Assembly (NCBI GenBank): GCA_934045075.1 | Contig: OW203727.1 | Span: forward strand, 10,050,675 to 10,114,674 | DNA from: Yponomeuta sedellus | Taxonomy: Eukaryota > Arthropoda > Insecta > Lepidoptera > Yponomeutidae | Direction: 5' to 3' | Length of the DNA stretch: 64,000 nucleotides | In this document: positions 1 through 64,000 of the stretch, in pieces | Layout: each line of letters starts with the position of its first letter | Position numbering within the stretch: the stretch's first letter is position 1 | Notes under the pieces: generated by a model | Told to the model about the DNA's origin: nothing | Databases searched by the model: none | The model's input: the letters and a program-made list of their open reading frames with translations, nothing else | Program-made: the position numbers and the translations under genes

Positions 1-1005
1 TTTCTTTATTAGGTCTTTTAACTCTACAATTGCCTTGTTAAGGGCTGCCTTATCTACGGGATGTCGACTCAGGTGCCATACTCGCCGCAGTCTGCGTTTC
101 TCTTGGATTTTATAACGTATTTCCAGGGGTTGGTTAGCAAATTGCTTTTTCGTTTTCATATCGGGGGTAGTCTTCCAACAGGCTTCTTGTATCAAGTTAG
201 TTATTTGTTTCACTGCCATATCAACATCTTCATCCGATTTAAGTTTAAGATTTAGTGTGACTTTTTGCTCGAGCACATCTCGGAATGAGTTCCAGTCGGT
301 GAAACGATTATATAGTGTTTGGGGCTTTTCGATTTCAATAATGTATGTGCTTACTGTAAGTATAACTGGAGTATGGTCTGTACAGCTATCCAGACAAGAT
401 TCCGGTTTGAAGTAGTGTCTCGATAGGCCCTTAACAACATAGAAGTCCAGCAAATCGGGAATCTTTTTGGGATCTGATGGCCAGTGCGTAGGCTCAGAGG
501 TAGATATGGTTAATAGATGGTTACAGTCTATACTGGATTTGAGCTGTCTTCCTCGGGTTGTTATAAGTCTAGATCCCCAGTGCGTGTGTTTCGCATTCCA
601 ATCTCCGCCCGCAATGAATCGACCTCCAAGTTTAAGAAAGAAATGGGAGAATGTTTCGGAATCAATTTTATGCTTCGGCGGACAGTAGACAGCTGATAAG
701 CTGAAGTATCCACATTTATCTTCCACGGCAATGGATGTCGCTTGTATTTGCTCTGTCTTGTACTCAGGTAGCAGATGATGTTTGATGGACTTTCGGATCA
801 CGATCGCTGTGCCTGCGTGGCCAGTTCCATCTGGATGGTAAGTGGTGTAGACGTCACACCCTTGAATTTTCACGCTGTTCCTTTCAGTACAATGTGCCTC
901 TGATATCAATACAGCGTCGAGTCTGTAGGTTCCAATAAGTAATTCTAGCTCAGATTTGTTTGGTACCATTCCATTGATGTTCCAAGCCGCTATCCTGAGA
1001 GCTAT
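1..1005 (-). CDS. LINE ORF2, endonuclease domain (partial)
   Basis: About 335 codons without a stop, running off the left edge. Endonuclease/exonuclease/phosphatase-fold motifs appear in order: AWNING near the start, SEAH about 40 residues in, the YCPP strand, GGDWNAKH (catalytic Asp and Asn), DLLDF, and the CTDHTP end carrying the catalytic Asp-His pair. It would nick target DNA for target-primed reverse transcription. No ATG starts the frame: an in-frame TAA lies just upstream, and the first ATG falls inside the conserved N-terminal motif. The start codon has therefore mutated, or translation relies on re-initiation at the ORF1 stop (1002-1004). The open frame suggests fairly recent insertion. 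The endonuclease call is firm; the clade is inferred. Confidence 0.9.
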   Translation of the reverse strand, partial: MALRIAAWNINGMVPNKSELELLIGTYRLDAVLISEAHCTERNSVKIQGCDVYTTYHPDGTGHAGTAIVIRKSIKHHLLPEYKTEQIQATSIAVEDKCGYFSLSAVYCPPKHKIDSETFSHFFLKLGGRFIAGGDWNAKHTHWGSRLITTRGRQLKSSIDCNHLLTISTSEPTHWPSDPKKIPDLLDFYVVKGLSRHYFKPESCLDSCTDHTPVILTVSTYIIEIEKPQTLYNRFTDWNSFRDVLEQKVTLNLKLKSDEDVDMAVKQITNLIQEACWKTTPDMKTKKQFANQPLEIRYKIQEKRRLRRVWHLSRHPVDKAALNKAIVELKDLIKK

Positions 1006-2426
1006 TTTGAAAGTTTAGTGAGGAGCGTGGTGACCAGGTTCATGAGAGTACTCATTTGTTGTAGGACAATGTCAAATTTTTCGTTTTGTTTAATAAGTAT
1101 TTGTTCCAGAGTAGAGAGTCCAGTAGTTGGCTCAGGATTGGCTTGGTGTAAGGTATCTTCGTTTTCTTTTACAGGTATTTTCCAAGGATTCTCTTTTGTT
1201 CCAAGCGCAGGCCAGGTGTGGGCATCACTTGCAGTCCTTTGGATGTTATTTATATCTTTAGGCTTTGTTACTCTCTGTTTGGAGGTTCTTCGAGCTAGAA
1301 TTTCTCTATAGACTTCACATCCCTTGTAGTTGGCGGGATGGGATCCATCACAGAGGGCACATTTTGCTGGTGTGTTGCGGTCTTTCTTTGGTCATTCCGA
1401 TGTTTTGTGTGATTCGGCACACTTTACGCAGCGATATGGCCGCATACAGTAGTTTTTTGAGTGTCCATACTGTTGACATCTCTGGCACTGTGGGATGGTA
1501 TTTCTTTTCTTAGAATCTTCTATAGTGACAGATTGGTGATAGATGTATTTTATACATTTCGCTTCTTTGTTATTTGGACTTTGATAGAGATTCACAAAGA
1601 ATGTTGATGTCGGTTTTTTGTCTGGGCCATATTTTACATTGATTATTTCTCCAAAGATCCGATTGCCAGTTTTCTCAAATTCTTCTTGTATTGCTGAGTG
1701 CGGCGTAGTATGATGTAGATTTTTAATGACCAATCTGAAGCATCGTTGATCCTTTTGGTTAAATGTGTGACCCACTAGGTTATTTTCTCGTACTATGGAG
1801 ATGATTTTCTTATATGCTTCCAAGTTGACACTGCTAATTCGTAGTTGGTTTCTGTTTACTAACTTGTATGTAAAATCATTCCTGCCAGCTACAGTTTCTA
1901 GGAGTTTTGACAATTTGTTTACGTCTTCAATTCCATACAGCATAATTGGGGGTGGCTTGCTGGGAAGTTTTTCCTTTATTTGATTAACATCATCTATTTG
2001 TTGGTCCACTTGTAAGCCATTGTATCTGTTAGAAGTTTCTGTGATTTCTGGAGAGGGTGTGTCTGAAATCTTTTTTCGTTTGTTATTTCTTGTTGTAGGA
2101 ATCCGCTGCCATTCTGGAGGGCAAGGTGTACTAGCACCCTGAGCGATTTCCTCCTGTTCCTTTTCAATCTGTGGGCTTGGAGATGTAGAGGCTGTTTCCA
2201 TTTGTGCTTGGGATACAGTTTTTGCTTTACTCACAAATAAGCTGGGATGGAATGCTTGCTGAACAAATCTTTTTGGTCCAGTAGTATTTACTGCCACAAA
2301 TGCCTGGGTGCCCACATCCGTGCAGTCCTTAGCATCTTTTGGGGAATTTATTTTGTTGTGTATAGCAACATTTAAGAAAGATAGAGTGACCAATAACAAT
2401 TTTTTTAAGTTGAAGGTAGTGTCCAA
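1002..2426 (-). pseudogene. LINE ORF1 (gag-like nucleic-acid-binding protein) with one in-frame stop
   Basis: A Ser/Pro/Lys-rich N-terminal half leads into a PRE_C2HC-like region (around KPPPIMLYGI and the following 110 residues) and then three CCHC-type knuckles: CQRCQQYGHSKNYC, a second beginning CVKCAESH, and a third beginning CALCDGSHP. The frame opens at ATG 2426 and is interrupted by a single TGA at 1392-1394. The same frame then continues to a TAG at 1002-1004. The stop sits where the last Cys of the second knuckle is expected (H-x4-C). Without it ORF1 would be about 475 codons, normal for the family. The protein would bind LINE RNA as a chaperone. Confidence 0.85.
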
Positions 2427-3006
2427 AAAACTTTTTAGGTGCTTTTAGTTTTTGCCTGTTTTTAACTGTTTACACGAATAATTTATTTGGATAACATTCA
2501 CACAGTGTCTACTAAGCTTGCGCTACACTTTCACTATGTTTTTGCACAGGAATTTACTGTTTATCACAATAAAAGAAGACTATTTCTTCAGAGCCTAATG
2601 TGCATCTGACAGCTAAGTAACTAAAAGTTGGTTTAAAATAACAGTGACAGTTTCATTTATATTAGAATCATGCATGACGTAATACAGTTGAGTATGAAGT
2701 CATAATGTTGAATTTCGGTGAATTGTGTGAATGTGTATAATTTTATCAGTAACAATCTAACAAAAGAACCTTAATTTTCATGGTCAAAACGCAAGGGCAC
2801 ATTTCCCTATAAAACATTGTATAGAAATTGTTGAATGTTTTTTATACTACTTAGCTGTCATATTTTTCAGTTTATATTCATTTAAGCAACATTTTTTTTT
2901 CGAAGTTGGGATATAGTTTTATGCAGAAGTTTTATTTTATTGCAGCTATAACAGATTTTTCACAAAGCTTACTGGCATTGTTTATTATACAATATAAATC
3001 CAGAGG

Positions 3007-3178
3007 TACGTAATACGATTGTACGTAATACAGAGAATAGTGTAGAGGTTCGAAATTTCACTGATGCCGGTGAGTCGCCCATTAGCTCAGTTGGAAAGAG
3101 CGCTGGCACGGATAGCCAGAGGTCGCGGGTTCGAATCCCGGCATGGGTGGAATTTTAGCCTCTAAATAGGTTTTTAAA
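3007..3178 (+). repeat. tRNA-like repeat unit (copy 1)
   Basis: The tRNA-like core at 3076-3149 has pairing acceptor arms (CGCCCAT with ATGGGTG), a D arm like that of tRNA-Ile (GCTCAGTTGG), an anticodon-like stem-loop CTGGC-ACGGATA-GCCAG and a T arm with GGTTCGAATCC. An extra base between T arm and acceptor and a C instead of U at position 33 argue against a working tRNA. The left flank (CTGATGCCGGTGAG) and right flank (TAGCCTCTAAATAGG) recur in every copy in the window. It lies in the AAR2 intron. Confidence 0.85.
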
Positions 3179-3198
3179 ATATAAATCAATTTTTTAAA

Positions 3199-3565
3199 GT
3201 GTCTTTGGCACAGACACTGGTCGTTATCAACCCTTGTATGTCCCCACTGCTGGGGCACGGGTTAGGCCATACTCCACCACGTGGGCCAAGTCCGGGTTGG
3301 TGGAGGATTGGAAGACAGTGGCAGGCCTTACTGTCAGAAGTTATCAAGCCGCCCATAAGGCCTCTGACATGGCTTAACGACTGCCATTATATGACAGCCG
3401 GCACCAACGGCTTAACGTGCCTTGCAAAGCACGGAAGCGCTCGGAAAAATGCCACTAGCGGTAGTCACAGGATGCTCACCCATCCTCTACCTGACCGCGC
3501 CTGTTGTTACTTAACCAAGTGATTGATTCCAATCACTCGGTTCGCCTAGGCCACGAGCGCTTCAT
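3199..3565 (+). repeat. Dispersed repeat B, full-length copy
   Basis: A unit of about 360 bp running from a segment with CCCCACTGCTGGGGCACGGG to one with CACTCGGTTCGCCTAGGCCA. Related copies lie at 16790-16985, 22435-22520, 42920-43245, 50125-50215, 50805-51065, 53600-53975 and 63775-63870. It has no open frame of its own and no clear inverted ends. Such sequences are common in Lepidoptera, but I cannot name the family. Confidence 0.8.
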
Positions 3566-3606
3566 AATTGACCCATTATAAAATAAATGTACAAAAGGGT
3601 ACATAC

Positions 3607-5063
3607 TCATCATGTTCTGCAATCATGAGTTCCAATGTGTAAGACTGGTCTAAGTAATGTTTGGTGATTTCTTCAGGTGTGGAGCCTGGTGGGTATTTGT
3701 CACGAGGGATCTCTGTAAACCTCATTGATGTACCTGAATTATAAGAAATTGTTTATATTATGAACTCATAAAAATTGTGTAATTGCTGTATCACATAGAG
3801 CATAGGTCACTATAACATTAGAGTGTAAAAATACTTATAGTGAAGAAATATAAATAATTCATAAAAAATAGTTTCGTCTTTTAATTCACTGCTGTTAATT
3901 CGAATTAAACGGTATTATACTATTGCTGACAGAAAGGGGGTTTTATTATTATTGATACTGAATACTGAAACCATTTTGGTTTTCTGTTATTTCAATTAAA
4001 CATAATGGAGCTTTTTTGTCTATTTTTTCTCCAAAATGATCTAGATTTTGAAATGGACACCTAGTTTGAATTGTAACATTTATTAAGTTGCCGTTTCTGC
4101 AATACTTTGAATAAAACCTTTTCATTTCATTTCTTATACTTTTACATCTATTTTGTGTCTGTCTTATTTTATTCAAAAAGCAATGTTACCTGGCACAGCC
4201 TTTAAATCTGGGAGCATCGCCTCTTCTTTCTCCTCTGTGGTCCTCAACTTGGGTCTCTTAGCATCAGATTGACCTGACGTTGACTCCGCGGTCATAGAGT
4301 CCTCTTTGGAGGGATCTTCAGAGCTCTCTTGGTGAGGAGGATCCAGTGATGGTTGTTTGACCCCTCTTGGACGGTCTGCATCTGATGTTGACATAAGCTC
4401 AACTGATGCTCGGATCATTCCATTGTCTGGAGATAGCTTTGCTGCTAGCTCAGCTGCAAGTGTGACATCAATACATTGAAGCATATATTGCAGCTCACAT
4501 AGGTAATTTATTATGATAGGTATGGTTTATTATTGACATGAATGTGAAAACAAATTTTATGTCATAATGTGTTAGATTTCTTACCAGTTACTTGGGAGCT
4601 CAGCAGCTTCCATTTCTGCCAGATATCATACGGATATGGCGCCAGGTGTCTATCAAGATTGGACAAGTTGTCTTTCAACCTCTGCAGACTTTCATCACTG
4701 ATCTCGTCACGGCTCATATCCTCTGTTGTCTTGTCCCACATTTTTACCAGGAACTCCTTCTTCTTAAAATAGAGCATGAAACCTGACCTAAAGCAAAATG
4801 CAACGTTTAGCTCAAGTTAAGAGACCGAAGAAAAAACAACAATCAGTTCGAACAAACCTAGGCGAGACGTCGCCAGTCCCTTTGCTCACAGCTGAATAGT
4901 GAACGTAGTGCAATCCCGGTGGTATCATCTTAATGCCTCTGAAGTCCTCGTCTGTGTTCCAGCACTGCATGTCGATTCCAAACTGAGTTTCTTGAGGCAC
5001 TCCGAGAAAAACAAAGGTACCTCCTTCTGAGAGGAGTTTCTTAGCAGTCTCTTGGTCCATCAT
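3607..5063 (-). CDS. AAR2: AAR2 splicing factor homologue, exons 1-4 (3' part off the window)
   Basis: AAR2 chaperones Prp8 during U5 snRNP assembly for pre-mRNA splicing. Four coding exons can be joined in phase on the minus strand: 4858-5063, 4585-4787, 4190-4453 and 3607-3733, with GT/AG borders (donors GTTTGT, GTAAGA, GTAACA, GTATGT). They give about 266 residues of the usual ~380. Recognised blocks, in order: an N-terminal segment with FGIDMQCW, FRGIKMIPPGLHYVHYS, DRHLAPYPYDIWQKW, and the exon 4 block PPGSTPEEITKHYLDQSY. Exon 3 also encodes a Ser/Glu-rich, probably disordered linker. Start at the ATG at 5061-5063; a second Met follows directly. The remaining C-terminal helical domain must lie left of position 1, beyond an intron of at least 3.6 kb that holds the LINE and repeats. 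The visible frame is intact. Confidence 0.93.
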
Positions 5064-5913
5064 GATGATGGAGATGTAAACAATGGATAAGGGATACTAG
5101 GAAACCGATCAATATGTTTACATCTTTTTCTTATTCACATTTTAAGTGAACTGACTGAAGTGAACAGCCAAGTTGCAGCCAAGTGACACAGAGCATGCCA
5201 AGTGAGAGCACGAATCGAATTTTGTCCGCTTGATTGATTGCCATGCTGCACAGATTAAAAACAAACGTTGCTGCTTGGCTGCTTGGCCTGCTTGACAACT
5301 TGCTCTCATGACTTAACGTTTGGTCACAGATTAATCCAAATTCTGTCCGCATGTCATTATTGTTGCTACGATATACTCTTTGGTTGCCACTAGCTACTAT
5401 AAGAAAGAGAGCTAAATATAGCTAGAGCTTAACCAGAAATATAAAAAAACCTGTTTTATGGGCGCCACCACGGCGCCACATTCGCTTTGTTGGCTGCATT
5501 ACTCACTGGAATTAAAGATAAACTACATCACATTCACATGAAGGTTTACATGCACAACCATGTAATAAGTAAATGAAACACCATTGTCTGGTTAAAATCT
5601 TTGAATTATAGCTGCGCTATAGTTACTTAGAACTATATTACAACGGCTGTACCTAGTGTATATTACGTAGGTATTCTAATTGGATTTCTCCATGGGTAAA
5701 AAGCAATGCATACCTCTACTTCCTACTGTTTAGGGTTCGAAGAAAAACGGAGGAAAAACGAAACCCTCATTAACTAATGTAAATTGAGACAAATTCTATC
5801 TACGTGGCAGCCGACCCTAGTGCCGCTGATCTCTTCCATTAGTGTATAAACGGTTGAAAAGCGGTTAAGGTTAGCCTCCCCTACCTCAACCCACAGTCCG
5901 GTTTATTGTCAAC
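5064..5913. other. AAR2 upstream region, no gene seen
   Basis: About 850 bp upstream of the AAR2 start. It should contain the AAR2 promoter and 5' UTR, but I see no clear TATA or initiator motif and no coding frame with recognisable content. Confidence 0.5.
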
Positions 5914-7418
5914 TAGCTTTTGCCCGCGACTCCGTCCGCGTGGACTTTAGTTATTCAGCATGCTTCAATAAAAGGTGCAGATGACTGGAAGAGATCACTT
6001 TTAGTGATAAGGCCGCCGTCTGTACTCTTAGGTTAAGAAATATCTGTGTAATTTCCATTTTTATGTACAATAAAGTGTTATCCATCCATCCATCCATCCA
6101 TCCATCCATCCGTCCGTCCGTCCGTCCGTCCGTCCGTCCGTCCGTCCGTCCGTCCGTCCGTCCGTCCGTCCATCCATCCATCCATCCATCCATCCACTCA
6201 TCTATCTATCTTATTAATGATCATTGCAAAACAGACTTTAAGGGGAAACTGCAGTCTTTAAATTCGAATGGGTACTCTGATGGAATAAGTGGTTTACGGG
6301 GTACCTATATATACCGATTCACCTCTAGCACAGCCAGGAAATACAATGGCCTGTATTACGTTTTTATGTAAAACATTCACGCGCAACCTGGTCCCATTGC
6401 ACAAATTGGGTGGATTAAGATTTCGCAGTAGTGGTATTGGAGCACCAACTTTAAGGATAAGACAATAAGATTAATTAATAAGATTAGTAGCCAATTACTC
6501 CAGTGCTACTTAATACTGTATTGACATGTCACGCTCTCCTACTTATGGTAGTTTATGTGAGCTGGAAGCGACCAGGCACGTCTTTCAAGTTTACCTATAT
6601 TTAGTGTTGGTACTACAGGTAACCCCGTGGGATGTCTACGCTTTTCACATTATCTATCTCATGGCCATTTTGATGTACATGTAGGTACGGAATTAAGTCG
6701 CCGTGCCAATTTCAGAGCCCGCCTCTAATTCACTTCTTCCTGTCATCGCCAAAACGGCTAATAGGAAAAGGAAAGAAGTAAAAGCTAGAAAAAACGGCGT
6801 GCCAGATGCACCAACGCTACTAATTACTTTGTGTGTGATTAATCTGATCTTTTGATTAGTCTGTGGTCACTGTAGTTCATATGCACAGAGTATATAAACA
6901 CTACGTTTTACATATGGATGATGCAGTACACTATCCCGTAGAGTCCCTAAATACCCTGAACCCACCTGGTCTACCGTCTCACACACGTCTTATCCTTAAA
7001 GTTGGTGCTCCAGTACCACTACCGCGAAATTCTAATCCACCCAATTTGTGCAATGGGACCAGGTTGCGCGTGAAAGTTTTACATAAAAACGTAATACAGG
7101 CCATTGTATTTCCTGGCTGTGCTAGAGGTGAATCGGTATATATAGGTACCCCGTAAACCACTTATTCCATCAGAGTACCCATTCGAATTTAAAGACTGCA
7201 GTTTCCCCTTAAAGTCTGTTTTGCAATGATCATTAATAAGATAGATAGAGAACACTTTATTGTACATAAAAATGGAAATTACACAGATATTTCTTAACCT
7301 AAGAGTACAGACGGCGGCCTTATCACTAAAAGTGATCTCTTCCAGTCACCTGCACCTTTTATTGAAGCATGCTGAATAACTAAAGTCCACGCGGACGGAG
7401 TCGCGGGCAAAAGCTAGT
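5914..7418. repeat. Long inverted repeat (fold-back) of about 1.5 kb
   Basis: The left arm (5914-6467) and right arm (6987-7418) are reverse complements with only scattered mismatches, separated by about 520 bp. The outer ends share CTAGCTTTTGCCCGCGACTC. The arms differ mainly by a tetranucleotide microsatellite in the left arm only. Each arm carries the dispersed core GGCCTTATCACT with a nearby CTTTATTGTACATAAAA, also seen near 23.4, 26.0, 32.9, 35.1 and 51.7 kb. Apparent open frames in the arms are mirror images of one repeat sequence, not genes. Confidence 0.85.
6080..6210. repeat. Compound CATC/CGTC microsatellite
   Basis: A run of TCCA units changes to TCCG units, then back to TCCA and finally to TCTA. 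It is absent from the otherwise matching right arm of the inverted repeat, so it expanded after the arms were duplicated. Confidence 0.95.
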
Positions 7419-8116
7419 AAGTATATAGTTTAATAATAAAAAAAAAAAGATATTTGACACTAAAATATTACCTCACCGTTTGAGACTACCCCCACCTTGT
7501 CCACGTCACCTGTTGGTTGGCTAGAATAAAATACTATTTAGTATTAAGTCCGCCCGCCCGCCGCTGTACAATCTTTACAGGTACAATAATGAATTTAATA
7601 ATAATAATATTTCCAAACAACATCCAAGAATACAACAAAACAAAATATAACAGACATATAGTTTAGGTACCTTTGGGTGCCGCTTTGCGAGTAGCAAGCC
7701 TTTGAAATTTTGAATTTTAGATGTATGGTTTTTAATTATTTTTTTCTCATTTATACGAAGTTGCCGATCGCTTTGAATGTGAAAATACTACTGATATAAT
7801 ATATTTTCATGCATAGCATATACTAGTATTATATTCCTAATAGAAATTCTAAATCAATTTTATGAATAATGTTAGTAAAAAATCCGGAAAAAGCATAATG
7901 TATGTTGAAACGATATATTTTTAAAATGTTTAAACACGTTTAAACTTATACTTAATACCTAGTTACCTTAAAACAATAAAGATATTCTACAATTAGCCAC
8001 CACAAAAATATATTGCTTAATTAACGAATATTACTCTAAAACAAAAACCATAATGCCTATGTAATAAGAATAAATTATCGAATAGCTAATAATGTCTAAT
8101 TGTCCCCGGATGCAGG
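7419..8116. other. AT-rich stretch, nothing recognised
   Basis: Includes short runs (ATAATAATAAT, A-tracts) but no coding or repeat family that I can identify. Confidence 0.5.
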
Positions 8117-8486
8117 GCCGATGTGGAGGATTTAGTGGAGCGCACTCAAAGACGAGAGGTTTTTTCGTTGGAAATTTTATTGGCATTGGCAAATTATCTG
8201 AAGAACATCGGAAGCCAGAAATAAAGACTTCAAGAAAATCCGAGACCAACATTCACGCAAATTTTGTCGTAAAGCGACAAACGTAGACATTTTCCACGGT
8301 CTCCTTGTATCTTCAGATCCTTACCTCTCAAGCATAAGACCTGTGTTGAGGAAGTCATCAAAAACAGCTATCACTGATTACAAGAAACCGCTTCTCATTG
8401 CTGACGATGTGGATGAAAACAATGCGTCAATGTTGGACTCAGATTTAGAGGACTTTGATGATGGTGAAGACCCACTCTGTTATTAG
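8117..8486 (+). pseudogene. Frameshifted fragment of an unknown protein
   Basis: Two adjoining frames read like protein. The first (8117-8221) has an amphipathic helical look, with VFSLEILLALANYLKN, and ends at a TAA (8222-8224). The second starts about there in another frame (SRKFCRKATNVDIFHGLL, SSDPYLSSIRPVL) and ends in a very acidic tail (DLEDFDDGEDP) with TAG at 8484-8486. A plausible 3' splice site (GATGCAG) precedes the first part. I do not recognise the family. It could be the 3' end of a transposon or a retro-copy of a host gene broken by one frameshift. Confidence 0.4.
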
Positions 8487-9175
8487 TTTTTGTATCGTTT
8501 TTGTTAGTAATCTTTGTAAATATTTAGTTTAGTACCTACGCTAGCGTAGTTTTAGGTTATTCATTACTGTAAAATATGTAGGTTGTTTTAATTTGTTGTG
8601 CATTGCAAACACCTAATTGTATTGTTGTTTTTTTTTGTTTGTGTAAGTATTATATTGTATTAGTTAAAACGTGTTTTACATTTAAAATATAATCATTTTG
8701 CAACATACAACAAGCTTTTTCCTGATTTTCCAAACATTCATATTATACATATAGCAAGTTTCTATGAGCATGGAGCTCGATTTTCAGACCACTGTGCGCC
8801 AGTCCGTCTCACTGTTGACCGGTTTTTTGTTCTGAGAATGCGTATTATCATTAATCGAATAAATGTTGACCATCTTGACCGTGCGGCGCTACGCGCTACG
8901 AAGGCTAATACTACGAGCTCTCGTAGCGGCTCTACGCGATTGCTTACTGCGCGCTGCGTATTGATATAGGTACGCTAGAGGGTATAAGATATTACTATAT
9001 TGCGGTAACTTTTAATAGCGAGTTCGGATGGTCAGCACACGTCTCGGGTGTGAAGTTAGTCATTGTCAGATTCTCGCTGTCGACAGAATTGATCAAGAAC
9101 CGTAGCAGTCTTTGTTTTCTATAGACATATTAAAGGCTACCTTTTCTGAAAATATTGTTTTAATATTAATAATAT
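8487..9175. other. Non-coding stretch, nothing recognised
   Basis: No coding frame or clear repeat. GC content rises near 8880-8960. Confidence 0.4.
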
Positions 9176-9245
9176 TTTTTTAAGCCCACACTCTATCTCC
9201 GAGAGAAGGCTTGTGCCCTGCAGAGGGACGTATATATGCTGCATT
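9176..9245 (-). repeat. Fragment of a dispersed LINE/SINE 3' end
   Basis: The stretch with CTCCGAGAGAAGGCTTGTGC and CCTGCAGAGGGACGTATATA resembles a second one at 49585-49635. Both look like fragments of the very common lepidopteran sequence with GCCCAGCAGTGGGAC. Confidence 0.5.
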
Positions 9246-10825
9246 ATTATTACCACCGATATTTTTAGCAATCCTAGCCGGTTTGTATGAGAACATCGAG
9301 CGCATGCTTGTCGACGTCATGGCATCGCGTAAAAATCCCAGCGCATTTCCCGCCAAATAAAAAAAAAGCGGCGTATTTTCGTCGAGTGCCGCCGCAGAAA
9401 AGGTAAGCCATCTGTTAAGCACTGCAGCACCTGAAGTTTTGTTTTAGCTCGGATTTTTTTGCCTAATTATTTTCAACAGGTGACGAATTCCCAGTCTCGA
9501 GTACCACTACATGCGGCGAGACGGTGACGACTGACGGTTGACGACCGACCGACCGGCAATTTGGATTCAGCCTTTAGTTTGTCGCACTCGCAATTAGTGG
9601 ATGAAAAGTTGTGACCCATTATACTCGTAGCTCAAACCACAGGCTTCCTGTTTTTGGGCGCTAAATAGTTTTTTTTGTAATAAGCGGTCGAACGACTTTA
9701 CTTTTTTGTTACAAAGTCGCCCGTACACGCGCGTGCCTAGACCTACCAACGCTCTATATCTGTGCACCTATCTACTCAATTTTTTTTACAGGATTTCTGT
9801 TCTTACCCGTTTTAAAAGATACTTCACACGGATTTTTCCACCAAGACACTGAAACCAGGCCGTATCAGCTTCCAACTCAGCTCAACTATATTTCCAATTC
9901 AAAGGCTGCGAATCGAAGAAAACCGCCAACTCTTACATTCGGAAATTTATGATAGATTCTGTTGCCATCGCGAAGAACAGTGAATTTGCGGCTGGAATTC
10001 ACCTGGGAAATTAGAATGTAAATTTTTGTTCACCGTTCCGCAAATCTACATTCACGAATTCTTTGTTTTCAGTCGTCCAAGGATACGAATTTACCAGGGA
10101 GCCTCCATACATAGACAAGCTATACATAGAAACTGTTAAAGAGACAAGTCAACGTTACTACGTAGGTTGGGAACGAAGATATGATATGTCTAAAATATCA
10201 GATTTAAATACAATTACAATCGTTAACGATTCGGTTGGGTTAGTTTTGAGCTACAAAGGGGGTTTTGTTGCTCATATCGTTCTTGTATTTGTATGCAATG
10301 TGTTCGATAGTCGTGTGAGGCACGAAAGCTTTGTTTTTTTTTCTCTACGACTAATACTTTTCATAAGTCTCATGGTACAAAAACGCACCATACAAATTGA
10401 ACTCAAACTATGACGTCACAACTAGTACGTAATGCCTTAATAATTATAATGTATGAAGCGTTTATCAGTATTCGATTTATCTCGTAAAATAATAATTTCG
10501 TGCATCTGCAATATTTTCAGAAAACGTCTAGACTCTAGAGTTCAACGAAAAACGAAATCATTTTTTTTTCAAATCAATTAGAGTAATTTGACTTTTTGTA
10601 TTTTTGGGACCCGGAAAAGCCCTAAGCAAATATATTTATGGTGTTAGTTAAAAAAAAATCTTAAATATTATTAATATGTCTTCTATTGTAGGTATAAAAG
10701 CAATGCCACTTCAATCTTAGTTTGAATCAAGATGCGAGAAATCAATAGGGATGATTTCTCGAAAAAATGTAGGCTAATGACTTGAAACAGAATAAAGGCC
10801 CTTGAAAAGTACGTGTGCTGTTACT
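9246..10825. other. No supported gene
   Basis: An open frame of 116 codons at 10063-10413 has no recognisable domain and ends in hydrophobic low-complexity sequence. I do not support it as a gene. Nothing else is evident. Confidence 0.4.
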
Positions 10826-11038
10826 ATGAATGATAGACATCCATGACAGAATACGCAACAGTCCGATTAGAGACCGTTGTGGACTAAAAGAGAATGTAGT
10901 GACTAGAACTGAGAAAAGAGCGTTAGAAGTATGGCTTGGACTGAAGTTATTATGGAGAGTATGAAGGAAGAGGTTGACGTAAGTAATACATCAAGAGAAT
11001 TGGGGGAACATACACCCTTCCGGGATACCCGGTATGAG
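10826..11038 (+). mobile_element. RTE-type LINE 3' remnant
   Basis: Reads in the sense direction of the RTE copy at 55.6-57.1 kb (ACAGAATACGCAACAGTCC, CGTTGTGGACTAAAAGAGA). It is then internally diverged and ends with a GGGATACCCGG 3' end. It leads straight into the TATG microsatellite, as expected for the RTE 3' tail. Confidence 0.65.
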
Positions 11039-11273
11039 TGTATGTATGTATGTATGTATGTATGTATGTATGTATGTATGTATGTATGTATGTATGTATG
11101 TATGTATGTATGTATGTATGTATGTATGTATGTATGTATGTATGTATGTATGTATGTATGTATGTATGTATGTATGTATGTATGTATGTATGTATGTATG
11201 TATGTATGTATGTATGTATGTATGTATGTATGTATGTATGTATGTATGTATGTATGTATGTATGTATGTATGA
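11039..11273. repeat. (TATG)n microsatellite, about 58 units
   Basis: An essentially uninterrupted tetranucleotide run of about 235 bp. Because 4 is not a multiple of 3, the plus-strand reading frames spell alternating Met-Tyr-Val-Cys peptides, which are artefacts. Confidence 0.99.
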
Positions 11274-11849
11274 ACGTATTTATGTTTGATAATTTTTTCT
11301 TAATACAGAAACCCGCGGAGAGTTACATGACCGAAACAGCATAGGAAAACCTATGCATAACTTATTAATGTTGGCCCATACGTTACTTCTCAGTATTCCT
11401 TGCTCCATTCTGATACCTAAGTGTGGTGAAAAGGATTTTTCTTAAATATACCTTGGTGTTGTTTTTGGTTGTACCTGTAGGGTAGACAGAGACAGCTGAT
11501 ATTTACTCGTAAATGAAATCGCTCATATCATGATTGCAGGAAATGTATGTTTTTGTCCATCTTATAATTTCAATTCTATGGAGCTTCCCAAGCAAGGCAC
11601 TCACTCTGGAGACATGAAACACTATTAAAAGTTATACCAACTCTGTGAAAGCATTGACGAAACTAGTTTGTGTTACAATCTAATATGAAGACCAAATTGT
11701 TTTGATGTTGCTCTTTTATGAAGCGCACTCTGATACAAACTTGTGAGGAGTGGCAAATGGTATTATCGTTTGTATAGTATAGACTAACTTTCTTCCTATC
11801 TTTAGAAATAGGATGGCTTTCCCTACCCTCTACAGAATAACATAACATT
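11274..11849. other. No supported gene
   Basis: Unremarkable AT-rich DNA between the microsatellite and the next SINE. Confidence 0.4.
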
Positions 11850-12030
11850 TACATACTGGCACACACATTGCTTCTGGCCCCACACTAGGATACCCTGTAT
11901 CGTGGGAACCAGAAACAACGACATCACAAACATGTAAACATCCAAGACCTGGAGTTTTTTTGTCCCCAGCCGGGAATCGAACCCATGGTTAGTTTAGAAT
12001 TCTACCATTACCTCACTTTCACATTGTGTG
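11850..12030 (-). repeat. tRNA-derived SINE, family 1
   Basis: A degenerate tRNA head (CCAGCCGGGAATCGAACCC on the plus strand is an inverted B box) with the body shared by copies at 24395-24570 and 53100-53295: CACACTAGGATACCCTGT and ACATCACAAACATG. Minus orientation. Confidence 0.75.
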
Positions 12031-12237
12031 ACGTCGACATAGGTAGATAGACATCGAAATAATTCAAAGCACGTAGCTACATTGTAAAACTGACACTGTA
12101 TTATCATTATCAACCTTTACATAGGTTAGTAGAGTCAGTTCATACCTAGCTGGCTGCAACAAAATATACGTTTCGTGTGCAATATCAGCTTACGCCACTG
12201 TAGGCTCGTTCTATGTATTGAAAAATTATACGTACGT

Positions 12238-13512
12238 GGGACACTCAGAAAGTTTTGAGAAACTAAAAAACTAACTTCTATAAAAAACATTTTTATTAAA
12301 TCTTTTTAAAGAACTGACCACCAGCCTCTATACAAAGTTTCATGCGTCTGAACCAATTTTCAAAACATTTTTTCCAGTCCTCCGCAGACAGACTCAAACG
12401 CTGCTAGCGCGTCTTCCGGAGATGAAAACTGTATCCCTTTGATTTTAAATTTTAGAGACTAAAAAGAAGTCACACGGAGCCAAATCAGGACTATAAGGAG
12501 GGTGTCCCAAGACTCTGACCGGTGTGGAGTCCAGGAAGTCCCTCGTTTTGTTCGCAGAGTGCGCAGGCGTGTTGTCGTGGTGAAAAAGGACCCCGCGGAG
12601 CCCAGTGTTCAGTCGCTTGTTGCTAAATTCAGAAAAAACTTCTGGCAGGTATTTTGTGCTATACCATTCAGCTTTGATGCTGCTTTGGTCTCGAAGTGGA
12701 ATTGAAATTAGGTAACCCGTCAAAGTGAAGAAACTAGCCATCAAAAATTTTCATGCACTCCTCGATCGCTTCACTTTCGTAAGCGTTGGTTCATTTTGAA
12801 ACAGCCAAACTGTCGACTAACGCTTTGTTTCTGAATAATATTGATAAATCCAGGATTCGTCACCTGTCACAATGTCGTAAACGCGCCGTGACGAGCCAGC
12901 TTCAAATTTTTGTTACATATCACAGCACCAATCCACACGGGCCTGCTTCTGAGCTTCGGTGAGGTTGTGCGGCACCCATCGGGAAATTATTCTCCTTACG
13001 CAAAGGTGCTCGTGCAAAATCTTGTGAACACTTCCTGAACCAATCTGCAGTGTATGCTGAATCATTTCGTACGTAATTCGTCTGTTTTCTTGAATTATTT
13101 TTTTTACTGCCAGCACACTTTCTTCGGTGACAGCCTTCGTAGGACGACCACTCCTTTGTTCATCCCCCAAAGTAAGACGACCGCGTTTGAACTCGCTATA
13201 CCAGCGGTAGATGTAGTAGTTGCTTTTGAAGGTCCTTCATCCATAAAAGCAATTTGAAGTCGATCAAATGACTCATCAGGTTATAAGCCACATTTGAAAT
13301 CGTAAAAAATCATAGCACGAAAATGTTCTCGATGCAGATCCATTTTTTAATGAGACAATAAATAATTGGCTCTCAAAAAAATGCGGAGGGAAATTTGAAA
13401 ATTAAACAGTAGCATTTTTACTTTTAAATAATCGACGTTTTCAAAACAATTACAAGTGGCCAGTGTCTTATACATAATAACTTTTTTTCGGATAACTTTC
13501 TGAGTGGCCTGG
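12238..13512 (-). mobile_element. mariner-family DNA transposon (dead)
   Basis: About 1.27 kb, the usual mariner length. The inverted ends share CACTCAGAAAGTT (left near 12243, right reading inward from 13510). A single transposase frame on the minus strand is broken, so the copy cannot move by itself. Confidence 0.9.
12445..13343 (-). pseudogene. mariner transposase, frameshifted
   Basis: A DDE/D transposase that cuts and pastes at TA sites. It starts at ATG about 13343 (MDLHREHFRAMIFYDFK). The helix-turn-helix region at 12913-13170 contains GDEQRSGRPTKAV and VHKILHEHL. The first catalytic Asp (GDESW) lies near 12860 in a disrupted stretch. The last part (12445-12744) contains HHDNTPAHS and PPYSPDLAPCDFF. 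Thirty-four residues separate the last two Asp, which is the mariner DD34D signature. At least two frame breaks and an early stop divide it. This is a genomic fossil, one of several mobile elements here. Confidence 0.9.
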
Positions 13513-13830
13513 TGCATACATAACCTCACGCCTATATTCCAGAGGGGTAGGCAGAGATCAGGGATTGCCACTTGCCACGATCCTGACAGATCACCTTCGC
13601 TTCATCAACGTTCATAAGTCGTTGCATGCACGCACGCCGATTCCGGGTACTTTTTATCTTCCCCTTTGCTAATACATCCCCTATTTGGTCAATATATGTC
13701 GGCTTGGGACGTCCCTTACTAGCCCTTTCACTCACATTCGCAGTATATATTTGTTTCGTCAATCTTTCTTCATTCATCCTCTCCACATGTCTAAACCAAC
13801 GTAACATTCCTTTCCTTTTCCTGATAAATT
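13513..13830 (-). mobile_element. 5'-truncated RTE LINE, abutting the mariner
   Basis: Encodes the extreme C-terminus of the RTE polyprotein (MLRWFRHVERMNEERLTKQ, then KSTRNRRACMQRLM and CQDRGKWQSLISAYPSG) on the minus strand. Similarity to the copy at 55.6 kb stops near 13815. The junction with the mariner right end is the same as at 55600. Confidence 0.85.
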
Positions 13831-16789
13831 ATCTTCCGTAAATAACGGCATTAGCGATGGCTAACTCGTAGACTGCAGTCTTCTCTTCCTGTAGCATAAT
13901 TATTTAATATAGACTATGATCTTTACATGTTTTACATCATCACCACCAGGCGATCAGGCGAACTCATCGTTTTTTTTAGGTTTTTGATATCGTTTTAAAA
14001 AAGACGATTTGGCTGTCAAGTAGCTTTTCTGCCCATATATTTAGTTCATTAAAATCATAATATTGCGGTGATTTCGACGCTTTTATTATCAATCATATAG
14101 CATACAGTCCATTAGGTTCCATAGTTTTCAATATTCTTATCTTATTATAGCAAGCTGAGGAAGTAGAAAGTTCTCACAACGTTTTAATGAACAGAATAGT
14201 TGCTAAAATGTTACTAAAAATATCTTTTTCTACATCTACTATTTACGCTAAAGCGGGCATAGCTTTAAGACTTAAAGTAATTAAAAGTTGCTAAGAGCTC
14301 GACCGGACCTGTCCAGAATATTTTTCCGTTCTAAGAAGAAACTTCGATCATCTCCTGTAACTATCCACTAGATATTGAAAGTAACAGTTTATGAAGTATA
14401 TCTCTTAGTTTGAATTGTAACGTTCATGAAGCTGCAGTTTCTGCGCTACTTTGAATGAAACATTTTCATTTAATTTTCATTTCATTTTATTATGTGAACA
14501 ACATGAAAACTGAAGAAATGAAACTTTAAGTGGCGGTACTGCACACAACCGGCATTGTTCTAAATATTGACAATAGCAAATTACAAATGATAACATTTTA
14601 AAGGTATAAACTCAATAAATACAATGCTACTAAAATATTTGCCGATTTTTTGTTTTCAAATCGAATAACTTCGATTCTAATGCTCACTTCGACATGTATG
14701 GCGTGAATTAAATAGTTTTTTAGTAAACTTTGCAAGTTAGCAAATTAATATTTGCAAGTATTTATTTAAACCGTAAAAATATTAAAATGAAATTGTAAAA
14801 AGAAGTTTATACAAAATATTTTGATACATTTAATTTTATTTGTTTAATAAATGGGTGAGCCATGATTATGTTCTGTGGCTAAATGCAACAGTTAACCGTT
14901 TCTTTCGGTCAATTCAGGTTAGCAAGCGATTTACCAAACACCCTGTTTTTTTAATATTCTGTGATAGGACCCCAGAATCTACGACTAGACTTTACAAAAG
15001 CTGCAAAAGTATTTAAAAACACGCTTGCAGTTTTAAAAACTTCTATTTATTGAATGGTAGATAGCACTAGAAACTGACAGCCTGCCATAACAAATCTTGT
15101 TTTTTGTTTTATAGAATCTCAGTTGATGACGTACTTTCCATGCATACCTAATGTACATCCTAAATAAAAAAAGTCGCCCAGGTTAAAAAAATACTTATTT
15201 TCTCAACTGTACCTATACAGCACAGAGAAATATAGAACAAGGCTGATTAAAAAATATGTTTAAAAATTTTACCTAACTAGGTCTTACACTTAAAGGGAAG
15301 ACAGATACATACCATCAGGGCGAGAGGAAGGCAAACGAAGGTTATATGCAGCCTGACTGTACCTAGTAACAGTGTCGGTTTCCTATATGATTTGACAGTT
15401 ATCTGTCAAAATTAAGGTACAGTCGATCATGCGCCACCTGGTGTGAGAAAAAGTCAGTTATTCGTTCGTAAGTTTGTGATTTTTGTTTTCTATTATATCT
15501 ACGACAGTAGTTATTTACCGTTTCAATAAATGCAGGTAAATAAAGAGCACAGAAATGAAAAACTATGTGATGTTGCCTTCCAAATTCTGTTTGGAGTTGC
15601 TGACTGATTCAAGATGAAGACGGTAAGTAAGTAGATACATTGGTGGGTCGTAATCCAGCGGGGCACCACGGTTATTGTTTCAGTTATTGGTGCGGAGAAA
15701 ATTGAATTTGTCCACAATCCGCCGGATTGCAGCGCGGGCATCGGATCCGACCCAAAAACAAACTTCCAATTTTCCAATTCTGTTTTAGATTTGCACAACA
15801 CTAGGTACATTCTGAAGAGTCGTTTTGTTCATTGGTGGAACTTACGATTAGATTTCTATCGATCAGAACAGCCGAATTTCGGTTAAATAAAATTTTAAAA
15901 TTAAAATTGAAGTAAGTAACAAGAGGATTCCTTATCTCGAAACGGTCCACATAAATAATGCCATTACAGGAAAACTCATCAGGCTCCCCCCGGACGAGAC
16001 AAAAAGGCTGCGGATTACAATTCTTTAGCTGAAAATTCGCGGAAAATTCCAATGATCCGTTTGGAATTTAAACAGGATTAAATTGTTCGCCTCCACTGAA
16101 ATAACCAGATACGGACCCTACTTTGTGTTCAGAAAAGTAAGTTCTTTACTGTGGCGAATTTTTCTTTCGGAATTCAGCATTAAAAAGTCTGGGGCTTAGC
16201 AGAATACAATGAATCGGCCAAAAGCGGCGCAGAGATAGTTAAATTACAACATCTTTTTGGCAATCGTAGTTTGTTAATAAGAATCTATAAGTTGATTTTG
16301 TTGTATTGAGAAATTTAACAACTCAAGTTCGATCAAAAAACGTTTCCGACCATCATATTTGGTTTGAATAAACTTTATTCTTGTCATGAAATCGATAATT
16401 CCGACAACTATTTATGTCGATCTTTTGGAAAGCTAAAAATACAATGTACGTGTAACATGAATAATGGATGAATAGATAGGTCAGTTTAGTAGAAAGGAAC
16501 TTGATCAAGTTAATTAGTGAGAACATTCCTGGAGTACTAATTAATGGCTAATTGACTTTTTTCGCCAGCGGTTTTCTTTTTAATGGTAGGTTTTTTACTG
16601 TGTCTCTTGATTTCCTCTTTGTATTGTTTTGTAGAGTACTTTTTATGGAACTATTTTAAGAAATTATTGAAAGAAGAAAGAAAGAAGAAGTTACGGTAAG
16701 TTAAACCAGTTGTAATATATTTTTATATAATTTCTGTTACTGTAATTTCTGGGTACAAAAAGAATATTCTGTCTATCTATCTAGACATC
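13831..16789. other. Gene-poor stretch
   Basis: No supported gene. About 80 bp at 14405-14490 resembles 4059-4135, in the AAR2 intron (shared TTTGAATTGTAAC and TACTTTGAAT), so it is a low-copy repeat. Short open frames at 15523-16052 show no recognisable domain. Confidence 0.45.
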
Positions 16790-16985
16790 TGCCACCGATG
16801 GCTTAACGTGCCTTGCGACGCATGGAAGCGATCGGAAGAAATGCCAATAGCGGTAGTCACGTGACGGTCACCCATCCTTCACCGATCTGTGAAGACGGTC
16901 ACCCACCCTTCACGATGATCGTGCCTGTGGTTGCTTAACTAAGTGATTGATTCCAATCACATGGTTCGACTAGCCCACGAGCGGA
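16790..16985 (+). repeat. Dispersed repeat B, truncated copy with internal duplication
   Basis: Matches the 3' half of the 3199-3565 copy, starting at CCACCGATGGCTTAACGTGC. A segment around GGTCACCCATCCTTCACCGA is duplicated. Confidence 0.8.
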
Positions 16986-17639
16986 TGAACCATACTAGGG
17001 TCGGATGTAGAGATTCGTGAGATACAAATACCTAAGTAGGTAACTCAGGGAATAGCAAACGAAACTGTCGGTAGCCAACAGATGTCGGTATAACACTGTT
17101 AAAGGCCTACGCAAATATAAAGCAAATATTCTAAGATTACATTGTGTTGTAATTTACATGAAGTTAAAAAAAGAAAAGGCTTTTTAAAATGGAACACCGA
17201 ACTTTTGTCCACTCCGGTCTCTTGATGTCCTCGGTAATTTGAGGGACTTTAGTACGGGGTACTTTTAGTCCTTCGTGTGCGTTACTCGATACAATTTGTA
17301 AGAGATCTATATCGACGGACAAAAAAGTACCCCGGGGATAGTCCCTCGTCTGCGCAGGCCTTAATAAGGCCCCTCTCAAAGCGATTCCGAAACAAAAATA
17401 GTTTGGTTTTACAAACCACATGCCGTATCGCAATAAAACTTTGCCAATACGCTTAGAGGTCACAAGTCGAGATTTGCTCGCACTTAGAATGAGGAGGATT
17501 AAAATGTAATTATAGCCTTATGAAAAGTCTTCTGAGGATCTAATTTCTGTTTAATTCTGTTATTGTCAGTTGTAAGTTGTTAAGCACGAGTAAACCTTTA
17601 TAGTCCTCGTGTCCTCTGAACATACTAAACTAAAATACG
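16986..17639. other. No supported gene
   Basis: A 99-codon minus frame at 17164-17463 has no recognised domain. Nothing else is seen. Confidence 0.4.
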
Positions 17640-17777
17640 TTTAAAAACCTATTTAGAGGCTAAAAATTTCACCCATGCCGGGATTCGAACCCGCAACCTC
17701 TGGCTATCCGTGCCACAGGTTGCGGGTTCGAATCCCGGCATGGGTGAAATTTTTAGCCTCTAAATAGGTTTTTAAAT
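17640..17777. repeat. Palindromic tRNA-like repeat
   Basis: The arms 17643-17699 and 17717-17773 are 57-bp perfect reverse complements (60 bp with flanking bases) around a 17-nt centre. Each arm is the 3' half of the tRNA-like unit plus its TAGCCTCTAAATAGG flank. The centre is the anticodon stem-loop of the reverse strand. Confidence 0.95.
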
Positions 17778-18114
17778 TTGTCCTTAGCACGGGTTAGTGC
17801 ATTAAAAATAAAAATAGTTTAAAATACGTTTGTAAAATGCTCTTTGAGGCACCCTCTGCATTGAAGAAAGGGACTGGACGGCTGGACATCTATTTACTTC
17901 ACGCTTCTACAATATTGCCATCTATATATATAGCAATATGGTCTCGATTATACCATATGGTATAAGTGAGAGTTACATAGTTTCAGCATACCATAAACAA
18001 CATAACATAATTATCATACAGCGATACAGCGATATCATTCCAATGTAAAACCTAACTGCAAAGTAGGTAATCGGGGCCGCAAGTGATGCAAATTACTTCA
18101 GCCAGATGTTGCTG

Positions 18115-18265
18115 CTTGTACGTAATACAGAGAGTATTGTAAAGAGGTTCGAAATTTCACTGATGTCGGTGGTCACCCTTTAGCTCAGTTGGGAGAGCGC
18201 TGGCAGAGGTTGCGGGTTCGAGTCCCGGCATGGGTGGAATTTGTAGCCTCTAAATAGGTTTTTAA
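18115..18265 (+). repeat. tRNA-like repeat unit with anticodon-arm deletion
   Basis: The usual flanks (GTACGTAATACAGAG on the left, TAGCCTCTAAATAGG on the right) surround a tRNA-like core that jumps from GCGCTGGC to AGAGGTTGCGGG, losing part of the anticodon arm. Confidence 0.85.
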
Positions 18266-18284
18266 AACATAAAATAAATTCACG

Positions 18285-18690
18285 CCTGTATTCCGGAGAG
18301 GTAGCCAGATACCAGGGTTGTCCACTTCTCCTGATCCTGACAGATCTCTTTCACTTCATTAACGTTCGTTAGCATGCAGATACGCCGGTTTCGGGTATTT
18401 CTACCCTTTGTTAATACATCCCCTATTTGGTCAAATTATGTCCGCCTGTGACGTTCCTTGCCGGCCATTCCACCGACCTTAGCTGAATGTATTTCTTTTG
18501 CAAATCTTTATTCTTTCATCTTCTCCATATGTCCAAACCAATGTCACATGCCTGTGTTAATCTTAGTCACTACATCTTCTTTCGATTAACAATTATATCT
18601 AATTAAACTATTGCGTATCCTGTCATTCAAAAGTATCACTACTTACATATGTACTGCTCAAGGACCTCATTTCAAACCGCATAACATTGA
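18285..18690 (-). mobile_element. Old RTE LINE 3' fragment
   Basis: A minus-strand match to the RTE copies at 13.5 and 55.6 kb, with many substitutions and indels. The C-terminal coding region is recognisable but heavily broken. Confidence 0.75.
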
Positions 18691-18884
18691 ATTATGTGAA
18701 TAGCAATTCAGTCCATTTCTTAAAGTAACTGAACGTACTAGAAATATACATTCCTTTCAATCTTTCATTCCCAAGATCTAGATTGTCAAAGGTTAATACG
18801 ACGTGTTATTAAAACAACACAAAACCTGGAAACCGTTTCTTCAGTATCGATAATGAAACCACTTTTTTATGTACCTACGCTACA

Positions 18885-19100
18885 CAAGTCCCGCTGCAGG
18901 GCACATAGTGGCATAATAAACCTTTTTTCAAAGAGACAGTATGAACTTAATTATCCGCGCTTGCCCACGTGAATCTCGACACTCAGGTTTTCTCATGATG
19001 TTTTTCCTCACCGTTAGCGAGTGGTATTGCTACGACATCTTCACACACGTACGCAACATAGAAAACAAAGTCCTTGGTGCATGCTGGATGTCGAATCCAC
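18885..19100 (-). repeat. Dispersed repeat D fragment
   Basis: Contains TGATGTTTTTCCTCACCGTT followed by AGCGAGTGGTATTGC. The same core recurs near 21.3, 23.65, 47.6, 47.94, 52.8 and 54.98 kb. Confidence 0.65.
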
Positions 19101-19689
19101 GAAGAAGAAGCGTCAGTTGAATAACAAGTATTATTGAATAATAAATCCTTCAACTAACTTCGGTTAAATAAAAATAACCTTTTAATTAATCAAATAAATC
19201 AATTGTGTTAGTTGTGGATTTACTTCAATTTCGTTCGTGTTGTTATTTGCCAAAGCGGTAAATAACAACAGAAAGGGTGGTGAAAAACTTTTGAATTAAA
19301 TTTTCATACTCACCGTCGTCAAAGCCGATCATAAGCCATACTCAAACACTTAGAAAGATACTTTCGAGTTAATACCAGCCGCTGAGTAAACTTAAAACTT
19401 GTTTGCGTGTTCAAATAGATACCTCCAGACGAACGCCTTGCAATCCGCCCGCCCCGCCGTCAAACGGCAAATATTAACAAGAGTTTATTTACTCATGTTT
19501 TTGCACTTCCTTCTTTGCTTTATAAGCCGTATGATAGTTTCACTTTGCTGGATACCCGGAAAAGAAGATCTACCCGCCGCTTTAGCTGTTTTATAATTTT
19601 TAATTGTTTTTAATTGTTTGGGTGTAACATATTGTTAATACTTTTAACAGATAATCGACCTTGGTACGGGGTGTTTGTTTGTGTGTATG

Positions 19690-19850
19690 TTTGTTACTTC
19701 TTCGCGTCTAAAAAGCTGGAGCAATTTTAATAAAATTTGGAATGGAGTTAGCTGACAGCCTGGATTAACAAATAGGCTTCTTTGTTTGACATCCGTGGCT
19801 ACGGTTTACTCCGGGAACATATCTTATTCCCACGGGAAAATTGATAAGTG
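19690..19850 (+). repeat. Dispersed repeat E
   Basis: Shares GCTGGAGCAATTTTAATAAA, GAGTTAGCTGACA and the later TATCTTATTCCCACGGGAAA with copies at 52990-53400 and 57295-57495. The fuller copies end in GGGTAACACCGCTGGGCACA. Confidence 0.75.
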
Positions 19851-21039
19851 AATAATGCTAGTGACTATTTCGTGTTCGCTCGGTCCGATGGCACGACCAA
19901 TCCGCTGTCCGGCCTGTGCCAAGTTCGATCGACGGTTAATACTATTACTAAATACCACAGAAATCAATCCTCAAAAGAGAATCAGTTCGGCAATTCCTCG
20001 GTATCTAACGCTGCGTCCCAGATAAGCGGGCAATGGAAGTAGTTGACTGCCTATTTCAACTTTTGGTGAAAACTAAAGCTCGAGTTAGTGGCGGATCATG
20101 ACGCTGGTGTGGTGATATCAATTTCAAACTATTTAGTACCCAGTGCGCTGCATTGCAAAGAACAAATATTTTTATAGAAATGTATGGGATGACGGTGCGG
20201 GTATTTTGTGTGCGCTGTTTTTCGATGCAGCTGTATGTACGCTCGCACCGAGCTCAATGAATGTGCCATAAAGTTCACTGCCTCATTAGTCTACGTGCCT
20301 CACGCGTAGCACATTGAGCGTAGGACATTATTAAGACCACCTCGTGCAGGATTTGTATGTAAACAATTTTGCCTCCCTCTGGATGCGTCCTCCCTCTTAA
20401 TTAAATATTTTCAGGAATCCTTATTATAATTGGATGGGTATAGTGCGTCATCATATCTCTGGAGTATTTGACGTAAAGCGACACCAATTTACTACCGTTA
20501 ATTTTATTTCAAACATTTTTTTTTGTACGGGTTTTGATCGCATTGGTATTATAAAAAATAGAGACGTGAATTAAAAAGATTACACAAAAATCTCCTCCCT
20601 ATCGAGTATTGTAGCCCACTGTAAAGGTGAAAAACGGCTTGAAAGGGACAAAGGGCTGAATTAAAGGACGAAAGGGCCCCGGCTACAGAGGGAATGTGCC
20701 CTATCATCCGCAGGTTCGCTCATCAAGTGCCCACGAGAGTTCTTACCCTTACCGGAGAGCTTACGTGTCGAAATTGACTATTTGAGATGCGCAGCATGTT
20801 TCTTCGGCTTTTTTGATTTTTCAGTTATTATAATCGTCGGTTCGTGGGCTGCACTAAGTACCTAAACACTTAAGTGTAATTTTATTTCCGCCGCCCAGGT
20901 CCTGAACTGAGAATCTCACTAATACGTTTGTGCTAATACTGCTAATACTTAGTTTTGTTAAGATCGTGGTCGCAAACCCTGGTGGCAAACCTCTGCCTAC
21001 TCCTGCGGGATACAGGCGTGAGTTTGTATGGTAATAATT
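19851..21039. other. No supported gene
   Basis: Several short frames, none recognisable. Confidence 0.4.
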
Positions 21040-21420
21040 TGGCCTTTTGCATCTACGTAATGAGATGATTTATACAGCGTCCAGTGGCATCTTCACTCAC
21101 ACTAGATGGGTGAAGGGATCACTCGGATGCTGTAGTGCCTGGGACATGGTTTTTATAGATGGTGTTGGCTTGCCCAGCACCTATACCATCCTGACAGCCC
21201 TCTCCAGGTTTGATTTCCAATGCAGGCATATACCAATGACTTTGTTTATTTTCATAGATACGTACATTTGCGAATTTGTCGCCGAAATACCATTGCACAC
21301 GCTAACGGTGAAGGAAAACATCGTGAGCAAACCCGCGGCTCGGTTGGCTCCGCACGTATTGACTAGTCTTTCCTGTGGGCTAGGCCGACAAAGCTGTCAG
21401 GATGGTAAAAATTATTAACA
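21040..21420 (+). repeat. Dispersed repeat F, with inverted 3' part
   Basis: The first 150 bp (GAGATGATTTATACAGCGTC to CCATCCTGACAGC) match copies at 52320-52500 and 54860-54980. From 21200 on, the sequence matches the reverse complement of what follows in those copies, including repeat D. It ends at GCTGTCAGGATGG, the inverse of the turning point. Confidence 0.75.
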
Positions 21421-22434
21421 TACATAAACTTGACCCTAAATGCATTTTTCAGATTTGTCAAAAAGAAGGAGAACGAACATTAGTCGTACTTACTTACTGA
21501 AAAATTTGATTGCGAAACCAAATGATCCCTTTTTTTGGACTGCTTAACATAAGGCTGTACTTATGTGAAGCATGCTGTCTAGCTCACACACTTCTTTTAT
21601 TTATTTTTAATTCTAGGAAGACTACCGGCCATTACAAGGGTAGCTGCTCGTGTAGTAGCTGGTAATACCAACACAGACAATTAGAACGTACTTAACAATT
21701 AAAAAGCCTTCACAATTGGTTGTAAATTAGATTGAACGCAGACCTCAGATCATGATCTGAGACGCAAACACTTCACAGATGATAACCAATATTTAGATAG
21801 ACGCATTTAAAATAAGAAAAACAAAAACGTAGGTATTAATTAATCAATTAAGATAAGATTGATTACTTCCAAGTGCCGCCTAATTCAAAAAATTACGCGT
21901 CAAAAAACAACTGACTGTAATACACTAAAAAAAAAGTTTCTCACCTCATTTTATCTTGTGTTGAAAAAGGTAGGCTCTTTTGTGTTAATTAGATAAGTCA
22001 ACGTGGTCCCTGCTCACATCTCTAGATATGGACACGGAGTGTGTTGCTATTCTGGCTCGTTTTTAATACATTTGTTTTTCTTTCAAAACTGTAGTAAGCT
22101 AATTGTTTTTATCTAAACAAGCGAGAGGATTCCGGCATTCGCACCATATCTCGACAAGTTGAGAGGATTCCGCGGAAATCCTAGTTTAGATCCACAAAGC
22201 TTTTGTGGCTCTTTATTTACCGAGTCTATGTTTGAGATTCAACAGTCTGAACATAAACTGCAAACACTTTTTTTATTCACTTATTGTTTTGAAAAAACCA
22301 AGTAAATATAGCAGTAGCTATATTTCTGACAATGTTTGCTAGCTATAACTTTTGTGAGATCCGTTTCAGCTACAGAACGGAACGAAAGAATTACTCGCAA
22401 ACGAGGCGGGTAGTAAAAAGATGTCGATTTCTAC
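21421..22434. other. No supported gene
   Basis: AT-rich, nothing recognised. Confidence 0.4.
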
Positions 22435-22520
22435 CTTTGTATGTCCCCACTGCTGGGGCACGGGTGGGCAGCGGGTCTCTACCTGCGTCGCAGGAAGGTG
22501 GCTAGTCATGTAGTCATACT
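22435..22520 (+). repeat. Dispersed repeat B, 5' end fragment
   Basis: Starts with TGTATGTCCCCACTGCTGGG as in the 3199 copy, then diverges. Confidence 0.7.
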
Positions 22521-23104
22521 AGACGGCGCATCTGCTTTGGTAGGGTGACCAAGATGCACTAAAGTTGCTTTAAAAATATTTGAACCTATTAGCAACCGAA
22601 TCCTGTTTTAAGCCATTTTTAACATATATCCCATTTGAAATTACGCAGGAAGAAAAAAATCTCTCTCATCAGTTCAGTTTCAACCAAATATCACCCTACC
22701 GGAGACAGGTGTTGCGTTGATAACATCTTGAATTATTCAAATTCATACCAAATACTCTTCACTCAGCCTTCTAACAAAGAGGCTAGTTTTGGTCAGCCAA
22801 ATGGTCAAAGGTTCTAGACAATGCTGTATCACAAAACAACTTAATGGCTAGCCACTTAATAGAATGCCTCGCCTAATAAACTTCCTAGACGTTGAATTGT
22901 ACGGCTAAGGTTAAGAGTTGGCGGCGACATAATTGTACAGAAACTCTGTATTATAAACTCGGTTTACCTATACACACCACACACACGGACATAATTCACG
23001 CAGAGTATGTTTTGCCACTTGTCATGATCTTATCAAATCTCTTTCGCTTCATCAATAATCATTCGTCGTATACACGCTGTTACAGGTACTTTATTCTTGG
23101 TCTT

Positions 23105-23400
23105 TAGAGCAGTGGTAGCGGAGCGGTAGAGCGCCGGATTTTCAATCTGCAAGTGGTGGGTTCGAATCCCGGCATGTACCAATTTGTTTTCTAAGTAATG
23201 TACATTTGTGAAGTTATAGTAGCAATACAAGAAACATTGCACAAAATTGTCTCTAAAGAGGTACATACAATATTTTATGGTATGTCCGATGTTTGTGTTA
23301 CCTGTAATCTGTTGCTTATAATTATGTTTATCTGTTTGTCTTGCTATAGGTAAGATAAGATAAGATAAGAATATTCTTTATTCTACACCAGGAAAAAAAC
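23105..23400 (+). repeat. tRNA-derived SINE with Glu-like anticodon loop
   Basis: The head at 23110-23180 has an A-box-like GTAGCGGAGCGGTAGAGCGC, a loop TTTTCAA (anticodon TTC if real) and a B box GGTTCGAATCC. The acceptor ends do not pair, so it is not a tRNA gene. The body runs into a short GATAA tandem repeat at about 23350. Confidence 0.65.
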
Positions 23401-23630
23401 AAACAAAACATAATTACAAAGATACAGTACAATTGGCGGCCTTATTGCTTAGAGCAATTTCTTCCACGCAACCCACGATGGAGAGTTGCTGAAGGAAAAG
23501 TGAGACGGGTAGTTGGTGCAAATAGGTACTGTATTTATAAGTGGAGACTTGTAATTGGCCTTCTGTTTCCTATGTTGCTGTTGTTCTGTTATATTGTGCT
23601 GTTAGTCTTCTTTAAAACAAAATAAATCAA
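23360..23630 (+). repeat. Dispersed repeat C
   Basis: Contains CTTTATTCTACACC and the core GGCGGCCTTATTGCTTAGAG with CAATTTCTTCC. The same core occurs in the inverted repeat at 5.9-7.4 kb, at 34965-35160 (minus) and at 51615-51730. It is followed by an ATAAATAAATA run. Confidence 0.65.
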
Positions 23631-24389
23631 TAAATAAATAGCACACGCTAACATGAAGGAAAACATCGTGAGGAAACCCTAGTGTCTGAAGTGTTAACAT
23701 ACCTCCCTTACCACGTGCAATGGCCCAACTATGAGACAAATCTCTCTGTGGAAATCTCAGGTCAAAATATCTAACCTTGCTCTCCGTTAATATGACAAAT
23801 ATATTTTATACAAGAATACCTACTCGTACGTATATAAGAAGTATTTTTGTAATTTCTGCAAATACAGCCAAGTTTGGCGGTGAATTTACTATTCCCACGG
23901 GGCGAGGGAAGTTATTCCCGCATCTTGTTTAAATATCATGGAACAATTTTATCGTTGGTGAAATATTGAATAAATAAATAGCGAGGTGGGATGTTCACTT
24001 GAAATACGGGCTGCTTGGCTCTACCTAGTAACCTTCTTATCTACGCTTGTTTTATGAGCGACGTAAATAATAAGGGAGATATTCATGTGAAAGTTTACGT
24101 ACCTAGTAACATTCTGAAACGCTAGCCATTCCGGGTAGATAGGTCAGAGGTAAATAATTACTTAAATGTCTCGATAAAAGTTAAGTTGGAGCGTTCCAAC
24201 CTAGGTGAATTATAACGTTTTGCGTCTTTATATATAAAAAAACACGATTCCTCTGAAGCACTCCTCACTGAAAGTTTAGTTAATAGGTGGTTACGACTTT
24301 TCCTTGTAAAATTTCCACCATAGACTATTATAATCGGCTGTATCGTTTCAAGGAATCGTGTGTTTATAAATAAAATCGTCAAAATTTGA

Positions 24390-24575
24390 AATCGCGCATC
24401 TGCCTACCATGCAAGAGGTCCCGGGTTTGGAACCCGGCTGGGGATAAAAAGACCCCCAGGTCTTGGATTTTTAGATGTTTGTGATGTCGTTGTTTCTGGT
24501 TTCCTTGATACAGGGTAACCTAATGTGGGGTTAGAAGCAATGTATGTGCCTGTATGTAAATGTTATGTTATGTTA
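24390..24575 (+). repeat. tRNA-derived SINE, family 1 (best copy)
   Basis: A head ending in GAGGTCCCGGGTTTGGAACC (B box) is followed by the body TGTTTGTGATGTCGTTGTTT, CAGGGTAACCTAATGTGGGG and a tail of GTATGTAAATGTTATGTTATG. Confidence 0.85.
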
Positions 24576-24999
24576 AGTGTTATTTCTCACATTGACGTTT
24601 TCGAAATAATTAACAGGATTTACATGACATTATTAAGCTTGCGGTTATAGTACAATACCTAATATGCAACAGAGATAAAGGGTTATCCTATACACAATGA
24701 ATTATGGGTTTGGTTGAAAGCCAAAATGAACGTGCCTTAAATTTGATTTAGATTTCAACTCAAAACAAATTATCTCACAACACATTTTTGGGAATTTACG
24801 TCTATACTTTAGATAGTTTCAAACCATCCAGATGTCAGAGTGTATGTCAATTCTATTAAACACAATATAGTTTTAAGCGTTGTCTATCTATAAGACAGAT
24901 TCACTAAAAATCAGGAAAACTGCATGAAATAAAATATATAACAACAAAATTTAAAAGTAGCAGAACCATAATTATCGTAATAACATGATATTCATGTTT

Positions 25000-25212
25000 C
25001 AGTAGTTGCGTATTTCAGCTTATTCTATCTTCTATAATATAAAATGAATCGCTGAATGTGTTGGTAAGCGCAAATCTCGAGAGCAGCTGAACCGATTTCG
25101 CTAATTCTTTTTTTAGAATATTCCTTGAAGTACGAGAATGGTTACGGAGAGAGAAAAAAACAAAGAATTGACTGCTAGGCGGTACGAAATTCGCTGGGTC
25201 AGCTAGTAAATA
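25000..25212 (+). repeat. Dispersed AT-rich repeat
   Basis: Contains AATGAATCGCTGAATGTGTT, CTGAACCGATTTCGCTAATT and CTTGAAGTACGAGAATGGTT, and ends in GGGTCAGCTAGTA. I recall similar sequences as abundant in insect genomes. The class is uncertain, possibly Helitron-related. Confidence 0.5.
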
Positions 25213-25244
25213 ATAAATAACTTTCACACATTACAATTACTTCA

Positions 25245-25435
25245 CCAAGTCCCAAACTAGGATACCCTTGTAATATGGTCACCAGACAAGGACGTCACAA
25301 ACAAGAATATACACACAGACTGAGGCCTCTTGTACAAATGTAAGGCGGCACCCAATGGGAAACGAACCCAGGACCTCCGACTTGGTAGCTAAGCGCCTTA
25401 ACGGCTAGACCAACGAGGCAGTCTTTGGTAAATAG
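25245..25435 (-). repeat. tRNA-derived SINE, family 3
   Basis: Read on the minus strand, the head begins GCCTCGTTGGTCTAGCCGTT and continues to a B box GGGTTCGTTTCCC. The body (TTGTTTGTGACGTCCTTGTC, GGGTATCCTAGTTTGGGAC) is clearly related to family 1, although the head is different. Confidence 0.8.
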
Positions 25436-26347
25436 TTAGATAAATATAGGTATGTAATTAGGAATATTTAAGAAAGAAGAAAGTCAAGTTACGACTAAAA
25501 AAATTCAGTTGTGAAACCTACAAGGCTACACAACTCTGTACAATCAAGTGAGACCGATTCTACCCTCTCTCTGGAGTAATAATAAACAGAAGTGTTTACC
25601 GATTTATTCTGGTGGGTGGTTAATGCACAGGCGACTGCATCTCAGAGTATAAATTAGTTAGCTCCTTTGAGTGCCGCTCCTTCGTCGTTAGGCGTTGCAC
25701 GCCATTTAGTCAACGTTGTTATTGCCTGCTTCTGAGCACAAAATGCCTTAATTATCAAGTTCAACCCTATGTTACTTAGAATTCCGTCTCACTCTTTTAA
25801 ACGACGGTAAGCGCGATAGACTGCCGAATTTAGCTTTGTTGTGTTGAATACGTACCTTTATGCAGGTTTGCTACTAATGGATGCATTCATCGTAACATCT
25901 TGCTATCTATTTACCTTCATATTTACTAGCTAGTCATAGTGAAACAGTCTGCTCGCTTTGTAGCTTCTTCACATGTTCAATATAGATTGATAGAGAACAC
26001 TTTATTGTACATAAGAATGGAAATTACGCAGATATTTCTTAACCCAAGAGTCAGTATTCAATAAGTATTTACTTTATGGTGGTTCGGGGTGCTAACTAGC
26101 GCCACCAATGGAAAAAAAATCACAACTTGTTTTATAAGACGTTTTTATCTAAAAATTAACATGAGAAATCTTAACAACTGTGACAATTATTTTTACAACC
26201 TATATTCAAAAACCAAGGACCTTTTTTTTTAATCTTTTTTATTTATCTTAATCAGTTTCCGGCAAAAACGGCCGTTTTTAGCGGAAATCGATTAAAATTC
26301 TAGGATATTTATACTACATTCAAGACTGTATGTTATAATAGTACATT

Positions 26348-26664
26348 ATTACACCATTTTTATTTTTAATGCACTAACCCGTGCTAAGGAACAAATTTAA
26401 AAACCTATTTAGAGGCTAAAAATTTCACACATGCCGGGATTCGAACCCGCAACCTCTGGCTATCCGTACCAGCGCTCTACCAATTGAGCCAATGGGCGAC
26501 TCACAACATGGCCGGCTGGCCGGGATAGCCATGATAGATATGGTACGGATAGCCAGAGGTTGCGGGTTCGAATCCCGGCATGTGTGAAATTTTTAGCCTC
26601 TAAATAGGTTTTTAAATTTGTTCCTTAGCACGGGTTAGTGCATTAAAAATAAAAATGGTGTAAT
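26348..26664. repeat. tRNA-like palindrome with 124-bp arms
   Basis: The arms 26348-26471 and 26541-26664 appear to be perfect reverse complements. The 69-bp centre holds the remaining 5' half of the inverted tRNA-like core and a GC-rich joint. Confidence 0.95.
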
Positions 26665-26759
26665 CATGTGGGTACAGTGATATCGTTCCGATGTTAAACC
26701 TAACTGCAAAGTAGGTAGTCGGGGCTGTAAGTAATGCAATTTGCTTAAGTCAGATGTCG

Positions 26760-26925
26760 CTGCCTGTACGTAATACAGAGAATATTGTAAAGAGGTTCGA
26801 AATTTCACTGATGTTGTGAGTCGCCCATTGGCTCAATTGGTAGAGCGCTGGTACGGATAGCCAGAGGTTGCGGGTTCGAATCCCGCCATGGGTGAAATTT
26901 TTAGCCTCTAAATAGGTTTTTAAAT
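26760..26925 (+). repeat. tRNA-like repeat unit
   Basis: The usual left flank, a core at about 26820-26895 (GGCTCAATTGGTAGAGCGCT, GGTTCGAATCC) and the TAGCCTCTAAATAGG right flank. Confidence 0.85.
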
Positions 26926-27275
26926 AATAGTACATTACACAACTAGGGTGGTAATACAAAGAAAGGCCAAGATCGCAGAAGTTTGCGGCCCGAGCTGCAA
27001 GCGAGGGACGTAAATATGCGATCGAGAGCTTTCTTTATTACCTCCCGTGTTGTGTACATCTTTTTATGTCTACACTTGGCCAGAAAGCGGCTTTTTCCGT
27101 ACGCGCAGCGTGCGGAAAAAGCCTCTTTATTGCCAGGTGTGGCATAAAAATAGTTACCTCATGATATTAAGGTTTCTCATGTTTCATTTTTTTTAAAAAC
27201 GTATTATAAAACAAGTTACGATTTTTATTCCATTGGTGGCGCCAGTTAGCACCCCGAACCACCTTAAAGTTAATT

Positions 27276-27375
27276 ACATAGTTATATATTAAACGGGTCA
27301 AATCGCGATTATTTATTAGGTAAAACGTAATTACCTTATCGCGATCGCGATCTGACCCGTTTAAGATATAACTAT
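27276..27375. mobile_element. Fold-back MITE G, short copy
   Basis: The arms (ACATAGTTATATATTAAACG with GGGTCAAATCGCGAT) face each other around TTATTAGGTAAAACGTAATT. The same family occurs at 32025-32100 (left arm only) and 58057-58232. Flank GAGTATCACGAATCATTAAG is shared with the 58 kb copy. Confidence 0.8.
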
Positions 27376-28589
27376 GTATGAGTATCACGAATCATTAAGA
27401 TTCTACGGAAGAGATAACTTTTAGTGTCCACGTAGCACAAGTTATGGAAAAATAATTACATTTCGCAAGAAATAACATAATTTTCTTTAACTTGTCTAAT
27501 TCTGGAGCGTTGGATGCTTTGGACGACACAAATCAAATTAGTTGTACAAATACAAGGGCGAAACAACGCGCCCGTTCGCCGTAAAGGAGGCAGTGAATTT
27601 CTGAAAGCACAAATTGTACCTAATCTCTGGAGCTCGCCGCAAAAAGGTGAGTTGGTTCCATTATGAATAACTTCTTCCTCCCTCACCTAATTTAACTTGT
27701 AAACATTACAATTTAGACGCCCATCTCGAGTTGATGCCTCCGAAAGTGCCATTTGCTACCTTCATTCCGAGAATTTTTATTTCGCTTTTTACTTCTTCAC
27801 CGTTGGGTTGTTATTTTTTGTATACTTAATCGTAACCTTGGTTTTCTGAGCCCGTAGAAAAGATAAGGTTATTAAAAATAGCTACCTACCTGTGGTTAGG
27901 TTGGAATTTCTTTTCAGAGTGTCGGATTTAACGTTTTCCACGGTCGGCCGGGGTTGAAGCGTACCCGTTCAATGTCCGCTTGTAAAATGCATTGCATGTG
28001 GGTCAGCTCCTGTCAGCTCGTGTGAAGCGGTGTTGGAAAAATTGCCAATAAAACGGTTCGCACTTGAAATGGCGCCTGTTCGTAAATTAATTAAACTTTT
28101 ATTTTGAGAGCGTTGCAACAGGCGACTGTTGTGCAGCGGCGAGACGACTCCAATAATTGGGCCAAGAAAGGACAGTTCTAATTTCGACAAGGCTAATGTC
28201 GGTGGAAGTTTGCCGACAAACAGGCCAAGAGCTACTCGATCTGTTGACTGATCTAGCCACTCAGCTCTGAATGTTTGCATCGCCCACAGTGCAAATCAAT
28301 CGGGTTTATAGTCACTTCCAGCTTAGCTTAAATATAGCCTAGGGACCATTTGGGTGTTGATTACTTGTAGGTTGTTGGTGTGCTGTAGAGTGTACCAAAT
28401 AAATTAAAATATTGTATATTTTTGCATTTATCCAAGAAAAAGTTCCTACTTGGAAACTGAAAATCTATAGTGCCGTTATTTTTAAGGCTCGTTTGCTTAG
28501 AAAAACCTGTCCGTGATGTTGTAGAGAATAGGATTGTTTCAGGAAGATGAAAAATATATTTAACTAGGATATTCTGTGCTTTTGTAACC
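27376..28589. other. No supported gene
   Basis: Contains a 103-codon minus frame (27969-28280) without recognisable domains. It could be a coincidental open frame. Confidence 0.4.
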
Positions 28590-28850
28590 ACACAAGAGCA
28601 TCGCAAACATGGAATTACCTCTACAGTAAGTATAGTAACATACAGGTGACCCTAGTTTCGGAGTCAGGACGTTACGTAGTATTGTAAGAAAACATATTGA
28701 TAGTTACATTGTATGTTTTTGTCAATAAATTACTTGCTCTAAGTTGAAGCCATGTGCATAGATCAAAGTACAGCAGCCCCCAGCTAGAATGGAACCCAAC
28801 ACCTGTGTCATAATCAAGCGTCATGCCACTAGCCCACAAGGTAGTCGATT
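28590..28850 (-). repeat. Degenerate tRNA-SINE
   Basis: On the minus strand, a B-box-like GGTGTTGGGTTCCATTCTAG precedes a family 1-like body ending in GTTTGCGATGCTC. Strongly diverged. Confidence 0.5.
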
Positions 28851-30090
28851 TTTACAAACTGTTAGAAAAAGTGAAATAGGAAAGAACCAATACCTTGTTT
28901 TGTCAGATGAAAACAAAAAACAATGAGCCAGTCCACGAGTCCATCGTTAAAAGTTTCAGCATTAAAATCGGACGTTCGCTTAGCAAACGAGGTAACGGCG
29001 GTAATATGTCGGTCTGCGGAGGCAACATAAATTGCTAAAGATACGAGAGGAAGCACACCAGTGCGCCTCACAAATTGCCTCTACACCTTCGACAATGAAC
29101 GTTTTACATTACCCCTTTCGAGTAGCGATGTTGCCTTTACACACAGAAGATAGACCTTGTGACAGAACTTTGCAAAAAAACTTCATGTGGCACGTTGTGC
29201 GCTGCAAAGAGAGATAGTAAACAGGGTGGGATAATATACAGGGGGCATAAATACAGAGACCCAGAAATCTTCCCTAAGCAAAAATAATACAATTGCCTCT
29301 TGTATGTATTATCTCGTACATATTAAAATTTTTTTTTAAGTATACATGTTATAAAAATATGGACGTGCAATTTGGTCATGTCATATAATCAACGAAAGAA
29401 AGAGAAAGTGGACCATTAACATTCATCAGAGTCGTCATAACATTCATCGTTTGATGTCGCCGTTAGTCTTCTTCTAGACACTTCTATTGATTTTAGTGTA
29501 AATCTTAACTAAGTAAGGGCAAATTCTAATAATCAAAATCTTTGTTGTTAACTGGTTAAGATTGCATACTTTTCTTAGAGTCATGATCAAGTCATCGCGT
29601 GCTTAGGCACAGTGACGATTTCAGTAGGTACCCTTGAAGTATCTGTATGTTCAATCGCGCGTTCAAAACTCTCGATGTAGCATCCCACAGCTTCAACCCG
29701 GCTGACAATAAGGGCGTTGCGATTTGTTCGACCGGGCTCGACTCGCTGCAACTACTAGTACAGTGGACCGCAGGTCAACTATCTTAGTAGTCGCAAGGTC
29801 GTCCTTAACTTAACTGATTAAAGTGCACGCATGTAAAAGTTGATGTACTCTCGACTGTACCTGTAATTACATCCGCTACAATCCGCTTTGCACGATCCAG
29901 AGCGCTGTTCTCTTTGACCCCATGTGTAATGATTCAGGGGCACTCTGAATCTGAAGAGTCTGAATGCGTCGTAGAATTTCGTTGAATGTTTGCTATTGGT
30001 AAGACAGATGACGGCGCCTGTCAAATAACGGTTACTTCCAAATTACGCAATTATCGAAATATAGCAATTCCAACATCTTCCTATAGTGGA
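28851..30090. other. No supported gene
   Basis: No recognisable coding region or repeat boundaries. Confidence 0.4.
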
Positions 30091-30101
30091 AGGACCCGAA
30101 C

Positions 30102-30104
<3 letters not shown>

Positions 30105-30137
<33 letters not shown>

Positions 30138-31198
30138 CACCCAGGAGAAACCCCAATTACGGGTACCACCGGCTCGGGGGAGCACAGTGGTTATGTCGGA
30201 CTCCCCGCCCTGAAAAGGGCGGTATACCGACTAAAACTCCTGGGGTGTTCCTCCGCACCGCAAAGGACGGGGCCACGGGGACGCTTACGCACACTTCCGC
30301 GACCCCGTCTGCGGGCGCCCTTTCGGGCACTCCTTCGGCGGCGCCCCTGCCCCATCGCATCGGACCGAACGACGGGGCGAGGGAACGCCGCATCTCTTCG
30401 TTGGAGCGCATAGTGGCCAAGTGCGAACCCCTTGGCAACCACACGCCCCAACGCGCCGCCCCCTCCATCCCATTGTTGTGTGGTCCAATGGGATTAGAGG
30501 AGGGCGGCGCACCTCCTCGTTGGGGCGCATGGGGGCCAATGTCAACTGTTGGCCCCCACACGCCCCACACTCGAGGCCCGTCACGTCGCCCACCAGCACT
30601 TCTCTGAAAGCAGAGAAGGCGGTGAGCGACCGCGCGGGCCCCCTCCGTGCCAGAAGGCACCCTCGGAACACGCAAGGGCGCCTTCCGGCCCGCCGTGATG
30701 GAGGCAGAGGGTCCCCCGACCCTCCGCGTCCCGGCGGCCACTCTGGTCCGACTGGTACGAGGCGCGCGCGCTTCCGCGCAGCGGCGCCCCCCCCAGTCGG
30801 TCCTTCATTCGGTTGGTCGCCTGGGTCCCGCTCCACAAAGTGAAACAGGGCCCACGCGACCCCTCCCGCCGTGATGGAGGCAGAGGGTCCCCCGACCCTC
30901 CGCCCACGGCCACTCTGGTCCGACTGGTACGAGGCGCGCGCGCTTTCGCGCAGCGGCGCCCCCCCCAGTCGGTCCTTCAATCGGTTGGTCGCCTGGGTCC
31001 CGCTCCACAAAGTGAAACAGGGCCCACGCGACCCCTCCCGCCAGATTATTCGCCGTTAGCCAGTAAGTTCCGTTAACAACTTACTGACTAACGCTCAGGG
31101 TGCACCGACCCCACCACTTGCCCCTCCACCTGGTTCATAGAATCAGATGGAACGGAAAGCGGAGGGGTACACGTGAAGGTTATCTGGCATCGCACCCC
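30105..31198 (-). mobile_element. Poly(A)-tailed GC-rich retroposon with target-site duplication
   Basis: On the plus strand it begins with 33 T (30105-30137), so the element is on the minus strand with a poly(A) tail. The motif AGGACCCGAACCCC occurs just outside both ends (30091-30104 and 31199-31212), a 14-bp target-site duplication. The body is very GC-rich, has two tandem copies of a 176-bp unit (from 30694 and from 30870) and a stem-loop near its 5' end (arms 31054-31069 and 31078-31093). Many overlapping open frames on both strands reflect GC content. It might be a LINE-mobilised non-autonomous element or a 5'-truncated LINE tail. Confidence 0.85.
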
Positions 31199-31214
31199 AG
31201 GACCCGAACCCCTG

Positions 31215-31690
31215 CTCTAACTCCCATACACCCAGTTTATAAAATGGTTGAGGTCGCGAACAGAAAGCCAGCATGCTGAACTTTGGAGAACAGAAACCAA
31301 ACGTAGACAAGCCAGGGAGGCTTTACAAACAATCTCGAAACGTTTTTCACGTAGCCTGCTGCGTCTGAGAAGAGAAAATCTGCGCAAAGCTGTGGCAATC
31401 TTAACATGCCACTGCTCACTGAACAGACATCTCTACAACATGGGTCTATCCCGCTTTGCCGGGGATGCTTCAAAGAAGAAAAAACACCCATCCACGTGAC
31501 CACTCATTGTGAAGGCGTGGAAAAGCAACGGACCGCCATCATTGGGAAGCCGGGGTCCCTTCAGGAAGCCCGCAGTGACATCGGAGCACTGCTGGCTTTC
31601 TGGAAAGAGGTAGGCTGGCTGGAGTAAACTCACAGCTCCACTATGTACAATGGCCCAATCAGGTCTAACTAACTCTTAAATAAAATTGTA
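31215..31690 (+). mobile_element. LINE ORF2 C-terminal fragment, frameshifted
   Basis: A plus-strand end of a LINE polyprotein. A region typical after RNase H (KAVAILTCHCSLNRHLYNMG) is followed, one frameshift later, by a CCHC-like zinc knuckle (CRGCFKEEKTPIHVTTHC) and the C-terminus FWKEVGWLE with TAA at 31625-31627. A short AT-rich 3' UTR follows. This is the older host of the poly(A)-tailed insertion next to it. Confidence 0.75.
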
Positions 31691-32024
31691 TTTTTTCTAT
31701 GCTGTAACATTAGTAAGGCGCGTAAAGCGCCAGTTTCATAAAGTTATTTAAAAGTCGAGATTTAGAAAAATAACAGGATGAGAAAAGTCATAGGACTATT
31801 GCTGTTGTACAATACAACTCTAATTGAAGTTTTGCAGTTATGCGAATTTTAAAGGTAACATAGGCGTGGACCACACAGAGGGGACGTGAGGTGCAGGCGC
31901 GGAAAAGACGCGACGCGTTGTATAGTCACCGACCACAGAACTACTACAGAGCTCTGTGACTACAGAGTACTCGACCGTGACTCTATATATTTGTTCTCTC
32001 GATATTATCTCGGTACTTCTTTCA

Positions 32025-32140
32025 TAGTTATATACGTTTAAACGGGTCTAATTGCGATTATTTATTAGCTAAAACGTAATTACCTTATTTCCTGACGTTT
32101 CGGCAGTGTTACAGTTGCCGTGATCGTGGTGTATTTCTTC
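32025..32140 (+). repeat. MITE G, left arm only
   Basis: Contains AAACGGGTCTAATTGCGATT and TAAAACGTAATTACCTTATT, as in the 58 kb copy. The inverse arm is missing. Confidence 0.75.
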
Positions 32141-32670
32141 CGTCATCCTATCGATAACATTTATTTACTCACCTGCCTGCGTGCCTGAGGGAGGTATAAA
32201 GGGAGTGCCGACTAATACATTTATCTCAAACTGTCTCTCACTAAGAGAATGTCGAGCAGTGGATGTGTATGGATTGATTGAATTTGCTTACAGGGAATAT
32301 TCTACAACCCCCGTCAAGAGCCGAACGGCCAAAGCACGAGCCGACACGCTTTTATAAAAGCCTCAAAGATTGACGTCCGTTCGCTAGTGGCCGCCCGGTC
32401 GCCAGCAATATTGGGCTCTCCAAAGACGAGGTTACATAAATTCAATTTGGGCACCTCTGAGAGACGCCGTAAATTGCCTCGGCCAAATTGCTTAAAGGAA
32501 GCGCCTCTTAGAACGTTGATGACCATCGCCTTTTCGTCCGTTACTGTTACGAATACCAATGGAGTGAACTAACACGACCACACAGCAGTAATGAGTCGAA
32601 TCTATTTGGTTGGTTTGCTCGGTAACTCGAAAATTTGTCTTCACGCTCTCCTGTTTCCGGTTATTGAGTC
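32141..32670. other. No supported gene
   Basis: Overlapping frames on both strands at 32314-32572 have no recognisable domain. Confidence 0.35.
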
Positions 32671-32671
32671 A

Positions 32672-32720
32672 CAAATTACTTGCGTTAAGAATGTGTGGCA
32701 TTCTTAACGCAAGTAATTTG
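32672..32720. repeat. Perfect 22-bp hairpin
   Basis: The arms 32672-32693 and 32699-32720 are exact reverse complements around a 5-nt loop (TGTGG). Confidence 0.98.
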
Positions 32721-33095
32721 AATGTATGATGTTATAAAAATGTTATAAAATGTTAAAAAAAAATAATAGTACGTAATTTGCTACACAGCTTCTGAATTCA
32801 TATTATAATATGAATAGCCTCTGCCTATTGCAAGATAGATGTCTCATTTCATTGTATCTGTATTTTGGTACAATAAAAAATTAAATTACTTTGGACAAAC
32901 TTGGTCAGAGGCAGCAGTGCAAAATAGAAAAATAAATACGCAACACTTTATTGTACATAAAAGAGAAAACTATACAGAAAATTATAGACTTATTTAGTTT
33001 TTATGAAAATATGGCGTGTGTTCTTAATTGTTCTTGCTAGCTTTGTTAGAAACGTTGTACAGGATAATAAAACAAAAGATAAAATTTACAAACTG

Positions 33096-33252
33096 TACCC
33101 ACATGATTATACTATTTTTATTTTTAATGCACAAACCCGTGCTAAGGACAAATTTAAAAACCTATTTAGAGGCTAATTTTTTTTTTTTAAATTTGACCTT
33201 AGCACGGGTTAGTGCATTAAAAATAAAAATAGTATAATCATGTGGGTACAGT
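33096..33252. repeat. Inverted junction of the tRNA-like repeat (3' flanks)
   Basis: The stretch from CTGTACCCACATGATTATAC is mirrored after a centre made of the TAGAGGCTAA flank and a T tract. Arms are about 63 bp with a few mismatches. Confidence 0.85.
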
Positions 33253-33850
33253 GATATCATTCCGATGTAAAACCTAACTGCAAAGTAGGTAGTCGGGGCT
33301 GTAAGTGATGCAATTTACTTAAGCCAGATGTCGCTGCCTGTACGTAATACAGAGAATAGTGTAAAGAGGTTCGAAATTTCACTGATGCCGGTGAGTCGCC
33401 CATTGGCTCAATTGGTAGAGCGCTGGCACGGATAGCCAGAGGTTGCGGGTTCGAATCCCGACATGGGTGAAATTTTTAGCCTCTGAATAGGTTTTTAAAT
33501 TTGTCCTTAGCACGGGTTAGTGCATTAAAAATAAAAATAGTATAATCATGTGGGTACAGTGATATCATTCCGATGTAAAACCTAACTGCAAAGTAGGTAG
33601 TCGGGGCTGTAAGTGATGCAATTTACTTAAGCCAGATGTCGCTGCCTGTACGTAATACAGAGAATAGTGTAAAGAGGTTCGAAATTTCACTGATGCCGGT
33701 GAGTCGCCCATTGGCTCAATTGGTAGAGCGCTGGCACGGATAGCCAGAGGTTGCGGGTTTGAATCCCGGCATGGGTGAAATTTTTAGCCTCTAAATAGGT
33801 TTTTAAATTTGTCCTTAGCACGGGTTAGTGCATTAAAAATAAAAATAGTA
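33188..33850 (+). repeat. Tandem dimer of the 308-bp tRNA-like unit
   Basis: Two consecutive units in the same direction. The cores start at 33397 and 33705, a period of 308 bp, with almost no differences. Each has 5' flank, tRNA-like core, TAGCCTCTAAATAGG flank and a spacer with GTAGTCGGGGCTGTAAGTGA. Confidence 0.95.
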
Positions 33851-34139
33851 TAATAGATAAAATGCCCGTATTTTTGTTTTGTGGTGTTGCCTCAGACCGT
33901 CTAAATCAAACGTATAGTCATTCATTTGCAACCAATAAAAACTTTGTCTTGTGTATGAGTGGGCGAGAGAGATGCTAGATATAAAAATCAATCGCCACAT
34001 TTATGACGAGGCATCAATTCCAAGGCTCAACCATTTGACTTCATCAATCTGTGGGTGTATTTCCAGGTAAGTGATGTCCTGTAATCATAACTGATTGTGT
34101 TCTGTGAACTAATTATAATTAATAATCTCCCCAAAATCA

Positions 34140-34256
34140 ATCTAAGCATACATCCATAGCCATGGAACATGAACAACAACTAGACCGAGGTTTTTTTGAA
34201 CCCACGACTTCTTTCTTGGTTATCAAGCGTAACATCGCTGGATCAACGAGATAGTT
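34140..34256 (-). repeat. Degenerate tRNA-SINE
   Basis: A minus-strand head with CTCGTTGATCCAGCGATGTT and a B-box-like GTGGGTTCAA. Body diverged. Confidence 0.45.
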
Positions 34257-34383
34257 ACTGAAGCTACTGAAGCGTTTGCTTTGTCTACTATGCATGCACC
34301 CATTTCAACCATTCTCTTACTAACATTTTCGCCTCTCAGAACACAAAAGAAAGTCGATCAGGAATGACTTAACAATTACTTAT

Positions 34384-34632
34384 GTAAAAACCTATTTAGA
34401 GGCTAAAAATTCCACCCATGCCGGGATTCGAACATCGCTGCCTGTACGTAATACAGAGAAAAGTGTAAAAGAGGTTCGAAATTTCACTGATGCCGGTGAG
34501 TCACCCATTAGCTCAATTGGAAGAGCCAGAGGTCGCGGGTTTGAATCCCGGCATGGGTTGAATTTTTAGCCTCTAAATAGGTTTTTAAAATTGTCCTTAG
34601 CACGGGTTAGTGCATTAAAATTAAAAATAGTA
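34384..34632. repeat. Rearranged tRNA-like repeat, inverted plus direct unit
   Basis: A minus-oriented 3' flank and T arm (34384-34431) is fused to a direct unit (34432-34632) whose anticodon arm is partly deleted. The unit ends 25 bp beyond the PK-like A stop codon, so it probably supplies that gene's 3' UTR. Confidence 0.85.
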
Positions 34633-34656
34633 TGATTACTTGTGTATTCAATTATA

Positions 34657-37600
34657 TTATAAAGCTGTGGAGTCGGCGGCGGCGTATATGACACGCATGG
34701 TGTTGGTGAAGCCGGACCCCTGGCGCCAGCCGGAGACCAGTACCACTGGATCCCCAATGCGGATAAAACCGCGCTCCATGCCCCACTTGGCGCAAAAGTT
34801 GACGCGGTTCTCCAGGTCAGTTTGCCACTCCGGGTCCAGCGGATCTGAAGGGCAAGGGTGAAGGGTGAACCAGGGATTTACATAAAAGTCTTCTGTCGAC
34901 CTGACCACATAGTCCGACCATCTGACACTTGGTGTACCCATTGCCACATAAACATATCATTCATTAGTAATACTTTATTGCACATGAAACGTATTAGTAT
35001 TTTAATATAAAGATTTTATTTTAATTTTATATCACGACTCCTCCTATATTTTATTAGTATGCTTATTAAGGTTTAAAGTTGCCTGGAAGAAATTGCTATC
35101 AGCAATAAGGCCGCCAACTGTACCTCTTCTTTTGTAACTGTTGTCCCTGTAATTATTTTCTGGTGTGTACAATATTCTTATCTTATATAACGAATACGTT
35201 ACCCTGATAAAAGGTGTCGCATGTGTGCTAAATGTAATGAAATCAGTGTATGCGATTAGCTATTACTTCTCTACATTTACTATTACATTTAATTCTCTGC
35301 GCAAGCAGTCAAATGTCATTAATTTGTTCAGTTTTAGCTTCAGCTACAATGCCTATGATCAGATTGCAGTAGAATCTACAGCATTATTAGAATGCAAAGA
35401 GATATTTTCCATTGGCGCGCTTCTCGCTTCGGGAAACGCCGCCGCAAAGGTCGTAACTAACGAGCGTTTGAGAGGTTGGACTGCTAAATCTTCGCCCTCT
35501 AGGACCTTCTCTTTTGCCGACAAAGCAGCTTTGCAGTAACTCCCAAACTGGAGGAGTGAGGATGACAGTATGTTTGCTTATTGCCACAATGCGACTTCAG
35601 TGAAGGTCTAAGGCGATGAGCGAGTGCGGCTTAGTATGAACATTTCCTTTGTTAAATTTTGTTATAACTTTGTAGAAATTTAAAAATAAAACTTTATATG
35701 AATAAAAGTCACTTTTTGCGACTTTAGTATGGATATTGTTGCCATAATTAATATCTAGACTTATTTGCTAAGCTATAAAAAAATATGTAGTAGTATGTAG
35801 TCTTCGTAACTTCGCAAAAGTAGGTACCTACTTTTACGAATTTCTGTTTTGAAGGAAAACTTATTTCGTTTGCAGAATTTTCAGGGTTTACATTATATCA
35901 AAAGAACGAAGAGTGCACTGAGAAATGAATATTGGGGAATAGGTTCTCCAGCCGTGAAAAAGGTACCTATTCGATTCTACCGCATTGGATTACCGATGTT
36001 CGGTTGAGTTCGGTTTTTCCCAAGACATTATCTTTCGAGAAGTTAAAAGTCTCGCTCTACATACAAAGCTTTTCCCGGACAATTATTTTGGTGGTAATTG
36101 TTGACTTTTTTGTTCTGAAACCTTGGTATATTGGCCTTAAATTTGAAGTACAAGTACTTACTTAAAATTCAACAATATAGGTTTCATATGTCTCAATTGG
36201 GTTGGATATTTTACACCTTTATTGCCAATATTCTAGCTATCACATGCATACATATTATTATCTTTACAGTCAAGGTCTGAACTAACCCAAGAAAGAGGAC
36301 AGAGAATTGTTAGGCAGACTATGCTAATCAGGATACAGCTGATAAGCATTATTTCATTACGGTTCCTAGAATTAAATTCGAAAATTGGTATAAAGACGCA
36401 AAACGTAACGAGATGGCAGGCCACACCTACAACTAGGATTGGAAAACCAATATTTTTGGGTGGACTCACTATCACGGATCGCTTTTTTGATACCTTCAAA
36501 GACGACGGGTATGATGCCGCGGTACAGGTGCATTTGCCGTGCGATAGGCGCATATCGGGTGACGGCAAAGATGGGGCACCGCGGGCGGTACTTAGCCACC
36601 GCCTGGGCAGAGCGGCCCGTCGTGGTGACGGCTATAATGGCCGCCGCCATCACGCGCTGCGCCGCCAGCACCGCTGACAGAGCCGCCGCCGTCATTTGGT
36701 CGCACGGTATCGGCGTCTGCAGAAGACAGTCTATGTACGGTAAGGTCACAGAAACGGTTTTAGGTAACCATCAATACTAGAGTCAAGTTTTAGGTTGATG
36801 ATACGGAACACGAATGAAATAAAGAACCAAGAACCATTAAAATTATTCATAGATAGTTGGTATTTTTAAATTTATTTAAAAATGTTTGCTAAATTCCTCA
36901 TATTATAAAGAGGTTAACTGTTTGTAAATTTAAACGTAAGAATCTCGGAAACTTCTAATCCAATTTTAATCATGTCGTATTGGCATAGCTTACATCCATT
37001 CTATGTATATGACATATCATATAACATATACTGTTATATGATATCATCGCTCAGTTCAATGCGGGCAAAGCTGCGAATACAATTTATATCCTCTCTATTG
37101 TATGTAAAATTGCCACTATGACCATACAGTGTTTGGGATGTATTATACTTGTACCTAGGTGCATTTATTTTCACCAATAAAAGGTTGTTTCAACTTACAT
37201 ACATGCCTATTAGACGAGTGTACTTAGTAACCTCTCAGCATATCCCGTGTAGTGTCTAGAGTAGCTATAGGAACAGTTTTATTAGACAAATATTCCCTGG
37301 TATGACCACTAAAACTCGGATTAGTAGTAGCAAAATCAACATCTAAAGATTATCCAATAAGAGTCGTGCGTAAAAAAAGTCAATCTTTACCTTATCTACC
37401 AAGTCACGAAAAATCTGTTTACTCCAAATACAAGCTTCGGCCTCTTTGCAAGTCTGAGCGAGAGTCGCCACAGTTTCCACTGGGTATTCACCAACAGCAG
37501 TTTCAGCTGATAATATAAGGGAGTCAGCACCGTCCAGTATGCAGTTGGAGACATCCAGGAGTTCGGCTCTTAGCGGCAGCTTCCTATACCGCATGCTACT

Positions 37601-40556
37601 TAGTAGCTCGGCGCTTATGCTTACTGGGATGTTAACCTGCATAGAATGATTTAACGGTATGAGACGGAAAAAGAGGCATAGAACCAATGCCCAACGTTAG
37701 GCAGTGGATGGCTTTAGGGTTGTAGGTTTTAGGTTCACGAGGTTTTATTTTTCCACTTTTGAACCTTTGGCAGGCTGTGGTCTGATCTGTTAATATATTT
37801 CAGAATTATTCCTCTATTAATCTCTTCGTAACATTTTAAACATAACCGCATCCTAAAAACGTAGGATACATGTCCGGAAGCACTTTGCTCCTGGAAAAAA
37901 ATAAATGTAGTTAATACTTACCTTATTTGCTCTCGCAATCATATTTTTCTGAGCGATTACGAGCTTCTTGGGCGATATGTCCGATCCTAATTCCTGTCTC
38001 GATATTATTATGCCATTTGCCACCTTGGAAATTAGACATTTATTAAAATAATGTTTCTTTAAAGAAAGTAAAAAAGAAAAAGATTCTTTTTTACTCTTAA
38101 AGAGAGTAAAAAAGAAAATGATTCTTTTTTACTCTCTTTCTAAGAGAAGCCCTATGCCATGTAGTGAAACGCTTACGCTTCATAAAGAAAAACACTTTGT
38201 TATCAGGAATTGCCGTAAAACTTAATCTATAACATCCCCAGTATACTAGGGAATTAAGGCAAGTTGAGACTAGGTTTGTGTGTGTGTATGTGTGTGCGTG
38301 TTTGTGTTACATGTGTATGTGTATTTATGTGTGAGTGAGGGTATATAGCAACTAAGTATGGCTTACTTGCTGTAGTGAGATAAAATTTAATTACCCAACC
38401 CAACCTTATGTTTTGTGTATGTTGTTGTAAATATTATTATGGTCATCATCATTCAACTCACCTGCGAAATGGCGTCAAAATTGTTGAATCCCTCAATGCT
38501 TTGAATGTCCGCAACGATGCCAATTCTTTTCCCCTTTTCACCGAGTATTCCCCTCAGTTCAACGACCGCATCTGGTCCGTGAGTAAATGGCGTTACTACC
38601 AAATCAACCTTTAATAAAAAAATAATGTCCATAGTTACGTAAAATTGTATACATTATGTAAGTATGTACACACAATCTTAGTTAAAGCAAGAAAATATTT
38701 TTCACGCTAATGGAAGCACACTGGAAGAAAATTATTTGAAGCAAATTTATAAAATAACTGCATTTACCTGGTTGCTGATAAGCATTTCGATGTCGAGCTT
38801 ATCTTTGTCAGAATAGTTGGGCATGTTAAACACTACATTTGGAATATAAACGTCTTTGTAGGACCCGAGAAGACCACCGCGCACTATGATACAGGTCAAT
38901 GTCGTTGAAGAAATGACTTCTACTTTTAGCATTATTGTCTCGTTGTCGAGTAAAATTACATCGCCTCTGTTCATATGGTCGCCAAAGTTCACGAAGTCTA
39001 TAAACAAGGTGTTTGTCGTGCATCGTAATTTGTAAGTCTCATCCGATGTTAGTCTCACCGAGTCACCATTCCTTAGTTCAACTGTTTCTCCGTAGATCTA
39101 CAAACCAGAGCAATGTAGGTAAGTGGTACAATATTGTGATGAAAAAATTCACATTCATGGCATCATGTTTTGTTTTCCTTTTACTCCACACTTTAAAATG
39201 TCTTAACATTTAAAGCTAATTAATCAGTTTTTGCTTTTCAAACAAAATCAGATTAATTATAATTGTCTAAGACTTATCATCGTTATAATTGATACATTGA
39301 CACACACTGCTGATTATCTAATAGGCATCTTTATATTCACGACACTTTTCATGGCCGTGTACCATATGCAACCACAATTTGCTGGCTACTATCTCGGTTT
39401 CATGGTTTCTCATTTGTCTGCTGGTCGGCTAACTGGTTGTTTCTCCTTTCGAGGTTGCATTTCATTTGTTGGCTTGGATCATCTATCGTCAGTCCGCTCA
39501 GAAAAGTGCCTTACTCATTTGTATTTGAAAATTATCAGCCCAGTCTTCAACGTCTGAAACTTTGGTTCGACTTCTTATTACAAAATTTACTCCTCGGTGT
39601 AGTAGCCTACGCAAGCAACGATGGTTACAATTTTAAAAACGCAATTAATGCTGAAATCTTTTGTATCAAAAGTATTAAAATTAAGAAATTACAGATTTAG
39701 TATATTTTTATAACCTCAGCAATACGTCCGGTTCTGATTTTTCGGCCAGTGAGGCGCGCCGCAATTCCGAGCGGGTAGTTTCTGCCCATCCGTATGCTGT
39801 ATTTCTTGTTTGCAGCGCGCAGATGTTTGATATACTCGACATGTTCCTCCCGTGTATCAAACGACATGTTCAATAGGGCTATGTTCATTCCAGCTGCCAT
39901 CATTTTCTCCAAAGTATCGATGGAGGAACATTTTTTACCTAAAAAAATATTTTTAAGAGCTTTTATCAGTGGATTCTAAGATATTTAATTTCGACCTTCT
40001 CTGAATCCTTATAGAGATTAGTTGGGCAGAATTATTGTTGACTCTGCCCATAATCTGTTAGTGATCGAAATCACTTTAATCTGAGAATAAAACGAACCGA
40101 TCAAGCCCGCCGCCCCCAACTTTACCCACCAACCGTGCAATCTTTAAGTTAGATAATGGGCGATTTAACGATAAAAATGTAAAGGTTTAGCTGCTGTTGA
40201 CTGTAAATGTAATCGGGGGACGTTCGAATACAGATGCTTTTCCGATGCGAATTTGAACGCTTATAGATTTCTGAGCGTAGCTGTTACCTATGGTAGCGAT
40301 GATTCCAGTAAGACGTTGACATCCAGCGGGTGCATGGATATCCAAATTCATTAGGTGATCAAACGGTGTGCTAGCTTGTGATGCAGGTAGCTGCTGCCCT
40401 GGTAATTCCATCTTATCGTACTGGAAATGAGTACCATACATGGAAAGTTAAAGCGAAAGGAAAGGAAGTGAAAGGAAAGTAGAAAGCTATGGTGTATGTA
40501 ACGGGGTTGATACTTACTTCATCGAGGGTCGTATCAAATTCCGTGGGCCATACCAT
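34657..40556 (-). CDS. Pyruvate-kinase-like protein A (likely catalytically inactive)
   Basis: Nine exons join in phase on the minus strand: 40518-40556, 40288-40420, 39715-39938, 38768-39097, 38462-38608, 37922-38023, 37391-37636, 36494-36716 and 34657-34844. They give 543 residues (PK is about 530). The whole fold is recognisable: N-terminus MVWPTEFDTTLDE, A domain (GMNIALLNMSF), B domain (exon 4), second A-domain half, and C domain (TTTGRSA, KYRPRCPI, GWRQGSGFTNT). The active site is altered at nearly every key residue (muscle PK numbering, alignment offset +6): Arg73 to Leu79, Asp113 to Arg119, Lys270 to Asp276, Glu272 to Gln278, Asp296 to Glu302, Thr328 to Ala334. Asn75 and Arg120 remain. 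All splice sites are GT/AG and there are no stops, so this looks like a selected pseudoenzyme. Insects have testis-biased PK paralogues (known in Drosophila); that this is one is inference. The start at 40556 is set by the MVW N-terminus followed by a GTAAGT donor. Confidence 0.93.
34965..35165 (-). repeat. Dispersed repeat C copy (PK-like A intron 8)
   Basis: Begins with ATACTTTATTGCACATGAAA. Reverse of the core: GAAATTGCTATCAGCAATAA followed by GGCCGCC. It occupies the large last intron of PK-like A, between exons 8 and 9. Confidence 0.6.
38067..38139. repeat. Two consecutive hairpins in PK-like A intron 5
   Basis: Hairpin 1: arms 38067-38078 and 38084-38095 (12 bp, loop 5). Hairpin 2: arms 38099-38116 and 38122-38139 (18 bp, perfect, loop 5). 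The arms share AGTAAAAAAGAA. They lie about 45 bp upstream of the exon 6 acceptor on the transcribed strand. Confidence 0.95.
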
Positions 40557-42350
40557 TATTTTATGTGTAAAAAGCTTACAAATTAGATAATAAAACACTA
40601 AGATAGAAAACCAAAACACAGCAAAAACTAAGTTGTCAAACAGTAATGTCAAAGAGTATATAATATAACCAGTAATGTCGCGAATAAATATTGTGTATAA
40701 AATAATGGCCAATTAGAAAGAAGGTTTTACATTAACAGTTGACTTTTTATATCGATCCTACAAATAAACAAACACTTATTTTTACCTCTCTAACTCTTAG
40801 GTTGGTGTTATACTACTTTAGTTTTACTAAAGTTTTGTACGAGTAGGTATATTGTCAGATTAATATTTTTCGAAATATCAAAAACATAATTTTATGAAAC
40901 TTGCGCTTTAAGCTGTACCAATATCGCAGCCTCGGCGAAGCTTCAAAGCTTTGTAATAGTAGCAGGTAGTAGGGGTTTTGCAACGCTGTACTAAATTAAT
41001 TCTGTGGTAAGAAATGTAGATCTTATGACAATTCTACGTTTCTCTGTACAAACTACAGACAAAAAAAAACACGGCCTACAAATAGCACCAGTGTATATAT
41101 AAAGGTTTGTACAAATACAAAACACCCTACTTAGCTTTCAATGAAAAAATATAAATATTTGTGCACGGATAGAATTTTCATCCCCGTTTTACTTCAGGTA
41201 AGCGGAACGATAAACAAGAATCACAGCTGTCTCGGGCAACGCCGGCGAAAATAAACAAACACAAACCTTTATTTTTGTGGAAAACCATTAGGGGATCAAG
41301 AAAGGTTTGTTTGTGCTCAAGATAAAAAATAGGTAGATACTGCAATAAAAGGATACTTTTTATATAAAGGAATATGCAATAAATATGCAATATATGCAAT
41401 AAAGGATACTTTTTGACTTTTTCCAATAATATATTCTATATTTGTTCAAAGTATTTCTGCCTGTTACGTTCCTCAAAGTTTTGGTTTCCTGGGATAGCGG
41501 TGCCTTCATATAGCGGCCGATATATTACAGACGCAAAAAGACGGTCCTCTTTACGGTGACGACACATGTGAAAAGTTCATCGGCCGTATTAACACACCGT
41601 CAGTTTTTTTTTTAAAACAAAGATCAACGAAAAGTATTCAAGAGCAAAAATGGACGACCTTTATTTAGCTTTAGTAATTTATTTAGGCTAAACTATCATC
41701 AGAAGAAGAAAATAGTCGTGTGGCGGAAAAAGATTTATTCAAATCGACACCAAATCGTACGAAATCGCCGTATCCTAGGAAACAAAGCTTTACCGGATCT
41801 TTGACTCACATCTCACATCTGCACAATATATTTATTTATATTAGTAAAAGAGATCTGTCAGGATCATGACAAGTGGCAGATCCTAGTCTCTGCCTACCCC
41901 TCCCCGATACAGGTGTTAGTTTATGGTAAAACACCTCCTGCGTTTTGGGGTTCCAGAGTTCGAATATGACTATGCCACGGTTTACATCCGTGGCTATAAC
42001 GTAATAATTTAAATAATTTCTCTTCAACTACCTACTGAAAACTTGCTGGATGGAACTTATACTAAACCGGTTCCGGAACTTACACTAAAAAGTTATACTA
42101 AAACGGTTCAAAGTGTAAAACTAGTTAAGAAAATAACAGGTTTTCTTTAGAAAATAACGTTTATTTAAAAAACATAATGGCGATGCAAGTTTCTCAAAAA
42201 AACTACCTATTGGAGATTAATATTAACAATAATCATCCACACATTTATAATTCAGAAATTTTATAATGCAAAGTTAAACTCAATAAAAACAAAAATCAAC
42301 CCATAGAAATACATAAGTAGAGCATCCAAAATAGAAAATGGTTTACCCGT
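40557..42350. other. Intergenic region between PK-like A and B
   Basis: About 1.8 kb. It should hold the PK-like A promoter and the PK-like B 3' end; a minus-strand AATAAA lies near 42165. An RTE 3' scrap is at 41850-41925. No other gene is seen. Confidence 0.5.
41850..41925 (-). repeat. RTE LINE 3' scrap
   Basis: TCTGTCAGGATCATGACAAG and TCTCTGCCTACCCCTC match the 3' coding end of the RTE copies, plus-strand sense. Confidence 0.6.
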
Positions 42351-45300
42351 TTAATCATTCATTATACAATCTCCTGTTTTTGCATTACCTAGTTTATTAG
42401 GGAGTAGATGCCAATATGAAACAATATCGTTGTACGAGCTGGTAGGTCCTTTCTCAAAAATCACGTAACGTTCATCGTATTTTAGGAGCCCCCTTTTAAT
42501 GCTGTATTCGATTCCAAACTGAATGCGAGCTGTCATCTCCTCATGCCAGTCTCTCATTGTTGGCACTGGTAAAAGAAAAGTCTTGTTTATAAATATGTAA
42601 AATTATTAAACAACATTTTATGATTAAAGCCATATTATGCTGTTATTAATCATAAGCTGCTGTGTGGTGTCGGCCTAGAGAATAGCACCAACCCAATTCT
42701 TCCCGCGGGTGTCGTAAAAGGCGACTAAGGGACACAAACCTGAGGGTGGGCAGCAGCGCCCCCTGCAGTACAATTCCAACAAACTGCGATCCCCGACCCG
42801 CATGCCCACCGTGGGGATTATGGGCATTACCCCCTATGAAAGCACAACGTGGCGCTCTTTAGGGGAGGGCTATGTCTAGCAGTGGACTAGTATAGCCTGA
42901 CGACGATGCTGCTAAGCTAAGCTAAGCGCTTGTGGCCTAGTTGAACTAAGTGATTGGAATCAATCACTTAAGTTAAGCAACAACAGGCGCGGTCAGGTGC
43001 AGGATGGGTGACCGTCCCAAGCCTACCGTTAGTGGCATTTTTCCGAGCGCTTCCGTGCTTCGCAAGGCACGTTAAGACGTTGGTGCCGGCTGTCATGTAA
43101 TGGCTGTCGCTAAGCCATGCCAGAGAACTTATGAGAGGTTTGATAACTTCTGACAGTAAGCCCGTCACTGTCTTACAATCTCCATCAACCCGAGCTTGGC
43201 CCCCATAGTGGAGTATGGCCTAACCTTCCTGTGGTGCAGGAACTAGTATTTAAACATTCGCAAAGCGGCGGGCAGTGACTGTATGAGAAAGGCCGAAGAT
43301 TAGGCTCAGTGGCGTGTCTTAAGAGACCATGTTAAAAAAATAATATTTACGTCTTTTCACCAAATTTGTGGGAGAATTTAAAAAAATATAAAGATATGAG
43401 CAAGTCATCATAATCCTTACCTACTCAGGATGAGATTGTAATATCTTACACTTACACATTTAGGATCAACTTTTCCTTCAATATACATGAAAAACGAAAA
43501 TCATGTTATGTGACATACGACATTTTGGAATATAAACGACGCACCGGCTGATTATGACTAAGCTCTACGAATGAGAGAGAAACCTGGTCGGACTCTTACG
43601 ACAAAACTTCAAGCGAGTTATTCCGGAAATAAATTCATAATTATTTTTGGGGTACTAAAAGATTGAAGAGCACATTTTGAAAAACATATTAACAAAATTC
43701 GGCTAGCGGTCAAAATATAATCACGAAGTTGTTTCACGAAAACGGAAAATTTCTCCAACCGGAAATAAAACCAATAGACTAAACATATCCAGTCATACAG
43801 CGAATTATAAAAATAAACAGTCATGAACATTCCACTACTTGACTCGTATAAAAATTGACGGGATAAATGAAGTATTTAACGTAACAAACGAAAATATATT
43901 GACTAAGGTTGATATTACACTTATCAAATATCTTTGTCAAATTTTGCTGTCAAATATTTTATAAAATTTCTTTGAGGTAAGCCCATTCCACTTGTCCAAT
44001 AACTATGTCCAATATTTTTTGCATAGTCTTAAGAAAATGGAGGAACGTGGAGCGTCTTCATGTGCTGCTATTGCGTCTTTAAGTGGTGCTATTATTATCG
44101 TTATGTAATTAATGAAAAACCAAAAGTCAAAACAAAAAAAGTATTTATTAAAAATTTTGTCATTGGAATCGTCCACGATATCTTGTTTGCAGCCATTTTG
44201 ATTTAAGTGTCATTAATATTTGATCAAATATCAGTGTTTCCAAGACATTTGATAAAGTCGTCCAATTTCTTCCAATTTCTTTGATCAAATCGTACATTGG
44301 ACAAAGATATTTGATAAGCGTAACACCACCCTTAGCTGAGTAAGTATGCAAGATGGCTGCAAAATTTGCAAATTAAAATAATATCAGCTTCAGCTTTTAA
44401 TTCGGAACGGTAAAAACGCTATCCGCCATTTTATAAGTCACGTCAGTTTCTGTCGACATTTTTATTAAAGGAATAACATCAGTGATCTTCACACACTCGA
44501 GTTTCAGTCGATAAAGAATCGGGTAAACTTGGGCAAAGTGTGTCCTTAGAGGGAGTTGTTATATCTCATATCTTTGCTCACCGAGATACACTATATCTCT
44601 ATCATATCTCGCTCACCACTTGTGTCCTAGCTCATTTGACGTCCAATCAACTAAGTGCGTGTGGAAACAAGAGACACAAATGGTGAGTCAGTCTAGTCTA
44701 CCTATTCCATACTTTATCAGATCACACGTTTTTTGGTGAACTTTCTTTCATATCTCGTTGGTTACGACGAGAAATGCGGCCAAATGTAACCGATGTCAGA
44801 CGATGTTGTTCTCGCTCTCGCCCATTGTGTGTGAGCTGGACAAAGTAGCTGGAGATGACTACCGTACTGAGTTGAGAGTATGACTGAGGGAGCCAGATAT
44901 AGTTGATATCTCTGGGATATGAATGGGACACACTTGATGGCGAGGGAGTTGTGTGTCCACTCATATCTGGCTCTTGAGTTACCCAAGGCTAGAATCGGGT
45001 TCTCTTTTCTCAAGTTAGAGCAAAGATTTGATAAGATTTTCGTATGTTTGTTTCACTGGGTACACGAATCCACAATTTCCTGGGGGTCTTTATCGACCAG
45101 TTTTTGACGTGTTCTCGAACAATGCAATTCCTAATGATAATTGCTATATTTTGCTCTCTCAATTTCATGGTTGCGTTGTTGTTATTTCACCATTTATGCT
45201 CACAGATTTTGAGACCAGGTACCTATGTTGAATGTCAAACTTTGTTTACAAGCCTCACGGACTTCAAACCATAGACAAAAACGGCTGACCGCGTTTTTGG

Positions 45301-48300
45301 CTGTTTAGCAAAGCAAAGTTTTAAAATAGATTTTTCTGTTGCTTTTAGGTCCTATATATAAAATATAATAAAAAAATATACTAAAATATTTTTTGGCATA
45401 ATGGAAGAGATATTTACCATTTAAGATTTGCTTGAAAAGAGAGTCAAGTAGCGGATTGGACACGAACGGATATGTTGATAACTCTAGTCTAGAAGGCACT
45501 AGAACAGTTGGGGTTTTCAACACCGAATATGTTAGTATCGAGGCTTTCAAAATGCTCTTGTCTTAAGCTTAAAGTAAAGACAAGAGCAATTCGTTCATCG
45601 TCAGATCGAAATGCTCTTCTCTTAGCCTCGGTTTCTAGTACACTAAGAAGCCGTTAATCTACTGTTAACAGCTGTCAGTTGATCAAAGTACATACAAAAA
45701 AAACATTTGACAGCTGTTAACAGTATATTAACAGATTGTTGAGAAACTGGGGGATAACCTTATGGTCTGTTTATGAAGTGAGCAAAAAAATCCCAATAGT
45801 ATTCATAAAAATAAAACCACTAACCGTCATAAACAACGGGGTAAATACCATTGTAAAAGCACAACTTATTTGCTACAAATGGATCCTTAGTAATGGCAAC
45901 AATGCCAGCTTCTGGGGACAAGCTGGCGAGGCTGATGGCCGCGCGGCCGGTCGACGAGATGAGGAATATGGCCATGGCACCGTATAATTTAGAAGCCAGA
46001 ACGCACGACATCGAGGCTGCTTCCGCTGCGTTTACGGGCATCTTAACCTGTTGAAAAATCACCCTTAAAGGAGATATTTTTTTTGTATGGAGCATGGGCC
46101 CACAAAAAATTGTGGCGTATAGAAATGACACATATAACGGTTCGGTGGAATAGGGGCTGTACTTGATGGCATTTTTTTCTATTTTTGAAAATAAGGAAAA
46201 ACAACGCTCAGTTCGAGACAAATTGAACTATAAATTATAAATGACACTCCAACTACTCCTGTCAGTGTCAGTGAAACGTCAAGGTATAACCATTTTAGCA
46301 AAAATCTTAAAAACACAATGAAATTATTTTTACTGAAATCTCAATTCCCTAAAACAAATAATAGTAAGTATATTTAAAAACCTATAATTTCACCCATGCC
46401 GGGATTCGAACCCGCAACCTCTGGCTATCCGTGCCAGAGGTTGCGGGTTCGAATCCCGGCATGGGTGAAATTTTTAGCCTCTAAATAGGTTTTTAAATTT
46501 GTCCTTAGCACGGGTTAGTGCATTAAAAATAGTATAGCACGGGTTAGTGCATTATAATAGTATATTTCATTACAATGCGGAAAGGCTGTCATTGCAAAGA
46601 GTTCGCGAGGGTTGACAGTCGGAACAAGTTGCAATGACGGTTCCGCACGTGTACTAAACGACTATTTCTAATACAGTTGCGAATAAATGAAGCAATTTAA
46701 TAAAGAAAAAATATTTGGAAAATGGCGCCAACCGTAAAAGAATATAAGCAGAATTTTTTTTTTCTTCACCCATTCTGGTAGGTAAAGGGCAAAAAACTAT
46801 GCCCATACAGCCAGCCTTCAGTAGGATTTTTTTTATTGGTATGAAATGAAAATGAAATTTAATGAGATGAAATGAAATGAAACCTAACCTAACTCATTCA
46901 ATCAAATCATTAAATCTGATATTGGAACAAATTAGTAGCTTCTTTTTATAAATATACGTATTTGCATGAATCATAAAAACTTCTTTGATTTTTTTTAGTA
47001 AAAACTTCATGGCTGGTTTTTCTTTTTAATAGACATTATTTTGACATTTGGGAAAGAGAACGCACTAGTGCGGGAAAGGTAAAAAAAACCACGAGTGTGT
47101 AATAGCCCACATCCCGCACGCTATACGTCCCTGCAATACGCCACTTTTTGAGCAACTGTATTAAAAAAGTACATAAAACATGATCTAAACATAATCTTCT
47201 CATTGAAATGATTGATTTTGTTTTTTATAACCTATGATCTGGTTTTAATAGTTATCTACGCCTTGACTTTAAAAAGAAGGAATGTCGTGGTATTACATCG
47301 CATTTTAAAAATTTATTTTATGATTCCCGTTTCATTTAAACGTAATCTTTTGTGTAATTGTCTAAAAAAATAAGTTATTAATTTAGGGAGTAAGGTCATC
47401 ATTATACGCTACCGTTGCTACTGGGCCCAAAAAAATATGTCTCCTATAATATAATCTGACTTTGTAGAGGAGTTTCCACTCGAACCCCTAAGGACCAGAC
47501 TAGCTAGCATTTTTTGGGTCAGACTTGGATTATCTAAGTTGTGTTTCTTTTGTTATTTTGGAGCATCTAACGAGAAGGAAAATATTGTAAAGAAACCCGA
47601 GGCTTGGTTGGCTCCGAACGTAATGAAAACAATGTCTTTCCTATGGATGAGACCAACGAAGCTCAAAGTATTGTGTAGGAGTAGGCAAGTTTACTTTGAT
47701 TAAAATACAATATGTAAGTTATTGGTCAACAGTTGTAATAAGTCAATTGGAAATCACTCTACTGATTCCCACAATACACGTTATGCCTAGTGTAAGGATA
47801 ATTGTTATCATTACTTCAAAATCGAGTAACTTTGCATTGTACCACATCTATCTGCTTGGAATTTCACATAGAAAGAATTAGAATAATTTTTGAATTTTAT
47901 TTATTTGATATCTTATAGCAGTACCGTAAAGTAAAGGAAAACATCGCGAAGAAACCGGAGTGCCTGAGGGAGTTAGTGCATTACTTGTCACTTTCGCTAA
48001 TTCGTCACTATCGTTAATTCGTCACTTTCCCGATTCGTCAATTTCTTAAAAATATTTATTTCGCCAACATCTCTAACTCGTCACTTTACCTGATTCGTCA
48101 ATGTACAGTCAAACTCATAAAAGCGAAGAAATGTATAATAGTATAGGTATAAGTAGGTACAGCGGTCATATTTTTTTTTGTTAGTGTTTATTTTTGCTTC
48201 ACGCCCATATTCCCCTCATGGAAGTAAGCAGAGAAACCCACTAAGGTAGATGCTCACGTTTTACCAGGCATATTCAATTAAATTCAAACATTTTATTGCA

Positions 48301-51300
48301 GATATCATATTGTTAGTATGCAAAAAGGTATAGGCCTAATTGACGTCTACTTTCCGGTCAGTTCAATTTCTTTTCTTTTCGTATTCTTGACACATTCCAA
48401 ATATTTGTTGACAATTATTTAACAAAAAATAATATACTTAGTTTCAGTTGTAAAATGAGAGGCACTGCATGCAGATTTCAGAACTAGACAAACAGGCATA
48501 ATGTTCCTAATAATAATAGGACACGGCGGTCGATTACTTTGGATAAACGTATCATAAGTTTGGTATCTACTTTTATGATTATTGACATTTTTGAGCTACA
48601 TGGACGTACTGAAATCTGAGATTGCTTATCAAAATTATCTCTCATTAATACACTAAGAAACAATAAACGCATCCATTAATATGTCTTACTTATTTTCTTT
48701 TGGGTTTAAAAATAAATAAATTATAACTAAGGTTTTCTGGCATAAAATCTTCAAATCATAAGTCATAACCACGTCATAACACTCCAATTGATCAACCTCA
48801 TCAGAGCTTGACTGTACAAAAGAAAACAACAATTGACGAATCAGGGAAAGTGACAAATTAGGGATATTTACGAGTTAAAGATTCTTAATAAATTGACGAA
48901 TCGGGAAAGTGACGAATTAACAATAGTGACGAATTAGCGAAAGTGACAAGTAATGCACTAACTCGCCTGAGGTATTCACGTATCTCAGCACTTGAAATTA
49001 CCATTCGCGGAGGTGAAGTTCATACTATTTCTCTAAGAGAAGGCATGTTCACTGCAGTGGACATAAAAGAACTGTCTGAAGCGTTACCTCTTCGTGCAGT
49101 CTCCAAAAATCGTGCTTTGCAGAAAGAGGCTCCAGAGTTTTAGTGAAATCATCGAGTATAGTCAATGCTTTGCTCAGGCTAGTAGGGTTGACAAAATTCT
49201 TTATGATGACACCGGCTCCATCAAGAAAAGCGTTCGTTATATCTGATATATCTTTGAGGGCGATACGTCCAGCATTCATGGTCTCGTCCAAAATATTTCC
49301 GGACACGAAAAAAGGTTTTCCAGCCTAAAACATTTTTAGCTTACAGAAATACATGTAAATAATCAGGGATTATTGAAAATATGTAAATATAAAGTATTGA
49401 AATGTATAACTATGAATGAACATCCCAAGTCAGTAAATATACTTTAGAACAATAGAAAGTCAGGAGGTTAGATGTTTTAAAAACGCCTCGCTCATGCGCA
49501 GAAGTAGGTCCAGCAACAGTAACAGTACACACAGCCTTAGACCCTGTCTGAAAAATTTTATACTCTAATTCTACGAGCATTCTTTCTCTGAGAGAAGACT
49601 TGTGCCCTACAGTGGAATACAGGCTATAAGTTAGGCCTGTAGTATATGTGTTACATAAAAAATATTTTGCAGCACTAGATAGCAAAGATAATTTGTTCTT
49701 ATCCAATTTATTCTCGTGCAGTAGACGACGCTGGCTTTTCTGTATTAAGTTAGGATTATTTTATGTTTGAGCCATTATTGGTAAGAAAATATAAGACGAA
49801 TTAAAAATAAATGTATATTTTTTCGTGAGCGTCGCAAATTATTAAAATACAATGGAACCGAAAAGGTAGGTAATTTCAGGATATGTCCAGGAAAAGGAAG
49901 GACTAGACTAGTATCTAGTCTCTACCTTCTTCTCCGGGATGCAGGCGTGATCTTATGTATATTTTAAATACCTGTTTACATAAGGCTGTAATATGCCACT
50001 GTATAGCGGGCATCTTATGAATATCGAGAATTTCATAAGCGATGCATTCTCTCGCTAATATTATACCATCTGCTTCCTGTAATTTGAATAATTATAATGG
50101 GTTATTTTTAAAAAAAGATAAAGTTTTGGCTCCCGTGGTGGAGTATGGCCTAATCTTCCTGCGATACAAGAAGACGATGCACCCGTGCCCCAGCAGTGGG
50201 GACATACAACGGCTGATAACTATAATTAAGTTCTAAGAGGCAAATAAAGGCTATTTTATTTTAAGTTATTTTTATAATGAAGTTAAAATAAGGTTTGTTG
50301 CAGTTTATCTACTTTGTGCGATAAATGCTTAAAATGGCGATTCCCTTCATTGTTTTCAGGAGGTTACTTCATTGATATCGTACCTTTTGTAAGCGCAATT
50401 TAATAAAACTATGAAGACCATAAATTTCGAGAAACATAAATCGCAGACAATACTAAAAAAAAAGTTTAATTAAAATACACCAATACAGCAAAAACCCAGT
50501 CAAGAGTTTCAGGATTTTTGCTGTATTAGTGGGGTACGAGCATGTGCTAGAGAATCGGCATATTATTCAATTTATACATACTTTTACAATTTTTTCAGCA
50601 TTCTCCAACCCTTCTTGCTCACAAATTGCAGCTAATATCAAAGGTCTGTGTCCGTTTTCATATTCCAACATTTTCCGAACTTTCCTTATGGTTGCCGGGT
50701 AACGGATATAATTTATAGTAACTACGTCCAACTGAAATTTGTTGATGAATTGTATTCCACTAGCTGGTTATTACTACTAGCTAATCTGGTAAACGCTCGA
50801 CAAACGGAAGCGCTCGTGGTCTAGTCAGACCGAGTGATTGGAATCAATCACTTGAGTTAAGCAACAACAGGCGCGGTCAGGTGCAGGATGGGTGACCGTC
50901 CCGTGGCTACCACTAGTGGCATTTTTCCGAGCGCTTCCGTGCTTCACAAGGCACGTGAAGCCGGTGGTGCCGGCTGTCATGTAATGACAGTCGTTAAGCC
51001 ATGTCAGAGGCCTTATGGGCGGCTTGATAACTTCTGACCGTAAGGCCCGCCACTGCCTTACAATCCTCTGCTGCCTTCGGGCCGTGTTGTAGTGGAGAAA
51101 AAGCCAGCGGGAAAAAACTCCACTCTGACCATGTTTTCTCAAGTCATCTTAAACCGAATATTGAAATTGAAAAATGGTTTGATTGTAAATACATAAGTTG
51201 CCACATTATAATGTATGTGCATGTATGTGCTTGTATGTAAATATTATATTATGTTATGTTATAACATTTCAGGATTGCCATTAATAACTTTAAATGTCAA

Positions 51301-54300
51301 AGCATTAGTTAAATGTCTTAGAACACTAGGGAAAACATAAATGCTGACTCACGAACAGCACTCGTCCACGAGCATAACTAGCAGAGGAAGTCTAACTGTC
51401 TACTCTAAAGTGATCTAAATACATTGTTATTTCTACAATTCAATTCAATTCAAATTATTTATTTCAGACAATTAGTCCATATTTACATTTAACATTTTAA
51501 ATTATAACATACGAGTAATATTTGTGTCAGTAAAAGTCTTATAACTATGTTAATACAATACAATCAAGCAGGTTCTAAAGGAGTAATAAAAAACATTAAT
51601 TAAATAGGAAATTATTATTATTATACTGTATTGCACACGAAACATTTAACAGGACATTACACAAGAAATAACATGTACAAAGGCGAGCTTATCTCCGAAA
51701 GAGATTTCTTCCAGCAAACCTCAGAGAGTCGGAGAAGCAGTAAAAAGCGGGTCTATATACGTGTACAAAATATACTACACTAATACTGAATAACCTACCT
51801 AACTATGAAATAAATAAATGAACTACATAAATATATAGCTCAATGTTACGACAGAGATAGATAATGCTCTTTCAACCGCTTCTTAAATGTACTAACAGTA
51901 GGACTAGCGCATATCTTACCATATTGTCTAAATTACCTTAAACTCCTTAGCAAACTCAAGTAGTGTCAGATCCCTGACGGAGAGAGGTCGTCTCGCGTGC
52001 TTCAAGCCTCGAATGCTAACATAACAATTAGGCTCCAAGTATCCTTCTACCAACACCTTGCAAATTATATTCTCAGCGTCTATTAATTTTGTACAAAATG
52101 TGATAATTTTTCCGCCATTGAGTGTAACTTCCATGCCAACTTTAATATTCTTCAATGTCATAGCGTCATCTACATAAATTATATCTTCCGTACAACTGTA
52201 CATGTAGGTTGTATCACTTGTCAATTGTATCTGGCTATCTTTTTTTATTAGTACTTCCGTATACTCTAAATTCTGTAACAATTAAGAATGTACAGATCAG
52301 TTAACCTGCCAACCTGCATCTATATAATGAGATGATTTATAGATCCTTCAGTGGCATCTTCACACACACTAGATAGGCGAAGGGACCACTCGGATGCAGC
52401 ACTACCTGTGACATGGTTTTATATGGTGTAGGCTTGCCCAGCACCTACACCGTTCTGACAACTTAATCAGCCTAGCCCACAGGAAAGACTGTAACGCAAC
52501 GTAATAAGAACTGGAACGACTTCAGGTGTGGTTTTATTTGTAGATTAGTAGTATAATATTTTAATAAAACAGAAAACTGGATAAAAACGGATAAACGGAG
52601 AAGCAGGTAAAAAAGTCAGATCTGGTCAAAGGGTAAAGTAGTAGTGATGAAAAATGAGGGAAATCGAAGAATGTGTGACGTAATTTAAATATTTGAAAAT
52701 GATAGATAGAAAAAGAAATGAAAATGGTGTGAAGAAAAGACTAGTCGATGCGTGCGGGAGCAAACCAAGCCGCGGGTTTCCTTACGATGTTTTTCTTCAC
52801 CGTTAGCGTGTGGTATTGCGACTAAAAATTCGCATTAATGTACTTAACTTTGAAATTAAACAAAGTCATTAGTACCTACATGCCCGCACTGGGGATCAAA
52901 CTTGGTCTCTCGCTTGCGAGTCCATTGATGTACCCACTGAGCTAAAACCGCTGTCAACGCTGTACAGATCAGTGAAGCATATCACATCACACTAATATTA
53001 TAAAGACGAAAGTTTGTGTGTATGTTTGTTACTTCTTCACGTCTAAACGGCTGGAGCAATTTTAATAAAATTGGGTAAGGAGTTAGCTGACACCCTAAAT
53101 AACATAACATTTACATCCAAGCACATACATTGCTTCTGGCCCCACACTAGGATACCCTGTGTCGTGGGAACCAGAAACAAAGACATCACAAACATGTAAT
53201 CAAACTGAGCTTTTTTTTTGTTCCCAGCCGGGATTCGAACCCGGGACCTCTTGCATGGTAGGCAGACGCGCTATCGCTACGCCACAGAGGTCATCACATT
53301 AACACAGGCTACGATTTACTGCGGGAAAATTTCTTATTCCCATGGGAAAATCGATAAAACGCGGGTAGCACTGTGGGGCACAGCCAGGAAATTATAAGCC
53401 TGAATAATTAGGAGCAAACGTAGGGCTTCAAGCGGCCAAAGACTGGTAGGCTGCCTCACGCAGAAGTTGCGTGAGCTCCAGCCAGGTTACTAGCAAGAGA
53501 TCGCGCAAGACAAAGACTTGTGGCAAGTTCTTGTAACAAAGAACAAGACACACTTCGGGTCGCTGAGCTAGCGGGATAAGTATATAATTAATAATAAATA
53601 AATAAAGCGAAGCGCTCGTGGCCTAGGCGAACCGAGTGATTGGAGTCAATCACTTGGGTTAAGCAACAACAGGCGAGGTCAGGTACAGGATGGGTGAGCG
53701 TCCCGTGACTAAGCTAGTGACATTTGTCCCAGCGCTTCCGTGCTTCGCAAGGCACGTTAAGCCGTTGGTGCCGGCTGTCATAGAATGGCAGTCGTTAAGC
53801 CATGTCACAGGCCTTATGGGCGGCTTGATAACTTCTGACAGTAATGCCCGCCATTGTCTTACAATCCTCCACCTACCCGGACTTGGCCCCCGTGGTGGAG
53901 TATGGCCTAACCTTCGTGCGATGCAGGAAGAGACCTGTGCCCTAGCAGTGGGGACAAACAAGGGTTGATAACGAAATAAATAAAATAAATATTCATTGAC
54001 ATATTACACAGATCTCGTTAGCCCTATACTAAGTAAAACTAAATTACTTGTGTTATAGGTGCTAACTCGACGATAGATTTAATACAATAAATACATAGAT
54101 AACATCCAAGACCCGAGAAAAACTAGAAAAGTTCGTTTTCTAGTTTGACCCGGCCGGGGATCGAACCCGAGACCTTCGCGTGTTACAGTCAGCGTGCAAA
54201 AACCACTGCGCCACCGAGGCCGTCTCAAAATACTAGAATAGTAATATTTTTCTGCTTACTTTACTGAAAGTTCCTGTTCTAATAGCAGCATTGGGTAAAT

Positions 54301-57300
54301 CTATAGATATGGCTATTGGCCAATAGCTTTTCGTATATTTTTCACAGCACAACTTGACAGCTGATTTGAGAACATCGAGCAGTTCTATTCTGTCTTCTCT
54401 GGTGATGTAGCCCATGCGGAATCGACATACGTGCAGGCCAGCTTCCATCATGTTTTGGAGATCAATGGGTGTTAGTCCCGCTGCACCTTATATTAGAATT
54501 AAGGTTGTTGAGGAACTTGTTATGAGGAAGGGGACGAAGAAGAGGAATATTTTAAAATCGATTTTGAGGAATAGCATGAGGATGACGAATCTGGCAGACT
54601 AAGAGAAAGAAAATGACGAGGAAGAGGATCCAGGAGCCTTCTCTCTCTCTCTCCCTCACACATTTTGTTTCAACAAAACTTTTAACTTTCCTTCCTATTA
54701 AATTCCTCTTAAAATATGAGGAATTTAATAGGAGGAAGTGGATGAGGAACCTCAAAAATATAAGGAAGTTCCTCATTTTGAGGAGAGTAAGAGGAGTCCT
54801 CATCAACCCTAAATAGAATAGGTTATTAGAGTAGCATATTAGAATAACTAGTATAGTGGCTAAGGAGATGATTTATACAGCGTCCAGTGGCATATTCACT
54901 AACAATAAATGGGTGAAGGGACCACTCGGATGCTGCAGTGCCTGGGATATGGTTTTAGTTGGTGTAGGCTTGCCCAAATGTTTTCCTTCACCGTTAGCAT
55001 GTGCTAGTGCGACTGCAAATTCACAAATGTACGTAACTTTGAAATTAAACAAAGTCATTGCTACATGCCCGCACTGGGGATCGAACCTGGGTCTCTCGTG
55101 CGTGTCAAAGTGAATCACAGGTATTGTGAAATCCAATGTTACATACATATATACATACATACATAACCTTACGCCTGTATCCCAGAGGGGTAGGCAGAGA
55201 CCAGGGACTGCCACTTGCCACGATCCTGACAGATCACCTTCGCTTCATCATCGTTCATAAGTCGTTGCATGCACGCCCGGTTCCGGGTACTTTTAAACGG
55301 AAACCGACTTGTTGAAAGTTGAATGAACATGACATTGAACCAATTTCGAAAAATGCGGAACCGCGTTAGTGCAAAGCGGAAAACGGATCTACTATCAGAA
55401 AAGCGGAAAAAAGCGGAAATGCGGTACATCTGGAAACACTGATTGGCTCTCAAAAAATGCGGAGGGAAATTTGAAAATTGAACAGTAGGATTTTTACTTT
55501 TAAATAATCGACGTTTTCAAAACAATTACAAGTGGCCAGTGTCTTATACATAATAATTTTTTTTCGGATAACTTTCTGAGTGGCCTGGTGCATACATAAC
55601 CTCACGCCTGTATTCCAGAGGGGTAGGCAGAGATCAGGGATTGCCACTTGCCACGATCCTGACAGATCACCTTCGCTTCATCAATGTTCATAAGTCGTTG
55701 CATGCACGCACGCCGGTTCCGGGTACTTTTTATCTTTCCCTTTGCAAATACATCCCCTATTTGGTAGATGTAAGTCCGTCGGGGACGTCCCTTACCAGCC
55801 CTTCCCCTCACATTAACAATATATATTTGTTTCGTCACTCTTTCTTCCTTCATCCTCTCCACATGTCCAAACCAACGCAACATTCCTTTCTCAATTCTAG
55901 TCACTATATCCTCTTTCAGTCCACAACGTTCTCTAATCAGACTATTGCGTATCCTGTCATTCAAAGTAACACTACACATACTTCTCAAGGACCTCATTTC
56001 AACAGCATTAATTCTACTTTCTTGCTTTTTTTGCCACACCCAAGTATCGCTACCATACATAAGTGTTGGGACCAGCACGCCACTATGAATAGCCAATCTA
56101 GCTCTTTTGGAGATGTTTCGGCTGCACACAATGGAGTGCAAGGCATCGTTTACACAATTTTCCGCTTTAACTCTTTTTTAGGGTTCCGTACCTCAAAAGG
56201 AAAAAACGGAACCCTTATAGGATCACTTTGTTGTCCGTCTGTCCGTCCGTCCGTCCGTCTGTCAAGACCCTTTTTCTCAGGAACGCGTGGAGGTATGAAG
56301 CTGAAATTTATATCAATTACTCAAGTCTACTGTCCCTTGAAGCTGTGAAAAAATCAAACTTCTAAGCCAACGCAATCAAAAGATACAGCCGTTTATGCCG
56401 CAAATTTTCGACACTTGCAAGGGAATCAAAACCTACAGGGTGCTTCCCGTGAACTCAGAATCTTGAAATTTGGTACGAAGCAACGTCTTATAGTATAGAT
56501 AAAGGAAAAATTACGAAAACCATAAATTTTTAGTTACATCACATATTATATATTTTTTTAATAATTTTAAACTTACTACCCATTTCCTCATAAACGCGTG
56601 GAGGTATTAAATTGAAATTCATACCTAATACTCAGGTCTATAATACAGGTTTGTACGGAACCCTTGGTGCGCGAGTCTGACTCGCACTTGGCCGGTTTTC
56701 TATATCACTTTCACACTTTCCATCTCTCGTAAACAGACTCCCCAAATAGACAAATTCTTTTACTTGTTCCACTCTTTCGCCTCTAATCGTTATCTTGCAC
56801 TCAATCATTTCATCACCTTTTTCAAAGACCAGTACTTTCGTCTTACTCACATTCATGTTCATACCTTTCCTTTAAAAAGCCTCATCCATTACCGTGACTT
56901 GTGTCTGCAAATCTTCGACCGACGATGCAAACAACACTTGATCATCGGCGTACAACAAGCATTTCACAAGTAGCTCACCCATCTTTATCCCACATTCATT
57001 CTCTTTCAGATCAGTCAGGCAACATCCCCTGTCTCACACCCTTGCGGATGCTAAACCAGTCAGTATACGCCCCATTTATTCTAACGCAAGCCCTGGAGTC
57101 TTGATAGAGACTTCAGAGCTCGCAGCAAGATGCTGTCCACCCCATACACAGACAGTGACGACCACAAGTCATTCCTCAATTTCAATGTTACAATTTCCAT
57201 AAAAAAAAGCGTAGCTCAGTGTCGTGGCATTTTCTCATACAAGAATCGAACAGAAGAGACAACCCCTAATTATAAATCATCACACATATATAACTACACT

Positions 57301-58031
57301 AATATTATAGAGGCGAAAGTTTGTTAGTGCGTATGTTTGTTATTTCTTCACATTCAAACGGCTGGAGCTATATTAATAAAATTTGGTATGGAGTTAGTTG
57401 ACACCCTGGATTAACACATAGGCTACGTTTTACTGCGGGAAAATATCTTATTCTCTAATAAACCGCGGGTAACACCGCTGGGCACAGCTAGTGTTAAAAT
57501 AAAGATATCGAGATAAAGTTATGTATGCAACGACTAACGAACTTTGATGAATTCAAGGTGATTTGTCACGATCGTGGCCAGTGGCAGTCCCTGGCCTCTG
57601 CCTACCCCTCTGGAATAAATAAATATTTATTGACATATTACTCAGATCTCGATAGCCCTATACTAAGTACAACTAAATGACTTGTATTAGGTGCTAACTC
57701 GACGATAGATTTAATACAATAAATACATAGATAACATCCAAGACCCGAGACAAACTAGAAAAGTTCATTTCCTAGCTTGACCCGGCCTGGGATCGAACCC
57801 GAGACCTTCGGTTTTACAGTCAGCGTGCCAAACCGCTGCGCCACTGAGGCCGTCGATACAGGCGTTAAGTTACGTAAGTATGTAATATTACTGTTGCTAC
57901 AGGTATTATATGAAAAAGTACTTACATAACGTGACAATGAATGGAGTAAGTTTGTAACGTCTTTCTTCTAAGAGGAACTCTTTTTTGTGCCTTTGAAGCA
58001 CAATTTTATCTTCCAGATCTATCCAACCCAT
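42351..58031 (-). CDS. Pyruvate-kinase-like protein B (divergent pseudoenzyme)
   Basis: Eight coding exons join in phase on the minus strand: 57926-58031, 54260-54486, 51937-52272, 50582-50731, 49972-50076, 49088-49324, 45825-46047 and 42351-42565. They give 532 residues. Intron phases (1,0,0,0,0,0,1) equal those of PK-like A from its exon 2 on, and the C-domain exon is 223 bp in both. Catalytic changes: Asn75 to Arg59, Lys270 to Ala258, Glu272 to Cys260, Asp296 to Cys284 (ARGDLG became ARECIA), Thr328 to Gly317. Arg73, Asp113 and Arg120 are kept. The effector loop GWRxGxGxTNT is lost (now EKGPTSSYND). No frame is broken. The ATG at 58029-58031 (AAAATGG) follows a good acceptor at 58035, so an upstream non-coding exon, or a coding one, is possible. 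Introns are long and packed with repeats. Confidence 0.9.
42645..42915 (+). repeat. Dispersed LINE/SINE 3' repeat (PK-like B last intron)
   Basis: Contains CCGCGGGTGTCGTAAAAGGC, GACTAAGGGACACAAACCTG and GGGCTATGTCTAGCAGTGGA, sequence that recurs widely in moth genomes at the 3' ends of retroelements. Confidence 0.65.
42920..43245 (-). repeat. Dispersed repeat B copy
   Basis: Minus-strand, nearly full length. Starts at GCTTGTGGCCTAGTTGAACT and runs to the GGAGTATGGCCTAACC end. Confidence 0.8.
43903..44335. mobile_element. MITE with about 35-bp inverted ends
   Basis: Ends CTAAGG...CCTTAG. The terminal repeats share CTTATCAAATATCTTTGTC. It is 433 bp, with no coding capacity, in an intron of PK-like B. 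No clear target-site duplication is seen. Confidence 0.7.
45553..45588. repeat. 12-bp hairpin
   Basis: Arms 45553-45564 and 45577-45588 (TGCTCTTGTCTT and its inverse), 12-nt loop. Confidence 0.9.
45660..45725. repeat. 18-bp inverted repeat
   Basis: The arms 45660-45677 and 45708-45725 are perfect reverse complements around 30 nt. They lie downstream of PK-like B exon 7. Confidence 0.95.
46378..46560. repeat. Palindromic tRNA-like repeat (PK-like B intron)
   Basis: Perfect 38-bp arms 46387-46424 and 46434-46471 lie around a 9-nt centre (CTATCCGTG), which is the anticodon loop of the reverse strand. The plus-oriented side continues into the normal 3' flank. A 20-nt piece with GCACGGGTTAGTGCATT is duplicated at the end. 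Confidence 0.95.
47575..47690 (+). repeat. Dispersed repeat D fragment
   Basis: Contains GAGAAGGAAAATATTGTAAA and GAGGCTTGGTTGGCTCCGAA, matching 21.3 kb. Confidence 0.6.
47970..48964. mobile_element. 995-bp non-autonomous DNA transposon with 8-bp target duplication
   Basis: The terminal inverted repeats are at least 73 bp with one mismatch (start GAGTTAGTGCATTACTTGTC). They are flanked on both sides by GCCTGAGG (47962-47969 and 48965-48972). The ends are built of 16-17-bp subrepeats with ATTCGTCACT. No transposase. An 8-bp duplication fits hAT, P or Mutator-like elements; the terminal bases are not typical hAT. It lies in a PK-like B intron and is nested in a repeat D copy. Confidence 0.9.
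49890..49950 (+). repeat. RTE LINE 3' end scrap
   Basis: TCTACCTTCTTCTCCGGGAT followed by GCAGGCGTGA resembles the RTE 3' terminus. It ends just beyond PK-like B exon 5 (49972). Confidence 0.45.
50125..50215 (-). repeat. Dispersed repeat B, end fragment
   Basis: GTGGTGGAGTATGGCCTAAT and GTGCCCCAGCAGTGGGGACA match the end of repeat B. Confidence 0.75.
50805..51070 (-). repeat. Dispersed repeat B, truncated
   Basis: Matches the 53600-53975 copy from GCGCTCGTGGTCTAG to ACAATCCTC, then departs. Confidence 0.8.
51615..51735 (+). repeat. Dispersed repeat C copy
   Basis: Contains CTGTATTGCACACGAAACAT and CGAGCTTATCTCCGAAAGAG followed by ATTTCTTCCAG. Confidence 0.6.
52320..52980 (+). repeat. Dispersed repeat F plus tRNA-like end
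   Basis: Repeat F start (52320-52500) is followed by unrelated sequence. Repeat D core (52770-52820) is then followed by a minus-strand tRNA-like head at 52890-52975 (GGGGATCAAACTTGGTCTCT, GAGCTAAAACCGCTG). Confidence 0.65.
52990..53400 (+). repeat. Dispersed repeat E interrupted by a SINE
   Basis: The repeat E left part (52995-53100) and right part (53300-53400, GGCTACGATTTACTGCGGGA) are separated by a family 1 SINE at 53100-53295 in minus orientation. Confidence 0.85.
53100..53295 (-). repeat. tRNA-derived SINE, family 1, nested in repeat E
   Basis: Read on the minus strand: GACCTCTGTGGCGTAGCGAT (A box), then GAGGTCCCGGGTTCGAATCC (B box), the body TTTGTGATGTCTTTGTTTCT and the tail ATGTAAATGTTATGTTATTT. 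Confidence 0.9.
53600..53975 (-). repeat. Dispersed repeat B, full-length copy
   Basis: Nearly complete reverse complement of the 3199-3565 copy. Starts at GCGCTCGTGGCCTAGGCGAA and ends GGGGACAAACAAGGGTTGAT. Confidence 0.85.
53976..54225 (-). repeat. tRNA-derived SINE, family 2 (copy 1)
   Basis: Minus-strand head: GACGGCCTCGGTGGCGCAGT (A box) and AGGTCTCGGGTTCGATCCCC (B box). The body has CTAGTTTTTCTCGGGTCTTG and it ends in an AATAAATATT-type tail. Same family at 57613-57860. It sits 35 bp from PK-like B exon 2 (54260). Confidence 0.9.
54530..54830. repeat. Purine/pyrimidine-biased low-complexity block with hairpins
   Basis: A GAGGAAGAGGA and CTCTCTCTCTC tract, then a perfect 16-bp hairpin with arms 54693-54708 and 54718-54733. 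A weaker CCTCAAAA/TTTTGAGG pair follows. Confidence 0.85.
54860..55110 (+). repeat. Dispersed repeat F/D composite
   Basis: Repeat F start (54865-54975) is joined to the repeat D core and the end GCCCGCACTGGGGATCGAAC, without the segment seen in between at 52 kb. Confidence 0.7.
55150..55292 (-). mobile_element. 5'-truncated RTE fragment with TATG tail
   Basis: The 3' end CTTACGCCTGTATCCCAGAG is preceded on the plus strand by ATACATACATACAT, the reverse of the TATG tail. Coding match to the other RTE copies stops near 55290. Confidence 0.85.
55440..55600 (-). mobile_element. mariner right-end fragment joined to RTE
   Basis: Nearly identical to 13368-13512, the right end of the mariner. It ends abruptly at GATTGGCTCTC on the left. 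The join to the RTE is the same as in the 13.5 kb copy. Confidence 0.9.
55582..57130 (-). mobile_element. RTE-type LINE, interrupted by another repeat
   Basis: Reverse transcriptase (RQG-like motif near 57030, KTKVLVFEKG and VKEFVYLGSLFT at 56640-56860) and a C-terminal region (55602-56141: LMYGSDTWVWQKK, MLRWFGHVERM, KSTRNRRACMQRLM). A repeat of about 530 bp splits the frame at about 56167-56698. The upstream RT and endonuclease parts are missing or decayed. It lies in PK-like B intron 1, same strand as the gene. Confidence 0.88.
56167..56698. mobile_element. Repeat H inserted in the RTE LINE
   Basis: Begins AGGGTTCCGTACCTCAAAAG and ends GGTGCGCGAGTCTGACTCGC followed by ACTTGGCCGGTTTTC. Contains a short GTCC microsatellite (56233-56265). 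I recall this sequence as very abundant in Lepidoptera. A diverged end lies near 62915-62965. Confidence 0.75.
57295..57495 (+). repeat. Dispersed repeat E
   Basis: The best copy here: AGCTATATTAATAAAATTTG, GAGTTAGTTGACACCCTGGA and the end GGGTAACACCGCTGGGCACA followed by GCTAGT. Confidence 0.8.
57520..57612 (+). repeat. RTE LINE 3' scrap, opposite orientation
   Basis: TGCAACGACTAACGAACTTT to CTCTGCCTACCCCTCTGGAA, the plus-strand sense of the RTE C-terminus. Confidence 0.7.
57613..57860 (-). repeat. tRNA-derived SINE, family 2 (copy 2)
   Basis: Closely similar to 53976-54225 over its length. It is 66 bp from PK-like B exon 1 (57926). Confidence 0.9.
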
Positions 58032-58056
58032 TTTCTGTAAGAGAAAGTATTTATAA

Positions 58057-58232
58057 AGTTATATATTAAAAGGGTCAAATCGCGATTATTTATTAGGTAA
58101 AACGTAATTACCTTATTTCAGTTACAGGCAGGTACAGTTGCCGTGGTCTCGAGTAGACTGAACGTCGGGAAATAAGGTAATTACGTTTTACCTAATAAAT
58201 TATCGCGATTTCACCCGTTGAATATATAACTA
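58057..58232. mobile_element. Fold-back MITE G, full copy
   Basis: The 63-bp arms 58057-58119 and 58170-58232 surround a centre with CAGTTGCCGTGGTCTCGAGT. It starts about 22 bp upstream of the 3' splice site or first exon of PK-like B (58034). Confidence 0.9.
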
Positions 58233-58259
58233 TGTATGAGTATCGCGAATCATTAAGAC

Positions 58260-59225
58260 ATGCTAAAGTATTTATGGTTTTCCTTGCATAAAACACCTAT
58301 CTGTATTATTTATATGAACATGAATCCTTTGAAATATTCCTGACAGGGAAAAATCCTTTCAACAACGTTTAAAAATATGTTTTCGAGATTGTTTTATTTA
58401 TGAAAACTCTATAATAGTCTGTCCTCAAAAATTTGCAATTTCTGAAACACGCCTTTGTGTTTGTAGTGCTCAACACCTTTTTTCTACGACTTTCGTTCTT
58501 TTTTTTATTGTATAATGTGGTTTTAGATTAGATTTACTCTTTTTTGCACACCATACGCTATGAGAGTAAATGAAAATTTTAAATATCTAAGTTACATAGT
58601 ATACCATTGGCGGTTTTATCGCTAAAATCGATTTGACGATACAGGTATATAGACAAAAGGACTTACGTACATTAGCAAAAATAATTAAATGGTTTTTGCA
58701 TTATCTCCTTTGCAGTGGCTATATTTTTGACAGAAAATAATTAAGACTACGAATATGATAAATTGGTTTTATGTAGAACAATGCTTTACCGAGGGCTGCG
58801 CTATTGGTATTAGGGGTGAGACCGTGTAAACAGCGACAGCTACGTAAAACTTTATATTTTGATAAATGCCAATTCTATGTCATTCTTTTGTTCATAATTT
58901 TGTGACTTTAAACATTATCCAACCGTACCTAAGCACCATAATAAGGCAGAACAACAAAACAAATGTATCGCTTCCCCCTTTTTATTTTAGGAATTGCGCC
59001 TTTTAGAGGTAACATTGGAAAACCGCGGAATAACTTTCAACATTTTGATCGACTGTTAAGTCTGACACACGAATTAAAACATCCTTGGGCTGGCAGCACG
59101 TGCAGCATGCTGTCTCGCTCACACAATTTACCATTTTTAGTGTTTGTAATAAAATGAGTAATGTTTTGACGAATGTGAGCTAAATAGGGCCATGAATAAT
59201 TAAATTGCGGACAATAAAGGCATAT
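58260..59225. other. No supported gene
   Basis: The region upstream of PK-like B. It could hold its promoter or a non-coding first exon. No recognisable coding exon. Confidence 0.45.
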
Positions 59226-59229
59226 TTTT

Positions 59230-59580
59230 CTTTTACTAAGTTTTTGATGGAGGGTGGAGGAACGAGCGCTGGAGCGAAAAGGTGCTGCACTGGTGGCCGC
59301 GGGATGAGACACGTCGCCGGGGGCGTCCGCGCCGCCGCTGGAGTGACGATGTGGTGCGCGTGGCGGGTCCGCTCTGGACCAGACTAGCCGCAGATCCCCA
59401 TGAATGGCATAAGATGGAGGAGGCCTTCACCCAAAGTTGGGTTCCCAAATTTAAGACCTAACATAATTGTGTAATTTTATATGATCATTGGTATAGCATG
59501 TTATTAATGTCTAAATAACTTCTTTTAATTTAAATATTTAAAATTTGTAAAAATTCAATTTGGAAATAAAGGCTCATTTA
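59230..59580 (+). mobile_element. LINE ORF2 C-terminal scrap and 3' UTR
   Basis: The plus strand reads an RT-type C-terminus (LHWWPRDE, RRRGRPRRRW, VRVAGPLWTRLA, MEEAFTQSW) ending TAA at 59461. An AT-rich tail follows, with AATAAA near 59565. Confidence 0.7.
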
Positions 59581-59634
59581 ATTTCAAGTTTTTGATACGT
59601 TAAATATGATTAAAAAATTTAAAATTTTGGAAAC

Positions 59635-59723
59635 AGCTTTTCCTTTTCTTCTCTCGCATAGGGAAGAAAAGGAAAAGCTAAATGTGGTCTGCGGGCATGC
59701 ATCAAACCCGCAGACCACATTTA
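59635..59723. repeat. Twin hairpins, both 17-bp arms and 11-nt loops
   Basis: Hairpin 1: arms 59635-59651 and 59663-59679. Hairpin 2: arms 59679-59695 and 59707-59723. Both are perfect and share one base, with unrelated sequences (AGCTTTTCC-rich and GTGGTCTGCGGG). Confidence 0.97.
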
Positions 59724-60264
59724 TCAAAAATTTACTAATTTGGTTACAATTAAAAATGTTAAATTGTGCCTGATACTAATCTCCATGATGGTTATTCGGT
59801 GTTTTTTATACCAGTGGCCCTGTTATGCAAATAATACGCTAAATTATAACGCTAAAATATTATACAATATAAACTAAAAAAGTGTATTAAACAAACATTT
59901 TCTGGTGTAATAGTAAGTATCTTAGTTATCTATTATGTTTACTCTACCAATTACTTGCACTTACAAAAATTACTTGCACTTAAGTTCCAGCTAATTAAGA
60001 AATAACAAATATTAAATAAATAATTTAATATTATTAATAAAACTGGGGTAAAATAACCTCACAGTCAACAATACAAACACAGGTTCAAATGCAAATTGAA
60101 ACGTGATTCAAACCACAATGGGTATTTTTCCTAGTTGTAACCACTGTCAAACTCCGTGCACTGCTCTATGGTTTGTAACGAAACCACAGATAATAGACCG
60201 AATTTGACAGTTATTGCTACAGAATTTATCTGTGAGGAAAAACGCCCATTCAAACTTCAAAATC

Positions 60265-60357
60265 ACGGATGTCAAAAAAAGACGGATGCCATCTCGCATT
60301 GAAAGGGCACACCGTAGATAGAGGGCACACCCTTTCAATGCGAGATAGCATCCGTCT
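60265..60357. repeat. 28-bp imperfect hairpin
   Basis: The arms 60280-60307 and 60330-60357 have one mismatch around a 22-nt loop. The first 25 bp (60265-60289) also match, inverted, 62387-62411. Confidence 0.95.
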
Positions 60358-60359
60358 AG

Positions 60360-61590
60360 GGTGTGAAGCACCCCTAGTCCTACACTTTTGTGTGCATACA
60401 CGCGCTAACTCACCCTGATACACCAAGTCAGTCACTCTGCCGCCATTACGCTCCAGGCAGCAGTACCAGTAAGTCTTGTTTGACACAAAAGATAATTTTA
60501 AGAAATCCCGTCTTGTGTGGTACGGTGGTGTAAACACTTCTCGAAAAAATGCAATAAGTCTCATGGGAGACCATGCGTAAATAATGTTTTAAGTTACTGA
60601 TTCGTGATATTTTTCCTTGCTAAGTTTTGTTTACTTTTCTTTATTTACTTACAAATTGGGATGTCAAATACCGCAGTGATACCAGTTTTTTTCCGGGAAA
60701 AATTCCCGAAAAGTGGAGAAATATGTATTTGTTGCATTTATTAGTGTTTTTATAGTAGTAGTTTTGGAGTTATGGAAATACGCAACCGTAACCCCTATAA
60801 AATAATATATCTTTATTATCTTCAAATATCTAATTGTATGAAATTTGCCGCCTCATTTCTGTACAAGCCGTGCTGTGTGTGGACATCTAACAACGTTGTG
60901 CATGAGCCGTCTATTTCTTTTTATAGTGCCAATGGCTATACCACAAACATAAAAAACAAGAGATAACCTACAATATTTATTGATTAAGTTGTCAAACACC
61001 CGCCACCATTGTAGGTGGCTTGTCAAACACCCGCCATCGTTGTAGGTGGTAGTGATATTAAGATATTTTGTATACTAAACTTTCCACTTATTCGTCTCAT
61101 GTGATAATGTGAGTAAATTGAGCGCGTGAGTTAAATGGTGACGCTTTTTCACGTTAATTTGTAAATGTAATTAGTTTCTCTTTCTAATTTTTGTTTCTTA
61201 TTCGTTTTTATCAATATTTTAAAAATTGAAGAATAAATAAGTGGCAGTTGTTAAAGGTATGTGCTACAAAAACACTAAATTTGTCGATTCCAAAACTCCC
61301 AAAATTTTTTATACAAAACTTCACTCTATATTAGCACCTTAAAATAAGTAAATATAGTTACACCCGATTTGATTCTATAGTAACAAACTAAAAGAAAGTG
61401 CTATCAATGTTAGCTAACATCTCAACTTTATGCAAATATGCATCCGATTATCCGATCTCTAGTCATAACCAATGCCTCAATCGAGGCCCCACCTCCTTCA
61501 TAAAAGCCTTTTAAGTCACTCAGTAGTATGATAAAACTGAAACCGTCACTAGATTAGGTAAGTTTACTTAATTTTTTGATAACATGATTT
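60360..61590. other. No supported gene
   Basis: A tandem pair GTCAAACACCCGCCAYCRTT occurs at about 60990-61045. Otherwise nothing is recognised. Confidence 0.4.
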
Positions 61591-61597
61591 AAAGCCT

Positions 61598-62365
61598 TTC
61601 GGAGCGTTAATTAGCGCCAACAATGGAAAAAATCATAACTTTTTTATAGAATGTTTTTATCTAAAAGTGAAAATGAGAAATCTTAACAACTGTGATAACT
61701 ATTTTTCAAACTTACAGTATAGAACATATGATCAATAGATTAAAACTTTAATGGATTTCCGTTAAACCGGCTGTTTTTCCGGCTGTCCTTGGTTGTTGAT
61801 TCTAGTTTCTAGACTGTATGTTTCAAAAATAGTTGTCACAGTTGTTAAGAGAATATTGTAAAGAGGTTCGAAATTTCACTGATGTTGTGAGTCGCCCATT
61901 GGCTCAATTGGTAGAGCGCTAGTACGGATAGCCAGAGGTTGCGGGTTCGAATCCCGGCATGGGTGAAATTTTTAGCCTCTAAATAGGTTTTTAAATTTGT
62001 TCCTTAGCACGGGTTAGTGCATTAAAAATAAAAATAGTGTAATCATGTGGGTACAGTGATATCGTTCCGATGTTAAACCTAACTGCAAAGTAGGTAGCGG
62101 GGCTGTAAGTAATGCAATTTGCTTAAGTCAGATGTCGCTGCCTGTACGTAATACAGAGAATATTGTAAAGAGGTTCGAAATTTCACTGATGTTGTGAGTC
62201 GCCCATTGGCTCAATTGGTAGAGCGCTAGTACGGATAGCCAGAGGTTGCGGGTTCGAATCCCGGCATATGCATGGGTGAAATTTTTAGCCTCTAAATAGG
62301 TTTTTAAACAGTTGTTAAGATTTTTCATGTTCACTTTTAAAATAAAACGTATTATAACACAACTT
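61598..62365. mobile_element. Element with inverted ends carrying a tandem tRNA-like dimer
   Basis: The left end matches the 26.07 kb terminal repeat (TTAATTAGCGCCAACAATGG, then AAATGAGAAATCTTAACAAC). The right end near 62300-62365 is its partial inverse (GTTGTTAAGATTTTTCATGT). Between lie two direct tRNA-like units with a period of 307 bp (61861 and 62168). The second has a 5-bp insertion in its 3' acceptor part. Confidence 0.8.
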
Positions 62366-63770
62366 AGGACTCTCCCTCTACGGTTCCATCCGTCTTTTTT
62401 TGACATCCGTGTTCAAAATATGATTTTTTTATACGCAATCTTGGACGATTTTTTTCCTTAATCTGTGATAAAATCTAAGCTGGATCCTTATTTCTGCAGA
62501 CCGTATAAAAATAAACCAAAACTGTAACCTTTTTTTAAGTGTGAAACACTCACTGATCTCCATGGTGCCGACCTATTTGACAAACTGTTGTTAAAATGGT
62601 TTAAGACGTAGAGGGAGTAAACCGTAGAATCTACGGAGTAAACTCTATCTACGGTTTAAGATGAGTCCTGTGGATGCGTCCTTCAAAAAAATTAAAGCTG
62701 AGTTAACCTCACGTTAATCTGTGGAGAATGGACCACTCGGTCAAAGAGTATACCAAAGAGTATATAACCACTACGTGAGTATACAACCACTACACACTCG
62801 GTAAGAGTGTACAAAGATTGTGAAAACGCGGCTTATTTCTTCTAAAAATTAAACAATGTATTATAAGCAGCTCTTGACATTGACAAATTCGAGGGCCGAG
62901 TCAATCACCAAAAATCACCAAGTGCGGGTCAGGGACCGGGGGTTGCGTACAAACTTGTAGGGGTACAATTGGTTCGAATTTCTAAAGACCTTTCTAATGG
63001 CATAGACTGATTCGCTACAAAGGTGGGTACATTATATAAGACTCATTATTCTTTACGCTAAAAAAATCTTTACTAATTGAATGGGCGCCAGATGTATGGA
63101 GTAAACAAAATAGTGATTATTTTATGCTGTGCGTAACCGAGGTGGCGTTTAGGGTGATTGGTTCTTATCGTATAAAATACTCTAAGGATACTCTAAAATA
63201 CTCTAACCTACATAATTATAGGTTACACAATATTACTAAATTAACTTCAGATTAAATTAACACATGTTATCAAGATTGCGCACATGAAGGCCCATATCAA
63301 GATAGGTACTAGCTGTGCCCGCATTACTTCACTTTATACACCTATTAGACTATTACGACCTCTGAATTGTGTTAGAACATTTGGAGTAACAAGAATAAAG
63401 CCGTGCTAATTAGGTGTATTTTATAACATCTATATATTTTATTTCCTTTGCTTTTTGTCCCACAAAATTACCTAAACTGCATCCAACAAATTGATAGTTT
63501 CTTCTAGTACATACCAAACGATTTTATGTCATACCTAAAGAACGAAAAAAGTGGAAAAACTGTTTGAATCATTATTGTTGTCATCGAAGGCACAAAAATA
63601 CGTACCAAGTCCTGTCAAATTTCTTATTTATATCTGTTACTATTGAATTTGATAATACACATTACGAATCCTTTAGGATTTGGTGCGTATATTTATTTAG
63701 GCGAAATATAAAATTTTTGGGTTGATTTAACTGGATCTTTCGGTACGGTATCGAAAAAAATCATCACTCA
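62366..63770. other. Non-coding, short repeats only
   Basis: Small inverted motifs around CTCTATCTACGG (62600-62660). A repeat H scrap near 62915-62965. No gene seen. Confidence 0.4.
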
Positions 63771-63774
63771 CCCA

Positions 63775-63870
63775 ATACATCCCCACCGAGGAGCACGGGT
63801 CTCTTCCCTGAGGAAGGTATAGGCCATAATCCATAATGGGGCCAAGTCCGGATTGGTGGAGGTAAAAAAA
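63775..63870 (+). repeat. Dispersed repeat B, degraded end fragment
   Basis: CACGGGTCTCTTCCCTGAGG and GGGGCCAAGTCCGGATTGGT match the first part of repeat B. Confidence 0.65.
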
Positions 63871-64000
63871 TATCGTGTTATAGTCGAACAGTTCAATTCT
63901 GTAAATGCAATTAGCATTAAGTCCACCTTTTGTACATTATCTTTTGTGAAAGAATTGTGAATTAACAGTCAATTAAAATCGTGGAAAAAAATAAACACCG

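What the first reader, a model, noticed from the sequence alone, without database searches (positions are those of the whole stretch)
34657..40556. Intact pyruvate-kinase paralogue with a dismantled active site
All nine exons read through without a stop and splice in phase, but six core catalytic or ion-binding residues are replaced: Arg73 to Leu, Asp113 to Arg, Lys270 to Asp, Glu272 to Gln, Asp296 to Glu, Thr328 to Ala. The alignment offset is a constant +6, so the assignment is not an alignment accident. Two charge reversals at the phosphotransfer site make PK activity very unlikely, while the preserved frame points to another function.
Basis: partly seen in the sequence, partly recalled or inferred. 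Interest (0 to 1): 0.8.

Follow-up and report, generated by a model that had tools for sequence, protein, structure and literature searches.

The report
Conserved catalytically dead moth pyruvate kinase
Moths and butterflies carry an extra pyruvate-kinase-like gene whose enzyme pocket was rebuilt into a fixed new form instead of decaying, so its protein has probably left glycolysis for another job, perhaps in sperm.

Summary
A nine-exon pyruvate-kinase (PK) paralogue ("A") lies on the minus strand at 34657-40556 with all six stated substitutions and a constant +6 offset. One correction: exon 9 starts at 34844, giving 543 aa, the length of the Ostrinia orthologue.

A is not peculiar to this genome. 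The best 59 of 120 listed protein hits (251 found) form a lepidopteran clade of about 51 named species. Several substitutions are fixed there: Gln295 and Glu296 in 59/59, Gln272 in 55/56, Leu114 and Lys118 in 58/59 each. So the pocket was rebuilt and partly constrained, not just dismantled. Leu114+Lys118 are two of four signature residues of K+-independent PKs.

A second, faster-evolving, intact PK pseudoenzyme ("B", 42351-58031) lies 1.8 kb upstream, head to tail; A and B share a contig in 9 of 12 species with both. A silkworm cDNA study lists pyruvate kinase among duplicated, clustered testis-specific genes.

Best reading: a conserved, testis-associated PK-fold protein without PK activity, probably a ligand-binding oligomeric subunit. 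Loss of PK chemistry is well supported by sequence; testis role and mechanism are inferred. Testis-specific, predicted-inactive paralogues of sugar-metabolism enzymes, including PK-like ones, are known in Drosophila.

The parts
34657..34844 (-). A exon 9 with stop codon (corrected acceptor at 34844, not 34892)
   Evidence: pyrimidine-rich acceptor, phase 1; total protein then 543 aa like P0001
36494..36716 (-). A exon 8 (start of C domain, FBP-loop equivalent TTTGRS)
37391..37636 (-). A exon 7 (T328A, Q329E, K367V)
37922..38023 (-). A exon 6 (RQEL motif: G295Q, D296E, E300D)
38462..38608 (-). A exon 5 (K270D, E272Q)
38768..39097 (-). A exon 4 (B domain; D178N, G179E; K207 kept)
39715..39938 (-). 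A exon 3 (R73L, H78F, D113R, T114L, E118K; N75 and R120 kept)
40288..40420 (-). A exon 2
40518..40556 (-). A exon 1 with ATG
   Evidence: same N-terminus type (MVWPTEFD) in P0001
42351..42565 (-). B last coding exon with stop (1794 bp upstream of A's ATG)
45825..46047 (-). B coding exon 7
49088..49324 (-). B coding exon 6
49972..50076 (-). B coding exon 5 (G295E, D296C)
50582..50731 (-). B coding exon 4 (K270A, E272C)
51937..52272 (-). B coding exon 3
54260..54486 (-). B coding exon 2 (R73 and D113 kept)
57926..58031 (-). B coding exon 1 with ATG; an acceptor-like TTACAG just before the ATG hints at a further 5' exon

Best explanation
A is one half of a tandem pair of PK pseudoenzymes in Lepidoptera. 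Shown by sequence: it keeps the PK domains, length and frame; it has lost residues that bind PEP, Mg2+ and K+ and that perform phosphotransfer; part of its pocket is fixed in a new state, with Lys118 where K+-independent PKs carry a lysine in place of the cation. Inferred: it does not make pyruvate; it is expressed in the male germ line, as the clustered testis-specific PK genes of silkworm suggest; it works as a PK-fold oligomer (with itself, with B or with canonical PK) whose rebuilt pocket still holds a phosphorylated ligand, probably a nucleotide, through the retained Asn75, Arg120 and Lys207. It would thus act as a regulatory or structural subunit in developing sperm rather than as a glycolytic enzyme.
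Against: No expression, binding or oligomer data for this gene. The silkworm sections that I read give no gene ids, so the link to A/B is by inference. The pocket is mixed: sites 73, 77, 113 and 53 are at the 66th-87th percentile of rates, 78, 270 and 367 near the middle. FBP-site positions are no slower than the rest of the C domain (p=0.37). 'Pyruvate' does not occur in the main texts of two lepidopteran sperm-proteome papers and one silkworm testis-transcriptome paper.
Confidence: 0.5

Rival explanations
1. Purely structural sperm protein: a metabolic-enzyme fold reused as abundant scaffold, as sperm leucylaminopeptidases are, with the pocket conserved only for packing and stability.
For: S-LAPs are described as structural parts of the mitochondrial paracrystalline material of sperm and as present in lepidopteran sperm (passages), and silkworm S-LAP is needed for eupyrene sperm (abstract). 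Loss of ligand residues fits.
Against: N75, R120 and K207 are kept and several pocket sites are fixed to polar or charged residues, more than packing seems to need. No proteome evidence for A was seen.
Confidence: 0.2
2. New enzyme: the rebuilt pocket (Gln272, Gln295, Glu296, Asp300, Lys118) catalyses another reaction.
For: Re-fixed rather than free pocket positions, some polar or charged in nearly all 59.
Against: Residues usually needed for metal and phosphate handling (K270, E272, D296, R73) are gone; no substrate is suggested.
Confidence: 0.15
3. Still an active, K+-independent PK with altered kinetics.
For: Leu114+Lys118 together in 57/59; rabbit E117K works without K+ (PMC4374775 abstract).
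Against: K+-independent PKs do not explain loss of K270, E272, D296, R73 and T328; all 33 canonical-type proteins compared keep these.
Confidence: 0.04
4. Decaying pseudogene that happens to be intact here.
For: Catalytic residues lost; faster evolution than the canonical gene: Plutella-Aphomia 63.9% for A against 88.0% for canonical PK.
Against: No stop in 543 codons; 59 orthologous records; median pairwise identity 68.0% over 53 rows; shared fixed substitutions.
Confidence: 0.01

Closest known systems
Drosophila pyruvate-kinase paralogues other than Pyk (CG7069/Pykl1 and others)
   Same: Diverged PK paralogues beside a canonical gene; CG7069 and CG11249 mainly in adult testis (PMC10755183 passages); most testis-specific sugar-enzyme paralogues predicted inactive (PMC11836677); Pyk/Pykl1 are adjacent, as A and B are adjacent here.
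   Different: Fly sequences were not obtained, so orthology was not tested. A and B are adjacent to each other, and no canonical PK was seen in the window.
Canonical insect PK (Aedes PK1, 6du6)
   Same: Same domains and length; 45% identity of orthologue P0001 over the fold match; window A about 44% to Plutella and 43% to Aphomia canonical PK.
   Different: All 33 canonical-type relatives compared (of 61 listed after the A clade) keep R73, D113, K270, E272, D296 and T328.
K+-independent PKs (Lys117 type, rabbit numbering)
   Same: Leu at 113 and Lys at 117 (PKM 114 and 118) in 57 of 59 A records.
   Different: No Gln114 and no hydrophobic 120 (PKM 115, 121); the catalytic residues of an active PK are lost.
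Sperm leucylaminopeptidases (S-LAP)
   Same: Metabolic-enzyme fold with sperm role; an analogy only (passages; abstract).
   Different: Unrelated fold; no sperm evidence for A yet.

Membership tests
Pyruvate kinase fold family (PF00224 + PF02887) | Both domains above Pfam cut-offs | tested here: met
   262.4 bits (cut-off 30) and 103.5 bits (cut-off 28), (559-aa draft)
Active pyruvate kinase | Lys270, Glu272, Asp296, Arg73, Thr328 | tested here: not met
   All five replaced in the window protein
Active pyruvate kinase | Turnover of PEP and ADP | not testable with these tools
   Needs purified protein
K+-independent PK signature | Lys118 with Leu114 (rabbit 117, 113) | tested here: met
   Window has both; 57 of 59 relatives have both
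K+-independent PK signature | Gln115 and hydrophobic 121 (rabbit 114, 120) | tested here: not met
   Window T115, T121; relatives P/S/A/T/V/Y and T
Testis-specific PK pseudoenzymes (fly Pykl type) | Loss of catalytic residues | tested here: met
Testis-specific PK pseudoenzymes (fly Pykl type) | Testis-restricted expression | not tested
   No RNA data for this gene; silkworm Table 6 is indirect
Testis-specific PK pseudoenzymes (fly Pykl type) | Orthology with the fly paralogues | not tested
   No fly paralogue came up in the listed hits
Pseudogene | Stops, frameshifts or broken splice sites | tested here: not met
   None in A or B

The most novel reading that the evidence does not exclude
A PK paralogue of moths and butterflies re-engineered its active site in part convergently with bacterial K+-independent PKs: Lys118 and Leu114 replaced the K+ site, and Gln272, Gln295, Glu296 and Asp300 replaced the metal and PEP site. 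The rebuilt pocket has since been held across Ditrysia as a new ligand-binding or catalytic centre in the male germ line, working with its linked and differently rebuilt partner B, which keeps Arg73 and Asp113 but lost Asn75 and Lys207.
Probability: 0.22. Interest if true: 0.75.

Novelty: new variant of a known kind. Interest (0 to 1): 0.52.

Why it matters
Flies keep several testis-restricted, apparently dead glycolytic-enzyme paralogues, and the fly papers that I saw leave their purpose open. A pseudoenzyme clade present in about 51 named Lepidoptera, with a partly fixed rebuilt pocket and a linked second pseudoenzyme, makes that question testable in silkworm, where gene removal and sperm-morph assays exist. 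It also shows Lys117-type residues in an animal PK paralogue, although the abstract that I saw gives Glu117 for Eukarya. Public records mostly name these proteins 'pyruvate kinase' or 'pyruvate kinase-like', which would mislead metabolic models.

Tried and rejected
Pseudogene: rejected (no stops, 59 conserved relatives). FBP-sensor reading: W482 and R489 are present in 57 of 59 records each, but the 14 FBP-site positions evolve no more slowly than the rest of the C domain (p=0.37; median 0.86 v 0.68), so it is not supported. Origin of A from the lepidopteran canonical gene: neither shown nor excluded (AU p=0.347, only two lepidopteran canonical rows). In the tree with B, A and B lie on one side of a split from the canonical rows (98/92); B rows are long branches and that join may be an artefact. 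Structure: whole-chain rmsd 16-18 A and a low-confidence C domain in the model of P0001, so domain geometry was not interpreted. dN/dS: not run; the collections open to scanning hold no lepidopteran DNA that I know of and none was scanned. Literature: ten searches listed no title or abstract start that I recognised as describing this lepidopteran paralogue's active site; most listed papers were seen only as listings. PMC11837612 has no 'pyruvate' in its main text. Own-genome search for canonical PK and further copies: eight identical requests unanswered, so copy number outside the window is unknown.

Rows dropped before counts: one search left out 6 of the 59 (P0046, P0051, P0056-P0059, partial models or isoforms); searches left out those and P0036. 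'Canonical-type' means P0060-P0092, 33 of the 61 listed hits below rank 59. The bacterial-type tally used 52 of the distant hits and left out P0129, P0190 and P0191.

Full report
Observation. The gene was rebuilt from the sequence. Nine minus-strand exons (40518-40556, 40288-40420, 39715-39938, 38768-39097, 38462-38608, 37922-38023, 37391-37636, 36494-36716, 34657-34844) splice in phase without a stop. One detail changes: a draft exon 9 from 34892 adds 16 residues absent from Aedes PK1 and PKM. The acceptor at 34844, behind a pyrimidine-rich tract, gives 543 aa, equal to Ostrinia P0001. In 53 rows (window plus 52 of the 59 relatives) the commonest length is 543. Searches were run with the 559-aa draft.

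What it is. Both PK domains are found. One search found 251 proteins with E<=0.001 and listed 120. The first 59 (53-72% identity) carry lepidopteran names, except one unnamed metagenome record (P0048); by my count of the names they cover 51 species. Below rank 59 identities are 44% or less, with one exception: a partial Eumeta protein (P0096, 59%), which also has the RQEL motif and is not counted in the 59. All 59 carry Gln295-Glu296. A sample of 20 of them (19 species) plus the window forms one group with 100/99 support, and 100/100 in a tree without B. The window protein groups with Plutella (99/96; 93/96), so the source may be a moth near that branch; the species was not identified.

The pocket. 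Tally of the 59 against 33 canonical-type proteins, gaps set aside: Arg73 lost in 58/58 (Leu 38), His78 in 58/58, Asp113 in 59/59 (Arg 41, Lys 7, Gln 7), Thr114 replaced by Leu in 58/59, Glu118 by Lys in 58/59, Lys270 lost in 55/56 (Asn 46), Glu272 replaced by Gln in 55/56, Gly295 by Gln in 59/59, Asp296 by Glu in 59/59, Glu300 by Asp in 59/59, Thr328 by Ala in 52/58 (Thr kept in 5). Asn75 (58/58), Arg120 (59/59) and Lys207 (56/58) are kept. All 33 canonical-type proteins keep every one of these residues. With 53 of the 59, 179 sites are invariant (97% or more) in the canonical set: 70 are the same in A, 15 are fixed to another residue, 94 vary. Four of the 15 lie among 13 recalled substrate/metal sites (Fisher p=0.015). 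Those 13 sites evolve more slowly in A than the rest of the barrel (median relative rate 0.28 v 0.68, p=0.016), though less slowly than in canonical PK (0.08). The picture is mixed: 114, 272, 295, 296, 328, 118, 178, 179 and 300 sit at the 2nd-27th percentile of rates, 78, 270 and 367 near the middle, and 73, 77, 113 and 53 at the 66th-87th.

K+ signature. PMC4374775 (abstract and passages) states that Glu at rabbit position 117 makes PKs K+-dependent and Lys makes them K+-independent. Its abstract gives Glu for Eukarya and Glu or Lys for Bacteria, and a passage says that Leu113/Gln114 and a hydrophobic residue at 120 covary with Lys117. These are PKM 118, 114, 115 and 121. A has Leu114 and Lys118 together in 57 of 59, but neither Gln115 nor a hydrophobic 121. 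Among 52 distant, mostly unnamed hits (named ones bacterial), 23 are Thr/Glu and 23 Leu/Lys at 114/118, 6 other. A thus reached two of the four signature residues, most simply by convergence. I did not check plant plastid PKs, so I do not claim that this is the first eukaryotic case.

Neighbour. A second PK paralogue, B, lies 1794 bp upstream on the same strand: 8 coding exons from 58031 to 42351, 532 aa, no stop, its seven introns in the same phases as the last seven of A. Sixteen B relatives from 12 lepidopteran species were found (P0121-P0128, P0150-P0157). In those, gaps set aside, Lys270 survives in 0/15, Glu272 in 0/15 (Cys 13), Asp296 in 0/16, Thr328 in 0/16, Asn75 in 1/15 and Lys207 in 0/16; Gly295 is Glu in 16/16; but Arg73 (15/15) and Asp113 (15/16) are kept. 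B evolves fast: window B is 42% identical to its nearest row (without its first coding exon). Equal contig length indicates linkage, not adjacency; in Chilo the gene numbers are two apart (evm_011811, evm_011813).

Function. A full-length-cDNA study of silkworm lists pyruvate kinase, with carboxypeptidase and beta-tubulin, as a protein made by duplicated, clustered testis-specific genes (PMC3755909 Table 6; passages and sections 15 and 18). That is the best pointer here to a male-germ-line role, though the sections read give no gene ids. In Drosophila most non-canonical sugar-enzyme paralogues are testis-restricted and many are predicted inactive (PMC11836677, part 1 of 2 and passages; PMC10755183, passages). 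'Pyruvate' does not occur in the main texts of two lepidopteran sperm-proteome papers and one silkworm testis-transcriptome paper; their supplementary tables were not seen. The AlphaFold model of P0001 (mean pLDDT 82.8, weak C domain) matches PKs, with large whole-chain rmsd. I commit to a non-catalytic, ligand-binding PK-fold subunit in the testis at about 0.5. 'Not a working PK' and 'under purifying selection' are close to certain from sequence, 'testis' is likely, and ligand and partner are open.

Novelty. PK paralogues with testis expression and predicted inactivity are a known kind in flies. The lepidopteran A clade, its partly fixed rebuilt pocket with two K+-independence residues, and its linked partner B were not recognised in the listings of ten literature searches (named under Tried and rejected). 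Hence 'new variant of a known kind'.

Noticed in passing
window 42351-58031 (-): Second, faster-evolving, intact PK pseudoenzyme B, head to tail with A; two B records each in Battus, Papilio xuthus and Helicoverpa armigera.
   Followed up: yes
window 3075-3151, 26822-26895, 33397-33470, 33704-33779 (+): tRNA-Ser(GGA)-like copies (Rfam adds weaker ones); the last two lie in near-identical repeats just downstream of A, as expected of a tRNA-derived SINE.
   Followed up: partly
window 30001-32000: GC-rich block (56% against about 34-43% elsewhere) full of overlapping ORFs on both strands; not identified.
   Followed up: no
window 10903-11344: Short-period repeat array that gives open frames of repeating YIHT or CMYV on both strands.
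   Followed up: no
window 12445-13236 (-): Two ORFs that look like a broken mariner-type transposase (recalled resemblance).
   Followed up: no
window 4812-5096 (-): ORF resembling the start of AAR2, a splicing factor (recalled resemblance).
   Followed up: no
P0034 and P0055 (Arctia plantaginis): Two A-type proteins in one species, on contigs of different length; grouped together at 96/85 and 98/93, so possibly a recent duplicate.
   Followed up: no
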